This document shows, piece after piece, positions 1-45,572 of a stretch of DNA of 45,572 bases. Made by a program: the position numbers and the translations under genes. Positions within the stretch are counted from its first letter, which is position 1; every line of letters begins with the position of its first letter. The DNA lies in IMG/VR virus record IMGVR_UViG_3300025941_000041, positions 1-45,572 of that record, one strand, 5' to 3'. Under the pieces are notes generated by a model. The model was given only the letters and a program-made list of their open reading frames with translations. It made no database searches and had not been told where the DNA came from. The DNA comes from a virus.

Positions 1-87
1 CGCAGGTTCAGCGCCAAGCCACTGCTGCAGCAGTGGCTTGGCGCTGCTGGCTATGCTGCCCTCCTCCACACGGAGGAGGAAGCGTGA
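1..87 (+). CDS. 3' end of hypothetical protein (duplicate of the 45082-45510 gene end)
   Basis: This is an open frame with no start inside the window. It ends in the same C-terminal residues (QQWLGAAGYAALLHTEEEA) as the complete gene at 45082-45510. The first nine codons differ because the left end carries the altered palindromic bases, which shift the frame by two bases relative to the right copy. It should not be counted as a separate gene; the complete version at the right end is the better model. Confidence 0.6.
   Translation, partial: RRFSAKPLLQQWLGAAGYAALLHTEEEA
9..46. repeat. Perfect 38-bp palindrome at the left end
   Basis: Bases 9-27 are the exact reverse complement of bases 28-46. 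The corresponding place before the right-hand copy (about 45431-45469) is only an imperfect inverted repeat, with the same flanking bases further out (CGCAGGTTC in both). The left end therefore looks like a perfected version of a natural quasi-palindrome. This could be a fold-back assembly artefact or a template-switch variant. Confidence 0.8.
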
Positions 88-149
88 CCGTTTGTTCCGT
101 TCTCTGGCCCGCTGCCTTGCTGGCCTTCTTCCTGGCCGTGTGCTGCATA
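24..149. repeat. Terminal direct repeat, left copy
   Basis: These 126 bases are identical to the last 126 bases of the window. The rightward gene at 84-173 begins inside the repeat and is cut by the right end, so the two ends join into one continuous cluster. This is either an assembly overlap of a circular or circularly permuted genome, or a short physical terminal repeat; the sequence alone cannot separate these. Identity stops at base 23, where the left end differs from the sequence preceding the right copy. Confidence 0.95.
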
Positions 150-173
150 GCACGCCGATTTTTCGAGGAGTGA
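84..173 (+). CDS. Single-span membrane micropeptide, 29 aa
   Basis: The GTG start overlaps the upstream stop (GTGA), giving MTVCSVLWPAALLAFF and on to a positively charged end with RR before FFEE. Residues 5-23 form one hydrophobic helix, so the product should be a small inner-membrane peptide. The next gene starts 3 bases after its stop, with GAGGAG near this gene's end serving as ribosome site. The function is unknown. Another micropeptide of the same build lies one gene upstream (45001-45078). Size, overlap and hydrophobicity support a real gene; there is no recognisable family. Confidence 0.55.
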   Translation: MTVCSVLWPAALLAFFLAVCCIARRFFEE

Positions 174-176
174 CTG

Positions 177-377
177 ATGCCTGAACTAGATCAAACAATC
201 GTTGCCAACGATCCCGCGGGAAACCTTGTCGAATGGAATACTGACGCCGAAACAAAGCGACTGCTGACGCATTACAGGGACAATCCGACGCGGATCACGA
301 CGGCCGAAAGTATGCTCTCGTTTGTATGGCACGTCGGCGTGATCAGTGGGCGCATTGTGCGAAAGGATGCGGACTAA
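177..377 (+). CDS. Hypothetical protein, 66 aa
   Basis: The ATG lies 6 bases after a GAGGAG ribosome site, and the stop overlaps the next start as TAATG. The product is soluble and mixed in charge, with no cysteine pairs or membrane span. I do not recognise a family. It belongs to the rightward early cluster that crosses the contig junction. Coupled translation with both neighbours is the main support for the call. Confidence 0.7.
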   Translation: MPELDQTIVANDPAGNLVEWNTDAETKRLLTHYRDNPTRITTAESMLSFVWHVGVISGRIVRKDAD

Positions 378-580
378 TGGATAGCACCGAGTTCCGCGAA
401 TGGCTGGGTAGTGAACTCGCTACCCAACAGCTCTCCGCAGCTCTGGCGGAGAGTGAGGACGAGAAGCTCTGCTCTGCCTGCGGGGAGCCGATCACTGAAT
501 ACTTCAGCTACTACGGCGTCGAGGATGCCATGGAGCCGATGTGCTCCACCTGTGGCAGAGAGATATGGGGGATGGACTGA
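377..580 (+). CDS. Small zinc-finger protein, 67 aa
   Basis: The start ATG overlaps the upstream stop (TAATG). A longer frame opens further upstream, but the coupled start fits the cluster. The C-terminal half has CSACG and CSTCG motifs about 23 residues apart, a CxxC/CxxC arrangement typical of a treble-clef or zinc-ribbon fold. The N-terminal half looks helical. Its role is unknown; such small zinc proteins in phage early regions may bind DNA or host proteins. The stop overlaps the next start (TGATG). Confidence 0.7.
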   Translation: MDSTEFREWLGSELATQQLSAALAESEDEKLCSACGEPITEYFSYYGVEDAMEPMCSTCGREIWGMD

Positions 581-777
581 TGGAGCGACTGCAATTGTTC
601 GCCGAGACGTTTGGGATGATCGCCCACGAACAGGGCAAGCCGGCCATCCCCACCCTTGATATGAACCTGCCTGATCTTATCGGGAGCCTGCCGGTAGGCA
701 ATGGGGAGCCGATCCTGGATGCCTGGCTGCGTGGCTGGCATAAGGCCCGCCTACTGTCCACGCAAGGAGAGGACTGA
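580..777 (+). CDS. Hypothetical protein, 65 aa
   Basis: The start ATG overlaps the preceding stop as TGATG. The protein is soluble, with an amphipathic N-terminal helix and a Trp/Arg-rich C-terminal helix (DAWLRGWHKARLL). There are no cysteines and no recognised family. The next start follows its stop closely after an AAGGAGAGG ribosome site. Placement in a tightly packed early operon supports expression. Confidence 0.65.
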   Translation: MERLQLFAETFGMIAHEQGKPAIPTLDMNLPDLIGSLPVGNGEPILDAWLRGWHKARLLSTQGED

Positions 778-778
778 C

Positions 779-1075
779 ATGGAGCAGACACAAGTTACGC
801 CGGACCTGAACACCTACCAGATCAACGAGCACTGCCGCGATGGGTACCAGTGGCTGGATGAGTTTGAGACGGCGTTTAAACGGGCCTTCGTCTATAACCC
901 TCTGCTCGCCAAAGCGTGCGAAGGGCTGATGGAACAGATGAAGGAGGCCCACGGCCGGCTGATGGATCGCTGCCCCGTCCTCTGCGGCCAGGACATGGGC
1001 TTCGTGGAAACCTGCCAGTGCTGGCGGTGTACCTTCTGCGATGAGTGTGATCCGTTCTCCGACGAGCCGACATGA
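779..1075 (+). CDS. Cysteine-rich C-terminal hypothetical protein, 98 aa
   Basis: The ATG at 779 follows the ribosome site AAGGAGAGG by seven bases, deciding this start over an upstream in-frame one. Residues 15-65 look helical. The tail has eight cysteines, including CPVLC and CQCWRCTFCDEC, suggesting zinc binding. No family is recognised. The stop overlaps the next start as ATGA. Confidence 0.7.
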   Translation: MEQTQVTPDLNTYQINEHCRDGYQWLDEFETAFKRAFVYNPLLAKACEGLMEQMKEAHGRLMDRCPVLCGQDMGFVETCQCWRCTFCDECDPFSDEPT

Positions 1076-1287
1076 GTACCGTGGCACCCAGACGCAGAAC
1101 AACAAAGCTTACCGTCACCGAGATGGCCGCGGCAAAAGGGGTCAATACCTCGGCCATCCGTCACGCCATCCGCCGGGGTCAGCTCCCCGCCGTCAAGGTC
1201 GGGAAGACCTGGCTGATTAGCAAGATGGATGCGGAAGCGTGGCAGCAGAAGAATACGTGGACGGGCAAGAAGGGGGACACAGAATGA
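1072..1287 (+). CDS. Helix-turn-helix DNA-binding protein (excisionase/MerR-like), 71 aa
   Basis: The sequence has the winged helix-turn-helix pattern of small excisionase-type proteins: LTVTEMAAAKGVNTSAIRHA, then a basic turn (IRRGQLPAVKVGKTWLI) and a tail ending in charged residues. Proteins of this family bind DNA as recombination directionality factors or small repressors. It starts by ATGA overlap with the upstream gene. It lies one gene before the convergent serine recombinase, so a role as excision cofactor or regulator is reasonable but inferred. Confidence 0.75.
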   Translation: MSTVAPRRRTTKLTVTEMAAAKGVNTSAIRHAIRRGQLPAVKVGKTWLISKMDAEAWQQKNTWTGKKGDTE

Positions 1288-1523
1288 AAACTGTTATGAC
1301 ACTAGACGGAGCCGCCCGCGCTCGACAGGTATTTGCCGTTGTGCGAACCGTCAGCCAATACAGCGAAGCGCAGCTCACGAAAGTCGAAGGGTTCGACGAC
1401 CGCTTCTGTATCGAGCTGCCGACCAACTATGGACAGGCAGAGGTTGACGCTCTGTACCACTATGCCAGCGGCGTGTTTGACGCACTCATTACAGTCGGTG
1501 CATTGGCTGGCCGATTAGACTGA
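1284..1523 (+). CDS. Hypothetical protein, 79 aa
   Basis: The start overlaps the previous stop (ATGA) and translates as MKTVMTLDGAARARQVFAVV. The protein looks soluble, with a possible alpha/beta arrangement; the C-terminal helix GVFDALITVGALAGRLD is amphipathic. No family is recognised. It is the last gene of the early rightward cluster and faces the convergent recombinase gene, with an inverted repeat between them that may end both transcripts. Confidence 0.65.
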   Translation: MKTVMTLDGAARARQVFAVVRTVSQYSEAQLTKVEGFDDRFCIELPTNYGQAEVDALYHYASGVFDALITVGALAGRLD

Positions 1524-1529
1524 CCGCTG

Positions 1530-1575
1530 CCGGGTAGCTGTCCTCCTGTTCTTGATCGCAGGGACAGCTACCCGG
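1530..1575. terminator. Inverted repeat between convergent genes (bidirectional terminator, or recombinase-related site)
   Basis: CCGGGTAGCTGTCC at 1530-1543 pairs perfectly with its complement at 1562-1575 around an 18-base loop. The right arm contains the stop codon of the recombinase. There is no long T-run, so a bidirectional terminator is likely but not certain. Because it abuts the serine recombinase gene it could also be part of an attachment site, although those usually have shorter imperfect dyads. Confidence 0.55.
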
Positions 1576-3073
1576 TAAGCCATCCCTGCCCTACCACGGC
1601 TATCGTGACGGCGTAAGCCTTCCCCTCCTTCCGCCGCGTGACCGTTATCTCCGCCGCCAGCGTGTTGACCAAGAGCCTTCTCCCCTCGTCTCCCACCCGC
1701 TCCCACAGCTCATCAAACTCCGCTCCCTGGATCATCTGGGGCCATAGCTCGATCAACTCCCGCATGTCTCCAGTGTCCGGCGCTATCGCAAGGGACCGCG
1801 CCGCCATTTCCCTGGCCTGCCTCAAGTCCGCTACCACCTTCCGCTCAACTGCCACGAGGGCTTCCTGCTGCTCAGCCTGGGCTTCGGCCCGCTGCTCCAT
1901 CACCCATTCCAACTTCCGCTTCGCCTTCGCCACCTCCGCGGTCCAGTCCGGCCCTGCCGCTGCCTCGCTGGTGCCCCTCTCCGCCGCTATCAGGAGATCC
2001 AGGAGGCGAGGGGCTGCAAGGGTCCGCCTGACGAACCCCTTCGCTTCCTGGTGGACGAGAGAACGTGCTATGAAAGGCCGAGGGCTGGTAGCGGTGGACA
2101 GCTCGTAGGTGGGCACGCTGCCCTCCCGGTGGCTTTTAGCTGAGCCGAGCCGAACCCTGCCCTCGTGACCCGCGAACCTGAGCCGATCCTTGCACCAGCC
2201 ATCGGGGCTGCCTGTCTTCGCCCGCTCTTTGTTCCGCCGCGAGAGCACCGACTGCAGCCGCTCCCATTCCTCGCGGCTGATCGCGGCCGGATAGTCGCCG
2301 GGGCTGTCGGGCCATACCCATTCCTCGCGGGGCAGGTAGCGCAGGGTCCGGGTGCCGGGCCGATAGTCCACGGTCCTGGCGGGCCAGCCGCAGATGGTGG
2401 GCGAGGTGAGAGCGCGGTATAATTTCGTCCGAGGCACGCCGTACTTCTCGACCAGACGACGGAGGCTCATGTGAAACGCATCGTTGATTATCGCCTGAAG
2501 GACGGGAAATTCGACGGGGTGTGGAATAGGCACCTTCTGCCGCCGATCCCATTCATAGCCGAATGGCACGGAACCATTGCGGACGCGGCCCTGGCGAACG
2601 TGCAGACGGCGCGTGTGCGCTACCCGTTCGCGGAACTTGTTCAGATAGTGGTGAGCGAGGGCTCCTCTGACCTCAGTCAGGAGCAGCTCATCGGCGACGG
2701 AGAGATCGACCCAGCCGCCTGGTGTTCGTATCCGAACCGCCTTGTTTATGAACAGATCCTGAATGAGACCGCGCTCGGAGAGACTGCCTCGGCTGATGCG
2801 GTCGACATCCATCACGTAGAGGACGGCACCTGCTGAACCGGTCGACACGCAGGCGTCAGGCAATGCACGAATGAGCGCCAGTAGTGCCTGAAACTGCGGT
2901 CGACGACTGAGCCGCTCCCCGCTCATCAACTCCTCGCAGACGTGGGCTATCTCTACCCCGTCCTTCGCTGCCAGATCGCAGAGAATGGCCCGGTGCTTCG
3001 AGAGCGCGTCGGGATCGTCCTCTTCCGCCCGGCTCTTTCGCAGCAGCATGAAACAGGGCCTATCGGGAAGCAT
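1568..3073 (-). CDS. Large serine recombinase (integrase), about 501 aa
   Basis: The N-terminal resolvase domain has the nucleophile region CFMLLRKSRAEED followed by LSKHR, and the catalytic motif DVDRISRG about 100 residues later. A recombinase domain follows (NGSVPFGYEW, then PVEFPVLQAIINDAF), then a long coiled coil (AEVAKAKRKLEWVMEQRAEA). Proteins of this family catalyse site-specific integration and excision through a serine-DNA link. I chose ATG 3073, just before the first beta strand; starts at 3133 or 3049 are possible because no strong ribosome site is visible. Oddly, the zinc-ribbon region between recombinase domain and coiled coil has no CxxC pair (a single cysteine in DGWCKD). It marks the phage as temperate. 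Confidence 0.9.
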   Translation of the reverse strand: MLPDRPCFMLLRKSRAEEDDPDALSKHRAILCDLAAKDGVEIAHVCEELMSGERLSRRPQFQALLALIRALPDACVSTGSAGAVLYVMDVDRISRGSLSERGLIQDLFINKAVRIRTPGGWVDLSVADELLLTEVRGALAHHYLNKFRERVAHTRRLHVRQGRVRNGSVPFGYEWDRRQKVPIPHPVEFPVLQAIINDAFHMSLRRLVEKYGVPRTKLYRALTSPTICGWPARTVDYRPGTRTLRYLPREEWVWPDSPGDYPAAISREEWERLQSVLSRRNKERAKTGSPDGWCKDRLRFAGHEGRVRLGSAKSHREGSVPTYELSTATSPRPFIARSLVHQEAKGFVRRTLAAPRLLDLLIAAERGTSEAAAGPDWTAEVAKAKRKLEWVMEQRAEAQAEQQEALVAVERKVVADLRQAREMAARSLAIAPDTGDMRELIELWPQMIQGAEFDELWERVGDEGRRLLVNTLAAEITVTRRKEGKAYAVTIAVVGQGWLTG

Positions 3074-3186
3074 CGTTACTGCCACAATTACACCGGGGGA
3101 ACATAGAGACTGACGATGAGCAATCGAGGGCATTATGAAGCAAGCAGACCCCGCGTGGGCTACCGTCGTGGAGGAACTCCGTCGCC

Positions 3187-3705
3187 TTATCCATACCGCT
3201 CGGCCCACTGGATCACCGCCCGAGCAATTACCCGCTCCTGCTCCTCCGAGAGCTGATCCCACAGCCGATCAAACAGTTGTGAGGCAGCCCGCCTGACCTC
3301 CTCACGCAGGGCCGCGTCCCGGCCGGCCAGCGCTGCCCTGCCACCCTCCGACACCTCGCCCCCCGTGACCGTTTCCATCGCCTCGACCATACTTCGTCCT
3401 TGCATCAAGAGCCTGGTGGCTCGCACCAGGAGCGTCTCTAGCTGCCGGTCTACGAGATGGTTGGGCATCACCTCCAGCAAGGGCTTCCCCTCGTCCCCCA
3501 GCGCCTCCACGAGCCGTTCCACATCCTTCCCCTCGGGAGCCCGCTCACCTCGATACCAGCGGTTCAGCGTGGCATAGCTCACCTTCCACCCGCTCCCGTT
3601 CACCTGCTCCTTGAACTCCGTCAGGTTCAATCCTTTTCGGATTAACGCCTGGCGGAATGCCTTCGACATCCCGTCCCGATAGTGCTGATCCTGCTTCACT
3701 CTCAA
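3187..3705 (-). CDS. Helix-turn-helix regulator, probable lysogeny repressor, 172 aa
   Basis: A TTG start is supported by AGGAGGG seven bases upstream. Residues 14-60 fit an XRE-like fold (FRQALIRKGLNLTEFKEQV, then YATLNRWYRGERAPEG). The remainder is helical, probably for dimerisation. It lies upstream of the recombinase on the same strand and is divergent from the small gene at 3839, the usual arrangement of a phage immunity switch. A repressor role is inferred from this position. An extended -10 (TGCTATTCT) lies just upstream. Confidence 0.75.
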   Translation of the reverse strand: MRVKQDQHYRDGMSKAFRQALIRKGLNLTEFKEQVNGSGWKVSYATLNRWYRGERAPEGKDVERLVEALGDEGKPLLEVMPNHLVDRQLETLLVRATRLLMQGRSMVEAMETVTGGEVSEGGRAALAGRDAALREEVRRAASQLFDRLWDQLSEEQERVIARAVIQWAERYG

Positions 3706-3724
3706 GCTACTGCCCTCCTATCGG

Positions 3725-3733
3725 AGAATAGCA
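3725..3733 (-). promoter_or_regulatory. Leftward promoter, extended -10, for the regulator gene
   Basis: On the minus strand TGCTATTCT matches an extended -10 (TGn followed by TATTCT at 3730-3725). The ribosome site and TTG start of the regulator follow within about 20 bases, so the leader is very short. No good -35 hexamer is visible. A short dyad, ACAA-ATG-TTGT at 3733-3743, overlaps its upstream edge and could be an operator. Confidence 0.45.
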
Positions 3734-3770
3734 CAAATGTTGTATTTTCGTCCATTGTCGATTAACCCGA

Positions 3771-3799
3771 TTGACGGCGCAAATCTATATAGGTATACT
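3771..3799 (+). promoter_or_regulatory. Rightward sigma70-type promoter
   Basis: TTGACG (3771-3776) and TATACT (3794-3799) are separated by exactly 17 bases. It drives the small helix-turn-helix gene at 3839 and probably the following replication genes. The same -35 hexamer and spacing recur at 38672-38644 (minus) and 43943-43971 (plus). Confidence 0.8.
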
Positions 3800-3838
3800 C
3801 AACTCGTAACCCGAATATTCACGGAGGGAAATCCGACG

Positions 3839-4060
3839 ATGGCGAAAAATGCAAACTTCATCCGTCTGTGGGAGCAGGTCCACGGCCCCCGCCGTGAGTT
3901 CATCCGCGACTACCGCAAGCGGGGCGAGACCCGCCGATCCGCCGCTCGCCGGGCCGGCGTTGACCATCAGACACTCGCCGGCTGGGAAGACGAGCTGGGC
4001 CTGGTCCTGGAGCCCCGCTTCGCTGACGAGATGCTTGAATTATCGGCAAGCAAGGGCTGA
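3839..4060 (+). CDS. Small helix-turn-helix protein (Cro-like position), 73 aa
   Basis: The ATG is preceded by GGAGGG ten bases upstream and by a strong promoter, which decides this start over a longer upstream frame. The protein is basic at the N terminus (RREFIRDYRKRGETRRSA), followed by a helix-turn-helix-like stretch ARRAGVDHQTLAGWEDELGL. It is divergent from the putative repressor, the position of a Cro-type antirepressor or early regulator. The fold is seen; the role is inferred. Confidence 0.7.
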   Translation: MAKNANFIRLWEQVHGPRREFIRDYRKRGETRRSAARRAGVDHQTLAGWEDELGLVLEPRFADEMLELSASKG

Positions 4061-4075
4061 ACACGGAGGGTTCAC

Positions 4076-4225
4076 ATGGAAAAGACGGAGGTCCCTGACC
4101 TCTCGGAGATGGCCCGCCTGGTCCTGCCCGAGCTGCGCCGAATTCTCAAGGAGAGACACGATGAGCGGGAGGCCACAGAACACAATCGAAAAGATCCTCT
4201 CCCGAATAGAGAAGATCCCAGATAG
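4076..4225 (+). CDS. Short protein truncated by the HNH gene, 49 aa
   Basis: The ATG has a clear GGAGGG site. The first 30 residues (MEKTEVPDLSEMARLVLPEL and on to RRILKERHDE) look like a normal helical small protein, but the frame then runs 65 bases into the HNH gene and ends in a low-quality tail (HNRKDPLPNREDPR). I infer a resident gene whose 3' part was replaced or cut by insertion of the endonuclease gene. Confidence 0.45.
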   Translation: MEKTEVPDLSEMARLVLPELRRILKERHDEREATEHNRKDPLPNREDPR

Positions 4226-4592
4226 CTGTTGGATCTGGACTGGAGGCGTTCACCCCTGCGGCTATGGGACGGTTGGCTACCTGGGGAGAAATCACTATGT
4301 TCACCGGCTGGTTTACGAACAGCTCGTATGGCCGGTAGGCGAAGGGCTTGAACTGGATCACCTGTGTCGGAACAAAGTCTGCTGCAATCCCCTGCACCTG
4401 GAAGAAGTGACCCACGCGGAAAACTGCCGCAGAGGAAATGCAGGGCTCTACATGCGGGTCAAAACGCACTGTGTCCGAGGGCACTCCTTTAATGAAGGAA
4501 ACACCCGATGGCACCAGGGCTTTCGACGCTGCCGAAAGTGTGCGATTATCGCTACCCGCCACTACAGAGCGAGGAAGAAAGCCAATGCCTGA
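4161..4592 (+). CDS. HNH endonuclease, 143 aa
   Basis: The HNH_3-type core is clear: WIWTGGVHPCGYGTVGY, then VHRLVYEQL, then ELDHLCRNKVCCNPLHLEEV and THAENCRRG. A C-terminal zinc module follows (KTHCVRGHSF, NTRWHQGFRRCRKC). Enzymes of this type nick or cut double-stranded DNA and often act as free-standing homing endonucleases. The ATG follows AAGGAGAG. The gene overlaps a probably truncated upstream gene, consistent with mobility. Its zinc module is repeated twice in the larger endonuclease at 28063-28830, so the two are relatives. Confidence 0.88.
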   Translation: MSGRPQNTIEKILSRIEKIPDSCWIWTGGVHPCGYGTVGYLGRNHYVHRLVYEQLVWPVGEGLELDHLCRNKVCCNPLHLEEVTHAENCRRGNAGLYMRVKTHCVRGHSFNEGNTRWHQGFRRCRKCAIIATRHYRARKKANA

Positions 4593-4905
4593 CAAGTTTC
4601 CAGTCATTCCCCTGCTTACTGGGGGCAGAGTCTACTCCGTCCGGTCCAAGTCAGTGCAAGGAGCGAGGCATGTCACGGACCTTTCAAGGGCCACCTGCAC
4701 CTGTCTGTTTGCTTCTTTCAACCGGGGCACAGAGAAACTCTGCGAGCACCAGCAGTTGGCGGTTGAGTGGGAGAGTGAAGTCTCCGAGCTTCAGGAGAAG
4801 ATGCCCGCTGTCACGGCCCGCCTGCAGACGGAGCGCACCGGAGAGAAGCACCTGCCCCGCGTGCCGGAGATGACGGACGACGAGCTGCGGAGCGTGTTCT
4901 CGTGA
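4585..4905 (+). CDS. SWIM-type zinc-finger protein, 106 aa
   Basis: The start ATG overlaps the end of the HNH gene. Residues about 20-55 contain CTC, then CEH after eleven residues: the CxC-x(n)-CxH signature of SWIM zinc fingers, preceded by the usual beta strands (GRVYSVRSKSVQGARHVTDL). SWIM domains bind DNA or proteins and occur in SNF2 helicases, transposases and RecA-paralogue partners. Downstream is a helical acidic tail. Proximity to the Rad52-like gene suggests a recombination role, which is inference. Confidence 0.75.
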   Translation: MPDKFPVIPLLTGGRVYSVRSKSVQGARHVTDLSRATCTCLFASFNRGTEKLCEHQQLAVEWESEVSELQEKMPAVTARLQTERTGEKHLPRVPEMTDDELRSVFS

Positions 4906-5099
4906 CGGTCGGCCAGAAGGTGCTGTGGAACTGCCGGCCGCGAGTGCTGATCCCGGTCGTCGTTGCTGAAGTCACGCTGGACCGGGTGAAGATCAGGATA
5001 GGCCCTGGCGGGGAGGGCGTTGTCAGGTGGGTGGCCCCCGGAAAACTCATCCCACTGCCCGGAGAGAAGTCAGGTGGTACTGTTGGACGAGGAAGCTGA
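4902..5099 (+). CDS. Small beta-rich hypothetical protein, 65 aa
   Basis: The GTG start overlaps the previous stop (GTGA). The sequence (GQKVLWNCRPRVLIPVVVAEV, TLDRVKIRIGPG, RWVAPGKLIPL) alternates beta strands like a small SH3-like barrel. No family is assigned. The next gene starts inside its 3' end. Confidence 0.6.
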   Translation: MTVGQKVLWNCRPRVLIPVVVAEVTLDRVKIRIGPGGEGVVRWVAPGKLIPLPGEKSGGTVGRGS

Positions 5100-5331
5100 G
5101 GATCGAGAGGTTCTAGTCCTGGCGGTGGATGGCTGGACCCGCGTAAGAATGCTCCGCCAGTTGATCCAGTTCGAGCGGGTGGTCGCGAAGCTGGAACAGG
5201 CGTCGTTGACAATGCCCATCCGCCAGATGTGCGTCGAGGCCAGGGCGCTGGCAATCACGCTGCAGAAGTGGCTGCGCGAGGCGGTCCCGCCAGCCGGGTT
5301 CGTCGAGGTAGGAGAGAGCGAGGAAAAGTAG
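5074..5331 (+). CDS. Hypothetical helical protein, 85 aa
   Basis: The GTG at 5074 follows GGAGAG by seven bases and is preferred over an ATG at 5020 deep inside the upstream gene. The protein is mostly helical (MLRQLIQFERVVAKLEQASL, EARALAITLQKWLREAV) with an acidic N terminus. No motif is recognised. A hairpin follows the stop, so this may close the first part of the operon. Confidence 0.6.
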   Translation: MVLLDEEAEDREVLVLAVDGWTRVRMLRQLIQFERVVAKLEQASLTMPIRQMCVEARALAITLQKWLREAVPPAGFVEVGESEEK

Positions 5332-5333
5332 AA

Positions 5334-5359
5334 AGCCGGCCCCCCAAGAGAGGCCGGCT
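5334..5359 (+). terminator. Hairpin after the 85-aa gene
   Basis: AGCCGGCC (5334-5341) and GGCCGGCT (5352-5359) form an 8-bp GC-rich stem with a ten-base loop, just after the stop at 5331. No T-run follows, so termination would be partial or factor-dependent. About 90 bases without a gene separate it from the Rad52-like gene; no convincing promoter is visible there. Confidence 0.45.
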
Positions 5360-5449
5360 GCCCGGTAGTCAGTCACACGGTAATCCCACGAGTGAATTAT
5401 TGCGTAGCAATGTAGCGTTTGTCAACCTGATGGTTAAGGAGAGAACCTG

Positions 5450-6196
5450 ATGTCCTTACTATGGCCGGTCAACTGGAGTGAAGAGATCCAGCAGAAGCTG
5501 CTTGCCCCGTTCCCTGACGAGATGATCGAGGTTCGGGAGGGCAAGTTCTTCTACGTGGACGCCCGCGCCGTCCAGAGCCGCCTCGACGAGGTGGTGGGGC
5601 CGGCGAACTGGAGCTTCGACTATTCAGTGTTGCACGCGGAGCAGGGCGGCGTCGGCATCAAGGGCTGCCTCACCGTCCTCGGCGTCACCAAGTGTGATGC
5701 CGGTGAACACTGGCGGGCCTCCGACCGGGACAAGATCGAGGTGTTCAAGGCCGCCGTCAGCGATGCCCTGAAGCGCGCCGCTGTCCACTTCGGCGTGGGC
5801 CGCTACCTCTACGAGCTGGAGGTCGCCCGCGCCGGGAAGATGACCCAGGCCGAACGAGACGCAGCGGCCAGGAAGGCCGGCTATACCGGCGACCCCGAGG
5901 TTCACGACCTGCCCTGCTCCGTCTGCGGTGCTGACGTGGACATTGACCTGGCCCGCAAGTGCCAGCGCACCTACGGGGGCCGCGTCTTCTGCGTCCGGCA
6001 CAAGGCCGAGCTGGACGAGGGCGTGAAGGCACAGACCCCGGCCTCGTTCTGCTGCGAGTGCGGCGATGAGGTGACGGACCCCCGCGTGCCGCCGATCAGC
6101 CTGCAGAAGTTCGGAGCGGTCTACTGCGTCCCCTGCGGCAAGGCGAAAGCGATGCAGGAGAAGGCTCGCATCCCGGCAGGGACTATAGCGGGCTAG
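5450..6196 (+). CDS. Rad52/Rad22-family single-strand annealing protein with C-terminal zinc ribbons, 248 aa
   Basis: Residues 10-125 match the Rad52-type annealing fold: LLAPFPDEMIEVREGKFFYV, then VVGPANWSFDYS, GCLTVLGVT, and the signature helix KAAVSDALKRAAVHFGVGRYLY. Such proteins coat single-stranded DNA and anneal complementary strands in phage recombination and replication. The C-terminal half adds two cysteine clusters (CSVCG and CVRH; CCECG and CVPCG), unusual for the family. The start follows AAGGAGAG. It precedes the primase-helicase and lies in the same operon as RusA, forming a recombination set. Confidence 0.85.
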   Translation: MSLLWPVNWSEEIQQKLLAPFPDEMIEVREGKFFYVDARAVQSRLDEVVGPANWSFDYSVLHAEQGGVGIKGCLTVLGVTKCDAGEHWRASDRDKIEVFKAAVSDALKRAAVHFGVGRYLYELEVARAGKMTQAERDAAARKAGYTGDPEVHDLPCSVCGADVDIDLARKCQRTYGGRVFCVRHKAELDEGVKAQTPASFCCECGDEVTDPRVPPISLQKFGAVYCVPCGKAKAMQEKARIPAGTIAG

Positions 6197-6276
6197 TTCT
6201 CCGCCCCAGTTTTCCATCCACTGCCCCCGGCGCCGCGGTCTGACGCCGGCGGGCTAATACCACAGGACCGAAAAAA

Positions 6277-6438
6277 GTGAAAGTGGACCGTGCAACCTAC
6301 GTGTTGCTGACCAGTCTTCGCAACTGCGCTATCTGCGGCGTGAAGCTGACGAAGCAAGAGAAGCACGAGAGTGTGAGCCGATACGAGACGCTGCTGTGCA
6401 AGCGCCACCAGCAAGAGCGAGCGGAGGGGGAGAGGTGA
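6277..6438 (+). CDS. Small zinc-binding protein, 53 aa
   Basis: GTG start, then MKVDRATYVLLTSLRNCAIC. It has CAIC at residues 17-20 and CKRH at 41-44, a CxxC/CxxH zinc site. The stop overlaps the GTG start of the primase-helicase, so translation is coupled. No strong ribosome site is present apart from an A/G-rich tract. A cofactor of the replication protein is possible, but there is no direct evidence. Confidence 0.6.
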   Translation: MKVDRATYVLLTSLRNCAICGVKLTKQEKHESVSRYETLLCKRHQQERAEGER

Positions 6439-8192
6439 ACCTTGAACACGTCCTCTCCCTCCTTCAGGGGGTCAAGCCATCGGCAGGCGGGTATGTCGCC
6501 CGCTGCCCGTCCCACGACGACCAGCACGCCAGCCTCTCGATAGGCGAGGGACACAACGGCGGAATTGTCATCAAGTGCCACGCGGGCTGTGTCACGGCCG
6601 ACGTGTTGGCGGCAATGGACCTGACGCTGCGCGACCTGGCGCCCGTGACAGCAGCGGGTTCCACGCCCGTCACCGTCTACCGCTACGACAACGAGCGGGG
6701 CGAGCCCGTGTTCGAGGTGGTCCGCACCCCGGATAAGCGGTTCTGGCAGCGACTGCCGGGAGCGGAGAAGGCAGGGCTCGGGGACACGCCGCGCTGCCTC
6801 TACCGGATACCGGACCTGCTGAAGGCTGATCCGTCCAAGCCGGTGTTCGTGGTCGAGGGCGAGAAAGACGCGGATCGGCTCTGGGCGGTGGGGATGCCCG
6901 CGACGACCTCACCAATGGGCGCGGGGAAGTGGCGACCGGAATACACCGAATGGCTGTCCAGCCGTCTTCGTGACCGTTCTTTCGTCATCCTGCCCGACAA
7001 CGACGAGCCCGGTATCAAGCACGCGAACGAGGTTCTGTCCAGTCTTCGGGGCGCGGGACTGAAGGCGCAGTCAAAGATGCTTCCTCACCTGCCGCCGCAC
7101 GGGGATGTCTCCGACTGGCTCGCCAATGGGGGTTCACCCGAACAGCTCGCCGAGGTTGCAAGCGCGCAGGAACGGGGGCCGGAGCCAGTCCTGTTCAAGA
7201 AGTTCATGACCTTCAAGGAAGCTCTCGTCCAACCCGAGCCGGAGTACCTCGTGGACGGAATGCTGTTCGAGAAGTCTCTGTTTGAGATATATGGCCCGCC
7301 CAACCACGGCAAGACGTTCGTGATGATGTCTCTCGGTTTTTCTATCCGCCAGGGAGGCTACTGGTGCAAGCGGGAGATCAGGAAGCCAGGGGCTATCGTT
7401 TACGTGAACGCCGATGGGGGCCTCGGCTTCTACGACCGGATGCGGGCGTGGGACTATATGCACCCCGACGAGAAGCCGGAGTATGAGTTCTACACCTACC
7501 CTGAGTCCATCAGTCTGCACCGACCCTCCGATATGGTCGAGTTCAGGGCCGCGCTTTCCTATCTTCCACAGAAACCGGCCGTGGTGATCTTCGATACCTA
7601 CAGCCGCTGCATACCGGGGGTGAATGAAAACCAGCAGGAACAGGCGTCTATGGTAGTCCTCCAGTTGGACCGCATCCGAGAAGAGATCGGGGCGTCTGTC
7701 GGTCTTCTTCACCACTCCGACAAGACAGGCGTTCGTGACAGAGGATCGAGCGTGATCCTGGGGGCTTGCGACACGCAGATGCGGGTGGACAAGCAGCACG
7801 AGAACATCGTGGTCGTCCGCTGCGAGAAGCAGCGAGACACCGCCTTCTTCGATCCAATCCACTTCACGCTTGACCGGATCGAAGGGACAAACTCTGTCTG
7901 GTTGACCCATAGCGAGGCCCCGGTCTCCGAGAAAGAGGAGCGTGATCTAACGGAACGCGATGCCTTGAAAACGAAGATCATCAGCCTCTTGACGCACCAG
8001 CCGGGCGGTGCGACCCGTGAAGACCTGGCGCTGCAGACAAACACCGACCCGAAGAGTTCAACCCTCTACCTGGCCCTTCGTGACTTGAAGGAGGATCTGC
8101 GGATAGCCGAGCGGGACGACCCCACGGCGTTCGGAAAAGAGGGTCGGAAACCGAAGCGGTACTGGCTTCTTGGAGAGACTTCTGGTAGTTGA
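6435..8192 (+). CDS. Primase-helicase (zinc finger, TOPRIM, RepA/RecA-like ATPase), 585 aa
   Basis: The start is GTG at 6435, overlapping the previous stop and preceded by GAGGGGGAG. Residues 24-52 form a CHC2-like zinc site (CPSHDD, then CHAGC). A TOPRIM domain follows, with VFVVEGEKDADRL (E141) and ILPDND (D188, D190). An ATPase of the RepA/AAA_25 type has Walker A GPPNHGKT (287-294) and Walker B VVIFD (D387). The last 80 residues look like a winged helix. It should prime and unwind DNA at the phage fork. It is followed immediately by the inverted-repeat array. Confidence 0.9.
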   Translation: MNLEHVLSLLQGVKPSAGGYVARCPSHDDQHASLSIGEGHNGGIVIKCHAGCVTADVLAAMDLTLRDLAPVTAAGSTPVTVYRYDNERGEPVFEVVRTPDKRFWQRLPGAEKAGLGDTPRCLYRIPDLLKADPSKPVFVVEGEKDADRLWAVGMPATTSPMGAGKWRPEYTEWLSSRLRDRSFVILPDNDEPGIKHANEVLSSLRGAGLKAQSKMLPHLPPHGDVSDWLANGGSPEQLAEVASAQERGPEPVLFKKFMTFKEALVQPEPEYLVDGMLFEKSLFEIYGPPNHGKTFVMMSLGFSIRQGGYWCKREIRKPGAIVYVNADGGLGFYDRMRAWDYMHPDEKPEYEFYTYPESISLHRPSDMVEFRAALSYLPQKPAVVIFDTYSRCIPGVNENQQEQASMVVLQLDRIREEIGASVGLLHHSDKTGVRDRGSSVILGACDTQMRVDKQHENIVVVRCEKQRDTAFFDPIHFTLDRIEGTNSVWLTHSEAPVSEKEERDLTERDALKTKIISLLTHQPGGATREDLALQTNTDPKSSTLYLALRDLKEDLRIAERDDPTAFGKEGRKPKRYWLLGETSGS

Positions 8193-8342
8193 TTTTACGA
8201 GTTGATTTCACGTGAAATCAACTCTCTAGTTAGTTGATTTTATTACTTACTACGTAAGAGGTGAAATCAACTAACTCGATCACTCGACCCTAGATAGATG
8301 ATTTCATTCTGATCCTTCGGGAATGAAATCAACTAACTAGGG
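8187..8342. repeat. Nested inverted repeats built on an 11-mer; candidate origin or operator array
   Basis: The word AGTTGATTT(C/T)A or its complement TGAAATCAACT occurs seven times, with one variant (AGATGATTTCA): 8187-8197, 8200-8210, 8213-8223, 8232-8242, 8262-8272, 8296-8306 and 8324-8334. Three dyads result: a perfect 24-bp palindrome at 8200-8223, a spaced one at about 8227-8275, and a 21-bp-arm one with two mismatches at 8288-8342. The tract is AT-rich in a GC-rich genome and fills the only gap of this operon, between the primase-helicase and an XRE-like gene. It could be the replication origin or the binding array of the XRE protein. Confidence 0.8.
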
Positions 8343-8373
8343 TCTCCCTGGATGATCGAGCGGGAGAAGAACA

Positions 8374-8649
8374 ATGGCAAAGATGACAGCGCCCCGGCCG
8401 GATAGCCTGGGGGAGTGGATGACCGCGATCCGCCTGGCGATGAAGCTGGACCAGCAGAAGATCGGCCACGAGATGTCGTTGAAGGGGGCATCGCGATTTA
8501 TGAACGTCGGCCGTATCTGCGAGATCGAGACGGACCCAACGAAGGTGTGGCCCTGCGATGACCTGTCGCTCTGGTGCGAGGTGGTAGGCGTGCCTCACCT
8601 GCTGGGCATTCTCTGGCAGAAGATGATGGAGCGTCAGGCGAAGCTGTGA
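8374..8649 (+). CDS. XRE-like helix-turn-helix protein, 91 aa
   Basis: Helices LGEWMTAIRLAMKLDQQKIG, then FMNVGRICEIETDPTKVWP, and LSLWCEVVGVPHLLGIL follow the XRE pattern (IRLAMKLDQQKIG...RICEIE). It is a likely sequence-specific DNA-binding protein. The ribosome site is CGGGAGAAG. It begins 31 bases after the inverted-repeat array and is therefore the best candidate for binding it, as operon regulator or origin-binding partner of the upstream primase-helicase. That pairing is inferred from position only. Confidence 0.7.
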   Translation: MAKMTAPRPDSLGEWMTAIRLAMKLDQQKIGHEMSLKGASRFMNVGRICEIETDPTKVWPCDDLSLWCEVVGVPHLLGILWQKMMERQAKL

Positions 8650-8918
8650 CTGACAAACAGCGGATCGCCCCCGACCTGGACCAGTTCCGCGCCGCGTGGA
8701 TGGCAGGGATGACGTTCTGCTCGTGGCATCACGGCTGGGTGCCGTTCGCGGAAGCGCACCGCCAGGTCGGCTCACCCAACACCGTCTGGTGTTGCCGGGC
8801 CTGCATCGAAGAGCTGGACGCCAGGGAACACCGGGCAGCGCCCGAGGCTCGCGTGGATCTGAAGCCGGTGAAGATGCCCCCGCGGGTGTCCAGCCTGTTC
8901 AGCCTGGAGGACGAATGA
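8646..8918 (+). CDS. Zinc-binding hypothetical protein, 90 aa
   Basis: GTG start overlapping the XRE stop (GTGA), translated as MTDKQRIAPDLDQFRAAWMA. The centre has CSWHHGW and then CCRAC about 25 residues on, a probable zinc site with CxxHH/CxxC ligands. The C-terminal tail is proline-rich (PVKMPPRVSSLF). No family is known. Its stop overlaps the next start (ATGA). Confidence 0.65.
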   Translation: MTDKQRIAPDLDQFRAAWMAGMTFCSWHHGWVPFAEAHRQVGSPNTVWCCRACIEELDAREHRAAPEARVDLKPVKMPPRVSSLFSLEDE

Positions 8919-9067
8919 TAGTCATTCTGGAGGTGTGGGGTCCGTTCAAGTGCCAGGTCTGCAAGAAGCAGCGGAAGAACTGGGAGGGCCGCTGCTACTG
9001 GGACAAGGAGACGGAGAAGCGAACGGACTTCTGGTGCTGTGCCTGCTGGGAGAAGGAGCGACAGTGA
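8915..9067 (+). CDS. Zinc-ribbon micro-protein, 50 aa
   Basis: The ATG overlaps the previous stop. CQVC at residues 13-16 and CCAC near residue 42 form a four-cysteine zinc ribbon, with an aromatic/basic strand between them (NWEGRCYWDKETEKRTDFW). It is coupled by GTGA overlap to the RusA gene downstream. No named family. Confidence 0.65.
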   Translation: MIVILEVWGPFKCQVCKKQRKNWEGRCYWDKETEKRTDFWCCACWEKERQ

Positions 9068-9477
9068 GCGACAGCCTGCGAGTAGAGATCCCCGGCCCCG
9101 CCTGTCCGCAGGGTTCGGCCCGTGCCTTTGTGGTGAACGGCAAGGCGCAGATCACCTCGGCCAACAAAGGATTGAATGCGTGGCGGGCAATCGCGGTAAA
9201 GTATCTACAGGACGGGATGACCGACAGGGGCATTGAGAGCCCGTTTGAGGGGCCGGTAGCCGTCTGGGTGTTCGAGGATAGGGTAAGGCCCAAGGGACGC
9301 GCCAAACGCCACGTCAAGCCGGATACTCGCCCTGATCTGGATAAGATAGCGAGAGCGGCGCTCGATGTGCTGGTGATTGCCGGCGTCCTCAAGGACGACG
9401 CTCAGGTGTGCAAGCTGAACGCCGAGAAGCGATATGCCGAGAGGGCCGGGGTCGTCCTGTTCGTCGAGGAGATATGA
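9064..9477 (+). CDS. rusA: RusA-family Holliday junction resolvase, 137 aa
   Basis: The start is GTG, coupled to the upstream stop. The family core is present: basic KRHVKPDTRPDLDKIARAAL with D91 and D93 in the PDLDK motif, then GVLKDDAQV carrying D111/D112. RusA dimers cut four-way junctions symmetrically, here to resolve recombination or replication intermediates before packaging. Length is normal for the family (about 120-140 aa). It forms a functional set with the Rad52-like protein and the primase-helicase. Confidence 0.88.
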   Translation: MSDSLRVEIPGPACPQGSARAFVVNGKAQITSANKGLNAWRAIAVKYLQDGMTDRGIESPFEGPVAVWVFEDRVRPKGRAKRHVKPDTRPDLDKIARAALDVLVIAGVLKDDAQVCKLNAEKRYAERAGVVLFVEEI

Positions 9478-9484
9478 CGGACCC

Positions 9485-9853
9485 GTGGGGATCAGACACA
9501 AACTCCTGCGCGAGCTGCGCTTACGGGTCGCGGCCTACGACTTCCGGGTGAAGATGGGGGACCGGGTAGTATCGGCTGCTCCGGTGGTCGAGGCGGCCCG
9601 CAAGGTCGCCCAGAACTATCGTCAGACGCGGGAGGAGCGCAACGCTGCCCACGCCGCGTATAACCGCCAGCTTCGGGCCGAGTGGGAAGCGAAGGGCCTC
9701 TGCCGGAAGTGCGGGAAACACCCGCCTCGGCCCGAGCGAACGCGGTGTGAGGCCTGCGCTGCCAGGGATGCACAGTCATCGAAGCGGCAGTATCAGGGTA
9801 TGAAGAAGAAGCTCAAAGACGTTCACAACGAGATCAAGAGAGGTGAGGAATGA
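9485..9853 (+). CDS. Coiled-coil protein with zinc cluster, 122 aa
   Basis: The open frame extends further upstream; I choose GTG 9485, just after the RusA stop, with GAGGAG about 14 bases before it. A start further in is possible. Residues 30-80 are helical and charged (VAQNYRQTREERNAAHAAYN), then CRKCGKHPPRPERTRCEAC forms a CxxC/CxxC zinc site, and the tail is lysine-rich. The pattern (KGLCRKCGKxPxxxxRxxCxxC) resembles zinc modules of HNH-associated and other phage DNA-binding proteins. The stop overlaps the next start. Confidence 0.65.
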   Translation: MGIRHKLLRELRLRVAAYDFRVKMGDRVVSAAPVVEAARKVAQNYRQTREERNAAHAAYNRQLRAEWEAKGLCRKCGKHPPRPERTRCEACAARDAQSSKRQYQGMKKKLKDVHNEIKRGEE

Positions 9854-10713
9854 ACAGACGGCAGGCGGCGGGCTGGATCAGTTTTTACTCGGCAGTAGTA
9901 GCTCTCATCCTCCTCGGAGCACTAGTCCGCGGGGCTACCGCTCCCGCCGTCTCCAGCGTGGACATCCCGATCAGCGGCAGCATCAAAGACGACGCCGGGG
10001 CCACCTGGGCAATCTCGGGCGCGGTCCACGTCACGAAGACCGAGCCCGAGCCGCCCCCGGTCCCGATCCCCGGCACCATCGTCTTCGGCCCGGTGACGGA
10101 CCTGCAGTCCAACGCCATCACCCAGTCCACCAACACCAAGCCGCTTCTCTTGACCGGCAGCGGGTTCCCGACCTCCGGCCCCAGCTCCAACCTGCGCCTG
10201 GCGCTTGCCGGCCAGAGTATGAGCGTGACGGACTGGAGCCCGAACAAGGTCTCGTTCAGCATTCCGAAGTCCTTGACCGACAAGCTGTCGGTCCCCGTCA
10301 CCGGGGCGTTTGAGGTGTTCCAGCAGGTCGCCGGCAACTGGAAGTCGCTCGGCAAGGGCGGACAGTTCACGATCCTGCCAAGCAACCCGCCGGCACCCGG
10401 AGCCGCCGGCCCGCCCGCCGTCAGGAAGGTTCTGGGACCGGACGGTAAGCCCCACGACACCATCGCCGCGGGCGATCCGATCACCCTGGAGGGCGAGAAT
10501 TTCGGGCAGCTCAAAGGCACGCTTTTTGTAAGTGGGCTTGAGGTGGAGCCGCTCTCGTGGACCGACACGAAGATCACCTTCCGCTTCTCAAGCTCCAACC
10601 GGTCGCACCGGATCTGGGCGATGATCGTGCGGCTCGACGGCGCTACCTCGATTGCGGGAGGGGGCAGCGAAAGCCTGCCGCAGATGCCGTTCGTGGTTCA
10701 GGCGGGGGAGTGA
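9850..10713 (+). CDS. Membrane-anchored IPT/TIG (Ig-like) domain protein, 287 aa
   Basis: Residues 12-30 form a signal-anchor helix (ISFYSAVVALILLGALV) after a basic start (MNRRQ). A proline-rich linker (EPEPPPVPIPG) leads to two Ig-like domains of IPT/TIG type: one with LLLTGSGFPTSGPSSNLRLA, and one with PITLEGENFGQLKGTLFVSG. TIG domains bind ligands or sugars at cell surfaces. The protein should face the periplasm or outside. It is odd in a replication operon; possible roles are lysogenic conversion or superinfection exclusion. The papain-like protein at 14079-15539 carries the same kind of domain and linker. Starts by overlap with the previous stop. Confidence 0.75.
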   Translation: MNRRQAAGWISFYSAVVALILLGALVRGATAPAVSSVDIPISGSIKDDAGATWAISGAVHVTKTEPEPPPVPIPGTIVFGPVTDLQSNAITQSTNTKPLLLTGSGFPTSGPSSNLRLALAGQSMSVTDWSPNKVSFSIPKSLTDKLSVPVTGAFEVFQQVAGNWKSLGKGGQFTILPSNPPAPGAAGPPAVRKVLGPDGKPHDTIAAGDPITLEGENFGQLKGTLFVSGLEVEPLSWTDTKITFRFSSSNRSHRIWAMIVRLDGATSIAGGGSESLPQMPFVVQAGE

Positions 10714-10747
10714 GAGCGCCGGGGGCGGGGCCGAGGAGGGGTGAGGG

Positions 10748-10990
10748 GTGAGTGACACGCTCTGGGATAGGTTACGATCTCGAATGCTTCAGGTTGCCGA
10801 GGCCCTACTGAGCGGGAAGCAGTGGTTTAGGCGTTGGCGCGGCGGGCATTGGGAACGATGGTACTTCGGTGATCCAGCCAACTGTTGGCACTGGATACCC
10901 TACATCTGCTGCACCCGAGAGACTGGAGGGCATCCGCCGCTGGGGCGCAAGTGCGATCAGTGCGAAAACTACCCCTGGAAGTCGGGCTAG
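10748..10990 (+). CDS. Trp/Cys-rich hypothetical protein, 80 aa
   Basis: GTG start after GAGGAGGGGTGAGGG. The sequence is rich in tryptophan (WFRRWRGGHWERWYFGDPAN) with cysteines at CCT and CDQC, so a zinc site is plausible. It is probably membrane-peripheral or nucleic-acid-binding; no family is known. The 147 bases that follow (10991-11137) hold no gene and no strong promoter that I can defend. Confidence 0.6.
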   Translation: MSDTLWDRLRSRMLQVAEALLSGKQWFRRWRGGHWERWYFGDPANCWHWIPYICCTRETGGHPPLGRKCDQCENYPWKSG

Positions 10991-11137
10991 TTCGATTGCA
11001 GATCAACCCAACATATTGCAATGTTATCGGAAGTTGTGAGAACTAGCCCTGTCCAGGCAGTGAAATAGGCCGACCTTACGGGCGACGACCACCTAGCCCG
11101 AACCGGAGTTTGGCGCGACTCTTGTAACAGAGAGGGT

Positions 11138-11620
11138 ATGGACACACTATTCGAGGATGATGTTCACGCCAAAGAGTTGATAGACCTGAGCCGCAAGGTT
11201 CACCAGGAGAACGAGGCATTGCAGGCAGAGATCAGCCGCCTCCGAGTGGCGCTCTGCCAATCCGACGCGCTGAACGCCTGGGCTGCCGGTCTCTTTGAGG
11301 GAGAGGGCAGCGTGCGATGTGACCGGACCTGTGTTCGGATCGCCCTGACGATGTGCGATGAGGACGTGGTGCGCCGTTGGGGGCAAGCAGTCGGAGCGGG
11401 GAAGCTGTATGGCCCGTATCCGCCGCGAGGGACGGGAACAAAGCCACAATGGCAGTGGACGGTGCAGAAGCTGGTTGATGTGGAAGCAGTCTACATTCGG
11501 CTGTATCCGTGGTTGGGGTCACGGCGTATGCAACAGTTCGACGACGCAATGGCGAAGTATCGGGCGGCGAGACAGCCTACCGCATCGCCTACCGCCCCTG
11601 GCGGGCAGGAGGAGGGATAG
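11138..11620 (+). CDS. LAGLIDADG-type homing endonuclease-like protein, 160 aa
   Basis: A leucine-zipper-like N terminus (LSRKVHQENEALQAEISRLRVAL) precedes a single LAGLIDADG motif, AWAAGLFEGEGSV, followed by beta strands and WVTVQ-like segments (QWQWTVQKLVDVEAVYIRLY). One motif implies a homodimer that cuts long DNA sites. The tail ends in PTAPGGQEEG, encoded by a repeated DNA module that also supplies the ribosome site for the next gene. Preceded by AGAGAGGG. Likely a mobile free-standing gene; the coiled coil fused before the motif is unusual. Confidence 0.75.
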   Translation: MDTLFEDDVHAKELIDLSRKVHQENEALQAEISRLRVALCQSDALNAWAAGLFEGEGSVRCDRTCVRIALTMCDEDVVRRWGQAVGAGKLYGPYPPRGTGTKPQWQWTVQKLVDVEAVYIRLYPWLGSRRMQQFDDAMAKYRAARQPTASPTAPGGQEEG

Positions 11621-11818
11621 ATGGAAACTCCGAGGTTTAAACACATCAGCGCTGGGCCGCCCGAACACGAGCCGGCTCGCATCTGTTGTTCGAGGTGTCA
11701 GCGGCCGATGCCGGTTGGCTATCAACTAGACATAACCATTGAAGGCGATATCGCCTGGATTAAGACGGCGTTGTGTCCTGACTGTAAGCCCGCCCCGCAA
11801 GACGGGCCGGAGGAGTGA
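11621..11818 (+). CDS. Zinc-ribbon protein, 65 aa
   Basis: The ATG follows the repeated AGGAGGAG module. CCSRC at residues 23-27 and CPDC near residue 53 form a zinc ribbon with a beta hairpin between (GYQLDITIEGDIAWIKTALC). No named family. Its stop overlaps the next start (TGATG). Confidence 0.65.
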   Translation: METPRFKHISAGPPEHEPARICCSRCQRPMPVGYQLDITIEGDIAWIKTALCPDCKPAPQDGPEE

Positions 11819-12006
11819 TGGAAGCGGGCATTGATAAGAACCCAAAAACCTTAAGTGACCGCCTGTTCGTGGACCTGGGCACCTACGAGGAACTGCGTCG
11901 GATGAGCCGGCCGGAGTTCAGATCCCGGCTGCGCGAGCGTTTGCAGGAGTTGGGGGATCGGTGCCAGCGGGCGTATGATGCGGCGCACGGCGGGCAGGAG
12001 GAGTGA
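11818..12006 (+). CDS. Hypothetical helical protein, 62 aa
   Basis: The ATG at 11818 overlaps the previous stop; a GTG one codon earlier is possible. The product is helical and charged (EELRRMSRPEFRSRLRERLQ) and ends in HGGQEE, encoded by the repeated 15-base module. No family is recognised. Confidence 0.6.
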   Translation: MEAGIDKNPKTLSDRLFVDLGTYEELRRMSRPEFRSRLRERLQELGDRCQRAYDAAHGGQEE

Positions 12007-12008
12007 TA

Positions 12009-12179
12009 ATGCGAAAGCAAGAGATCAAGGAGCAGTGCCCTCTTTGTCTCGGAACCGGCGACGTGAGCAATATGCAGCACCTTGGCGTGTTGGGCCGCAC
12101 CTGTCCACGCTGCGACGGAAGGGGGTGGCTGCCTGCCGCAGCGCCGACCGCCCCGCCTGGCGGGCAGGAGGAGGGTTAG
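12009..12179 (+). CDS. DnaJ-type zinc-finger micro-protein, 56 aa
   Basis: ATG after AGGAGGAG. Two CxxCxGxG motifs, CPLCLGTG and CPRCDGRG, are the signature of the DnaJ central cysteine-rich domain (half a domain, one zinc). No J domain is present, so it is not a chaperone by itself; it may bind unfolded or partner protein, or nucleic acid. The tail APPGGQEEG comes from the repeated module. The stop overlaps the convergent peptidase stop by four bases. Confidence 0.7.
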   Translation: MRKQEIKEQCPLCLGTGDVSNMQHLGVLGRTCPRCDGRGWLPAAAPTAPPGGQEEG

Positions 12180-12646
12180 GACTTCTTGCGTGGTGCAAGG
12201 GAGCAGTGCAAGTGGGTCGTATGGTCTACCGTCGAGCTATTGAAACGCGTTCGGGGAGGACCGAAGAGGATCGCTGCCCACGGCTTCCCCTCCCCGACGT
12301 GGAACCCTCCCGCCAGCAGATACTCCACCACCCGCAAGGCGTCCTTGTTCGTTAACATTGCCTGGTTGGCCGAGGGGTCCGTGATCGGGGTTATCTTGTT
12401 GATGTCAGCCGCCCTCCCCGTGTAGTGCCGTGAGTTCTTCGCGTGGTTCCCCGTGTCTACGCTGATCACGTTCAACCAGAGCTTCAGCTCATCCGCCACG
12501 ATCTTCAGCACCGCCCAGAGGTTCTGGTCCACGCCCCGGATTGGCGCGTTGGTCACGGTGATCCGGCCGACGTTCTCGTAGAGTTCGCCGGCCTGATCTT
12601 TGTGGACCAGCGTCCCGCTGGCGCGGAGGTAGTCGCTGATCGGCAT
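12176..12646 (-). CDS. M15-type peptidase, putative endolysin, 156 aa
   Basis: The zinc-peptidase signature is visible: SRHYTGRAADI (H74, D81) and DHTTHLHCSL (final histidines at 142-147), as in D-Ala-D-Ala carboxypeptidase/L-Ala-D-Glu peptidase families. These cut stem peptides of peptidoglycan. There is no signal peptide, so export through a holin pore is likely. It is the last gene of a leftward block of membrane proteins, where an endolysin is expected. A second copy of the same fold sits inside the ejection protein at 19284-21908. Confidence 0.8.
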   Translation of the reverse strand: MPISDYLRASGTLVHKDQAGELYENVGRITVTNAPIRGVDQNLWAVLKIVADELKLWLNVISVDTGNHAKNSRHYTGRAADINKITPITDPSANQAMLTNKDALRVVEYLLAGGFHVGEGKPWAAILFGPPRTRFNSSTVDHTTHLHCSLAPRKKS

Positions 12647-12834
12647 TAGAGGTCCGTGACTTCGATGTGCTTTCGGATCGGCCCCACCTTCACATCGAAG
12701 CCGCCTTCGCCTTTCAGGATCAGGTCAATGACCTTCTGCACCACGGGGCCATACTTGATGATGTCCCCGAGCGATAGGCCCTGAAGCGGACCCGCGCCCT
12801 GCGTCTCTTCAATCTCGATCTCTTCAGTCTTCAT
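12646..12834 (-). CDS. Small hypothetical protein, 62 aa
   Basis: ATG after AAGGAG; the stop overlaps the peptidase start (TAATG). An acidic N terminus (KTEEIEIEETQG) is followed by an amphipathic stretch (LSLGDIIKYGPVVQKVIDLI). No confident membrane span. It could be a lysis accessory by position; unproven. Confidence 0.6.
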   Translation of the reverse strand: MKTEEIEIEETQGAGPLQGLSLGDIIKYGPVVQKVIDLILKGEGGFDVKVGPIRKHIEVTDL

Positions 12835-12843
12835 GATTTCTCC

Positions 12844-13473
12844 TTACTTTCCCACGAACCGGAACGCCAGCCCGATCAACACGGACAGGATCGTTACCGC
12901 CAGCGCGATCAGTCCCACCGTCGCGCTCGATGACTGATGCTGCTCGACCTTCTGTGTAGCCTGTCCGATGGCAAGGGCTTCTATCCGCGTGATCCGGTCC
13001 TTCAGATCGCCAATCTGTGTCTGGTTGGCGTCCGTAATAGTACGGATATTATGGGCCTGCTCGCCCATCATTTCTTTCGCTGCCTGGAGCGCCGCCGCCA
13101 CGGCGTCCTTGGCTGCCTGGTCCTGGTTATTGAACCGCTCGTCACGCTCCTCCAGCTGCTGCTGGATATGGGCGAACTGCTGCGCCTTCAAGGTTTGCAG
13201 TGCGACGATCCGCTGCTCCACGCTGATGAACTTCTCATCGGTCAACGCCCGGCTCGTCGTGATGGCCCGGTCCAAGGCCGTCGGCACCCGCACCAGATCC
13301 TCGGAGAACAGCCGCGTCGCCGTGTCAATGGCGTCGATCCGGGCCGTGAACGCCTTCACCACCCCTTCGATCTGGATGTTCAGCTTCTCTTCGAGGTTCT
13401 GGATTTCCCTCAAGAGAGCCGCCGTCGTCAATTCTGACGGGTCCGGCCGATAGCGTTCCTCCGGCGTGGTCAC
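12844..13473 (-). CDS. Coiled-coil protein with C-terminal membrane anchor, 209 aa
   Basis: GTG start with GAGGA upstream. Residues 15-175 are a long coiled coil (LEEKLNIQIEGVV, FAHIQQQLEERDERF), and residues 183-206 are one membrane helix (ATVGLIALAVTILSVLIGLAF). The tail-anchored topology places the coil in the cytoplasm or periplasm. Three such proteins lie in a row next to the M15 peptidase, so holin or spanin functions are the first guess. Confidence 0.65.
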   Translation of the reverse strand: MTTPEERYRPDPSELTTAALLREIQNLEEKLNIQIEGVVKAFTARIDAIDTATRLFSEDLVRVPTALDRAITTSRALTDEKFISVEQRIVALQTLKAQQFAHIQQQLEERDERFNNQDQAAKDAVAAALQAAKEMMGEQAHNIRTITDANQTQIGDLKDRITRIEALAIGQATQKVEQHQSSSATVGLIALAVTILSVLIGLAFRFVGK

Positions 13474-13475
13474 GA

Positions 13476-13796
13476 TCAGTCCTCGGGAGTGCGGGAGCGA
13501 AGCATCCGGCGCAACTGCCGCAGCTCCTGGGCCAATACTTCTTTCTCCTCCAGCACCATCATATACCGGGCCTCCAGGTCGGACAGATCGTCCTTGATCT
13601 CCTTCAGGGCGACCCGCAGCTTGCTCCTATCCTGGTCGGCAATGGCGATCTCCGCCCGGTTCCGATCCAGCTCCGCCTTGAAGTAGTCCACGCCGATCTG
13701 TGGAAACTTGGTGCGGTAGAACAGCACTGCCGCCGCCGTTGCAATGGCAACGACACCGGGCAGCCCGCCCAGGAAATTCCACAGATCCTCCGCCAC
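13476..13796 (-). CDS. N-terminally anchored coiled-coil protein, 106 aa
   Basis: The GTG at 13796 follows GAGGGA by about six bases, which selects it over a longer frame starting at 13856. One membrane helix lies near residues 9-28 (LPGVVAIATAAAVLFY), followed by a charged coiled coil (LRVALKEIKDDLSDLEARYM). This resembles Rz-type inner-membrane spanins in layout, though no lipoprotein partner is visible. Confidence 0.6.
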   Translation of the reverse strand: MAEDLWNFLGGLPGVVAIATAAAVLFYRTKFPQIGVDYFKAELDRNRAEIAIADQDRSKLRVALKEIKDDLSDLEARYMMVLEEKEVLAQELRQLRRMLRSRTPED

Positions 13797-13806
13797 ATCT
13801 TCTCCC

Positions 13807-14079
13807 TCACGAGTCTTCCCCGTTGATCCCCTGCCGGTGCTCACACAACCGGACACGGGCTATCGTTGCCTCCAGGTCCCGGCGCACGTCGAACATCTCC
13901 CGGCGGATGAACTCACTCCCGAGCGATGGCATCCTCTCCACCAGGGAGTGGATCTCCATACGCAAGAGGTGCAGCTTGTACCAGATCACGCCGCCCAGGA
14001 GGAAGATCAGCCCCAGGCTCCACATCGCGTTCGGCCACGAGAAGGCGGTGATCACCGGCACCTGCGGCACGGCTGGCAT
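13807..14079 (-). CDS. Membrane protein with helical tail, 90 aa
   Basis: ATG overlapping the stop of the papain-like gene (ATGA). One membrane span at about residues 17-36 (MWSLGLIFLLGGVIWY), then a charged helix (HLLRMEIHSLVERM). By size and position it is a holin or spanin candidate. No family is recognised. Confidence 0.6.
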   Translation of the reverse strand: MPAVPQVPVITAFSWPNAMWSLGLIFLLGGVIWYKLHLLRMEIHSLVERMPSLGSEFIRREMFDVRRDLEATIARVRLCEHRQGINGEDS

Positions 14080-15539
14080 CACTCGGGAACACTCTCGGTA
14101 TCGCTGCCCATATGACTGCCCAGCACGGCGGTAACGGTCACGAGCTGCCCGCTGGAGACACCCGAGAGCCGGCCCCGTACCAGCGCCCCGTTCACCATCA
14201 CCCGCAAGGGGTTCATCCCGCCCACGTTCCAGGTAAGATCGGCCAGCCCGTCCTCCGGCCCTGTTGCCGTTACCTCGGTATAGATAGACCTACCCGAGCG
14301 ATAGATCCGTAGAACTACCTGGATATCACCCGGCGTCGGCGGCTCCGGGGGCGTATCGCCCGAGCTGACGACGAGGTTCGGCCCAATCGCCTGCTCCGCC
14401 TCCACTCGCACCACCACCACGTCTACGCCTTCCGCCTGGGGCGCGGTGACGAACAGCGCGGTGTTCGAGCGGCTCTGAACCTGAAGCGCGTTGCCGTGCC
14501 AGGAGACGAACAGGTTCCCGCTGCCGGGACTGCCGAACCCCTGCCCGATCACCGTGAACGCCTGACCCGGCTTCACCGTGGAGGGATCGTAGCCCGTCAC
14601 CGAGAGCTTGCCGGGCGTTGGCGGCTCCGGGGGAGTCACGTCGTCGTAGACGGTGAGGTTCGTGATCCCCAGGTTGCCGGTGTAGCCGCCGCCAGAAGCC
14701 ACGAGAGACGTTCCCTGCCGCAGCGTGTCCATCCCCGAGCCCGTTGCGGTCGCGGTAATCACGTAGCGCTTGGAGACAGGGTTGGGTGGGTGGGGAGGGT
14801 CGGGCGGTGAAGGGGCCAGGTCGTCGTCTATGGCGTCCAGAATTGTGTTCGCGAACACGTAGCCGTTCTGATAATTGCTCTGCGTCAGGAAGCTGATCGG
14901 AACCCAGCCGAAGCCGTGCTGGCCCCAGCTATCGCCCCAGGAGTTCTTAATCAAAAAGGCGTCGGGCCGGTAGCCGACGATCATGACTTCGTGGTATGAG
15001 TTAGGCAGGATGCCGCCCGAGGACTCCCAGCCGAAGCTGGTGGGAAGCAACAGCGCCAGCCCGCAGATATGCCCGGCGGCGATGGCCGCCTTGATCGTGG
15101 ACTCCCACTCCTGGGGGCTGCCCTTCGGGGCGAAAGCGTAGCTGCCGATCTTGTAGCGTTTCGAGGAGTTGGCGAGCTTGGTCCCCGCGTCCTGGGCGAT
15201 CTTCAGCATATCGCCGGTGTAGCGCCCCTGGTTCGGGTCGCCCGTCTGGTTGTGCATCCCCATCGCGTCAAAGATCAGCAGCTCGCCCTTGCGCTCGATG
15301 TGCTCGTTGCCGGTCTGCTGCCCGGAGATAGCGTGCCACACGCAGCTTGGTGAGGCCCCTTGTGAGTAGGTGTACTGCATGTGCGGGGTGAGGTGCTCGT
15401 CCCGGTCGGGGTAGCCGGCGGCCAGCATCGCTCGAACGTCAGCCATACAGCCCATCAGGTAGTTTTTCGGATTATCCGGCTGCCAGATCGCGCCGGTTCC
15501 ATGCACCTCAAGCTGTTCCCGTGTGTCGTCTTTTGGCAT
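14079..15539 (-). CDS. Papain-like (C1-type) cysteine peptidase with C-terminal TIG/Ig-like domain, 486 aa
   Basis: All papain catalytic signatures are in order: Q60 and C66 in SQGASPSCVWHA, H183 in SYHEVMIVGY, N199 in LIKNSWGDSWGQHGFGWVPI. After the peptidase (to about residue 235) come a Pro-rich linker (APSPPDPPHPPNP), a beta-rich segment, a TIG domain (LSVTGYDPSTVKPGQAFTVI, GQGFGSPGSGNLFVSW) and a last beta domain. The PPEPPTPG linker occurs twice. No signal peptide is seen. The ATG at 15539 fits GGAGG better than the preceding ATG at 15542. Possible roles are cell-wall or surface-protein cleavage during lysis, or a virion-borne protease. A papain-TIG fusion is unusual for a phage. Confidence 0.85.
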   Translation of the reverse strand: MPKDDTREQLEVHGTGAIWQPDNPKNYLMGCMADVRAMLAAGYPDRDEHLTPHMQYTYSQGASPSCVWHAISGQQTGNEHIERKGELLIFDAMGMHNQTGDPNQGRYTGDMLKIAQDAGTKLANSSKRYKIGSYAFAPKGSPQEWESTIKAAIAAGHICGLALLLPTSFGWESSGGILPNSYHEVMIVGYRPDAFLIKNSWGDSWGQHGFGWVPISFLTQSNYQNGYVFANTILDAIDDDLAPSPPDPPHPPNPVSKRYVITATATGSGMDTLRQGTSLVASGGGYTGNLGITNLTVYDDVTPPEPPTPGKLSVTGYDPSTVKPGQAFTVIGQGFGSPGSGNLFVSWHGNALQVQSRSNTALFVTAPQAEGVDVVVVRVEAEQAIGPNLVVSSGDTPPEPPTPGDIQVVLRIYRSGRSIYTEVTATGPEDGLADLTWNVGGMNPLRVMVNGALVRGRLSGVSSGQLVTVTAVLGSHMGSDTESVPE

Positions 15540-15548
15540 CATACCTCC

Positions 15549-15583
15549 GAAAGAAAGGCGCGCCACGGTTACAGCGGCACGCC
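15549..15583 (-). terminator. Hairpin plus T-run in the leader of the papain-like gene
   Basis: Read leftward, GGCGTGCC and GGCGCGCC (15583-15576 and 15564-15557) pair with one G-T, followed by TTTCTTTC and then directly the GGAGGT ribosome site and ATG. This is either the end of readthrough from the virion operon or an attenuator controlling the lysis block. Confidence 0.6.
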
Positions 15584-15621
15584 TGAAGGAGGGACATAGA
15601 AAGGTTACACAGCCAGTTGGG

Positions 15622-15637
15622 CGTGATGTGGCTCACA
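15622..15637. promoter_or_regulatory. CRP-like dyad between divergent genes
   Basis: CGTGA-TGTGGC-TCACA (15622-15637) matches the TGTGA-N6-TCACA pattern of CRP/FNR-family binding sites with one mismatch. It sits in the 242-base gap between the leftward papain-like gene and the rightward gene at 15782. No strong -10/-35 pair could be assigned on either strand. Chance occurrence is possible. Confidence 0.35.
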
Positions 15638-15738
15638 CCGGAGTATTTTACACCCATAGCGGGTAATAATCAATCAGAGAAGGACTTTGCTGGTTGCTCG
15701 TCGAACAGTCAAGCATCCAACGTAAACCCTTGCATGTT

Positions 15739-15769
15739 GCCCCGGCGCTTTCTGGCCGGGGCCTTCTCT
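15739..15769 (+). promoter_or_regulatory. Leader hairpin with pyrimidine tract before the 76-aa gene
   Basis: GCCCCGG (15739-15745) pairs with CCGGGGC (15756-15762), then CTTCTCTT and AGGAGAG ahead of the ATG at 15782. No rightward gene lies upstream for 3.4 kb, so it is unlikely to terminate anything upstream; a leader attenuator or stabilising hairpin is more likely. Confidence 0.5.
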
Positions 15770-15781
15770 TCAGGAGAGAAA

Positions 15782-16012
15782 ATGGCGATCTGCGTGCCGA
15801 CCTTGGGATTGGGGAGTGTGGCGGTCTACGGCTACTTTCAGCCGGAGAACGAGCCAGAGGTGAGGCTGGCGGTGATTGATCAGCGGCAGGTGAACCTGGG
15901 CTCGATGCCGGTGGCCCTGATGCCTGCCGATGCGATCCAGTTGGGGAGAGAGCTGATCAAGGAGGGGGAGCGGCTGACCCGGCCCGAGGACCGGGTGGTG
16001 CTGGGCTATTAG
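15782..16012 (+). CDS. Lone rightward hypothetical protein, 76 aa
   Basis: ATG after AGGAGAG, choosing this start over a longer upstream frame. The sequence (GLGSVAVYGYFQPENEPEVR, LAVIDQRQVNLGSM) is beta-rich, then a helix (PADAIQLGRELIKEGERLT). It is the only rightward gene inside the long leftward region and has its own leader, so it may be expressed separately, for example from the prophage. No family is recognised. Its stop overlaps the convergent gene. Confidence 0.6.
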   Translation: MAICVPTLGLGSVAVYGYFQPENEPEVRLAVIDQRQVNLGSMPVALMPADAIQLGRELIKEGERLTRPEDRVVLGY

Positions 16013-16146
16013 CCGATGGAGAAGAAGCGGCAGAGGCCCTCCGACCAGCCGGGCATCACCTGAAACAGGATGACCAGCAGGGCCGGCAAGATCCAGACGG
16101 CCGCGAACAGTAGCGCCTTGTAAGTAAGACTGACCTCTTCTTCCAT
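16009..16146 (-). CDS. Single-span membrane protein, 45 aa
   Basis: Translates as MEEEVSLTYKALLFAAVWIL and continues through a hydrophobic stretch ending near residue 30, then QVMPGWSEGLCRFFSIG. The start overlaps the stop of the large ejection protein as ATGA. The acidic N terminus and one membrane helix fit a small holin-like or membrane accessory protein. Not previously named. Confidence 0.6.
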   Translation of the reverse strand: MEEEVSLTYKALLFAAVWILPALLVILFQVMPGWSEGLCRFFSIG

Positions 16147-19100
16147 CACTCTCCCCCCTGCCCTGATAGGGCGATCAGCATGTCGGCGTCCAGCGCCTGA
16201 CCGGCCGTCTTCTGATACCGGGCCTGCAGCGCCATCATCCAGTCAGCGAGATGCCGGATCGTCGCCTTCGTCTTGAAGTCTCCCGGCTTCCCCTCGCCCC
16301 CGGTGACGTAGTTCCTCACCTTGGCCGCCGCGTTCTTGAACTGGCTGGCGATCTGCTGCGGATCGGTCGGGAAATAGTGCTCGGGGAACTGTTCCGGTGT
16401 CGTGTCCCCTCGCAGCACCGCGCCCATATACTCAGCGAGATACCGCTGGTTCTCCGAGCGGCGGATGATATTATTGGTTCCCCGCTGCGTTCTCTCCAGC
16501 GGCGTCTCCGGCGTTACAATTCTCGTGCCAGTCATCGCCCCCAAGAGCGCCTGTGCCAGCCCTTCCGGCTCCCCTGACGCCCCGCCGTAGCGCGTCTCTC
16601 CGGCCGCTGCCCGGCCCACGCGGGCAAACTCCCGGCCCACCAGCGAGGGCGCTGTCCCCTGATAGGCGAACTTCAGTCGCTGAAGGATCGCATCAAGCGG
16701 CGGCAGTTCCCCCGGCTTCACGATCTCCCCTTCGCCGGTCGTCTCCGCCTTGTAGGGGTCGTAGTTCGTTGCCGCGGCAATGAGCGGGGCGAAGACACCG
16801 CCCGAGAACGGATTGTTCAGGGACGGGTTCAGCGCCGTGAACGGGCTCTGGCTGAACAACTGACCTGTAAGGTATCGCGGCCGACCATACTCATCCTTCA
16901 GCCCCGGCACCGGGAAGCGAAGCTGGTCGGTGGGATTGGGCGTCACCGCGTCTCGAACCTCCGCTTCCGGCCCCGCCACCGCGCCGGCCAACTGCCGCAG
17001 CCGGTAGCCGGAGTGGCGCAGGATGATGTCCGGGTTCTTCAACAGGATCGACAGTGAGTTCTCCAGGCCCTTCAGCCGGGTAGAGAGGAACGGCACGGCT
17101 CCATACTTGTTCAGCGCCGCTACCCGGCCGTCCACGTCGGTATGGTCGAACAGCGCCTTGTCGGTGATCCGGGCCGCCTCATCCTCAGCTATCCCACTCT
17201 TCACCAGTTTCTTGTAGAGGCTGTATTTGAACACTTCCTCTACCTTGCCGAACCACTTCACGGGCGACTCCACGACGTATCTGGCCTTCTTGCCGATCCG
17301 CTCTGCCGTGGTGTCAATCCCGATGGAGTTCCGCAGGGAGCCACCCACCTCGCCGAGTTGTCCGCTCTCCCCGGTGAACGCCCGGCTGCGCTGCGCCAGC
17401 CCTTCAAAGAACGGGTCGCTGCCGGGGTTCTGGAGTGCCCGCTTGAACGCCTTCAGGTCAGGGAGCAGGTCGAGGATCGGGTTCCAGTGGATACCCCTGG
17501 CCGCGGCCGAGCCCTCGGCCAGCGCGATGTTCTGTTTGATGTTCCCTTCCTGCACCGCCGGGTTGTAGGAGGCCCAGCCCGCCTTCACCTTCCCGGCCCA
17601 ACCCTGCAATAGCTTCTGCTCCGGGGTCAGCTCCGTCACCTTCGCCGCCTGCTGGATCACGTCGTCGGCGACCGGGTGGAACCAGCCCTCTGGAACGCCA
17701 TACGCCCGCTTCACCCATCCCGGTTTGGGCGTCTGACTGAACAGTTCCGGGTTCCGTTTGATCTGGTCGAGCGCCTGGAACCGCGCTCCCGCTCGGGCCT
17801 GCCGGGGCAGCGCCGCGCCCAGCGTCACGCCCGCCTGATACTCCCGGCCCAGCACGTCTGCCGTCGCAGCATTCGTCACCTTCCGGCCTTTGGCCGCGGC
17901 GTAGCCCCCGCCGCGGGTCTTCTTCATCACCCGCATCGCCAGGTCTTCAGCTCTGGGATCAATCGCACCCATCGAGCGAGCCGCTTCCACCGCTGCCTCG
18001 ATGTCGTTCGGGTTATGGCTCGCCAGGTGATACAGCCGCGCCGCGTACTGGTCGCCGTAGTGGGCCACCGTCCCCTTCTTGAGGTAGCCCACCTGCTCCA
18101 ACCAGTGCCCCGTCTTCTTGTAGACGCGGGACACGTCCCCGGCAATCGAGCGCAGGTCGTTCACGTCCAGGCCGATCTTCGCGGCTTCGGCTTCCACCTG
18201 CGGGCGGCCGGCATACTTCGCGCCCTTCGTCCCCGCCTCGATCCAGTGCGTCACCAATTCGTCCGCCGCGTTCACCCGCCGCCCGTCCGCTGTGGTCGTG
18301 GCGAAGTCCACCCCCCGCTTCCGGTAGCCGTCGTAGATGCCTTCCACCTTCTTCAGGAGCTGATCGCCCTCGCGGCGGATCTGACCGCCCACGGCCGCGC
18401 CCTTCACATACGCCTGCTTCACCGTCTGCCGCAGTTGGTTCGCGGCGCGGATCTCGTTCACGGTGGAGCCGTGCAGCCGCCGCCCCGCTACGAACTCCCC
18501 AACGCGCATCGCTGTCTCGGGGATCGCCGCGTCGAACAGCCCCATCGCCTGTGCGCCGCGCATTGAGAGCTTGCCCACAAACCCCAGCGTCCCACCCATC
18601 AGCTTCGCCGCAGCAGCGTCAGAACCGAAGGTCGAAAGGGCGAACTCGCCCACAGACCGGGCGTTCCTGTCAAACTCGGGAGGGATCCCCGGCAGGTCTA
18701 TTCCTCCCGGTCGCCCCGGTCGCTGGTAGCCCTCCGGGTGCAGGAAGCGTTGCTTCACCCCGTGCGGGTTCACGAACCCCCGACCCGCCTCGGCAACCGC
18801 GTGCGGGAGGCTCTTTCCCGCCGCCGCCAGCGGTCCCAGGTAAGGCCCCAGGTTCGGGTCTCGCTCCCCCGCCATTGCCGCGTCCGAGACGGTGTTCAGG
18901 AACGCCGTCATCGCATCGAACGGCGCGGAGATGACCTTCATTCCGGTGTTCAGCACGCGCCCCGAAGTCTCCAGCGCCTTCTCCAGCGGGCGGGTGTCCA
19001 ACGGCTGCGGCGCGTTCTCCTGGGCCGCGCCCGCGAACATCTCCTGCCCGGTGGTCGGGTCAATGACGTGGCCGTGCGCGCCCAGTGGTAAGCCGTGGGG

Positions 19101-19283
19101 AGAAGTGGTCGGTGGTGGTGGTGGCGGGCCTTGCAACTGAACAGGCGCGGGAGCGGGCAGGGCGGGTGCCTGCTGCTGCAAATCGTCCAGAATGGCGCGT
19201 GACTGCGGTGTGACGGGAGTTCCTACGCCACCGCGCAGCTCGTCGAGGATCTTCTTCGCGCTCGGACTGATCGGGGTCGGCAT
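16146..19283 (-). CDS. Large internal virion/ejection protein, 1045 aa
   Basis: This is the largest gene of the window, last of three consecutive large genes after the tail genes, like the internal core proteins of T7-type phages. The N terminus has a Pro-rich linker (residues about 47-60, six prolines in a row), then long helical stretches. A conserved-looking region near residues 565-770 (NPAVQEGNIKQNIALAEGSA, PVKWFGKVEEVFKYSLYKKL) resembles parts of large phage polyproteins. No catalytic motif was found. Its start follows the upstream stop with a weak ribosome site, implying translational coupling. Confidence 0.7.
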   Translation of the reverse strand: MPTPISPSAKKILDELRGGVGTPVTPQSRAILDDLQQQAPALPAPAPVQLQGPPPPPPTTSPHGLPLGAHGHVIDPTTGQEMFAGAAQENAPQPLDTRPLEKALETSGRVLNTGMKVISAPFDAMTAFLNTVSDAAMAGERDPNLGPYLGPLAAAGKSLPHAVAEAGRGFVNPHGVKQRFLHPEGYQRPGRPGGIDLPGIPPEFDRNARSVGEFALSTFGSDAAAAKLMGGTLGFVGKLSMRGAQAMGLFDAAIPETAMRVGEFVAGRRLHGSTVNEIRAANQLRQTVKQAYVKGAAVGGQIRREGDQLLKKVEGIYDGYRKRGVDFATTTADGRRVNAADELVTHWIEAGTKGAKYAGRPQVEAEAAKIGLDVNDLRSIAGDVSRVYKKTGHWLEQVGYLKKGTVAHYGDQYAARLYHLASHNPNDIEAAVEAARSMGAIDPRAEDLAMRVMKKTRGGGYAAAKGRKVTNAATADVLGREYQAGVTLGAALPRQARAGARFQALDQIKRNPELFSQTPKPGWVKRAYGVPEGWFHPVADDVIQQAAKVTELTPEQKLLQGWAGKVKAGWASYNPAVQEGNIKQNIALAEGSAAARGIHWNPILDLLPDLKAFKRALQNPGSDPFFEGLAQRSRAFTGESGQLGEVGGSLRNSIGIDTTAERIGKKARYVVESPVKWFGKVEEVFKYSLYKKLVKSGIAEDEAARITDKALFDHTDVDGRVAALNKYGAVPFLSTRLKGLENSLSILLKNPDIILRHSGYRLRQLAGAVAGPEAEVRDAVTPNPTDQLRFPVPGLKDEYGRPRYLTGQLFSQSPFTALNPSLNNPFSGGVFAPLIAAATNYDPYKAETTGEGEIVKPGELPPLDAILQRLKFAYQGTAPSLVGREFARVGRAAAGETRYGGASGEPEGLAQALLGAMTGTRIVTPETPLERTQRGTNNIIRRSENQRYLAEYMGAVLRGDTTPEQFPEHYFPTDPQQIASQFKNAAAKVRNYVTGGEGKPGDFKTKATIRHLADWMMALQARYQKTAGQALDADMLIALSGQGGE

Positions 19284-21908
19284 CTAGCGACCCGTCCCTC
19301 GATATTCCACCGTGCCCGGCCCCGGCGTCTGATTGATCCCGATGCGCGGGTTGCCCGGCCCACCCGTCTTCGGAACCCGTAGCCGCAACGATTTACCCGG
19401 CGCGTTGGCGAAGCTCTCCAGCGCCACCTTCAACTGCTGCTGCGCCTCCGCTTGCGTCAGGCTGTAGGGCGGTCGCCGCAGCCGGTCTTCCTGCGCGAAA
19501 TACCACTTCGAGGCGTTCAGCACCTGATCCACCGTCGTGTAGCCCATCCGCTTCGCCCACGGCGCGAACACCTCGTTCCACCCGATCAGTTGCTCGTTTC
19601 CTTTCAGCTCCGGCAGGTCGTAGATGGAGCGCGGGTCCGCCCGGTGGATCTGCACCTCGTCCTGCCCGGTGCGGCCCAGGTGCTCGCGGAAAGTTCGCAC
19701 CAGCGCGTCCATCGCTGTCCCCGGCTTTGGGGACAACAACCCCTTCACGCCTCCCTCGTCGAAGTTCTGCCGCACTCCCTGGCCCGCCTCGAACCCCGCC
19801 GAGACCGGGTTCATACTCGCTATCTGGGCGCCCGCGCTGGAGGGTGGCGCCTTCGTCGCCGGCCCCATACTCTGCGGGCTCCTGACCGGCGGGGGCGGCG
19901 TGATCGTTACGTCTCGGCCTGGACCCGCCTTCTCCTTGGGAGTGAGGTTGACTCCTCCTCTGGCGTTCAGTGGGTTGGGCTCCCGGTGGAATTGCCGTGT
20001 GCCTCGGGGCGATGTCTTCTCCGTAATCGTTACCTGCCCTCCCGGCTCGGTCTTGGGCAGATCCACGGCAGGCGTCGGCGTCCCACCAAATCCCACGTTC
20101 GCCTCCGGCGCCGGGCTGGTCGTCACCGCCGGCACCCCACCACCCACGTTCGGGTAGCCCTGCCCCGACAGGTCCGGTGGGTTCGGCACCTGGGCACCGA
20201 GGCGTGAGGGAGCCGGAACGCCCGGCATCAGGTTCCCCTGCGTGATCTGGTTCGCCGCCGCGATGACCGCCGCTACCTTGCCCTCGTCAGGCGTGCCCGC
20301 GAACCGCCGCTGCAATTCCTCGGCCGGCACCTGCTGCTTGCCGTTGGCGCCCGTGTAGAGGTCCCAGACGGTGGACTCCAGGCTCTCCGGGTGCGAGGCC
20401 CACGGGTTGATCGCCTTCGGTGCCGAGGCGGGCGTGTTCACCCCGCTGGCGTTCAGCCCGGCGTCGGGTGCCAGGATACCCGCGACCTGTTCCGCGGTCA
20501 TCCCCGGCAGCGCGGCGGGTGGTCCCTGCTGGCCCCATTCGAGATGAATGTGCGCACCGTCCCACACCCGCTGCCCCTTCGGACGCACCCGCTCATCCCT
20601 CACGGTGTAGCCCGCCGCCGACGCCGCCCGCATGAAGTCTTTCACCTCTTGCGGTGTCTTGTTCTTCACTCCCACGTCAATGGCGCGGCCCCGGTAGTGA
20701 GGGCTGCCCGTGTTGTGCCCCCCGTGCGTGCCATCGGGCCGCAGCCCGGTGGGGTTGGGCGTCATCACGAACCCCTGGCTGGTGGTGAACTGCTGCGCTC
20801 CCGCCAGCGCCGGGTTCGCTGCTCCGCCCACCGCCGGCAGCACTGGAGGCCCGCCCGCCACCGCTCGCATCGCCGCTGCTCCCCGGTTATCCAGGGGGAT
20901 ATTGTTAGCCGGGGCGTTCGGGTTTTCGGTCCCGATGCCCCCACCGGGAGGAGCCAGCCCCAGCGCGCCGCCACCCGCCCTGACGTTCGCACCGCCCAGA
21001 ACCCTGCCGATCTCATCCTGGTTAAGCCCCTGCTGCTGCAGGTAGAGAGTGATCGCTGCCGGGTTCGGGGCCTGCGCCCCGCCCATCTCCTTGTTAAAAA
21101 GCAAGGGCACCAGGTACTTCGACGCATCGCCGCCGCGCACCGAGACGTGGGCTGCCGCGTCAATCAGCTCCTTCCAGATCCCCGCCTGATACGCCGCATC
21201 TTTTTGCCCCATGTTCAGGCGGAGCAGAGCGGCGTCTGTCTTGTTCTTGAAATCGGCTTGAGCAACTCTCAGGTTCTGCTCTCGCTGCTGGAGGCCGAAC
21301 TGATCGTGGACGTTCTGCGTGTCAGCGCGGATCTTGGCGACCAACTCCGGCGTCATTGCCTCCAGTCGGTTCGTCTGCGCGTAGATATTTCCGGTCTGGG
21401 CCGTCTCTTTCTCCGAAGGGCTGTATTGAAAACCAGGCACGATGGAAGGATGCAGGAAATTGAAACGAGTGGCATCCACCGGAGCTGGGCGAGGGCCAAA
21501 GCCGACCGGAATATCAGCAGGCTGACCAAAGGCGCCAAGCTGCCCCGAAACATCGGTGCCCTTTGGCTGCGTCACGATGGAGAACGCTCTCGTTGCCGCC
21601 TGTGGACCGCCGAGTGCGTAAGCCTGCTCCACCTGCCGCGCACTCTCCGCGTGGCCTGATGCTTCCCAATCGTTGATCGCCTGATGGTTGCCGCTGGCGT
21701 AGATCGCCTTGTTCGTGTCCAAGAGGCTCTTGACGGGGTAGGGCACGTCCTCTTTCACGGCGTGACCGTGGACCGTGGCGAGCTTCGCGTTCAGCAGTTC
21801 GTCCGTCTTGTAGCGGTTGTATGCCTCCTGCTCACCCTGCCGCTGGCCCAGGCCAAAGCCCTGCGCCGCTGGACCCAGCGCCCTGCCTACTCCCGAAAAG
21901 AAACCCAT
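19284..21908 (-). CDS. Internal virion protein with embedded M15-type peptidase domain, 874 aa
   Basis: N-terminal 300 residues are helical (RYKTDELLNAKLATVHGHAV). Around residues 375-460 a zinc-peptidase core appears: NTGSPHYRGRAIDVGV (H404, D411) and WDGAHIHLEW (H453, H455), the SxHxxGxAxD/HxH pattern of M15 D-Ala-D-Ala peptidases. The rest is Pro/Gly-rich low complexity and a helical C terminus. By analogy with T7 gp16, whose lytic domain opens the wall during DNA ejection, this protein may digest peptidoglycan at infection. Clear AGGAGG site at the start. Confidence 0.75.
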   Translation of the reverse strand: MGFFSGVGRALGPAAQGFGLGQRQGEQEAYNRYKTDELLNAKLATVHGHAVKEDVPYPVKSLLDTNKAIYASGNHQAINDWEASGHAESARQVEQAYALGGPQAATRAFSIVTQPKGTDVSGQLGAFGQPADIPVGFGPRPAPVDATRFNFLHPSIVPGFQYSPSEKETAQTGNIYAQTNRLEAMTPELVAKIRADTQNVHDQFGLQQREQNLRVAQADFKNKTDAALLRLNMGQKDAAYQAGIWKELIDAAAHVSVRGGDASKYLVPLLFNKEMGGAQAPNPAAITLYLQQQGLNQDEIGRVLGGANVRAGGGALGLAPPGGGIGTENPNAPANNIPLDNRGAAAMRAVAGGPPVLPAVGGAANPALAGAQQFTTSQGFVMTPNPTGLRPDGTHGGHNTGSPHYRGRAIDVGVKNKTPQEVKDFMRAASAAGYTVRDERVRPKGQRVWDGAHIHLEWGQQGPPAALPGMTAEQVAGILAPDAGLNASGVNTPASAPKAINPWASHPESLESTVWDLYTGANGKQQVPAEELQRRFAGTPDEGKVAAVIAAANQITQGNLMPGVPAPSRLGAQVPNPPDLSGQGYPNVGGGVPAVTTSPAPEANVGFGGTPTPAVDLPKTEPGGQVTITEKTSPRGTRQFHREPNPLNARGGVNLTPKEKAGPGRDVTITPPPPVRSPQSMGPATKAPPSSAGAQIASMNPVSAGFEAGQGVRQNFDEGGVKGLLSPKPGTAMDALVRTFREHLGRTGQDEVQIHRADPRSIYDLPELKGNEQLIGWNEVFAPWAKRMGYTTVDQVLNASKWYFAQEDRLRRPPYSLTQAEAQQQLKVALESFANAPGKSLRLRVPKTGGPGNPRIGINQTPGPGTVEYRGTGR

Positions 21909-21917
21909 GGTGTCCTC

Positions 21918-22778
21918 CTAGAAGTAGCGGACCTCTCCGTTAGGATCTATGTAGTAGTCGGAGCCATACTGTCCGGTAGGCATCCCGCCGTTATGGTAGC
22001 CCGTCGCCCCCGCTCCGTAGCCGCCGCCCGTCATTCCGCCCAGGACGCCGGTACTGGCGGTCCCGCCGTAGCCACCGGCCGGGTTCACCCCGTACTGGTT
22101 CATGTAGTTCTGGAGCGCCCGCTGCTGCTCCCAGTTCTGCACGATGCCTCCGAGTCCCGCGAACGCCTGGTTCGCCTGCTGCCCGTAAGCCCCGGCCTGC
22201 TGTCCGTAACCGGCTGATGCCGCGCCACCCTGGCCGAAGCCCATCCCGATCCCACCCGCCAACTGCGCCAGCGCCTGCTGCTGATGCTCGGGAGCCTGGA
22301 TCGCCAACTGCCTGCGGAACTGACCATACTGCTGCTGCCCCAAGGCGGCGTTTCGCCCCAATGCCGCCCCAATCGAAGCATCCGCCAATCCCCGCTGCCC
22401 GAGCTGGAACCGGAGCGCGTTGGCGCCCTGCATCTGGTGGCGGTTGATGTCTTCCTGCGCGGCCTGGAGGCGAAGCTGATCCTCGTAGCTGCCGTAGCCG
22501 CCACCCAGGCCAAATTGCTGGGAGCGGTTCTGGAGGCCGAACTGTCCCGGCCCCTGTTGGGTGACACCGGCACTCGGCCCGAGCCCCGCGTTCGCGGCGA
22601 GCTGGTTCAGATACTGACCATACACCGGCTGCGCGGTGGCGTAGGTCTGCATCTGGCGCTGGATCAACTGCGCCTGCCGACGCATCGCCTCTTTCTGACT
22701 ATTGGCAGCGCTTCTGCCTGTTACGAAGTTGCCAATGACGCCGGCAGCGCCTATCGCATCATCTACTCCGAAAGCCAT
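21918..22778 (-). CDS. Gln/Gly-rich internal virion protein, 286 aa
   Basis: An N-terminal amphipathic/hydrophobic segment (DDAIGAAGVIGNFVTG) is followed by helical Gln-rich regions (QAQLIQRQMQTYATAQPVYG) and a Gly/Tyr-rich tail. Size, composition and position first in the trio match T7 gp14-like ejection proteins. AAGGAA precedes the ATG by six bases. There is no sequence-level proof of homology. Confidence 0.6.
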   Translation of the reverse strand: MAFGVDDAIGAAGVIGNFVTGRSAANSQKEAMRRQAQLIQRQMQTYATAQPVYGQYLNQLAANAGLGPSAGVTQQGPGQFGLQNRSQQFGLGGGYGSYEDQLRLQAAQEDINRHQMQGANALRFQLGQRGLADASIGAALGRNAALGQQQYGQFRRQLAIQAPEHQQQALAQLAGGIGMGFGQGGAASAGYGQQAGAYGQQANQAFAGLGGIVQNWEQQRALQNYMNQYGVNPAGGYGGTASTGVLGGMTGGGYGAGATGYHNGGMPTGQYGSDYYIDPNGEVRYF

Positions 22779-22779
22779 T

Positions 22780-23040
22780 TCAGGTTCCTTTCAGATTTCC
22801 GCTTTTCGCCGGACCGCCACGACGGCCGTTGTTATTTCGGGTGGGCGAGATCGGCTTCAGGTTCTTGTTGCTGTTGTTCAGCGCGTTGCCGTCTTTGTGC
22901 TCCGCCTGCTTGCCCTTCATCGCCGCTGCCCCGTGCTGCTTCACCAGCTTCAGCCGTGCCCGGTTCCTGGCGGCCCGCTCCTGCTTCCGCTTCGGGTCCT
23001 CGATGGCCGCTTCGTGCTGATAGTTGCGACTGGTCCCCAT
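22780..23040 (-). CDS. Small HNH-like basic protein, 86 aa
   Basis: The C-terminal half reads KGKQAEHKDGNALNNSNKNL, a typical HNH core (HKDGN...NN..NL), after a Lys/Arg-rich helix (RKQERAARNRARLKLVKQHG). Such small HNH-like proteins are common in phages; whether it cuts DNA is unclear because the first histidine of the motif is not obvious. The ATG at 23040 has GAGAGG six bases upstream and is preferred over TTG 23046. Confidence 0.65.
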   Translation of the reverse strand: MGTSRNYQHEAAIEDPKRKQERAARNRARLKLVKQHGAAAMKGKQAEHKDGNALNNSNKNLKPISPTRNNNGRRGGPAKSGNLKGT

Positions 23041-23197
23041 ACTCAACCTCTCTCAAGAGCGCGCTCATCGCCTGCATCCAGTCCCGGCGGTGCAAAAGGC
23101 GCTTCGGATCGCAGCCGCTGTCTTCTACCAGGCCGCTGTCATCATCCGTCTCGATCCACTCCACCTGCACCCAGATCCGGTATACCTGCTTGCTCAT
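22832..23197 (-). CDS. Hypothetical protein overlapping the HNH-like gene, about 121 aa
   Basis: The first 50 residues (MSKQVYRIWVQVEWIETDDD and on) look like real protein, but the frame then overlaps the HNH-like gene by 209 bases and becomes low-complexity (EAEAGAGRQEPGTAEAGEAA). Either the gene genuinely overlaps, or a frameshift ends it early near 23040. No good ribosome site; ATG 23215 is an alternative start. Confidence 0.45.
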   Translation of the reverse strand: MSKQVYRIWVQVEWIETDDDSGLVEDSGCDPKRLLHRRDWMQAMSALLREVEYGDQSQLSARSGHRGPEAEAGAGRQEPGTAEAGEAARGSGDEGQAGGAQRRQRAEQQQQEPEADLAHPK

Positions 23198-23201
23198 AAC
23201 G

Positions 23202-23414
23202 TCAGCCGTCAGCATTCTTACGACGGATAAACTCGGCGCAATCCACCAGTCCTAGTCCGAATTCTCGCGCTTCATTTTCCTCGAAGATGTAATAGACTTT
23301 TTCTGGCGAGCCGATTTTCCCGATACTGACAGTCACGATCCGACCCATTCCCATAGGACCGCGCCGGACTTCGCAACGCGCAATGTTCAGATGCGGCAGT
23401 TCTTCGTCAATCAT
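23202..23414 (-). CDS. Hypothetical protein, 70 aa
   Basis: An alpha/beta small protein (HLNIARCEVRRGPMGMGRIV, EKVYYIFEENEAREFGLGLV). No family is recognised. It lies between the fibre gene and the small overlapping genes, in tight leftward order. Confidence 0.6.
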   Translation of the reverse strand: MIDEELPHLNIARCEVRRGPMGMGRIVTVSIGKIGSPEKVYYIFEENEAREFGLGLVDCAEFIRRKNADG

Positions 23415-23424
23415 GCTCCGTGCC

Positions 23425-24576
23425 CTATACGTCGGCTGTTAGCCGAATGACATTCGCACCCGTCCGCAGGAGCGCCGTTTTCCCCGCGGCGATGGCGATA
23501 CCCGTACCCGCCGCTGTCTTGACCGTCACCGCGAAACCGCCCGTCGTGTTGTTGAACACTGTATAGAAGCCGCCGGTCGTCGCCGGGGCGATCACGTTTC
23601 GGGCTGCGGTCAATGCCCCGGAGAGGATCAGGTGCCCCGTCGCCATCTCCCCCGCCGACAGGGTGGTGTCAGCGCCGTCAGTCACCGTCACGGTCGAAGT
23701 GCCCAGTGAGATCGCCCCGCCATTGCCGCGGACACCCGCCGAGAGCAGCGCCTGGTTCGCGTTCAGATCCCCGCCGTTCAGTGAGAGCGGGGTTGCCCCC
23801 GAGGCGGACGCCATCAGCCCCAGGTTGATGATCGCCGTCCTGAGGTCCACCGTCTGCGCCTGCTGCGCCAGCGGCGTGGCGTTGTAGAAGCCCAGCTTCT
23901 GCGTCGTCGCCGTTCCGATCTTAGTGCCTGTGGTCGCCCCCAACACGACGTTTACCGCGTCCAGCAAGGTCAGCGGTCCCGTCGGCCCGATCCTGACCAG
24001 CAGGTTGTCCGAAACGTCTCGGGCCTGGAAGAGGTCCGCCGTCTGCGCCGTCACGCCCCGCACCACGAAGCCTCGCGTGCCCGAGTCCGGCGTGTTGACT
24101 TCCAGCTTCGCCAGAGTGGGCGCCGCGCCCACTCCGAAGGCGGCCGGGGTCCAGTTCTTGTTACCCCACTGCGAGGTGCCGTCGTTGTAGACGAGGAAAT
24201 CGCCGCCCGCCACCGCCGAGATCGTCACGTCCGAGAGATCGTCGAGGGCGATCAAATTCCCAATCGGTGTGTTCACGAACAGCGAGCCGTTGTGCCGCAG
24301 GATGTGCCCGGTGGTCGGCGCCGACACGCTCACGTCGGTGAGATCGTCGAGAGAGAGGTAGGTCCGCTTATCCTGCGGCGCCCAGCCGGTGGCGGTAAAG
24401 ACAAGCAGCTCGCCCACCACCGCGTTCGGCAGATCCGGAGAACCCTCCACCTTGTTCGCGGTCAGATCCAGCAGCGCCTTATAGGTGCGCCGGTCGGTGG
24501 CATTCTGGTTGCCGAGCTGGAAATCTACTGGTCTGCCCGGTATGATTTGGCTGGGATCTACCGCCCTTCTATTCAT
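23425..24576 (-). CDS. Tail fibre-like protein, 383 aa
   Basis: ATG overlapping the nozzle gene stop (ATGA), which decides the start. The middle has fibre-type beta repeats (NLIALDDLSDVTISAVAGGD, YLSLDDLTDVSVSAPTTGHI are two copies of one motif) and a GTKIGTATTQKLGFYNATP segment of a kind seen in many phage fibres. The C terminus is Gly/Thr/Ala-rich. It probably decorates the tail near the nozzle. Confidence 0.65.
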   Translation of the reverse strand: MNRRAVDPSQIIPGRPVDFQLGNQNATDRRTYKALLDLTANKVEGSPDLPNAVVGELLVFTATGWAPQDKRTYLSLDDLTDVSVSAPTTGHILRHNGSLFVNTPIGNLIALDDLSDVTISAVAGGDFLVYNDGTSQWGNKNWTPAAFGVGAAPTLAKLEVNTPDSGTRGFVVRGVTAQTADLFQARDVSDNLLVRIGPTGPLTLLDAVNVVLGATTGTKIGTATTQKLGFYNATPLAQQAQTVDLRTAIINLGLMASASGATPLSLNGGDLNANQALLSAGVRGNGGAISLGTSTVTVTDGADTTLSAGEMATGHLILSGALTAARNVIAPATTGGFYTVFNNTTGGFAVTVKTAAGTGIAIAAGKTALLRTGANVIRLTADV

Positions 24577-27065
24577 TGCGCCACCGACCAGTGAAGTCCG
24601 GCGGCCAGCAGCTCCAGCTCCGTGGCCGTGGTCGAGCAACTCCAATCGAGCCGGAAGTGCTCGCTCCGCGCCTGCTCCACCGTGCTCTCGAACAGCCGCG
24701 CCACCGTCTCGTTCGGGTCATCCACCAGCGCCAGGTTGTGCGTCACCGTCTGCACCGTCGCCCCCGTCCCCTTCTTGAGGGTGACTGTTGCGGTTCCGGT
24801 ACCCTTCTTCGCCTTGATCTCGATGTAGTGGGCTCGTTTCTCACGGCCCGCCAGACCACAGTCCCAGTCCCGACTGACCCATCGGGCAGCAATTGCGGTA
24901 GCGGCGGCGGGGCTAGCGTCCGTTGCTCCCACTTCCAGTTGGTATACGCGGGCGTGTCCTTCGAGTGCGGCATAGATCCTCTGCTTGTTCCCGCTGACGT
25001 AGGTCGTCACGGTGCTGTCGTGCCACAGCCAGTTCGTGTTCGTCGTCCAGACGCCATACTGGAGATCGAACACAATAGAGCCGGTGCTCCAACAGAGATA
25101 GTAACGTTCTTCCCAAACAAACGCATGTGACCCTGCCATCTCGGCCGCGGTCATCGCCTCGATGGTGCCGCGCTGGTCGTCCGAGATGCGCTGCGTCTGC
25201 CGCCCGTCCCACTGGTAGACCCCATCCGGCCCCAGCCACAAGAGGAGGCTCTTGACGGAGACGATGGTGCGATGGCTGACGCAGCCGTGATCACAGAACT
25301 TGGTCAGCAAAAACGAGTTCGGGTCCACGCCCTGCAGGAGGTGCCCCGCGCCGCCCGTGAACACCGCCACCACCGCGCCGTGCGAGCACAGACCCGTGAT
25401 CTCACCCGCGGCCCGCCCCTGCAGTTTCGCTCGGGTGCCCTGGTTCGGGTCGTCCAGATCCGGGGAGGCGGGGGAGTAGTAGGGCTGCGAGACGTTCGAG
25501 ATATAGACCGTCTGCGGATCAGCAGCGTTGCCCGCGCCGATCAGGCGGTTCTGGTGCTCGATCAGGTATTTGGCGGGCGGGAAGCGGGTGTTGAAGTCCA
25601 CCATGATCTCGTTGCCGCTGATGTCGCCGATGGTGTCGTTGAACGAGGCCGTGCCAATCGGCAGGGTCGTCACCTTCTGATAGACGGTAGACTCCGGGTT
25701 CAGCCGCCAGATTGTGATGGCGGTCACGTCGTCCAATGCTGAGTTCGGCAGCGATCCCACGAACACATCGCGGGTATTGGGCTGGAAGAGGGTCGAGACG
25801 GTCTTCGCGTCGGAGGGCTCACCGTAGACGCCATCCACGTTCACGAAGCTGACCTTGTAGCTGAACTCGCCGTGGCCCATCGAACCCGCGCCCGCGTCCG
25901 CCAGGGTGAAGGTGTTCGGCGCCTTGTCCACCATCGCCGTGGCTGCCGCCTTCACGAAGTCCACGCCCTGCGCGGTGGTCGGCGTGTTCACCGCCGTCAG
26001 GTCATTGGCGGAAGCCGTCACACTGTCCGTATAGGTAGCGCCCAGGTTCCAATAGTCAATCAGCGCGACCTTCTCCGCTGCCGAGAGCATCGAGTAATTC
26101 TTGCCCGCGCCGCTGTTGTAGAGCGAGGTGCGCAGGCCAGCGGTGAGCACGCCACCGCCCGAGGCCGCTGACTTCCAGAACCCGGCCCGCTCGATCCGCC
26201 CGTCCATAAAGGTGGTGCCCGTCTCAAGCCGCCCGATGTTGAAGTCCACGGTGTTGGCGGTGATGCCGTTCGAGTAAGCGGTCGAGACCACCGCGCCGTT
26301 GTTCACCTGGATGTTCACCGTGTTGGCTACGCTGTCGTGCCAGCCGACCACGTAATACCAGGTGCCCGTGGCGACGGCGATAGCGGAGAGCGCGTCGGCA
26401 AAGAACGGCCCCGTGAAGTTCCAGACGGAGAACTCCAGCTTCGAGGCAGCGTTGTTATACCAGAGGCGGTATTCGCGCAAGGAAGATGTCGAGTTATCCC
26501 AGCGGGTGATGATCGGCCGGTCGGCCCCGAGGCTGTCGAAGTAGACCCAGGCGGCTACCGTGAAGTCAATGTCACCCGTCTGCAGGTTCGCGTTTGTGGC
26601 GTGAGTCAGTGCCTGGGAGCTTGCGGCGGTGAAGTGCGTGGCGAGGTCCGAGGTGCCCGACCCCCCGGAGTAGCGCGTATTCTGTGAGGTGCCGTCTCCA
26701 AGATAGACAACGCGCTCCACCCACGCTGCGTTCACGTCCGCTCCCGCCACGAACCGCGCCGAGCCGTTCGGCACCGTCGCGCCCACCGTGGCATCAAAGA
26801 AGTCCACCAGGTTCGTGTTGTGAACGCCCAGCAGGTGCTCGGTCGTGCCCACCTTGAACCATTCCAGCATCTGAAGGTTCTGGTCGGGAGAGAGGTTAGA
26901 GGAGCCTAATGCAGACGTGCCCTTACGGCGCACCAGCTTCTGGCGCGACTTGTAAAGGTTCTCCAGGGTGCTGGCCTGCGTCTCCGCTACCTCCATCGGC
27001 ACGTCATCATTCTCACCGAGGAAGTTCGAGACGCGCAGCGGCGAGGTGCCGCGAAATCTAGGCAT
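24573..27065 (-). CDS. Tail nozzle protein (T7 gp12-like position) with LamG/concanavalin-like insertion, 830 aa
   Basis: Both ends look like the beta-propeller nozzle of short-tailed phages (STLENLYKSRQKLVRRKG; ITGLCSHGAVVAVFTGGAGH; LLLWLGPDGVYQWDG). Between about residues 130 and 340 sits a separate jelly-roll module typical of LamG/concanavalin-A-like lectins: DIDFTVAAWVYFDS, WYYVVGWHDSVANTVNIQVN, FNIGRLETGTTFMDGRI. The module may bind surface glycans. It lies directly after the adaptor gene, the order expected in podoviruses. Confidence 0.72.
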   Translation of the reverse strand: MPRFRGTSPLRVSNFLGENDDVPMEVAETQASTLENLYKSRQKLVRRKGTSALGSSNLSPDQNLQMLEWFKVGTTEHLLGVHNTNLVDFFDATVGATVPNGSARFVAGADVNAAWVERVVYLGDGTSQNTRYSGGSGTSDLATHFTAASSQALTHATNANLQTGDIDFTVAAWVYFDSLGADRPIITRWDNSTSSLREYRLWYNNAASKLEFSVWNFTGPFFADALSAIAVATGTWYYVVGWHDSVANTVNIQVNNGAVVSTAYSNGITANTVDFNIGRLETGTTFMDGRIERAGFWKSAASGGGVLTAGLRTSLYNSGAGKNYSMLSAAEKVALIDYWNLGATYTDSVTASANDLTAVNTPTTAQGVDFVKAAATAMVDKAPNTFTLADAGAGSMGHGEFSYKVSFVNVDGVYGEPSDAKTVSTLFQPNTRDVFVGSLPNSALDDVTAITIWRLNPESTVYQKVTTLPIGTASFNDTIGDISGNEIMVDFNTRFPPAKYLIEHQNRLIGAGNAADPQTVYISNVSQPYYSPASPDLDDPNQGTRAKLQGRAAGEITGLCSHGAVVAVFTGGAGHLLQGVDPNSFLLTKFCDHGCVSHRTIVSVKSLLLWLGPDGVYQWDGRQTQRISDDQRGTIEAMTAAEMAGSHAFVWEERYYLCWSTGSIVFDLQYGVWTTNTNWLWHDSTVTTYVSGNKQRIYAALEGHARVYQLEVGATDASPAAATAIAARWVSRDWDCGLAGREKRAHYIEIKAKKGTGTATVTLKKGTGATVQTVTHNLALVDDPNETVARLFESTVEQARSEHFRLDWSCSTTATELELLAAGLHWSVAQ

Positions 27066-27068
27066 AGG

Positions 27069-27155
27069 TTATCGCCCCCAGAAGATCAGCCAGAGGGCAT
27101 ACACAAAGATACACATTATGGCGTAGGCCCATACGGCGTCGTCCAGGTCTCTCAT
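27069..27155 (-). CDS. Single-span membrane micropeptide, 28 aa
   Basis: Translates as MRDLDDAVWAYAIMCIFVYA and ends LWLIFWGR: one hydrophobic helix from residue 8 to 26. It fills exactly the gap between the adaptor and nozzle genes. The ribosome site is weak. Similar micropeptides occur at 84, 16009, 31383 and 45001. Confidence 0.5.
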   Translation of the reverse strand: MRDLDDAVWAYAIMCIFVYALWLIFWGR

Positions 27156-27884
27156 CTAAGGTCCAGGGATCGTGCGATCAGGGTTCCACCAGGGGAAGTA
27201 GCCCCGCCGCCAGCGCGCATCCCCACCCACCACCGTCGCACTCCCCTCCATCACGTCCGCGAGGTTGGAGCGGGCCTGCAAGAGCGCCTCGTCCCATTCC
27301 TTCTTATAGAGCTGAACCTTGTCGCTGCCCTCGCCGGGGGTCGCCTTCAGCGCGGCCTTGTAGAGACAGTAGCTCACAATCGCCGTGTCGTTCCCCAAGG
27401 GCACCTGATACCGCTCCGTAGCCAGTGTCGGTGAGGGCGGCGTGGCCGCGTAGAGGATCACGAGCCCTCCGGTGATGTTCGTGGCCGGCGGCGGATACAG
27501 GTTGATCGAGGTCGAGCCGAGCATATAGAAGCCGATGGGGGTGCCCGACGCCTGGCTGCGCCAGTCCCACCACGAACCCCACGCCTGTTCGCCACCGTCC
27601 ATCCGCCGCTCGGTCAGGTGCAGCAGCGGGCCGTTGTTGTAGCGCACCTCCACGATGGAGAGCAGGTCATCGGGCAGATCGTAGGCGGCCTGGTTGGCGA
27701 CGATGTTCAGCGTGGCCGAGGTGCGGAACCACGGAGCCTCCCCGCCGATGATCGAGATGGCTTCGTTGGCCCAGGCGTCAATATCCTCATCGCGCAAGAG
27801 CCCGTTACCACGCAGCCCCATATCGCCCCGCACGCGGTCGCGGAGCTGGGCGACGGTAAAGGTGCTGCGCTGGTAGGTAGCCAT
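27156..27884 (-). CDS. Head-tail adaptor protein (T7 gp11-like position), 242 aa
   Basis: Helical start (FTVAQLRDRVRGDMGLRGNG, DIDAWANEAISIIGG) then beta-rich middle (DLPDDLLSIVEVRYNN, TSINLYPPP) and a helical end with VQLYKKEWDEALLQARSNL. This helix-strand-helix layout and the position between capsid and nozzle genes fit the podoviral adaptor that connects portal and nozzle. It resembles the generic phage adaptor family rather than T7 itself. Confidence 0.72.
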   Translation of the reverse strand: MATYQRSTFTVAQLRDRVRGDMGLRGNGLLRDEDIDAWANEAISIIGGEAPWFRTSATLNIVANQAAYDLPDDLLSIVEVRYNNGPLLHLTERRMDGGEQAWGSWWDWRSQASGTPIGFYMLGSTSINLYPPPATNITGGLVILYAATPPSPTLATERYQVPLGNDTAIVSYCLYKAALKATPGEGSDKVQLYKKEWDEALLQARSNLADVMEGSATVVGGDARWRRGYFPWWNPDRTIPGP

Positions 27885-27887
27885 CGC

Positions 27888-28076
27888 TTACGCCTTCTTC
27901 TTTCCCTTCGGCTTCTCGGTCTTCTCGTTCATCTCCGTTCCCAGTTCGCCTTCCGGCACGAAGCCACGGAGCTTATCCCCGGAACCCATCGCTGGATACA
28001 GGTGCTCGTCCCCTTCTTTCACGAAGCCCGGAAAGGTCGGTCGGGCGAACATCGGCTCTCTTTTATAATCTGGCAT
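27888..28076 (-). CDS. Small Lys-rich hypothetical protein, 62 aa
   Basis: Translates as MPDYKREPMFARPTFPGFVK and ends in a Lys-rich tail (KTEKPKGKKKA). Soluble, low complexity at the end. Placed between the HNH gene and the adaptor; its start lies just inside the HNH 3' end. Unknown function, possibly virion-associated. Confidence 0.55.
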   Translation of the reverse strand: MPDYKREPMFARPTFPGFVKEGDEHLYPAMGSGDKLRGFVPEGELGTEMNEKTEKPKGKKKA

Positions 28077-28830
28077 TGTGATCCTTCTTTCGCTGGTGAT
28101 ACTCGCGCATATAGGCTATATGCTTCTCCCGGTATTCCGGTGTCTGCCGCAACTGACGGCGCTTCTCCAGTTCAGCCTCGTGGTTCTCGTAGTAGTGGCT
28201 GCTCGCCTTCTGCCTGTGCTTCTCCCGGTCCCGATCCAGGTTCTTGTAGTATTGCTCCCTGGCGCGTATCCGGCAGCACTCCCGGCACATCCGGCCGGCT
28301 TCATTCTTGAGATAATACGTGTTCTCGGGCGTATACTCGTGCCCCTGGGGGCAGTGCGTGCGCTGTGCGGGCGCTACAGGCCGACCCTCGGCCCTTCGCT
28401 GGGCCTCTGCCTTTTTCAGGTTCTTTTCATACTTAAGCCCTTGGCAGATCCGGCAATTCCTTCTCCCGCGCTGGTCGAGATAGACGTTTTCCTCGGTATA
28501 GTCATGCCCGTTCTTGCAGTGCGTCTTGAGCTTGCCGTTCAACCCCCGAGCCTGGTTCTCCGTGGGCGTAACAGGCTCTACATGGTCGGGATTGCAGCAC
28601 CAGCGGTGTCCATCTTCTTTCGTCCTGCATGTGTGGTCAAGCTCTCGGCCTTTAGGAACCAGACCTTTGTAATGCTCGTACAGGATCTTGTGGACAACCC
28701 GTACCGGTGACTCGCTTACCTTGGTTACACCATAGCCATTGGCAGTGGCTCCCACCCAACGCCAGCACCCATCATCCTGCTTCTCGATCTTCGCCAGGAG
28801 GCGATGTAAAGTCCGCTCGGATAGCAACAC
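28063..28830 (-). CDS. HNH homing endonuclease with two zinc modules, 255 aa
   Basis: HNH core: CWRWVGATANGYGVTKV, VVHKILYEHY, ELDHTCRTKEDGHRWCCNPDH, EPVTPTENQARG. It then carries two copies of a zinc module (KTHCKNGHDYTEENVYL, NCRIC; RTHCPQGHEYTPENTYYL, MCREC) and a basic helical tail. Related to the enzyme at 4161-4592, which has one module. I choose GTG 28830, eight bases after AAAGGGG; GTG 28875 is possible but has no ribosome site. The chosen start lies inside the 3' arm of a 16-bp hairpin. Inserted between decoration protein and adaptor genes, it is probably mobile. Confidence 0.85.
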   Translation of the reverse strand: MLLSERTLHRLLAKIEKQDDGCWRWVGATANGYGVTKVSESPVRVVHKILYEHYKGLVPKGRELDHTCRTKEDGHRWCCNPDHVEPVTPTENQARGLNGKLKTHCKNGHDYTEENVYLDQRGRRNCRICQGLKYEKNLKKAEAQRRAEGRPVAPAQRTHCPQGHEYTPENTYYLKNEAGRMCRECCRIRAREQYYKNLDRDREKHRQKASSHYYENHEAELEKRRQLRQTPEYREKHIAYMREYHQRKKDHNARL

Positions 28831-28883
28831 TGTGGTATCCCCTTTCGCAGATACTTCCTGCAATAATGATACCACAGTGTTGC
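28824..28883 (-). promoter_or_regulatory. Long hairpin covering the HNH start codon
   Basis: GCAACACTGTGGTATC (28883-28868, minus) pairs perfectly over 16 bases with GATACCACAGTGTTGC (28839-28824) around a 28-base loop. The GTG start at 28830 is inside the second arm and its AAAGGGG site is in the loop next to the stem. Folding would hide the start. On the plus strand the stem is followed by ATTTTTC, so it could alternatively terminate antisense transcripts. Confidence 0.7.
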
Positions 28884-28900
28884 ATTTTTCTCAACCCAAC

Positions 28901-29425
28901 TTAATCTGGGTCGAACAGCTCATTCAGAAGGTAGACCTTCTTTAGAGCGGTCTGTCCAGCCGAGGAGAACCCCTCGGCTGCAACCGCCGCACTCTTCGCG
29001 CTCTGTGCGGTAGCGCCTTCGGACACGAAGGCATTGGTGATCGTTCCCGCCACCGTCTTCAGGAACTGATCCTTCACCACGGCGATTGTGCCGTGGCACA
29101 GGGCATTGCACCAGCCCTCGATATACGCCTCGCCGTAGCTCGCAATCGGGATCGCTTCCGCCGCCACCGCGCAGCGCAGCGGCACCGTGCCCGCGGCGAG
29201 CGCGATCAGCGCGGGAGCCGTCTCCTCGTCGCCGTCCTCCGCCCGAAGGCATACCGAGCCCAGCGTAATCGCTGCACCCGTCGCGTTGTAGAACCGCTTC
29301 GAGATCCGGGGCTCGCCGGTCACGACCCCGGTGCTATCCACATAGAACGTCGTCCGCTCGAACTCCGGCGAGTCCGCCGCCAGGCTGGAGCGAGCGGGAA
29401 TGGCTGCATTCAATCGCACAGGCAT
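28901..29425 (-). CDS. Capsid decoration/head-associated protein, 174 aa
   Basis: AAGGAGA before ATG. Beta-rich middle (RFYNATGAAITLGSVCLRAE; AYIEGWCNALCHGTIAVVKD) of the kind found in small capsid cement proteins (DUF2190-like), followed by an Ala/Ser-rich tail. It is directly downstream of the major capsid gene, the usual place for decoration protein. Not proven. Confidence 0.6.
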   Translation of the reverse strand: MPVRLNAAIPARSSLAADSPEFERTTFYVDSTGVVTGEPRISKRFYNATGAAITLGSVCLRAEDGDEETAPALIALAAGTVPLRCAVAAEAIPIASYGEAYIEGWCNALCHGTIAVVKDQFLKTVAGTITNAFVSEGATAQSAKSAAVAAEGFSSAGQTALKKVYLLNELFDPD

Positions 29426-29435
29426 CGCTCTCTCC

Positions 29436-30380
29436 TTAGTCAGTCAAACCCGTCAGCTTCGCGTGGAAGCGGGGGTTGTTGGAAGTCATCGCGCCGATCC
29501 AGCGCACGATCATGGCGTCCACCAGCTGCTTCGTGGGCTGCCGGCGATCCGTCCACTTGAAGTTGTAGCCGCGCAGGGGCCGCAGCGCGAGGAAGTCAGA
29601 GTTGATGAAATACATCGTGCCCGCCGGGCAGTTGTCGCTCCAGACAATCGGCACGCCCATCCACGCCGCGTGCTGGAACCCCAGGTCCGCCATCTCCACC
29701 GAGGTGGTCCGGTAGGCCGGGAGCACCATTCGCTGATACGCCTCGTATTCGGCGAGCGTGGTCAGGATCAGGTCCGGCTTCTGGATACCCTGCCGGGTCG
29801 CCTTGTTGAAGGTGGTGCGGATCAGGTCCTCGGAGAGCTTGCCACCCGTGGTGTCAACGTAGCTCTGCCAGAACGTGTTGCCGGTGCGGGAGATGTTCCC
29901 GTAGGTGCCGCTGTTGGCGACGATGGCATCGAGCCCGGTGATCGCGTTCGGATCGGCGGTGCCGTCCTTATACAGGTCCTGATCGAACTTGGTCTGTAAG
30001 GACATCGTCTCCTGATCCACCTTGGTCTTCCAGAGGTTGATCATCGCGTTCGGGCCTGTGTTCAGGGCCTGATCCAGCTCGGACATGACGACCGAGCCGG
30101 CGATCCACTTCCAGGGGAACTGCGCCGCGGACAATCCTTCCACGGGCCGCAGGTCAATCTCGTCGAAGCCACTGCCCATCCAGTGGTTCGTGTTGTTGGT
30201 GTCGAACATCACCGGCTCAACGAGCAACGGACCAGGGTCCGCCTCGATGATCCGGCCGTGACTCTTCAGCCACGCGAACAGCGGCAAGCCCTCGAACACT
30301 GTGTCGGCGAACTTCTTGTTCAGCCACGTATTCAGTGTCGAGGCCTGTGCCGCCGAGAAGTTGGTATTCCCGGTAGGCAT
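29436..30380 (-). CDS. Major capsid protein (HK97-fold type), 314 aa
   Basis: N-terminal arm (QASTLNTWLNKKFADTVFEG), then FPWKWIAGSVVMSELDQALN, a long helix region (AMINLWKTKVDQETMSLQTK), and C-terminal DLILTTLAEYEAYQRMVLPA with MADLGFQHAAWMGVPIVWSD. This is the typical arrangement of HK97-fold coat proteins, 300-350 aa. It follows the scaffold gene. GGAG lies eight bases before the ATG and immediately after a strong hairpin. Confidence 0.8.
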   Translation of the reverse strand: MPTGNTNFSAAQASTLNTWLNKKFADTVFEGLPLFAWLKSHGRIIEADPGPLLVEPVMFDTNNTNHWMGSGFDEIDLRPVEGLSAAQFPWKWIAGSVVMSELDQALNTGPNAMINLWKTKVDQETMSLQTKFDQDLYKDGTADPNAITGLDAIVANSGTYGNISRTGNTFWQSYVDTTGGKLSEDLIRTTFNKATRQGIQKPDLILTTLAEYEAYQRMVLPAYRTTSVEMADLGFQHAAWMGVPIVWSDNCPAGTMYFINSDFLALRPLRGYNFKWTDRRQPTKQLVDAMIVRWIGAMTSNNPRFHAKLTGLTD

Positions 30381-30392
30381 CCTGTAGGCTCC

Positions 30393-30415
30393 GCCCCCGG
30401 CTTAAAACCGGGGGC
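30393..30415 (-). promoter_or_regulatory. GC-rich hairpin between scaffold and capsid genes
   Basis: GCCCCCGG and CCGGGGGC make an 8-bp perfect stem with a seven-base loop, starting at the scaffold stop codon and ending right before the GGAG site of the capsid gene. There is no T-run. It may protect the abundant capsid message from decay or tune readthrough. Confidence 0.55.
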
Positions 30416-31284
30416 TAGTCAGAGCCGACTGAAGCCGCGATAGCCTCTTCCAGAGTCATCTCGCCCACATCCCGAGGGGCTGATCCGGCGCGGTTGGCGA
30501 CCGAAGACGGCGCCGGGCTCATCCCGGCTTTCCGCTGTACCGTCTTTGAGGTCTTGTCCCGCTCCCGCTGAAGTACCTTGTCCATGAACATGTCTTTCCA
30601 GACCATCGGCACCAGTTGTGGGGCGCCGCCGATCTCGAAGACGCGCTTCATCACCGCCTCCCGTTCCTCGAACGGGATCTCGCTGTACTTCTTCTCCAGC
30701 CCCTCGAACTGCCGGCTCATCTCCACGCGGTTGTTCGCGGCCGTCAATTCGGCTAATTGCTGCTGCTGCGCCTGGATCTGGGTGTGCATCGCCCGCTCCG
30801 TGTCCGTCATATACTGCGGGTCGAGATACGGAGAGGCGGGCTGTCCCAGTGAGTTCAGGCGGTCAATCTCTTGCTGGAGGGCGGCGGCGGCCTGCTGCGG
30901 GTTCTGAACCGCGAGCGTGTTCAAAGAGCGGAACCAGTTGGCTTGCTCGGGGCTGATGCCTTCGTAGGCTTCCACCCGTCGCTTCAACTCCGCCGCTTCC
31001 TGAAGCCGGGGCGTGACGCCCCGCTTCATCTCCGCGTCGAGGCGCTTATGAATGGCGTCTACGACCTCGGGCGGATGCTGCTGCCGCAATTCCTCCAGCG
31101 TGGCCCGCACCGAGTCCTCATCGCCGGTCGCGCTCGGCGCGTTATCGGCTTCGGGTTCGGTGTCGGGTGTTCGGTCTTCGGTGTCAGGCGTGGTGTCGAG
31201 AGTCTCTGTCGAGTTATTCTCACCGCCGTCATCACCGCTGCCGATCTTCTCGAAAATCTGCTCCAGGGTCTCGTCAGCCATCAT
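30415..31284 (-). CDS. Scaffolding protein, 289 aa
   Basis: Strongly acidic, low-complexity N-terminal 60 residues (NNSTETLDTTPDTEDRTPDT), followed by coiled coils (LQEAAELKRRVEAYEGI; QIQAQQQQLAELTAANNRVE) and a helical C terminus with EMTLEEAIAASVGSD. This composition and position between portal and capsid are characteristic of phage scaffolds. Start at ATG 31284 or 31281; GAGGA precedes both. Confidence 0.75.
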   Translation of the reverse strand: MMADETLEQIFEKIGSGDDGGENNSTETLDTTPDTEDRTPDTEPEADNAPSATGDEDSVRATLEELRQQHPPEVVDAIHKRLDAEMKRGVTPRLQEAAELKRRVEAYEGISPEQANWFRSLNTLAVQNPQQAAAALQQEIDRLNSLGQPASPYLDPQYMTDTERAMHTQIQAQQQQLAELTAANNRVEMSRQFEGLEKKYSEIPFEEREAVMKRVFEIGGAPQLVPMVWKDMFMDKVLQRERDKTSKTVQRKAGMSPAPSSVANRAGSAPRDVGEMTLEEAIAASVGSD

Positions 31285-31382
31285 GTCCTCTTATGCAGTC
31301 AGCCGCTCTCGCGCTGTTGTTGCATTTCAATCCGTTTTGTGAGAAATCTGACCCGTTCTGGATCAGAAGCAGGCAAATGAAA

Positions 31383-31529
31383 CTAGCAGAGCCGCGCCAG
31401 CGCGAGCCCTCCGATAAGACCGGCCAGGAGCGGCGTAATGCTGCCGATCACAGCCAGCACCAGGACAACGATCAGGACCAGCAAGGCGATCAACGTGCCC
31501 AGCCCCAGTGGGGCGAAGCTGACGTTCAT
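31383..31529 (-). CDS. Hydrophobic membrane peptide, 48 aa
   Basis: Translates as MNVSFAPLGLGTLIALLVLI and stays hydrophobic almost to the end (GLIGGLALARLC). It could span the membrane once or twice. The start overlaps the preceding stop as ATGA; AAGGG lies about ten bases upstream. Located between head genes; holin-like or assembly-site membrane factor are both possible. Confidence 0.6.
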   Translation of the reverse strand: MNVSFAPLGLGTLIALLVLIVVLVLAVIGSITPLLAGLIGGLALARLC

Positions 31530-31681
31530 CAGTAGCTGCCCTTCTTCGGCATCTTGGCCTTCATACTCTTCTTCCCAGAGGTGCTGGTCTTCCCCTTGGA
31601 AGCGCCACCCATCAACTTGGAGTCGAAGGGCTGGGCCGGGGAAGAGTGAATGGCCGAAGTGGACTTCATCTTCTTAGGCAT
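31529..31681 (-). CDS. Small Lys/Ser-rich basic protein, 50 aa
   Basis: Starts MPKKMKSTSAIHSSPAQPFD and ends KSMKAKMPKKGSY. Very basic and probably disordered, suggesting a DNA-associated or capsid-internal peptide. The stop overlaps the next start. Short, but the gene order is tight. Confidence 0.55.
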   Translation of the reverse strand: MPKKMKSTSAIHSSPAQPFDSKLMGGASKGKTSTSGKKSMKAKMPKKGSY

Positions 31682-31684
31682 CGC

Positions 31685-32143
31685 TTACCTCGTGGTCTCG
31701 TGGCGCTTCGCCTCTTCTCTCGGGGCATTCAAGCCCTCCTGCCTGACCACCTCGTTATCGCTCCTGCGGTCCCCGGCTCCGGTCCCGGTGGACGGGCGCT
31801 CCCGCTCCTGGTCGGCTCCGGCCCGATCACTCGGTTTCGGCTGTCGGGGAGCGTTCGGAGTCTCCGGCGCGTTCTTGCGGAAGTTGTCCTTCTCTTCCGC
31901 CTTGTCGGTCCCGTCCCCGGCTTCGGGGTCGTTCTCCGATACCGGCGCCCGCTGCTTGTGGTGGATCTGGGCTTCCTTCGCGGCGTTCGTGTTCAGGACG
32001 CACGGCTCGGGCAGGAACTCTTCGGGCCGGGTGCGCTTCGCCTCTTCCCAGTCCGCCTGCACTAGCGGCTCGTCCACGGTCGAGACAGCCGCCTTGGGCA
32101 GCCGCTGCTCGCGTTCTTTCTCGGCTTTGTCCTTCTCGGGCAT
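31685..32143 (-). CDS. Highly charged hydrophilic protein, 152 aa
   Basis: Rich in Glu, Lys, Arg and Pro throughout (DKAEKEREQRLPKAAV; NFRKNAPETPNAPRQPKPSD), with no hydrophobic core and so probably disordered. In the head gene block it could be an assembly or internal protein. No family is recognised. Confidence 0.55.
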   Translation of the reverse strand: MPEKDKAEKEREQRLPKAAVSTVDEPLVQADWEEAKRTRPEEFLPEPCVLNTNAAKEAQIHHKQRAPVSENDPEAGDGTDKAEEKDNFRKNAPETPNAPRQPKPSDRAGADQERERPSTGTGAGDRRSDNEVVRQEGLNAPREEAKRHETTR

Positions 32144-32145
32144 CT

Positions 32146-32295
32146 CTACTTTCCTTTACTTTTCTTCTTGGCCCGCTTGGGCAGCTTCATTCCCTTGGAG
32201 GCCGTGTCGAACTCGTCCACCGTCTTCTTGCTGATCTCTCCGCGAGCCTCCATCGCGTGAAAGGCTTTTCTTTGGGCGTCAGACTTGTAAGGCAT
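32146..32295 (-). CDS. Small basic conserved-type phage protein, 49 aa
   Basis: MPYKSDAQRKAFHAMEARGE, then ISKKTVDEFDTASKGMKLPK and a Lys-rich tail. The pattern (MPxKSxAQxxxFxAMxxRGEIS) occurs in many small phage and bacterial proteins of unknown role (DUF3008-like, from memory). It sits between the head structural gene and the charged protein. Confidence 0.65.
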   Translation of the reverse strand: MPYKSDAQRKAFHAMEARGEISKKTVDEFDTASKGMKLPKRAKKKSKGK

Positions 32296-32296
32296 G

Positions 32297-32644
32297 TTAG
32301 TAACCCACGAGCCGGAAGCTGCAGGTGAACGTCGAGAGGTTCGTGGCTCCCGCCGTCTCCGTGCCCGCGGCGTCGTAGCTGTGGATCTTCCCGGCCGTCG
32401 AGCCCGACACGTTCCGGTCGAACGAGAGCGACTTCGCGTTAGCGAAGGTCGCGTCCAGAAGGCTCGTGAACTGGAGGATCTCCACGCTGCGGATACCGCC
32501 GATCACCTTCAGGATCGCTTCCGTCAACGACTCCCCGCCCGCCGTGTAAGAGGCGGGTCCGGTGAATTTCCCGGTGATCTCGTAGCGGCGAACGCCCAAC
32601 GGGGAGCGGCGCGTCTGGGTAAACTGTGTTGCCGCGAGTGCCAT
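32297..32644 (-). CDS. Head structural protein candidate, 115 aa
   Basis: ATG at 32644 follows AGGAGA and is preferred over an upstream in-frame start. Beta-rich (YEITGKFTGPASYTAGGESL; STFTCSFRLVGY) with a central helix. Immediately downstream of the portal gene, it may be a head completion or decoration protein; function uncertain. Confidence 0.55.
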   Translation of the reverse strand: MALAATQFTQTRRSPLGVRRYEITGKFTGPASYTAGGESLTEAILKVIGGIRSVEILQFTSLLDATFANAKSLSFDRNVSGSTAGKIHSYDAAGTETAGATNLSTFTCSFRLVGY

Positions 32645-32651
32645 AGGTCTC

Positions 32652-34610
32652 CTATCCCATTCCACCTATCTGTGCAAGCAGGCCGGGTGGCAAGCCGCCG
32701 GGTACAGCGAGAGGGGAACCCGGCGGGGCGGGAGTGATACCAGGGGGTAGGCTGCCCCCCTCGCCACCCGGCCCGCCCGCTGGACCTGGCTCCGGTGGTA
32801 AAGGACCAGGCCCAGGTTGTCCGCCCGGCGCCATTGGCGGGGGCGGAGGGGTTACGATAGCAGCCACGTTCTTCAGGTCGGGGAAGTTAGCAAGGTACTG
32901 CTTCAGCAGCTCTGGTATGTTAACAAGGCTCGCGAAAGGTTGGAGGCTCTGGAGAAGGAAGCCGAACTCCTTCATCTTGCCTTCCTTGTTCTGGATCTGG
33001 GTGGAGCCGACATACACCGACAGGTCGTAGGCGCCCTTGATCTTCTCCGCGTCGTAGCTGGCCCAGCCCTTGATCTTCTCGGGGTCGTTCGGGTCGTAGA
33101 TCGGCAAGGTTCTGGTTCGGGTCGCGAACTGCTGCAGCCAGCGCAGGCAGTCAAAGGCGATCCGGCCGCAGAAGTCTTCGAAGTCCTGCGCCTCGTCCTC
33201 CTTGATCGCCCCGCCCGCCCCCTGGATCGCCTGCACCTCGGTGGTGGTCAGGCGTTTGCTGGGCGCTTCCCCCAGCGCGTACTGGTCCACGCCGGAGAGC
33301 ATCTGCATCCATTTCTGCGCGCTGGCCGCCGCGTTGTAGCTGTCCGGGCTGATCGAGGTGTGCTGAAGCACGGCGATCCCGCGCGGGTCGCCCTGCACCT
33401 CCACCACCCGGTTCACCTGCGTGCTCTCCAGCTTCTTGCGGTTGCTGTTGTCCAGAAGGCCCTTGGTGGCGACGTAGGCCACCGGGTCCTGGGCGCGCAC
33501 CGTGGCGAGCTGCGAGGCCGCGGCATTGATCTCCTGCTGCATCTGCTCCCAGTCCAGCACCTCGGGATCGCCGTAGAACTCGCTCTCCAGCCCCGGCCCG
33601 TGCAGGAGCTGGAACGGATACTCGTCCCACTCCCACGGCCACTCTTCCGTCAGCAAGGGGCGGTCGTGCTCGTCGCAGAAGATCACGTGCAGGCGGCGCT
33701 TGCGCTCGTAGTAGTGCCACAGCTCCACCCGGCGCACATCGGAGGGCGCTTCGTTATCGAGCTGGCTCTTCTCGGTGTTCTTCTCCATATAGCCGATCAG
33801 GTTCTTGGTGGAGCCCTTCAGGCCGTTGGTGTTCTTGTAGCGGTCGTCTTTCTTCAGTTCGTCGAGGGGCACGCACTCGATGTAGCCGCAGTATTCCGCC
33901 CGCTCCAGCACCCGGTCGGCCTCCGGTGAGATCCGAAACTGGGTGGGGTCTATCCGCCGGGCGTAGAACTGGTCTTTCCTCACCTTGGCGGCGGCGACCG
34001 GCTCCGGCAGTTCCTCCCCGCTCATGATGACGCGGGTCACTTCTTCGGGATCCGGCGTCTCACCCGCCACCGGCAGGCGCCCTTCGTCCAGGTACTCGGA
34101 GTCCGTCTCGAACTCCCAGCCGGTCTTCACGACCCCTAAGTTCAGGAGCGTCTTGTCAAAGAGGGCGCGCTTCGCTTCCCGGTGCGCGGCGCTTTTCCGG
34201 TACTCGTAGCCGGTGGCGCGCTCCGCAATCTCCTGGTTCATCTCCCCTTGCGGGTCCTCGGGCTTGACGATGATCTCGGCGGGGGAGAAGGCCAGCGCCG
34301 CCACCTTGGTGCGGATGATGTAGCGGGTCAGGTTGATGACGATGTTGTGGTAGTCTTCCGGCCACTCATCCTTCAGCCAGTGCTCGCCCTTCCACATCTG
34401 AACGCAGCGCTCCACCTTCTCCTTGTAGACCGTCTCGTAGTATCTTGTGGCCCGGCGCATCCGATCCTTCAGGATCTTCGCCTCGCCCCGCTTCAGCTTC
34501 GGCCCTTCGCTTTGGCTGTCAGCAGGCGTGCCGCCATCGTCTACCGCATTGCTCCTGCGGAAGTCGTCAACGAACAACTCAGGCTTGGTGATGTCGTACT
34601 CGTCAGGCAT
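32652..34610 (-). CDS. Portal protein, 652 aa
   Basis: N-terminal helices (RYYETVYKEKVERCVQMWKG; IVINLTRYIIRTKVAALAFS) and the core with YPFQLLHGPGLESEFYGDPE, a stretch seen in podoviral portals, then long helices and a Pro/Gly-rich tail (GGQPGPGPLPPEPGPAGGPG). Dodecameric portals form the DNA channel at the capsid vertex. Length is typical for podoviral portals. It precedes scaffold and capsid genes. Confidence 0.82.
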   Translation of the reverse strand: MPDEYDITKPELFVDDFRRSNAVDDGGTPADSQSEGPKLKRGEAKILKDRMRRATRYYETVYKEKVERCVQMWKGEHWLKDEWPEDYHNIVINLTRYIIRTKVAALAFSPAEIIVKPEDPQGEMNQEIAERATGYEYRKSAAHREAKRALFDKTLLNLGVVKTGWEFETDSEYLDEGRLPVAGETPDPEEVTRVIMSGEELPEPVAAAKVRKDQFYARRIDPTQFRISPEADRVLERAEYCGYIECVPLDELKKDDRYKNTNGLKGSTKNLIGYMEKNTEKSQLDNEAPSDVRRVELWHYYERKRRLHVIFCDEHDRPLLTEEWPWEWDEYPFQLLHGPGLESEFYGDPEVLDWEQMQQEINAAASQLATVRAQDPVAYVATKGLLDNSNRKKLESTQVNRVVEVQGDPRGIAVLQHTSISPDSYNAAASAQKWMQMLSGVDQYALGEAPSKRLTTTEVQAIQGAGGAIKEDEAQDFEDFCGRIAFDCLRWLQQFATRTRTLPIYDPNDPEKIKGWASYDAEKIKGAYDLSVYVGSTQIQNKEGKMKEFGFLLQSLQPFASLVNIPELLKQYLANFPDLKNVAAIVTPPPPPMAPGGQPGPGPLPPEPGPAGGPGGEGGSLPPGITPAPPGSPLAVPGGLPPGLLAQIGGMG

Positions 34611-34890
34611 TTTTCAGTTCACGGGCCAACTGCTCACCGGGCGAGGGCGGCGCGTGGCTCTGGCTGCCGCTGCCCATCTCGATCTTGTCCCACGAGGGAT
34701 CTCCCTTCGGTGGCAGGAAGTCCCGCTGGTTGTGCCGGAAATGTTCGGGCACAAGAATATTTACCGTGGGTATAAACTGGCGGTGGGCCGTTCCTCCACA
34801 GGAGCGGCACGGTTGACACGGGACCGCCTCTCGCACCCATATCTCTGCGACCGCGCCGCAGCTCGCGCACCGCCAATCAAATCTGGGCAT
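34603..34890 (-). CDS. FmdB-like zinc-ribbon protein, 95 aa
   Basis: MPRFDWRCASCGAVAEIWVR, followed by CQPCRSCGG: the CxxC...CxxC ribbon of FmdB-type putative regulators, which usually begin with a similar short aromatic strand. The rest is basic and disordered. Start chosen at the ATGA overlap with the upstream gene. It overlaps the portal start by eight bases, implying coupling. Confidence 0.7.
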   Translation of the reverse strand: MPRFDWRCASCGAVAEIWVREAVPCQPCRSCGGTAHRQFIPTVNILVPEHFRHNQRDFLPPKGDPSWDKIEMGSGSQSHAPPSPGEQLARELKNA

Positions 34891-35279
34891 CAGGTCACCG
34901 CCAGGACCACGCCGGGGTCCACCGTGAAGGCGTCGGCCGCTAAAGTCGTCGCCACCCCCGAGATGATCACCTTCAGGGCGTACTGGTAGGAGGTGCCGGG
35001 CACCACCGCGACCGAGGCGGCCGGCTTCAGCGTCACCACCGCCTGCGCGTCGGTCGTCGCCGCCGTCACCACAATCGTCCCGTTCCCCGCCGTGGAGGAA
35101 GCGCCGTTCAGGGTCTGGAGGCCCGCCGTCTCCTCGATCTGCACCAGGGCGGCAGCATCGGCTTTCGATACGTCGTCCTTCAGGCTCCAGTAGAGCTTCG
35201 AGCGGCCCGTGAGCACACCCAGACCCGTGAAGGTCAGCACCCACGTGTCGCCCGCCCGCTTCGAGAGCCGCTGACTCAT
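34890..35279 (-). CDS. Ig-like/beta-sandwich virion protein, 129 aa
   Basis: ATG at 35279 (MSQRLSKRAGDTWVLTFTGL). The pattern of an N-terminal beta-sandwich (KLYWSLKDDV, AALVQIEETAGLQ, GTSYQYALKVIISG) resembles the N-terminal domain of BppU-type baseplate or fibre-attachment proteins. It lies next to the spike gene and may mount it. Function inferred. Confidence 0.6.
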   Translation of the reverse strand: MSQRLSKRAGDTWVLTFTGLGVLTGRSKLYWSLKDDVSKADAAALVQIEETAGLQTLNGASSTAGNGTIVVTAATTDAQAVVTLKPAASVAVVPGTSYQYALKVIISGVATTLAADAFTVDPGVVLAVT

Positions 35280-35281
35280 CG

Positions 35282-37318
35282 CTATCCGCCAATGAAGTGC
35301 GAACCGCCGCCCGCCCGTGGCTCCACCGCGCCCATGTCGGTGTAGGAAACCGTGGTCGCCAGCCCCGGAAACGCCAACGCCGTGCCGTCCCCCGCGCACA
35401 ATGCCCCGCCGGTCGGCGCGCTGTTCAACGCGAAGTTCTCACTGCCGCCCGAGGTCGGCCCCACATACGGGCTCACCGAGCAGACCACATCGCGGACGTT
35501 CGTGTAAGGAACCACGGCGTAGACCGTGCCGGCGGTGGTGTTGTCCATCAGGAGCCGGTTGCCGCCCGCGTTAGAGTAGAAGGCATTGCCATCATACTGA
35601 ACGGCGGCAGGAACGGCGTTGGTGAGATTGCCGGTGATCCCCCCGCCCGTGCCTGCCGTCGCCCCCGAGCCGGTGATCAGGTTGTTGCGGATCACCAGCG
35701 TGGACTCGTTCGAGAGCGTGGACCGGATGCCGTCCCGACCCGAACCGTGGATCGTGTTGTTGAAGATGAACATGGAGTTCGAGTTGAAGGTGATCCCGTC
35801 CGAGGTGGCGCCCGTGTTATTAGCAAGAATGTTGTAAGAAGCCGTCGCGGTTCCGGTAAAGTTAATGCCGGTGCAGGCATTGTCGTGGACCCAGCAGCGC
35901 GTCACATGCGTGTTGCTAGAAGCGACGATGGCCCCATTTGCTGCCGCCGTTCCGCCCGTTGCCTCGCACTCAACGAACAGGCCATTCGTGCTGGAGTTCG
36001 AGAGCCCTTGCGAGGTGAAGTTCGACACCTTGCACTTGATGACTGTGCCAAAGAGACCGGCGCAGCGAATACCAATCGAGGTGCCAAGACTCGCGCAGTT
36101 CACCGCAAACTGCTCGATGGAAAATCCGTTTCCGGTGGCGGTGATCCCAAGGAGTCCGGTGTTCGTGGAGAGCGTCAGGGTGGCCTGGCCGCTGTCGCCG
36201 CGAGTGGCGCTGTAGCCAATAATCCGCGTTCGGGCCACGAGCCCGGTTGGGGTCACGCTCTGGGCAAAGGTCGTGGTCGCCGTGGAAGAGAAGGCGCCCG
36301 TGCAGTAAGCCTTGTTGCTGCCGATCATCGCCGTGGCGAGCTTGGCTAAAGTCGCCAGCGCTCCGCCCATGTTGCCGGTGGCGTTGGTGGTCGTGCCCGA
36401 GGTCGGCAGCGCCGCCGTGCCCGCCACGGTCCAGGTGGTGCCGGTCTGTGCCGTGATCTCGTAGAAGCCCGCCGTGACGTTGGTGCCGGTGAGCATCTGC
36501 ACGACGTTCCCGACATCGGCCGCGGTCGGCGTGTAGCCGGTGAAGGTGATGACGTTGGCGGTGATCGAGGTGGTGATGGTCGAGTTGTCGATCACCACCT
36601 GCGCGGCGTTCTGCTGCGAGCGGTCGGTGCCGGCGGCACCCGCCTTGAAGCCGCCGCCGTTGTTGTCTGAGGCGCCGGAGGCTCGACATTCCCACACCAA
36701 TGCTGCTGATAGTGCCATATCTTGCTCAAACGTCGGGACAAGGCCCCGGAGGGCGGTCTGGGCCAGCGGCAGGACGTAGCCCTGTCCCTTGCCGGTCATG
36801 TGCAGCTGATCGTAGAACAGCGTCAGGTCGTCGGCGGCGGCAGCCGGTCCAATCGTCGCGTCCGCCGCCAGATCCACCAGCGCGTCGGCAAAGGTGGACC
36901 AGTTGGCCCGTATATCGGTGGCGAGCGCCTGCCGCTTGGCTTCTATCGCCGCGAGCTGGTTGTCCGGCGGCAGGGTAAAGGTGACGACCTTGAACCCCAC
37001 CGCCCGCCGGGCCTGGCAGTAGGCCACGATATCGGCGTACACCGCTGCCTCGGTGCGGCCGTCGAAGAAATCGTTGACCCCGATCCAGACGAACAGCACC
37101 TGCCAGGGCCGGGTCGCGTCGTAGAGCGCGTCCACCGCCGCCGAGCGGGCCGACATCGTGGCGACCCTGGAGCCGCCGACCGCGAGATTACTGGACTGGA
37201 TGCCCGCCCCGGCCGAGGCCACGAGCCGGATCGCGTAGCCGCCCGCGCTGCCGATGGCAGAGTTCACGTTGGGCGCGGTGAGACTGTCGCCCTCGAAGAT
37301 CAGGATAGGCAGCGCCAT
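35282..37318 (-). CDS. Tail spike: SGNH/GDSL hydrolase fused to a beta-helix, 678 aa
   Basis: SGNH blocks in order: FEGDSLT (S12), AVGGSR (G48-49), WIGVNDF (N82) and DQLHMTGKG (D170, H173). After about residue 200 a right-handed beta-helix follows, with repeated short strands (HVTRCWVHDNACTGINFTG; MFIFNNTIHGSGRDGIRSTL) ending in TDMGAVE, a common end of such helices. SGNH enzymes remove acyl groups from sugars, so it could deacetylate capsule or LPS while binding it. Its presence among tail genes supports a receptor-modifying spike. The ribosome site is weak. Confidence 0.78.
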   Translation of the reverse strand: MALPILIFEGDSLTAPNVNSAIGSAGGYAIRLVASAGAGIQSSNLAVGGSRVATMSARSAAVDALYDATRPWQVLFVWIGVNDFFDGRTEAAVYADIVAYCQARRAVGFKVVTFTLPPDNQLAAIEAKRQALATDIRANWSTFADALVDLAADATIGPAAAADDLTLFYDQLHMTGKGQGYVLPLAQTALRGLVPTFEQDMALSAALVWECRASGASDNNGGGFKAGAAGTDRSQQNAAQVVIDNSTITTSITANVITFTGYTPTAADVGNVVQMLTGTNVTAGFYEITAQTGTTWTVAGTAALPTSGTTTNATGNMGGALATLAKLATAMIGSNKAYCTGAFSSTATTTFAQSVTPTGLVARTRIIGYSATRGDSGQATLTLSTNTGLLGITATGNGFSIEQFAVNCASLGTSIGIRCAGLFGTVIKCKVSNFTSQGLSNSSTNGLFVECEATGGTAAANGAIVASSNTHVTRCWVHDNACTGINFTGTATASYNILANNTGATSDGITFNSNSMFIFNNTIHGSGRDGIRSTLSNESTLVIRNNLITGSGATAGTGGGITGNLTNAVPAAVQYDGNAFYSNAGGNRLLMDNTTAGTVYAVVPYTNVRDVVCSVSPYVGPTSGGSENFALNSAPTGGALCAGDGTALAFPGLATTVSYTDMGAVEPRAGGGSHFIGG

Positions 37319-37337
37319 CAGGCTTCATCCGAACCCC

Positions 37338-38585
37338 CTAGACAGGGATCGTGAAATATTTGGTCGTCACGGAGATCGAGCCGCCGGTAGGCACGGTGCA
37401 GGTGAAGCGCAGATCCTCGTTGTCCGCGCCGATGCCGACGATGCCCGCGCCATTGCCTTCGCGGATGCCGCCGCCCGGATCAATGCCGGGGTGCGTCGTG
37501 ACGACCCCCGCGCCGGTCGGCGTGTTGGCGGTTCCAAATCCTGAGGTGGCGGTGACGTTCACCGTGTTGGCCTTGTCGCAGGTGAACGTCTGCGAGGTGA
37601 CGACGATGATCGTGCCCGCGCCCACCGTGACCAGCGCCGTGTCGGTCTGCGCCGCGGTGTAGTTATCGCGCCGGGTGATGATGTTCGGATGGCCGCCGAT
37701 GAAAAATGGGATGCCCGCCACATTGGCGTAGAGGTCGGTGCGGTCGGCGGCAGAAACCGCGGTCGGGTTCGCGCCGTGAGCAATCGCCTTCGCGCCGGTC
37801 TTTACCGGGGCGCCGGAGTCCACGCCGTCGTGGGCGATGGTGCCGACCATCTTGGTGTTGCCGCTGTCGTCGCCCTGCTGGTTGAAGAAGTTGGTGGTGC
37901 CCTTCAAGAGCGGGCCAACGCCGATCACGTCCGTGCCGGTGGTGTTGTTCACCGAGGGGGCCGCAGTGGCGTTCCGGTGCGTGCCGCCCGTCCCCACGAA
38001 GCCGATAGAAACCGAGTTGCCGGTCTCCGCCGCGCCGCCCGCGGTCGGGCCGACGACCTTGATGTTGCCGATCAGGAGCTTGACCAGCCCGCGCAGGAAC
38101 CCGATGACGGTGCCGGTGGTGTCCGTGACCACGCCCGCGTCGGTGGTCGTGCCCTGCGCCACGTCGGCGCCGTCAGCTATCGTTGCCGCGCCGCCACCAC
38201 CGCCACCGCCGCCCGCTACCCCCGAGGGATCGGAGAAGGGAGCGTGGCTGCCGTTGGCGATGACGCCGTTGGTGCCCGTGGTGCCGGAGGTGTAGGCGGA
38301 GACGCGGGCCTGGACCATGCGCAGGCCGGAGGCGTCTACCCGGTAGATACCGGCGGGGTTGGCGGCGGTGGTGGCGCGGGTGCCGGTGGCAACGTTCGTG
38401 GCGGGGACGGCAACGAGGGTGGGGGAAGCGGCGTCGTCGTTCGTGGCTTCAAAGGTGACGGTGCCGGTCAGTCCGGTCGGGATCTGGAAGGTGACGGTCG
38501 CGAGACCCGCCGAGTAGACCTTCACCGTGTCCTGCGCTGCCCCCAGCGTCCCGGTCACTTTCCGGTCCTGCGTCAGTAGCGCCAT
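37338..38585 (-). CDS. Fibre-like virion protein, 415 aa
   Basis: A beta-rich N-terminal domain (VKVYSAGLATVTFQIPTGLT; TVTFEATNDDAA) resembles an Ig-like or fibre-base fold. A hinge of eight glycines is followed by ADGADVAQGTTTDAGVV and FLRGLVKLL, a phrase seen in phage fibres. The C-terminal half is beta-rich. It is the first gene after the late promoter, with GAGGAG before the ATG. Probably a head or tail fibre; function uncertain. Confidence 0.6.
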   Translation of the reverse strand: MALLTQDRKVTGTLGAAQDTVKVYSAGLATVTFQIPTGLTGTVTFEATNDDAASPTLVAVPATNVATGTRATTAANPAGIYRVDASGLRMVQARVSAYTSGTTGTNGVIANGSHAPFSDPSGVAGGGGGGGGAATIADGADVAQGTTTDAGVVTDTTGTVIGFLRGLVKLLIGNIKVVGPTAGGAAETGNSVSIGFVGTGGTHRNATAAPSVNNTTGTDVIGVGPLLKGTTNFFNQQGDDSGNTKMVGTIAHDGVDSGAPVKTGAKAIAHGANPTAVSAADRTDLYANVAGIPFFIGGHPNIITRRDNYTAAQTDTALVTVGAGTIIVVTSQTFTCDKANTVNVTATSGFGTANTPTGAGVVTTHPGIDPGGGIREGNGAGIVGIGADNEDLRFTCTVPTGGSISVTTKYFTIPV

Positions 38586-38613
38586 AGGTGGCTCCTCAAC
38601 CCGGCTTAAAATA

Positions 38614-38628
38614 TATCGCAGTGCGATA
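38614..38628. promoter_or_regulatory. Dyad downstream of the late promoter
   Basis: TATCGC-AGT-GCGATA is a perfect inverted repeat with a three-base centre. It lies about 20 bases after the expected start of transcription from the promoter at 38672-38644 and before the ribosome site of the fibre gene, where a repressor could block transcription. Confidence 0.5.
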
Positions 38629-38643
38629 CAAGAGAACGCTCGG

Positions 38644-38672
38644 ATTGTAGCACGCTATCTGACGCTCGTCAA
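38644..38672 (-). promoter_or_regulatory. Leftward sigma70-type promoter for virion genes
   Basis: Minus strand TTGACG (38672-38667) and TACAAT (38649-38644) with exactly 17 bases between. It lies in the 103-base gap between large terminase and the first fibre gene and would drive the whole head-tail operon. Same -35 as two other promoters in the genome. Confidence 0.78.
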
Positions 38673-38688
38673 ACTTACCCCCGGTTGG

Positions 38689-40122
38689 CTACCCTAACCG
38701 GCTCCTGCCAATAAGCGGGAATTGGGGTTCCAATTCCTCCAATTCCTCGACCATACTGATGAAGCGGCGCCACTGATCGGGGGGTGGGGCGGGTTCGGCG
38801 GCGATGGGGGCGCGCATGAGGCAGTAGCGAAGGGCGGCGATGGCGTCGTCATTGACGGCGACCGGCTTCTCCCGGTCCACCGAGCCCGGCTTCACGTCCT
38901 TCCACTTCCACTGCGGCAGTTCCCAGAGAAGTTCGCGGCAGTCGCGGGTAAAGAAGAGGTGGGGACTGCCCATCTCCCCGGCTCGCGGGTGCCAGGCGGG
39001 GAACTCGTGGTCGTCGTCGGGGGCGAGTAGTCCGCGCAGGCGGGCGATGCTGGCTTTTACGTCGTTGTTCCCTTCCAGGCAGTAAAGACCTGCCTGCCGG
39101 TACTGATCAATGAGGCGCTCAGCGGCACCACCGGCCGTCTGATGTTGTCTGGTGGAAGGGTCAATCGCCGTCCACTGAATGCGATCTTCCTCATTCTCTG
39201 AAAGGGCGAGGATCTCTCGCGTATTCTCGGCCGGGACGGAGCACTTCTTGTAATAGTTACGATAGACCACATAGTTGGCGGCGAAATCTTGAGATACCCA
39301 GACACATGCCGTGGGGTGGGTGTAACCATGATCGAGTCCTCGGTAGCGCGGCCATTCCCACGGAACGGGGAACGGGTCCACGACGTGGAGATCGGGTGAG
39401 AAGTTGTCGAGGATCTGGCCCTCGAACACGTCGAAGGAGCCGGAGAAGAACTTCTCCAGCCAGTCCTCGGGGTAGGTCTCCCGCATCTGGTCCAGGTAGT
39501 CTCGCGGCAGATACTTGTTCTCCAGGGTGGTGGCCCGGAAGCCGTCGTGGCTCTTGTAGCGTTTGGCGTGGGGGTCATCCACCCACGCAAAGAACCGCTT
39601 CCAGACGAAGTTCCGCCCGCCGGGGTTGCCCGTGAGCCAGAGGCAGCGGCGGCCGATCTTGTTTCGGAGGCGGCCCCGGAGCTGCAGGAAGACGCTCTCC
39701 TCCACCCCGTCCTCGTTCACCTCGTCAATCCAGGCCCAGGAGAGGTTGAACGAGCCGAGCTTCTGATGGGACTTCAGGTTGAACCCGATGACCCGGAAGC
39801 CGTTCGGGAACTGCACCTCGGGGATCGGACGCTGGCGGATCTTGCAGCGCCGTTTGATCTCGTCGGGTATGACCCCGAGGAAGGTCTTCCAGGTGGTCTG
39901 TTCCAGCTCGTGCCAGTCGTAGCGGGTGATCATCCCCACGCCGCCCTTGCCATCGGCGAGTTCTACCGACTGGAGGAACGCCTCGATGGCGCCACACAAA
40001 GTTTTGCCCGAGCCGAAGGCGCCGATGTAGGCGCGGTTCTGCGCGGCGCTCTGGTGGAAGGCGGCCTGCGCGGGCAAGGGCTTATACAGATCGCCTTCAG
40101 GTGTTCGGAGTGGTATCCGCAT
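38689..40122 (-). CDS. terL: Large terminase subunit (TerL), 477 aa
   Basis: Walker A GAFGSGKT (34-41), Walker B LSWAWIDEV (D133, E134), coupling region LWLTGNPGG, then nuclease acidic residues in RGLDHGY (D264), AIDPSTR (D321) and VNDDAIAALRY (D425-426). This is the packaging motor ATPase plus RNase H-fold nuclease. It follows the putative small subunit with a 26-base overlap. The packaging type cannot be told from sequence alone. Confidence 0.92.
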   Translation of the reverse strand: MRIPLRTPEGDLYKPLPAQAAFHQSAAQNRAYIGAFGSGKTLCGAIEAFLQSVELADGKGGVGMITRYDWHELEQTTWKTFLGVIPDEIKRRCKIRQRPIPEVQFPNGFRVIGFNLKSHQKLGSFNLSWAWIDEVNEDGVEESVFLQLRGRLRNKIGRRCLWLTGNPGGRNFVWKRFFAWVDDPHAKRYKSHDGFRATTLENKYLPRDYLDQMRETYPEDWLEKFFSGSFDVFEGQILDNFSPDLHVVDPFPVPWEWPRYRGLDHGYTHPTACVWVSQDFAANYVVYRNYYKKCSVPAENTREILALSENEEDRIQWTAIDPSTRQHQTAGGAAERLIDQYRQAGLYCLEGNNDVKASIARLRGLLAPDDDHEFPAWHPRAGEMGSPHLFFTRDCRELLWELPQWKWKDVKPGSVDREKPVAVNDDAIAALRYCLMRAPIAAEPAPPPDQWRRFISMVEELEELEPQFPLIGRSRLG

Positions 40123-40522
40123 CCAGCATGTCCATCAGGCTGATCTTCGTCTGCTCAAGCTTCACATCGAGCAGCGCCTCGATCCCAGCGCGGTCGTTTC
40201 TGTCTATGTCTCGGCGGGCGAGCCCCACCGAGGCGTAGAGGTCGCCGCGCTTTCGGGACGCCTCCATACTCTCGGCGAACCGCTCCTGCTGCCGCTCCTC
40301 CCACTCCGCCTCGGTGAGCCGCTCCTCCAGAGGGGTCGGGTCCTGGGCGGCGACCCACGGGTGCTGTTCTTCGAGCGTCTGGAGCACGGTCTGGGTGACG
40401 GGCTGCGGATGGCCGTGGCGGCCCAATTCCCTCAGCAAATACCAGCAAGTGTCTCGCAGAATGCGCGCCAGTTCTACCGCGTCGGGATAGGCGGGCTCGG
40501 TGATGTCGATGATGTCACTCAT
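40097..40522 (-). CDS. Putative small terminase subunit, 141 aa
   Basis: It directly precedes TerL and overlaps its start. Helical throughout (AVELARILRDTCWYLLRELG; LTEAEWEERQQERFAESMEA), ending in a helix with KLEQTKISLMDMLDA. No clear helix-turn-helix can be seen, so the call rests on position, size and the helical profile. Confidence 0.55.
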   Translation of the reverse strand: MSDIIDITEPAYPDAVELARILRDTCWYLLRELGRHGHPQPVTQTVLQTLEEQHPWVAAQDPTPLEERLTEAEWEERQQERFAESMEASRKRGDLYASVGLARRDIDRNDRAGIEALLDVKLEQTKISLMDMLDADTTPNT

Positions 40523-40712
40523 AGGTTGTCCCGAACAGTTCGATGTATTCGTCGCATCGCTTTTCTACCTCGACGGCGAGGGCGCGCAGGCCCGCGGCCC
40601 AGTCCCGGCCTTCCTGTTTCATGTGGGCGAGGTTAGACATCTGGGTGACGTGACTCTTGACCATCGCCTCCAGCCCGAGCTTGACGATCAGCTCCCTGTC
40701 CGTCTTGATCAT
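40515..40712 (-). CDS. Hypothetical helical protein, 65 aa
   Basis: ATG with GAGGGA six bases upstream. Helical (LIVKLGLEAMVKSHVTQMSN; LRALAVEVEKRCDEYIELFG). The stop overlaps the next start. No family is recognised; position suggests expression together with the packaging genes. Confidence 0.6.
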   Translation of the reverse strand: MIKTDRELIVKLGLEAMVKSHVTQMSNLAHMKQEGRDWAAGLRALAVEVEKRCDEYIELFGTTYE

Positions 40713-40739
40713 CCTTCGTCCCTCATGCGCGCGCGCGTA

Positions 40740-41168
40740 TCATTCATCCTGGGCTTCTCTTTGTCGCACCGCATTGTGGAACCCCACCCACTTTCCTCTG
40801 ACCCATCCCGCCCGGTTGTGGAAGTTCCTCTGCTTGTACTCCGCTTCATTATAAGGAACGTTGTCGTAGACAGTGAAGCCTTCGGGCAGGGGATGGTCCA
40901 CAGGTTCAGGCGGCGGCAGCGGCGCGAAGCAGGGGCGGCAGGCCCCGGCGCGCTCACTCTTGTTGGAGAGGGACCAGCAATCGGGGCAGATAGCGCCGAG
41001 GCATTCCTTACATGAGCCATCTCCGTCGTCGCACCAGCCGCAGTAAGGCTGTTCGCAGTCCCGGCAGGTGCGGACCTGGCTCTCGACCCCATGGCAACCC
41101 TGACAGAGGAGGGTGGGCGTGCACTCCGTGCAGCGGTCGGTGTCGCACCTATGGCACCTCGTTATCAT
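40740..41168 (-). CDS. Multi-zinc cysteine-rich protein, 142 aa
   Basis: The first 80 residues contain eight CxxC pairs (5/8, 13/16, 22/25, 35/38, 43/46, 53/56, 61/64, 77/80), enough for four zinc ions, in a cross-brace-like order reminiscent of RING or B-box folds. The C-terminal 50 residues are an ordinary soluble segment (FTVYDNVPYNEAEYKQRNFH). Function unknown. A second frame over the same region is a shadow. No signal peptide. Confidence 0.7.
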   Translation of the reverse strand: MITRCHRCDTDRCTECTPTLLCQGCHGVESQVRTCRDCEQPYCGWCDDGDGSCKECLGAICPDCWSLSNKSERAGACRPCFAPLPPPEPVDHPLPEGFTVYDNVPYNEAEYKQRNFHNRAGWVRGKWVGFHNAVRQREAQDE

Positions 41169-41370
41169 CGCCCTTCTCCTTCGCCGCTTTGCGCTCCAGC
41201 AGCTTGTCCCGCTCTTCTCGGAGAACGACAGCGTTGAAGCGATTGGCGAGCCGGTGGATCTGCTCCTTATCGTCTTCCACCCGCTCCTCCATCACCGCGA
41301 GCTTCTCCCGCAGATAGGCGACTTCCGCCGCGAGGTGCGCCACCTGCCGTTCGAGGAGTTCAAGCGTCAT
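41149..41370 (-). CDS. Coiled-coil protein, 73 aa
   Basis: Nearly the whole length is a heptad-type helix (TLELLERQVAHLAAEVAYLR; LAVMEERVEDDKEQIHRLAN). Short acidic tail. It overlaps the zinc protein start by 20 bases. No function assigned. Confidence 0.6.
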   Translation of the reverse strand: MTLELLERQVAHLAAEVAYLREKLAVMEERVEDDKEQIHRLANRFNAVVLREERDKLLERKAAKEKGDDNEVP

Positions 41371-41560
41371 CGGCTTTCACGAGTCGCTCGCCTTCGATCA
41401 TCAGGCCGCGCTCCTTCAGGATGTCTTCCAGCAGGCCAAACTGATACTTCAGCCCGAAGCGCACGAACCCGGCGATCTCCTCCGGCGTGTAGGTCTTGCC
41501 GTCCACTGCAATCACCCACGTCTCCTCACGATCCGTCCTCAAGGTCAGGTCCGGCTTCAT
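41360..41560 (-). CDS. Hypothetical protein, 66 aa
   Basis: ATG 41560 has GGAG just upstream and is preferred over 41569. MKPDLTLRTDREETWVIAVD then KTYTPEEIAGFVRFGLKYQF: a short beta hairpin and helices. No known family. It overlaps both neighbours in the small-gene operon upstream of terminase. Confidence 0.55.
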   Translation of the reverse strand: MKPDLTLRTDREETWVIAVDGKTYTPEEIAGFVRFGLKYQFGLLEDILKERGLMIEGERLVKADDA

Positions 41561-41906
41561 CGTCTCCATCGTCTGTCTCCTCCGGTAACGCCTTCAGGCC
41601 GGGGCGAGGGACCGAATGCTGAATGACGATCTCGGTTTCGGTGACAGTCTCCCGCTTCTGCACCGCTTTCCCCACCGCGTGCGAGATCAGGGCTTCGAGG
41701 GCGATGCGGTCGGGCATCCGCTGGTAGACTCTCACGGGGGTGGCCTTCTTGCACTGGCAGTCATCCAACGGCTTCGAGCAATCGCCGCAGCCTTCATACC
41801 AGATCCCCAGCGCCAGATCATTCAGCGCCCGGTGATACTTCGAGAGGTTGGCGAGGCTTAACTCGTGGAACCGCGCCTGCTGTGCGGCGGCTGCCTTCTC
41901 ACCCAT
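41526..41906 (-). CDS. Hypothetical protein with small cysteine cluster, 126 aa
   Basis: Helical N terminus (RFHELSLANLSKYHRALNDL), then CGDCSKPLDDCQC (a likely zinc site), then helices and an acidic tail (EETDDGDDEAGPDLEDGS). No family is recognised. Start overlaps the preceding stop. Confidence 0.6.
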   Translation of the reverse strand: MGEKAAAAQQARFHELSLANLSKYHRALNDLALGIWYEGCGDCSKPLDDCQCKKATPVRVYQRMPDRIALEALISHAVGKAVQKRETVTETEIVIQHSVPRPGLKALPEETDDGDDEAGPDLEDGS

Positions 41907-42118
41907 CAGTCATCCTTCAGCCAGGGGCAGGTATCGCGCAGGTGTTCGGTAAGCCCCTTGTTGCTTTGCACCTTCTCCGCGTAGCTCCAATTCATCCAGA
42001 GATGCCGAGCGGCACTGCGCGCATCATCTCGCTCCCTTTGCAGCTGCGCCACCAGGTCAACGAGAACGGGGCCGATCTTCTTCCACGCCTTCAGGTCTTT
42101 CTCTTCTTCACTATCCAC
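41906..42118 (-). CDS. Helical protein with C-terminal PWLK motif, 70 aa
   Basis: GTG start; MDSEEEKDLKAWKKIGPVLV then LQRERDDARSAARHLWMNWS and ending CPWLKDD. The C-terminal half is alignable with that of the gene at 42679-42966 (ERDEAAAAARTF..., ending WPWLKEGD), so these are paralogues. Function unknown. First gene of the leftward small-gene operon before terminase. Confidence 0.6.
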   Translation of the reverse strand: MDSEEEKDLKAWKKIGPVLVDLVAQLQRERDDARSAARHLWMNWSYAEKVQSNKGLTEHLRDTCPWLKDD

Positions 42119-42131
42119 GCTTTTTCACCCA

Positions 42132-42140
42132 TGATACAAT
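42132..42140 (+). promoter_or_regulatory. Extended -10 promoter giving a possibly leaderless transcript
   Basis: TGATACAAT (42132-42140) is an extended -10 (TG-n-TACAAT). The ATG of the rightward gene begins seven bases later, where transcription would start, and no Shine-Dalgarno sequence lies between. No clear -35 is present. Confidence 0.5.
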
Positions 42141-42146
42141 CCCAGT

Positions 42147-42467
42147 ATGCCACCTACCACCAGAAAGAAACAGCCGGTCGTGGTCGCCGCGGTCAAGCCG
42201 GTCCCGGTGCCCGTGGTCAAACCCGTGCCCGTCCCCGTGGCAAAGGTGAACGTGAAGCTCGCGCCCATCCCCCCTCAATACCGACAGCTTCCCGAGGATC
42301 TGGCGCGTGAGATGATGGCTTCCGATCAGCGCGACCTCTTACGAAAAGGCAAGAAGGCGCTGGCGGCAGGTACCGTCACCGGCAAAGGCGACATCCAGCA
42401 GTCTACCTCGAAGCCCTCTACCCGCGGCGGAGCCGGCTACATCGGCGTCGGCGGGAAGAAGACCTAG
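42147..42467 (+). CDS. Basic Pro/Val-repeat protein, 106 aa
   Basis: MPPTTRKKQPVVVAAVKPVP continues as tandem KPVPVPV repeats (about residues 17-31), then a helical segment (LPEDLAREMMASDQRDLLRK) and a Gly/Lys-rich tail (GAGYIGVGGKKT). The repeats give an extended flexible arm. It is isolated on the plus strand between leftward operons, with its own promoter. Function unknown. Confidence 0.55.
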   Translation: MPPTTRKKQPVVVAAVKPVPVPVVKPVPVPVAKVNVKLAPIPPQYRQLPEDLAREMMASDQRDLLRKGKKALAAGTVTGKGDIQQSTSKPSTRGGAGYIGVGGKKT

Positions 42468-42679
42468 CCCCGATCCTTCCACGCGGCCAGCAGGCTATCC
42501 CCGACCACCTGAAGCTTCGCCCGCACCCACGCCTTGAACCCCGCTTCGTCCAGCCCCGCCACCTCCGCCTCGTAGATTGGCAAATGGTCCATTACCACCC
42601 TCGTCAGCGCGGAGTGGCGATAGTCACCATCCCCTAACCCAGAGGGCGGCATCTCTCGCTCGTCTCGCTCGTAATGCAT
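42464..42679 (-). CDS. Hypothetical protein, 71 aa
   Basis: ATG 42679 overlaps the preceding stop (ATGA) and is preferred over an upstream in-frame start. MHYERDEREMPPSGLGDGDY then helices (VMDHLPIYEAEVAGLDEAGF; KAWVRAKLQVVGDSLLAAW). The stop overlaps the convergent rightward gene by four bases. No family is recognised. Confidence 0.55.
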   Translation of the reverse strand: MHYERDEREMPPSGLGDGDYRHSALTRVVMDHLPIYEAEVAGLDEAGFKAWVRAKLQVVGDSLLAAWKDRG

Positions 42680-42966
42680 CAGTCCCCCTCCTTCAACCAC
42701 GGCCACCGCGCTTCCCACTCCTCAACCAACGCCCACGGACTAGCGCGATGCTCCCACTCCGCCTTCAGCTCCTTCAAGAACGTCCGCGCCGCCGCCGCCG
42801 CCTCGTCTCGCTCATACCGCACCTGACCCAACGCATCAACCAGCACCACCAGCTTCTCCGGCTCCAGATGCCCCTCCAGCGCCTGCAGCAAGAACGCTAG
42901 GTCTACCGCCACCTTCTCCCCCAACTCGCTAGCCCCTCTCTCGCTTACACTGAAAAAAGTTGACAC
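42679..42966 (-). CDS. Helical protein with C-terminal PWLK motif, up to 95 aa
   Basis: Paralogue of 41906-42118 in its last 45 residues (YERDEAAAAARTFLKELKAE; WPWLKEGD). GTG starts are possible at 42966 or at 42912; the latter follows GGGGGA and may be the true one (77 aa). A -10-like TATACT on the minus strand (42976-42971) lies immediately upstream. Confidence 0.55.
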   Translation of the reverse strand: MSTFFSVSERGASELGEKVAVDLAFLLQALEGHLEPEKLVVLVDALGQVRYERDEAAAAARTFLKELKAEWEHRASPWALVEEWEARWPWLKEGD

Positions 42967-43465
42967 CTACAGTATACTAGGCGGGGATGGGGTCAGAATA
43001 CTGTATACTACTTCCCGTAACCCTTCCAGCCTGTCGTTTCCTCGCCTTGAACTCTTCTCCCGATCCAAAATCACCGTCGGCACGTAAGCGGTAGGGTACC
43101 CTATAACGCGGGGGCCGGGGTGCGGGGGCGAACCGGGGGGGTAGTCTCCGCCTCGCATGCGCGCCCGCGTTCACCACAAGGGCCGTGGGCACAGGTTGCC
43201 TGGCACAGGCTGCCTGGCTCTGGCTAGTGGTAGGCTGGCGCACATAGAGATAGGGTGATCGGGAGGCACCCTCCCTCCTCGGGCCTCTCCTCTCACCTCC
43301 GGCTTAAGAGGATCGCGAGTAGTAGACCTGAACCCCACGGTGCAGCTCTCCACCAGGCCTCTCGTCTCCAGTCCTGCGGAGCGGTGGTGCCCTACCACCA
43401 GGTAGAAACGTAGGTCGGGCGGTTCGTCCCGGTTAAGGGAGACCTTAAGCCGAAGGTTCGACACG
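42967..43465. promoter_or_regulatory. Repeat-rich control region
   Basis: About 500 bases with at most one weak gene. It holds two near-identical 13-mers on the minus strand, TAGTATAC(T/A)GTA(G/T), at about 42967-42979 and 42998-43010; a 12-bp palindrome TAGGGTACCCTA at 43092-43103; and a tandem 14-bp repeat GCACAGG(T/C)TGCCTG at 43189-43216. The first 13-mer coincides with a TATACT -10 for the leftward gene at 42966. The stretch 43105-43170 is extremely GC-rich. Likely operators and a promoter; a cohesive-end or origin function cannot be excluded. Confidence 0.5.
43171..43464 (-). CDS. Doubtful open frame after the HNH gene, 97 aa
   Basis: GTG two bases after the HNH stop; begins MSNLRLKVSLNRDEPPDLRF. 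The first half is protein-like, the second is Pro/Arg-rich and runs through the tandem repeat of the control region. No ribosome site or family. It may be a decayed or spurious gene. Confidence 0.3.
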   Translation of the reverse strand: MSNLRLKVSLNRDEPPDLRFYLVVGHHRSAGLETRGLVESCTVGFRSTTRDPLKPEVRGEARGGRVPPDHPISMCASLPLARARQPVPGNLCPRPLW

Positions 43466-43840
43466 TCAAGGCCCGTATCCTTCCGCCTTCATTCTCTCCA
43501 GCAGTATTCTTTCCTCGACCCACAACTTCTGCTGTTCGACCAGCTTCGCTAGCTTCTTGCTCTCCGGGTGACGCTTCAGGTGATCCGCATACGTCAGCAC
43601 CTCCAGGTTCTCACGCCGGTTGTCCCATCGGCACTTGTTCTTGTGGTGAACGTGACGACCCGGCTCCGGCTCCATAATCAGTCGGTGCAGAAACAGCAGC
43701 TTCGGCTTCTTCCTTGGGTTCCTGAAGTCAGCACACACATACCCCTGCTTCGATCCCCATAGGAACTGGTTCCACCGCAAGAAGTCGTCATCATCCAGCA
43801 GCGTGATCCCTCCGCCCGTCCACAGTTGCAGTGCTTTCAT
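43466..43840 (-). CDS. HNH endonuclease, 124 aa
   Basis: HNH core: LHRLIMEPEPGRHVHHKNKC, then RWDNRRENLEVLTYADHLKR, as in free-standing HNH homing enzymes; the N-terminal part has strands typical of the family (TLLDDDDFLRWNQFLWGSKQ, GYVCADFRNPRKKPKLLFLH). ATG 43840 follows GGAGG by ten bases; longer starts exist. Divergent from the early rightward operon. Different subtype from the two zinc-module HNH proteins. Confidence 0.82.
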   Translation of the reverse strand: MKALQLWTGGGITLLDDDDFLRWNQFLWGSKQGYVCADFRNPRKKPKLLFLHRLIMEPEPGRHVHHKNKCRWDNRRENLEVLTYADHLKRHPESKKLAKLVEQQKLWVEERILLERMKAEGYGP

Positions 43841-43942
43841 CGTGACCGTTCCTCCCATAGCACACAAGCACAATGCGGACCATAACCCCTGCCTGCCGGT
43901 AACTATTTTAGCCAGAACGGGAAAATAGTCGGCTTAACCCGC

Positions 43943-43971
43943 TTGACGTTTCTTCACGATAGCGGTAAGAT
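43943..43971 (+). promoter_or_regulatory. Early rightward sigma70-type promoter
   Basis: TTGACG (43943-43948), 17-base spacer, TAAGAT (43966-43971). Transcription from here would cover the small genes from 44019 through the contig junction to about 1523. The -35 is identical to those at 3771 and 38672. Confidence 0.78.
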
Positions 43972-44018
43972 GGAGTTGTCAGGCAAGAGAGCCGGACCTT
44001 ACTTGAGGAGAGAGCAAG

Positions 44019-44225
44019 ATGAGTGTTTATGAGACGAACGCCTTCCTTTATGGATACGACGCCCTGATCGGCAAGTCTGCCCGGATGGAGTATCTGCCCA
44101 CCGCTCGCTCTCGGAAGTGGCGCACCGGCTTCTTCGTCAAGTCTTACTCGGAAGTGGCTTGGACTGCGGCGATGAGACTGGTTCAACTGGGCGAGGTTAG
44201 CTCCTTCCGCTTTGTCGCGGCCTAA
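44019..44225 (+). CDS. Hypothetical protein, 68 aa
   Basis: ATG after TTGAGGAGAGAGCAAG. MSVYETNAFLYGYDALIGKS, then a basic beta segment (SRKWRTGFFVKSYSEVAWTA) and a hydrophobic end. First gene behind the early promoter. The leader TTGAGGAG is nearly repeated before the next gene. Early phage proteins of this size often act on host targets, but no function is visible. Confidence 0.65.
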   Translation: MSVYETNAFLYGYDALIGKSARMEYLPTARSRKWRTGFFVKSYSEVAWTAAMRLVQLGEVSSFRFVAA

Positions 44226-44273
44226 TCACTAATCAGGCAGCAGTGCCTACCCTTCCTTGAGGAGATAACGAAG

Positions 44274-44507
44274 ATGCATAGCCAGTTCAATGTTGAGGTT
44301 CGCAATTGGGAAACAGGAAAGAGCTTGTTCACGGCTCGGATGAATGAGAAGGCTGACGCGATCCTCTGGGCCGAGCAGTATCTTGCCGGGATGGATCACA
44401 CGAACCGCTGCGCTCGGGTGTGGGAGTATCCACAGACCTCTCGGAACAAGGGTGGCATCCTGAACAAGATCGTCTGGGACAGTCGCTTTCCTAACGAGGT
44501 CCGCTAA
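44274..44507 (+). CDS. Hypothetical protein, 77 aa
   Basis: ATG after CTTGAGGAGATAACGAAG, a near copy of the previous leader. MHSQFNVEVRNWETGKSLFT then helices (MNEKADAILWAEQYLAGMDH). Soluble, no cysteine pairs. No family is recognised. Confidence 0.65.
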   Translation: MHSQFNVEVRNWETGKSLFTARMNEKADAILWAEQYLAGMDHTNRCARVWEYPQTSRNKGGILNKIVWDSRFPNEVR

Positions 44508-44546
44508 TGAAGAACGTCAAGGCTCAAGTTCTCTGGACTGACTGAT
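44508..44546 (+). CDS. Possible 12-aa leader peptide
   Basis: ATG next to the previous stop (TAATG) gives MKNVKAQVLWTD then stop. It fills the gap before the next gene and could serve translational coupling, but it may be chance. Confidence 0.2.
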
Positions 44547-44564
44547 TAGAAGGAGCATCGATCA

Positions 44565-44819
44565 ATGGAAACCCGAGCAATGAATTACCTTTTGGTTCAG
44601 GCGAATGCCGCTGCTGTCCTGGCATCCGATACTCTTCGGCTCCACGCGATCATCGCACAGGGGAGGTTCAACGAGGAAGTGTGGGCTGCTGTCTGCTCTC
44701 TCGTCCGCACCATCAATGACAACCATTCGGTAATCGTGGATAGCATCGCGGGGATGGACGAAGTGGACGGCCAGCAGGCAGAGGACGAGGCCACATACCA
44801 GAGGGAGATTGCACTGTAA
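44565..44819 (+). CDS. Hypothetical helical protein, 84 aa
   Basis: ATG after AAGGAG. METRAMNYLLVQANAAAVLA then helices and an acidic end (GQQAEDEATYQREIAL). Stop overlaps the next start as TAATG. No family is recognised. Confidence 0.65.
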   Translation: METRAMNYLLVQANAAAVLASDTLRLHAIIAQGRFNEEVWAAVCSLVRTINDNHSVIVDSIAGMDEVDGQQAEDEATYQREIAL

Positions 44820-45004
44820 TGGACCCTAACGAGACGCTCAAACAGATTGATCGGTTGGCGCTTCAGCGCTTCAATCATCAGGAAGCAGCCGAGTATTGCG
44901 CCGATCTGCTGGAATGGTTGACGAAGGGTGGGTTTCAGCCGAAGTGGGATCTCTATCCCCGCGGCGAAGGTTTCTTCCTCGGCTGGAAGAGCTGCCTGCA
45001 ATGA
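44819..45004 (+). CDS. Hypothetical protein, 61 aa
   Basis: Start overlaps previous stop. MDPNETLKQIDRLALQRFNH, then LLEWLTKGGFQPKWDLYPRG and FFLGWKSCLQ. No family. Its last codons overlap the micropeptide start (ATGA). Confidence 0.65.
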   Translation: MDPNETLKQIDRLALQRFNHQEAAEYCADLLEWLTKGGFQPKWDLYPRGEGFFLGWKSCLQ

Positions 45005-45078
45005 TCCCGGCTATGCAAGTCGCCTGCTGTCTCGTCGTCACTCTCGCCCTGTTCCTGGGCCGTAGGTTTGGAGGATAG
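45001..45078 (+). CDS. Single-span membrane micropeptide, 25 aa
   Basis: MIPAMQVACCLVVTLALFLG then RRFGG: one hydrophobic helix with a basic end, like the 29-aa peptide at 84-173. Start overlaps the upstream stop (ATGA). The GGAGG near its end is the ribosome site for the next gene. Function unknown. Confidence 0.55.
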   Translation: MIPAMQVACCLVVTLALFLGRRFGG

Positions 45079-45081
45079 AAA

Positions 45082-45510
45082 ATGGATACCGCAATTCAGA
45101 CAAAGACGTTGGCCGACTTCATTGATACCTATAGCATCACGATGTCCTGCGAGCGCACCTATTCCAATCCTGCGATGGGCAATGATGAGTGGGCAAAGAC
45201 TGCCACGCATTGGCGCTGCATCCTCCTCTGCTGCGAGACGGGCGCCCAGATGGAGACGGTGTTCTCAATGGGCAGTGGGCTGAAGGGTTCGCCCACAAAA
45301 GCGGATGTGCTGTCCTGCCTGCGTGACGATGCCAGGTCCATTCAGGACAGCACCGAGTTCGAGGATTGGGCCGAGGATCTCGGCTATGACACGGATAGCC
45401 GCAAGGCCGAGCGCATCTATACGCAGGTTCTCGCGCAAGCCCTGAAGCTGCAGCAGTGGCTTGGCGCTGCTGGCTATGCTGCCCTCCTCCACACGGAGGA
45501 GGAAGCGTGA
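45082..45510 (+). CDS. Hypothetical early protein, 142 aa
   Basis: ATG after GGAGGATAG. MDTAIQTKTLADFIDTYSIT; the middle has CERTYSNPAMGNDEWAKTAT and WRCILLCCETGAQMETVFSM, a beta-rich fold, with a helical end (RIYTQVLAQALKLQQWLGAA). Similar early proteins are frequent in phages of high-GC hosts, but I cannot name the family with certainty. Its end is repeated at the left edge of the window. Complete gene; stop overlaps the next GTG. Confidence 0.7.
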   Translation: MDTAIQTKTLADFIDTYSITMSCERTYSNPAMGNDEWAKTATHWRCILLCCETGAQMETVFSMGSGLKGSPTKADVLSCLRDDARSIQDSTEFEDWAEDLGYDTDSRKAERIYTQVLAQALKLQQWLGAAGYAALLHTEEEA

Positions 45511-45572
45511 CCGTTTGTTCCGTTCTCTGGCCCGCTGCCTTGCTGGCCTTCTTCCTGGCCGTGTGCTGCATA
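45447..45572. repeat. Terminal direct repeat, right copy
   Basis: Identical to 24-149 (126 bases, offset 45423). Preceded by an imperfect inverted repeat that appears perfected at the left end. Confidence 0.95.
45507..45572 (+). CDS. Micropeptide gene cut by the right end (continues as 84-173)
   Basis: Same sequence as the start of the 84-173 gene; the window ends after 22 codons. Joining the ends restores the full 29-codon gene. Confidence 0.6.
   Translation, partial: MTVCSVLWPAALLAFFLAVCCI

What the first reader, a model, noticed from the sequence alone, without database searches (positions are those of the whole stretch)
14079..15539. Papain-like peptidase fused to a TIG domain in the putative lysis block
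The Gln, Cys, His and Asn signatures of papain are all present (Q60, C66, H183, N199), followed by twice-repeated PPEPPTPG linkers and an Ig-like TIG domain. Phage lysis proteins are normally glycosidases, amidases or zinc/CHAP peptidases; a C1-type papain with a TIG tail next to three membrane proteins and an M15 peptidase suggests either a new lysis factor or a protease acting on host surface proteins.
Basis: partly seen in the sequence, partly recalled or inferred. Interest (0 to 1): 0.68.

Follow-up and report, generated by a model that had tools for sequence, protein, structure and literature searches.

The report
Papain-type protease in phage lysis cassette
A phage genome carries a real papain-family protease joined to an immunoglobulin-like tail next to its predicted cell-bursting genes, and the same kind of protease turns out to sit among the lysis genes of several unrelated cultured phages, where I found no test of its job.

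Summary
Window 14079-15539, minus strand, encodes a 486-aa protein whose residues 1-240 are a C1A papain-type peptidase. Q60, C66, H183 and N199 are in register. A profile built without this protein finds it at 78 bits, E 6e-23. An alignment-based AlphaFold model matches xylellain (3ois) best. The tail has two PPEPPTPG linkers and one weak TIG domain. The gene overlaps a one-TM protein gene by 4 nt and precedes two more TM/coiled-coil proteins and an M15-motif peptidase.

C1A peptidases recur in phage lysis: beside LysA and holin genes in cultured Gordonia and Arthrobacter phages, after a GH25 lysozyme in a Thermoanaerobacterium phage, fused to M23, and inside an Alicyclobacillus 'endolysin'. 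Dyson et al. 2015 already listed one (GMA2 orf38) as a putative lysin. A tree indicates several recruitments. Many other viral C1A genes lie outside lysis blocks.

Best explanation: a cytoplasm-stored, holin-released accessory lysis protease that cuts a protein or peptide part of the envelope, held there by its Ig-like tail. Substrate and activity are untested. The TIG fusion was seen only here. New variant of a known but uncharacterised kind.

The parts
14079..15539 (-). C1A papain-type peptidase with proline-rich linkers, TIG-like domain and C-terminal beta domain, 486 aa
   Evidence: ATG with GGAGG at 15544-15548
14820..15539 (-). C1A peptidase domain, residues 1-240 (Q60, C66, H183, N199)
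   Evidence: Pfam PF00112 over cut-off; profile without the window E 6e-23; model pLDDT about 90 over residues 61-170 and 181-220, Foldseek best hit xylellain 3ois
14778..14816 (-). first proline-rich linker APSPPDPPHPPNP (residues 242-254)
   Evidence: sequence; similar linkers follow the C1 domain in L122 and L061
14610..14633 (-). PPEPPTPG linker copy 1 (residues 303-310)
   Evidence: sequence
14406..14603 (-). IPT/TIG-like domain (residues 313-378)
   Evidence: 22.9 bits as a segment, 17.7 bits in the whole protein; fold model under pLDDT 50
14328..14351 (-). PPEPPTPG linker copy 2 (residues 397-404)
   Evidence: sequence
14082..14327 (-). C-terminal beta-strand domain, residues 405-486, no family match
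   Evidence: no Pfam hit; strands in model at low confidence
15556..15584 (-). hairpin followed by TTCTTT directly 5' of the ribosome site; promoter-like hexamers at 15645-15673
   Evidence: consensus scan only
13807..14082 (-). 91-aa protein, one N-terminal TM and a charged helical tail; its GTG start overlaps the peptidase stop by 4 nt
13476..13796 (-). 106-aa protein, N-terminal TM plus coiled coil (GTG start at 13796 proposed; the longer ORF starts at 13856)
12844..13473 (-). 209-aa coiled-coil protein with C-terminal TM
   Evidence: cc-TM proteins lie next to or near C1 in L059, L061, L068, L122 and THSA-485A
12646..12834 (-). 62-aa protein, no TM, no family
12176..12646 (-). M15-type metallopeptidase (probable endolysin), SRHYTGRAAD and HLH
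   Evidence: an annotated D-Ala-D-Ala carboxypeptidase sits at the like position in podovirus MW202803
16009..16146 (-). 45-aa one-TM ORF directly after the 1045-aa protein, upstream of the peptidase

Best explanation
The protein is a xylellain-type C1A cysteine endopeptidase working as an accessory lysis enzyme. It has no signal peptide, so it most likely accumulates in the cytoplasm with the M15 endolysin and reaches the envelope when the adjacent membrane proteins (holin-like, with coiled-coil/TM partners that could act like spanins) fire. There the papain domain would cut a peptide or protein part of the envelope (peptidoglycan stem peptides, a protein tether between layers, or an S-layer or surface protein), while the proline linkers and Ig-like/TIG tail hold it on the wall or surface. 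Shown: fold family, catalytic residues, domain order, gene neighbours, 4-nt overlap with a membrane-protein gene, recurrence of C1A genes in lysis cassettes. Inferred: activity, timing, holin dependence, envelope substrate, binding role of the tail.
For: C1A domain. Own neighbours: 4-nt overlap with a TM protein, two further TM/coiled-coil proteins, M15 motif. C1A in annotated lysis cassettes of cultured phages: Gordonia Sixama (LysA C39, LysA amidase, hp, C1, holin), GMA2, Aleemily (LysA x2, hp, C1, holin, membrane, LysB), Lilbeanie, Arthrobacter Mufasa8 (holin, M23, hp, holin, C1), Thermoanaerobacterium THSA-485A (GH25 then C1), probably Streptomyces ZL12. Fusions: C1-M23 followed by a holin-like gene (L059); C1 with Rv2525c glycosidase-like and PG_binding_1 domains, plus a sub-cut-off Big_1 Ig-like match, in the Alicyclobacillus MMB025 'endolysin'. 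Uncultured L122: cc-TM, C1, TM, GH25 endolysin, holin. In a 55-row tree the window falls with L058, THSA-485A and L059 (support 85/62), and lysis-context rows need 6 label changes against a shuffled mean of 12.6 (0 of 500 as low). Close kin inflate that figure.
Against: No holin family is recognised in the window; 'holin' rests on TM content only. Many viral C1A genes are not in lysis blocks (Shaeky and Sycamore among tRNAs, BillNye after terminase, Indlovu right arm). Across 54 viral C1 contigs neither coiled-coil/TM nor multi-TM genes are significantly enriched near C1 (p 0.17 and 0.14); the broader test of any small membrane protein gave odds 2.25, p 0.001. None of 38 contigs with related capsid proteins has a C1 gene, though most are fragments. 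The window's place in the tree is weakly supported (end branch 2.03). No functional test of any phage C1A lysis gene was found.
Confidence: 0.58

Rival explanations
1. Virion-associated surface protease or adhesin: the TIG/Ig-like tail binds the host surface and the papain domain clears a protein layer during entry. The gene sits where T7-like phages carry the tail fibre, between internal virion proteins and lysis genes.
For: It follows three large genes (16146-22778), one with a weak match to an ejection family, in a podovirus-like order. Ig-like domains are common on phage structural proteins (general knowledge). Some viral C1 proteins carry surface-binding tails: F5/8C in 2 of 45, SLH in 1 of 45.
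Against: A tail-fibre candidate lies elsewhere (23425-24645). The gene overlaps a TM-protein gene by 4 nt and has its own promoter-like site and hairpin. Stand-alone lysis-cassette homologues are mostly 214-277 aa with little room for a binding tail.
Confidence: 0.2
2. Secreted or cytoplasmic effector (superinfection exclusion, anti-defence, or host takeover) that cleaves a host protein and happens to sit by the lysis genes of a temperate phage.
For: The phage has a large serine integrase (1568-3262). Several actinophage C1 genes lie in moron-like places among tRNAs or HNH genes.
Against: Recurrent placement between lysin and holin genes in four Gordonia phages of different genome sizes, and next to a holin in an Arthrobacter phage, is not expected of a moron. 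Fusions to M23 and PG-binding domains point to the wall.
Confidence: 0.14
3. Structural maturation protease for phage proteins (capsid or ejection proteins).
For: It is a protease gene next to very large presumed virion proteins.
Against: No precedent found for C1A in head maturation; far from head genes; a TIG tail and TM neighbours are not expected.
Confidence: 0.03
4. A host-derived gene with no selected role, or an inactive remnant.
For: Xylellain-type C1A genes are widespread in bacteria and archaea (PMC10380794); the window copy is very divergent (end branch 2.03).
Against: Intact 486-aa frame, third-position G+C 0.83 like its neighbours, all four catalytic residues kept despite 27% best identity.
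Confidence: 0.05

Closest known systems
Xylellain (PDB 3ois), short bacterial C1A papain peptidase
   Same: Best solved structure by profile (E 4e-64 for the viral family profile, which includes the window) and by fold (E 3e-9); same catalytic order Q-C-H-N
   Different: Cellular enzyme without TIG tail; about 17% identity in the structural alignment
Gordonia phage GMA2 orf38 / Sixama gp109 lysis-cassette C1 peptidases
   Same: C1 peptidase in the lysis block beside lysins and holin; GMA2 orf38 published as putative lysin by cd02619 (PMC4524720)
   Different: About 220-228 aa, no linker or Ig-like tail; on a different branch of the tree; siphoviruses
Thermoanaerobacterium phage THSA-485A peptidase C1A (Tsac_2838)
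   Same: Directly after a GH25 lysozyme, in a block with a coiled-coil/TM protein; same weakly supported tree group as the window
   Different: 277 aa, no TIG domain; endolysin partner is GH25 rather than M15
Alicyclobacillus phage MMB025 'endolysin' (753 aa)
   Same: N-terminal C1 domain followed by an Ig-like segment (Big_1, below cut-off) and wall-directed domains
   Different: Also has a glycosidase-like domain and PG_binding_1; the window tail has no recognised wall-binding domain
Papain-fold (clan CA) endolysin peptidases of other families, e.g. C39-like OneUp gp43 and mycobacteriophage N5 domain
   Same: Same overall fold; used in endolysins (PMC3314691)
   Different: Different peptidase family: OneUp gp43 gives no match to the C1 profile

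Membership tests
Peptidase family C1A (xylellain type) | Catalytic Cys, His, Asn and oxyanion-hole Gln in papain order | tested here: met
   Q60, C66, H183, N199; conserved columns in 92 sequences
Peptidase family C1A (xylellain type) | Papain fold | tested here: met
   AlphaFold with 92-row alignment, pLDDT about 90 over most of residues 61-220; Foldseek top hits xylellain, cathepsins, papain, probability 1.00. Active-site geometry was not measured
Peptidase family C1A (xylellain type) | Sequence profile above curated cut-off | tested here: met
   PF00112 24.1 bits against 20.7; held-out viral profile 78 bits
Peptidase family C1A (xylellain type) | Proteolytic activity, E-64 sensitive | not testable with these tools
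   needs protein
IPT/TIG domain | Pfam PF01833 above cut-off and Ig-like fold | tested here: inconclusive
   Below cut-off in whole protein (17.7), above as a segment (22.9); model under pLDDT 50
Phage lysis cassette component | Gene next to holin and endolysin | tested here: inconclusive
   TM neighbours and M15 motif present, but no holin family recognised
Phage lysis cassette component | Recurrence of the same enzyme type in recognised lysis cassettes | tested here: met
   Sixama, GMA2, Aleemily, Lilbeanie, Mufasa8, THSA-485A, L122
Phage endolysin (peptidoglycan hydrolase) | Degrades peptidoglycan | not testable with these tools
   no assay; no known wall-binding domain in the tail
Phage tail fibre or virion protein | Matches virion protein families or found in particles | tested here: inconclusive

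The most novel reading that the evidence does not exclude
C1A papain peptidases are a repeatedly recruited extra lysis function of tailed phages: true proteinases, distinct from CHAP, C39, NlpC, M15 and M23 lysins, that cut a protein component of the envelope at lysis. The window shows the most elaborate stand-alone form, with an Ig-like tail. A single clade of the lysis-context members is rejected (AU p 4e-5), with at least 4 label changes forced by supported branches.
Probability: 0.35. Interest if true: 0.66.

Novelty: new variant of a known kind. Interest (0 to 1): 0.43.

Why it matters
Phage lysis is usually told as holin, endolysin and spanin (or LysB). A proteinase of the papain family kept between lysin and holin genes in unrelated phages suggests an envelope layer made of protein or peptide that endolysins alone do not clear. 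The substrate is unknown, and cultured phages carrying the gene already exist, so the question can be tested directly.

Tried and rejected
Single-sequence AlphaFold: useless, pLDDT 33. Close relatives of the whole protein in viral or genome contigs: none; of the 1045-aa upstream neighbour: none. My first C1 motif pattern was one base short in each gap and missed even the window; the corrected one found 51 contigs. 'C1 genes in viruses always sit by lysis genes': rejected, contexts are mixed. 'Gordonia OneUp endolysin is a C1 relative' (Foldseek lead): rejected, it is C39-like. 'All lysis-cassette C1 genes form one clade': rejected. Host identification: not achieved; TerL, capsid and integrase relatives point to Paenibacillus, Myxococcus/Bradyrhizobium and Brevibacillus phages respectively. 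Conservation of C1 among capsid relatives: none in 38 contigs.

Full report
What is there. The finding gives no strand; the gene lies on the minus strand at 14079-15539. It begins at an ATG with GGAGG four bases upstream and encodes 486 residues. By single-sequence search the peptidase match rests on the His/Asn half only (Pfam PF00112, 24.1 bits, cut-off 20.7). I therefore collected viral C1 proteins with a corrected motif scan (51 contigs), aligned them, and searched the window with a profile that left it out: 78 bits, E 6e-23, no other window ORF and none of 500 shuffles. Across 92 aligned domains Q60, H183 and N199 are invariant and C66 is at least 90% conserved. With that alignment AlphaFold models most of residues 61-220 at about pLDDT 90, and Foldseek puts xylellain (3ois) first, then cathepsins and papain, all at probability 1.00. 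The catalytic geometry itself was not measured.

The tail. After residue 240 comes a proline-rich linker (242-254), a short beta segment, PPEPPTPG (303-310), a TIG-like domain (313-378), PPEPPTPG again (397-404) and a C-terminal beta domain without family match. TIG is 17.7 bits in the whole protein and 22.9 as a segment (cut-off 20.9), and the model there is poor, so I treat TIG as likely but not settled. Of 45 viral C1 proteins scanned, TIG appears only in this one; others carry F5/8C, SLH or M23 domains.

Surroundings. The contig is a temperate, podovirus-like genome: large serine integrase, Erf and primase/helicase on the left, then TerL, portal, capsid, internal virion proteins and a tail-fibre candidate on the minus strand. 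The peptidase lies after the last large gene of that series (16146-19283). Its stop overlaps by 4 nt the start of a 91-aa one-TM protein. A 106-aa TM/coiled-coil protein, a 209-aa coiled-coil protein with C-terminal TM, a 62-aa protein and an M15-motif peptidase follow. A related podovirus, MW202803, has an annotated D-Ala-D-Ala carboxypeptidase at the like position and no gene annotated as a C1 peptidase. A promoter-like site and a hairpin precede the peptidase gene (consensus only). No holin family is recognised, so 'lysis block' is an inference from TM content and the M15 gene.

Relatives. No close relative of the whole protein exists in the collections searched. With the fetched C1-bearing contigs the window shares almost nothing but the peptidase domain, and the contexts of those genes vary. 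Small membrane proteins are enriched within two genes of C1 (odds 2.25, p 0.001), but coiled-coil/TM and multi-TM genes taken separately are not. Particular cases are telling: L122 has cc-TM, C1, TM, GH25 endolysin, holin; L059 has a C1-M23 fusion followed by a holin-like gene. Searching from these proteins led to cultured phages. Sixama, GMA2, Aleemily and Lilbeanie (Gordonia) keep C1 between LysA and holin genes. Mufasa8 (Arthrobacter) has C1 directly after a holin, two genes from an M23 peptidase. THSA-485A has C1 directly after GH25 lysozyme. The MMB025 'endolysin' joins C1 with glycosidase-like and PG-binding domains and an Ig-like segment. Counter-examples exist: Shaeky, Sycamore, BillNye and Indlovu carry C1 outside lysis genes.

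Tree. On 55 C1 domains the 14 lysis-context rows need 6 label changes (shuffled mean 12.6, none of 500 as low), with at least 4 forced by supported branches. One clade is rejected (AU p 4e-5). The window groups with L058, THSA-485A and L059, weakly (85/62). I assigned the labels, including the window and L058, before building the tree, and some rows are close kin, so the clustering figure is only suggestive.

Mechanism. The peptidase has no signal peptide and few cysteines, as expected of a cytoplasm-stored enzyme. I think it is released with the M15 endolysin when the adjacent membrane proteins act, and then cuts a peptide or protein part of the envelope while its Ig-like tail keeps it there. 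Release, timing, substrate and binding are inferred.

Known and new. Short xylellain-type C1A genes acquired by Myoviridae and Siphoviridae are published (PMC10380794), and GMA2 orf38 was called a putative lysin on its cd02619 motif (PMC4524720). Papain-fold peptidases of other families are known endolysin domains (PMC3314691). A 2025 survey of viral lytic proteins does not mention papain or cysteine in its main text (PMC12596118). I found no functional test of a phage C1A lysis gene in the papers searched, which are open-access only. The C1A-TIG fusion in a podovirus-like lysis block is a new variant; the recurrence of C1A in lysis cassettes is the more general lead.

Noticed in passing
window 9-46: Perfect 38-bp palindrome CAGCGCCAAGCCACTGCTGCAGCAGTGGCTTGGCGCTG at the very left end of the contig; could be an att or terminus feature, or an assembly-end artefact.
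   Followed up: no
window 15782-16012 (+): A 76- or 77-aa ORF on the opposite strand with AGGAGAGAAA directly before its ATG lies between the 1045-aa gene and the peptidase; no family assigned.
   Followed up: no
window 3849-4592 (+) and 28063-28875 (-): Two HNH endonucleases of the same family (phrog_826), the second inserted among the structural genes; probably homing-type.
   Followed up: no
L236, L237: Two other IMG/VR contigs carry an identical capsid protein (100% over 314 aa), so the virus or a near twin was recovered in other records.
   Followed up: partly
L058:16761-17303: A C92-like permuted papain-fold protein (below cut-off) lies just before the TM protein and C1 gene of the closest viral relative.
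   Followed up: no
L316:28776-29381: Gordonia OneUp gp43 'endolysin' is a stand-alone C39-like peptidase beside a GH19-like LysA and a holin.
   Followed up: partly
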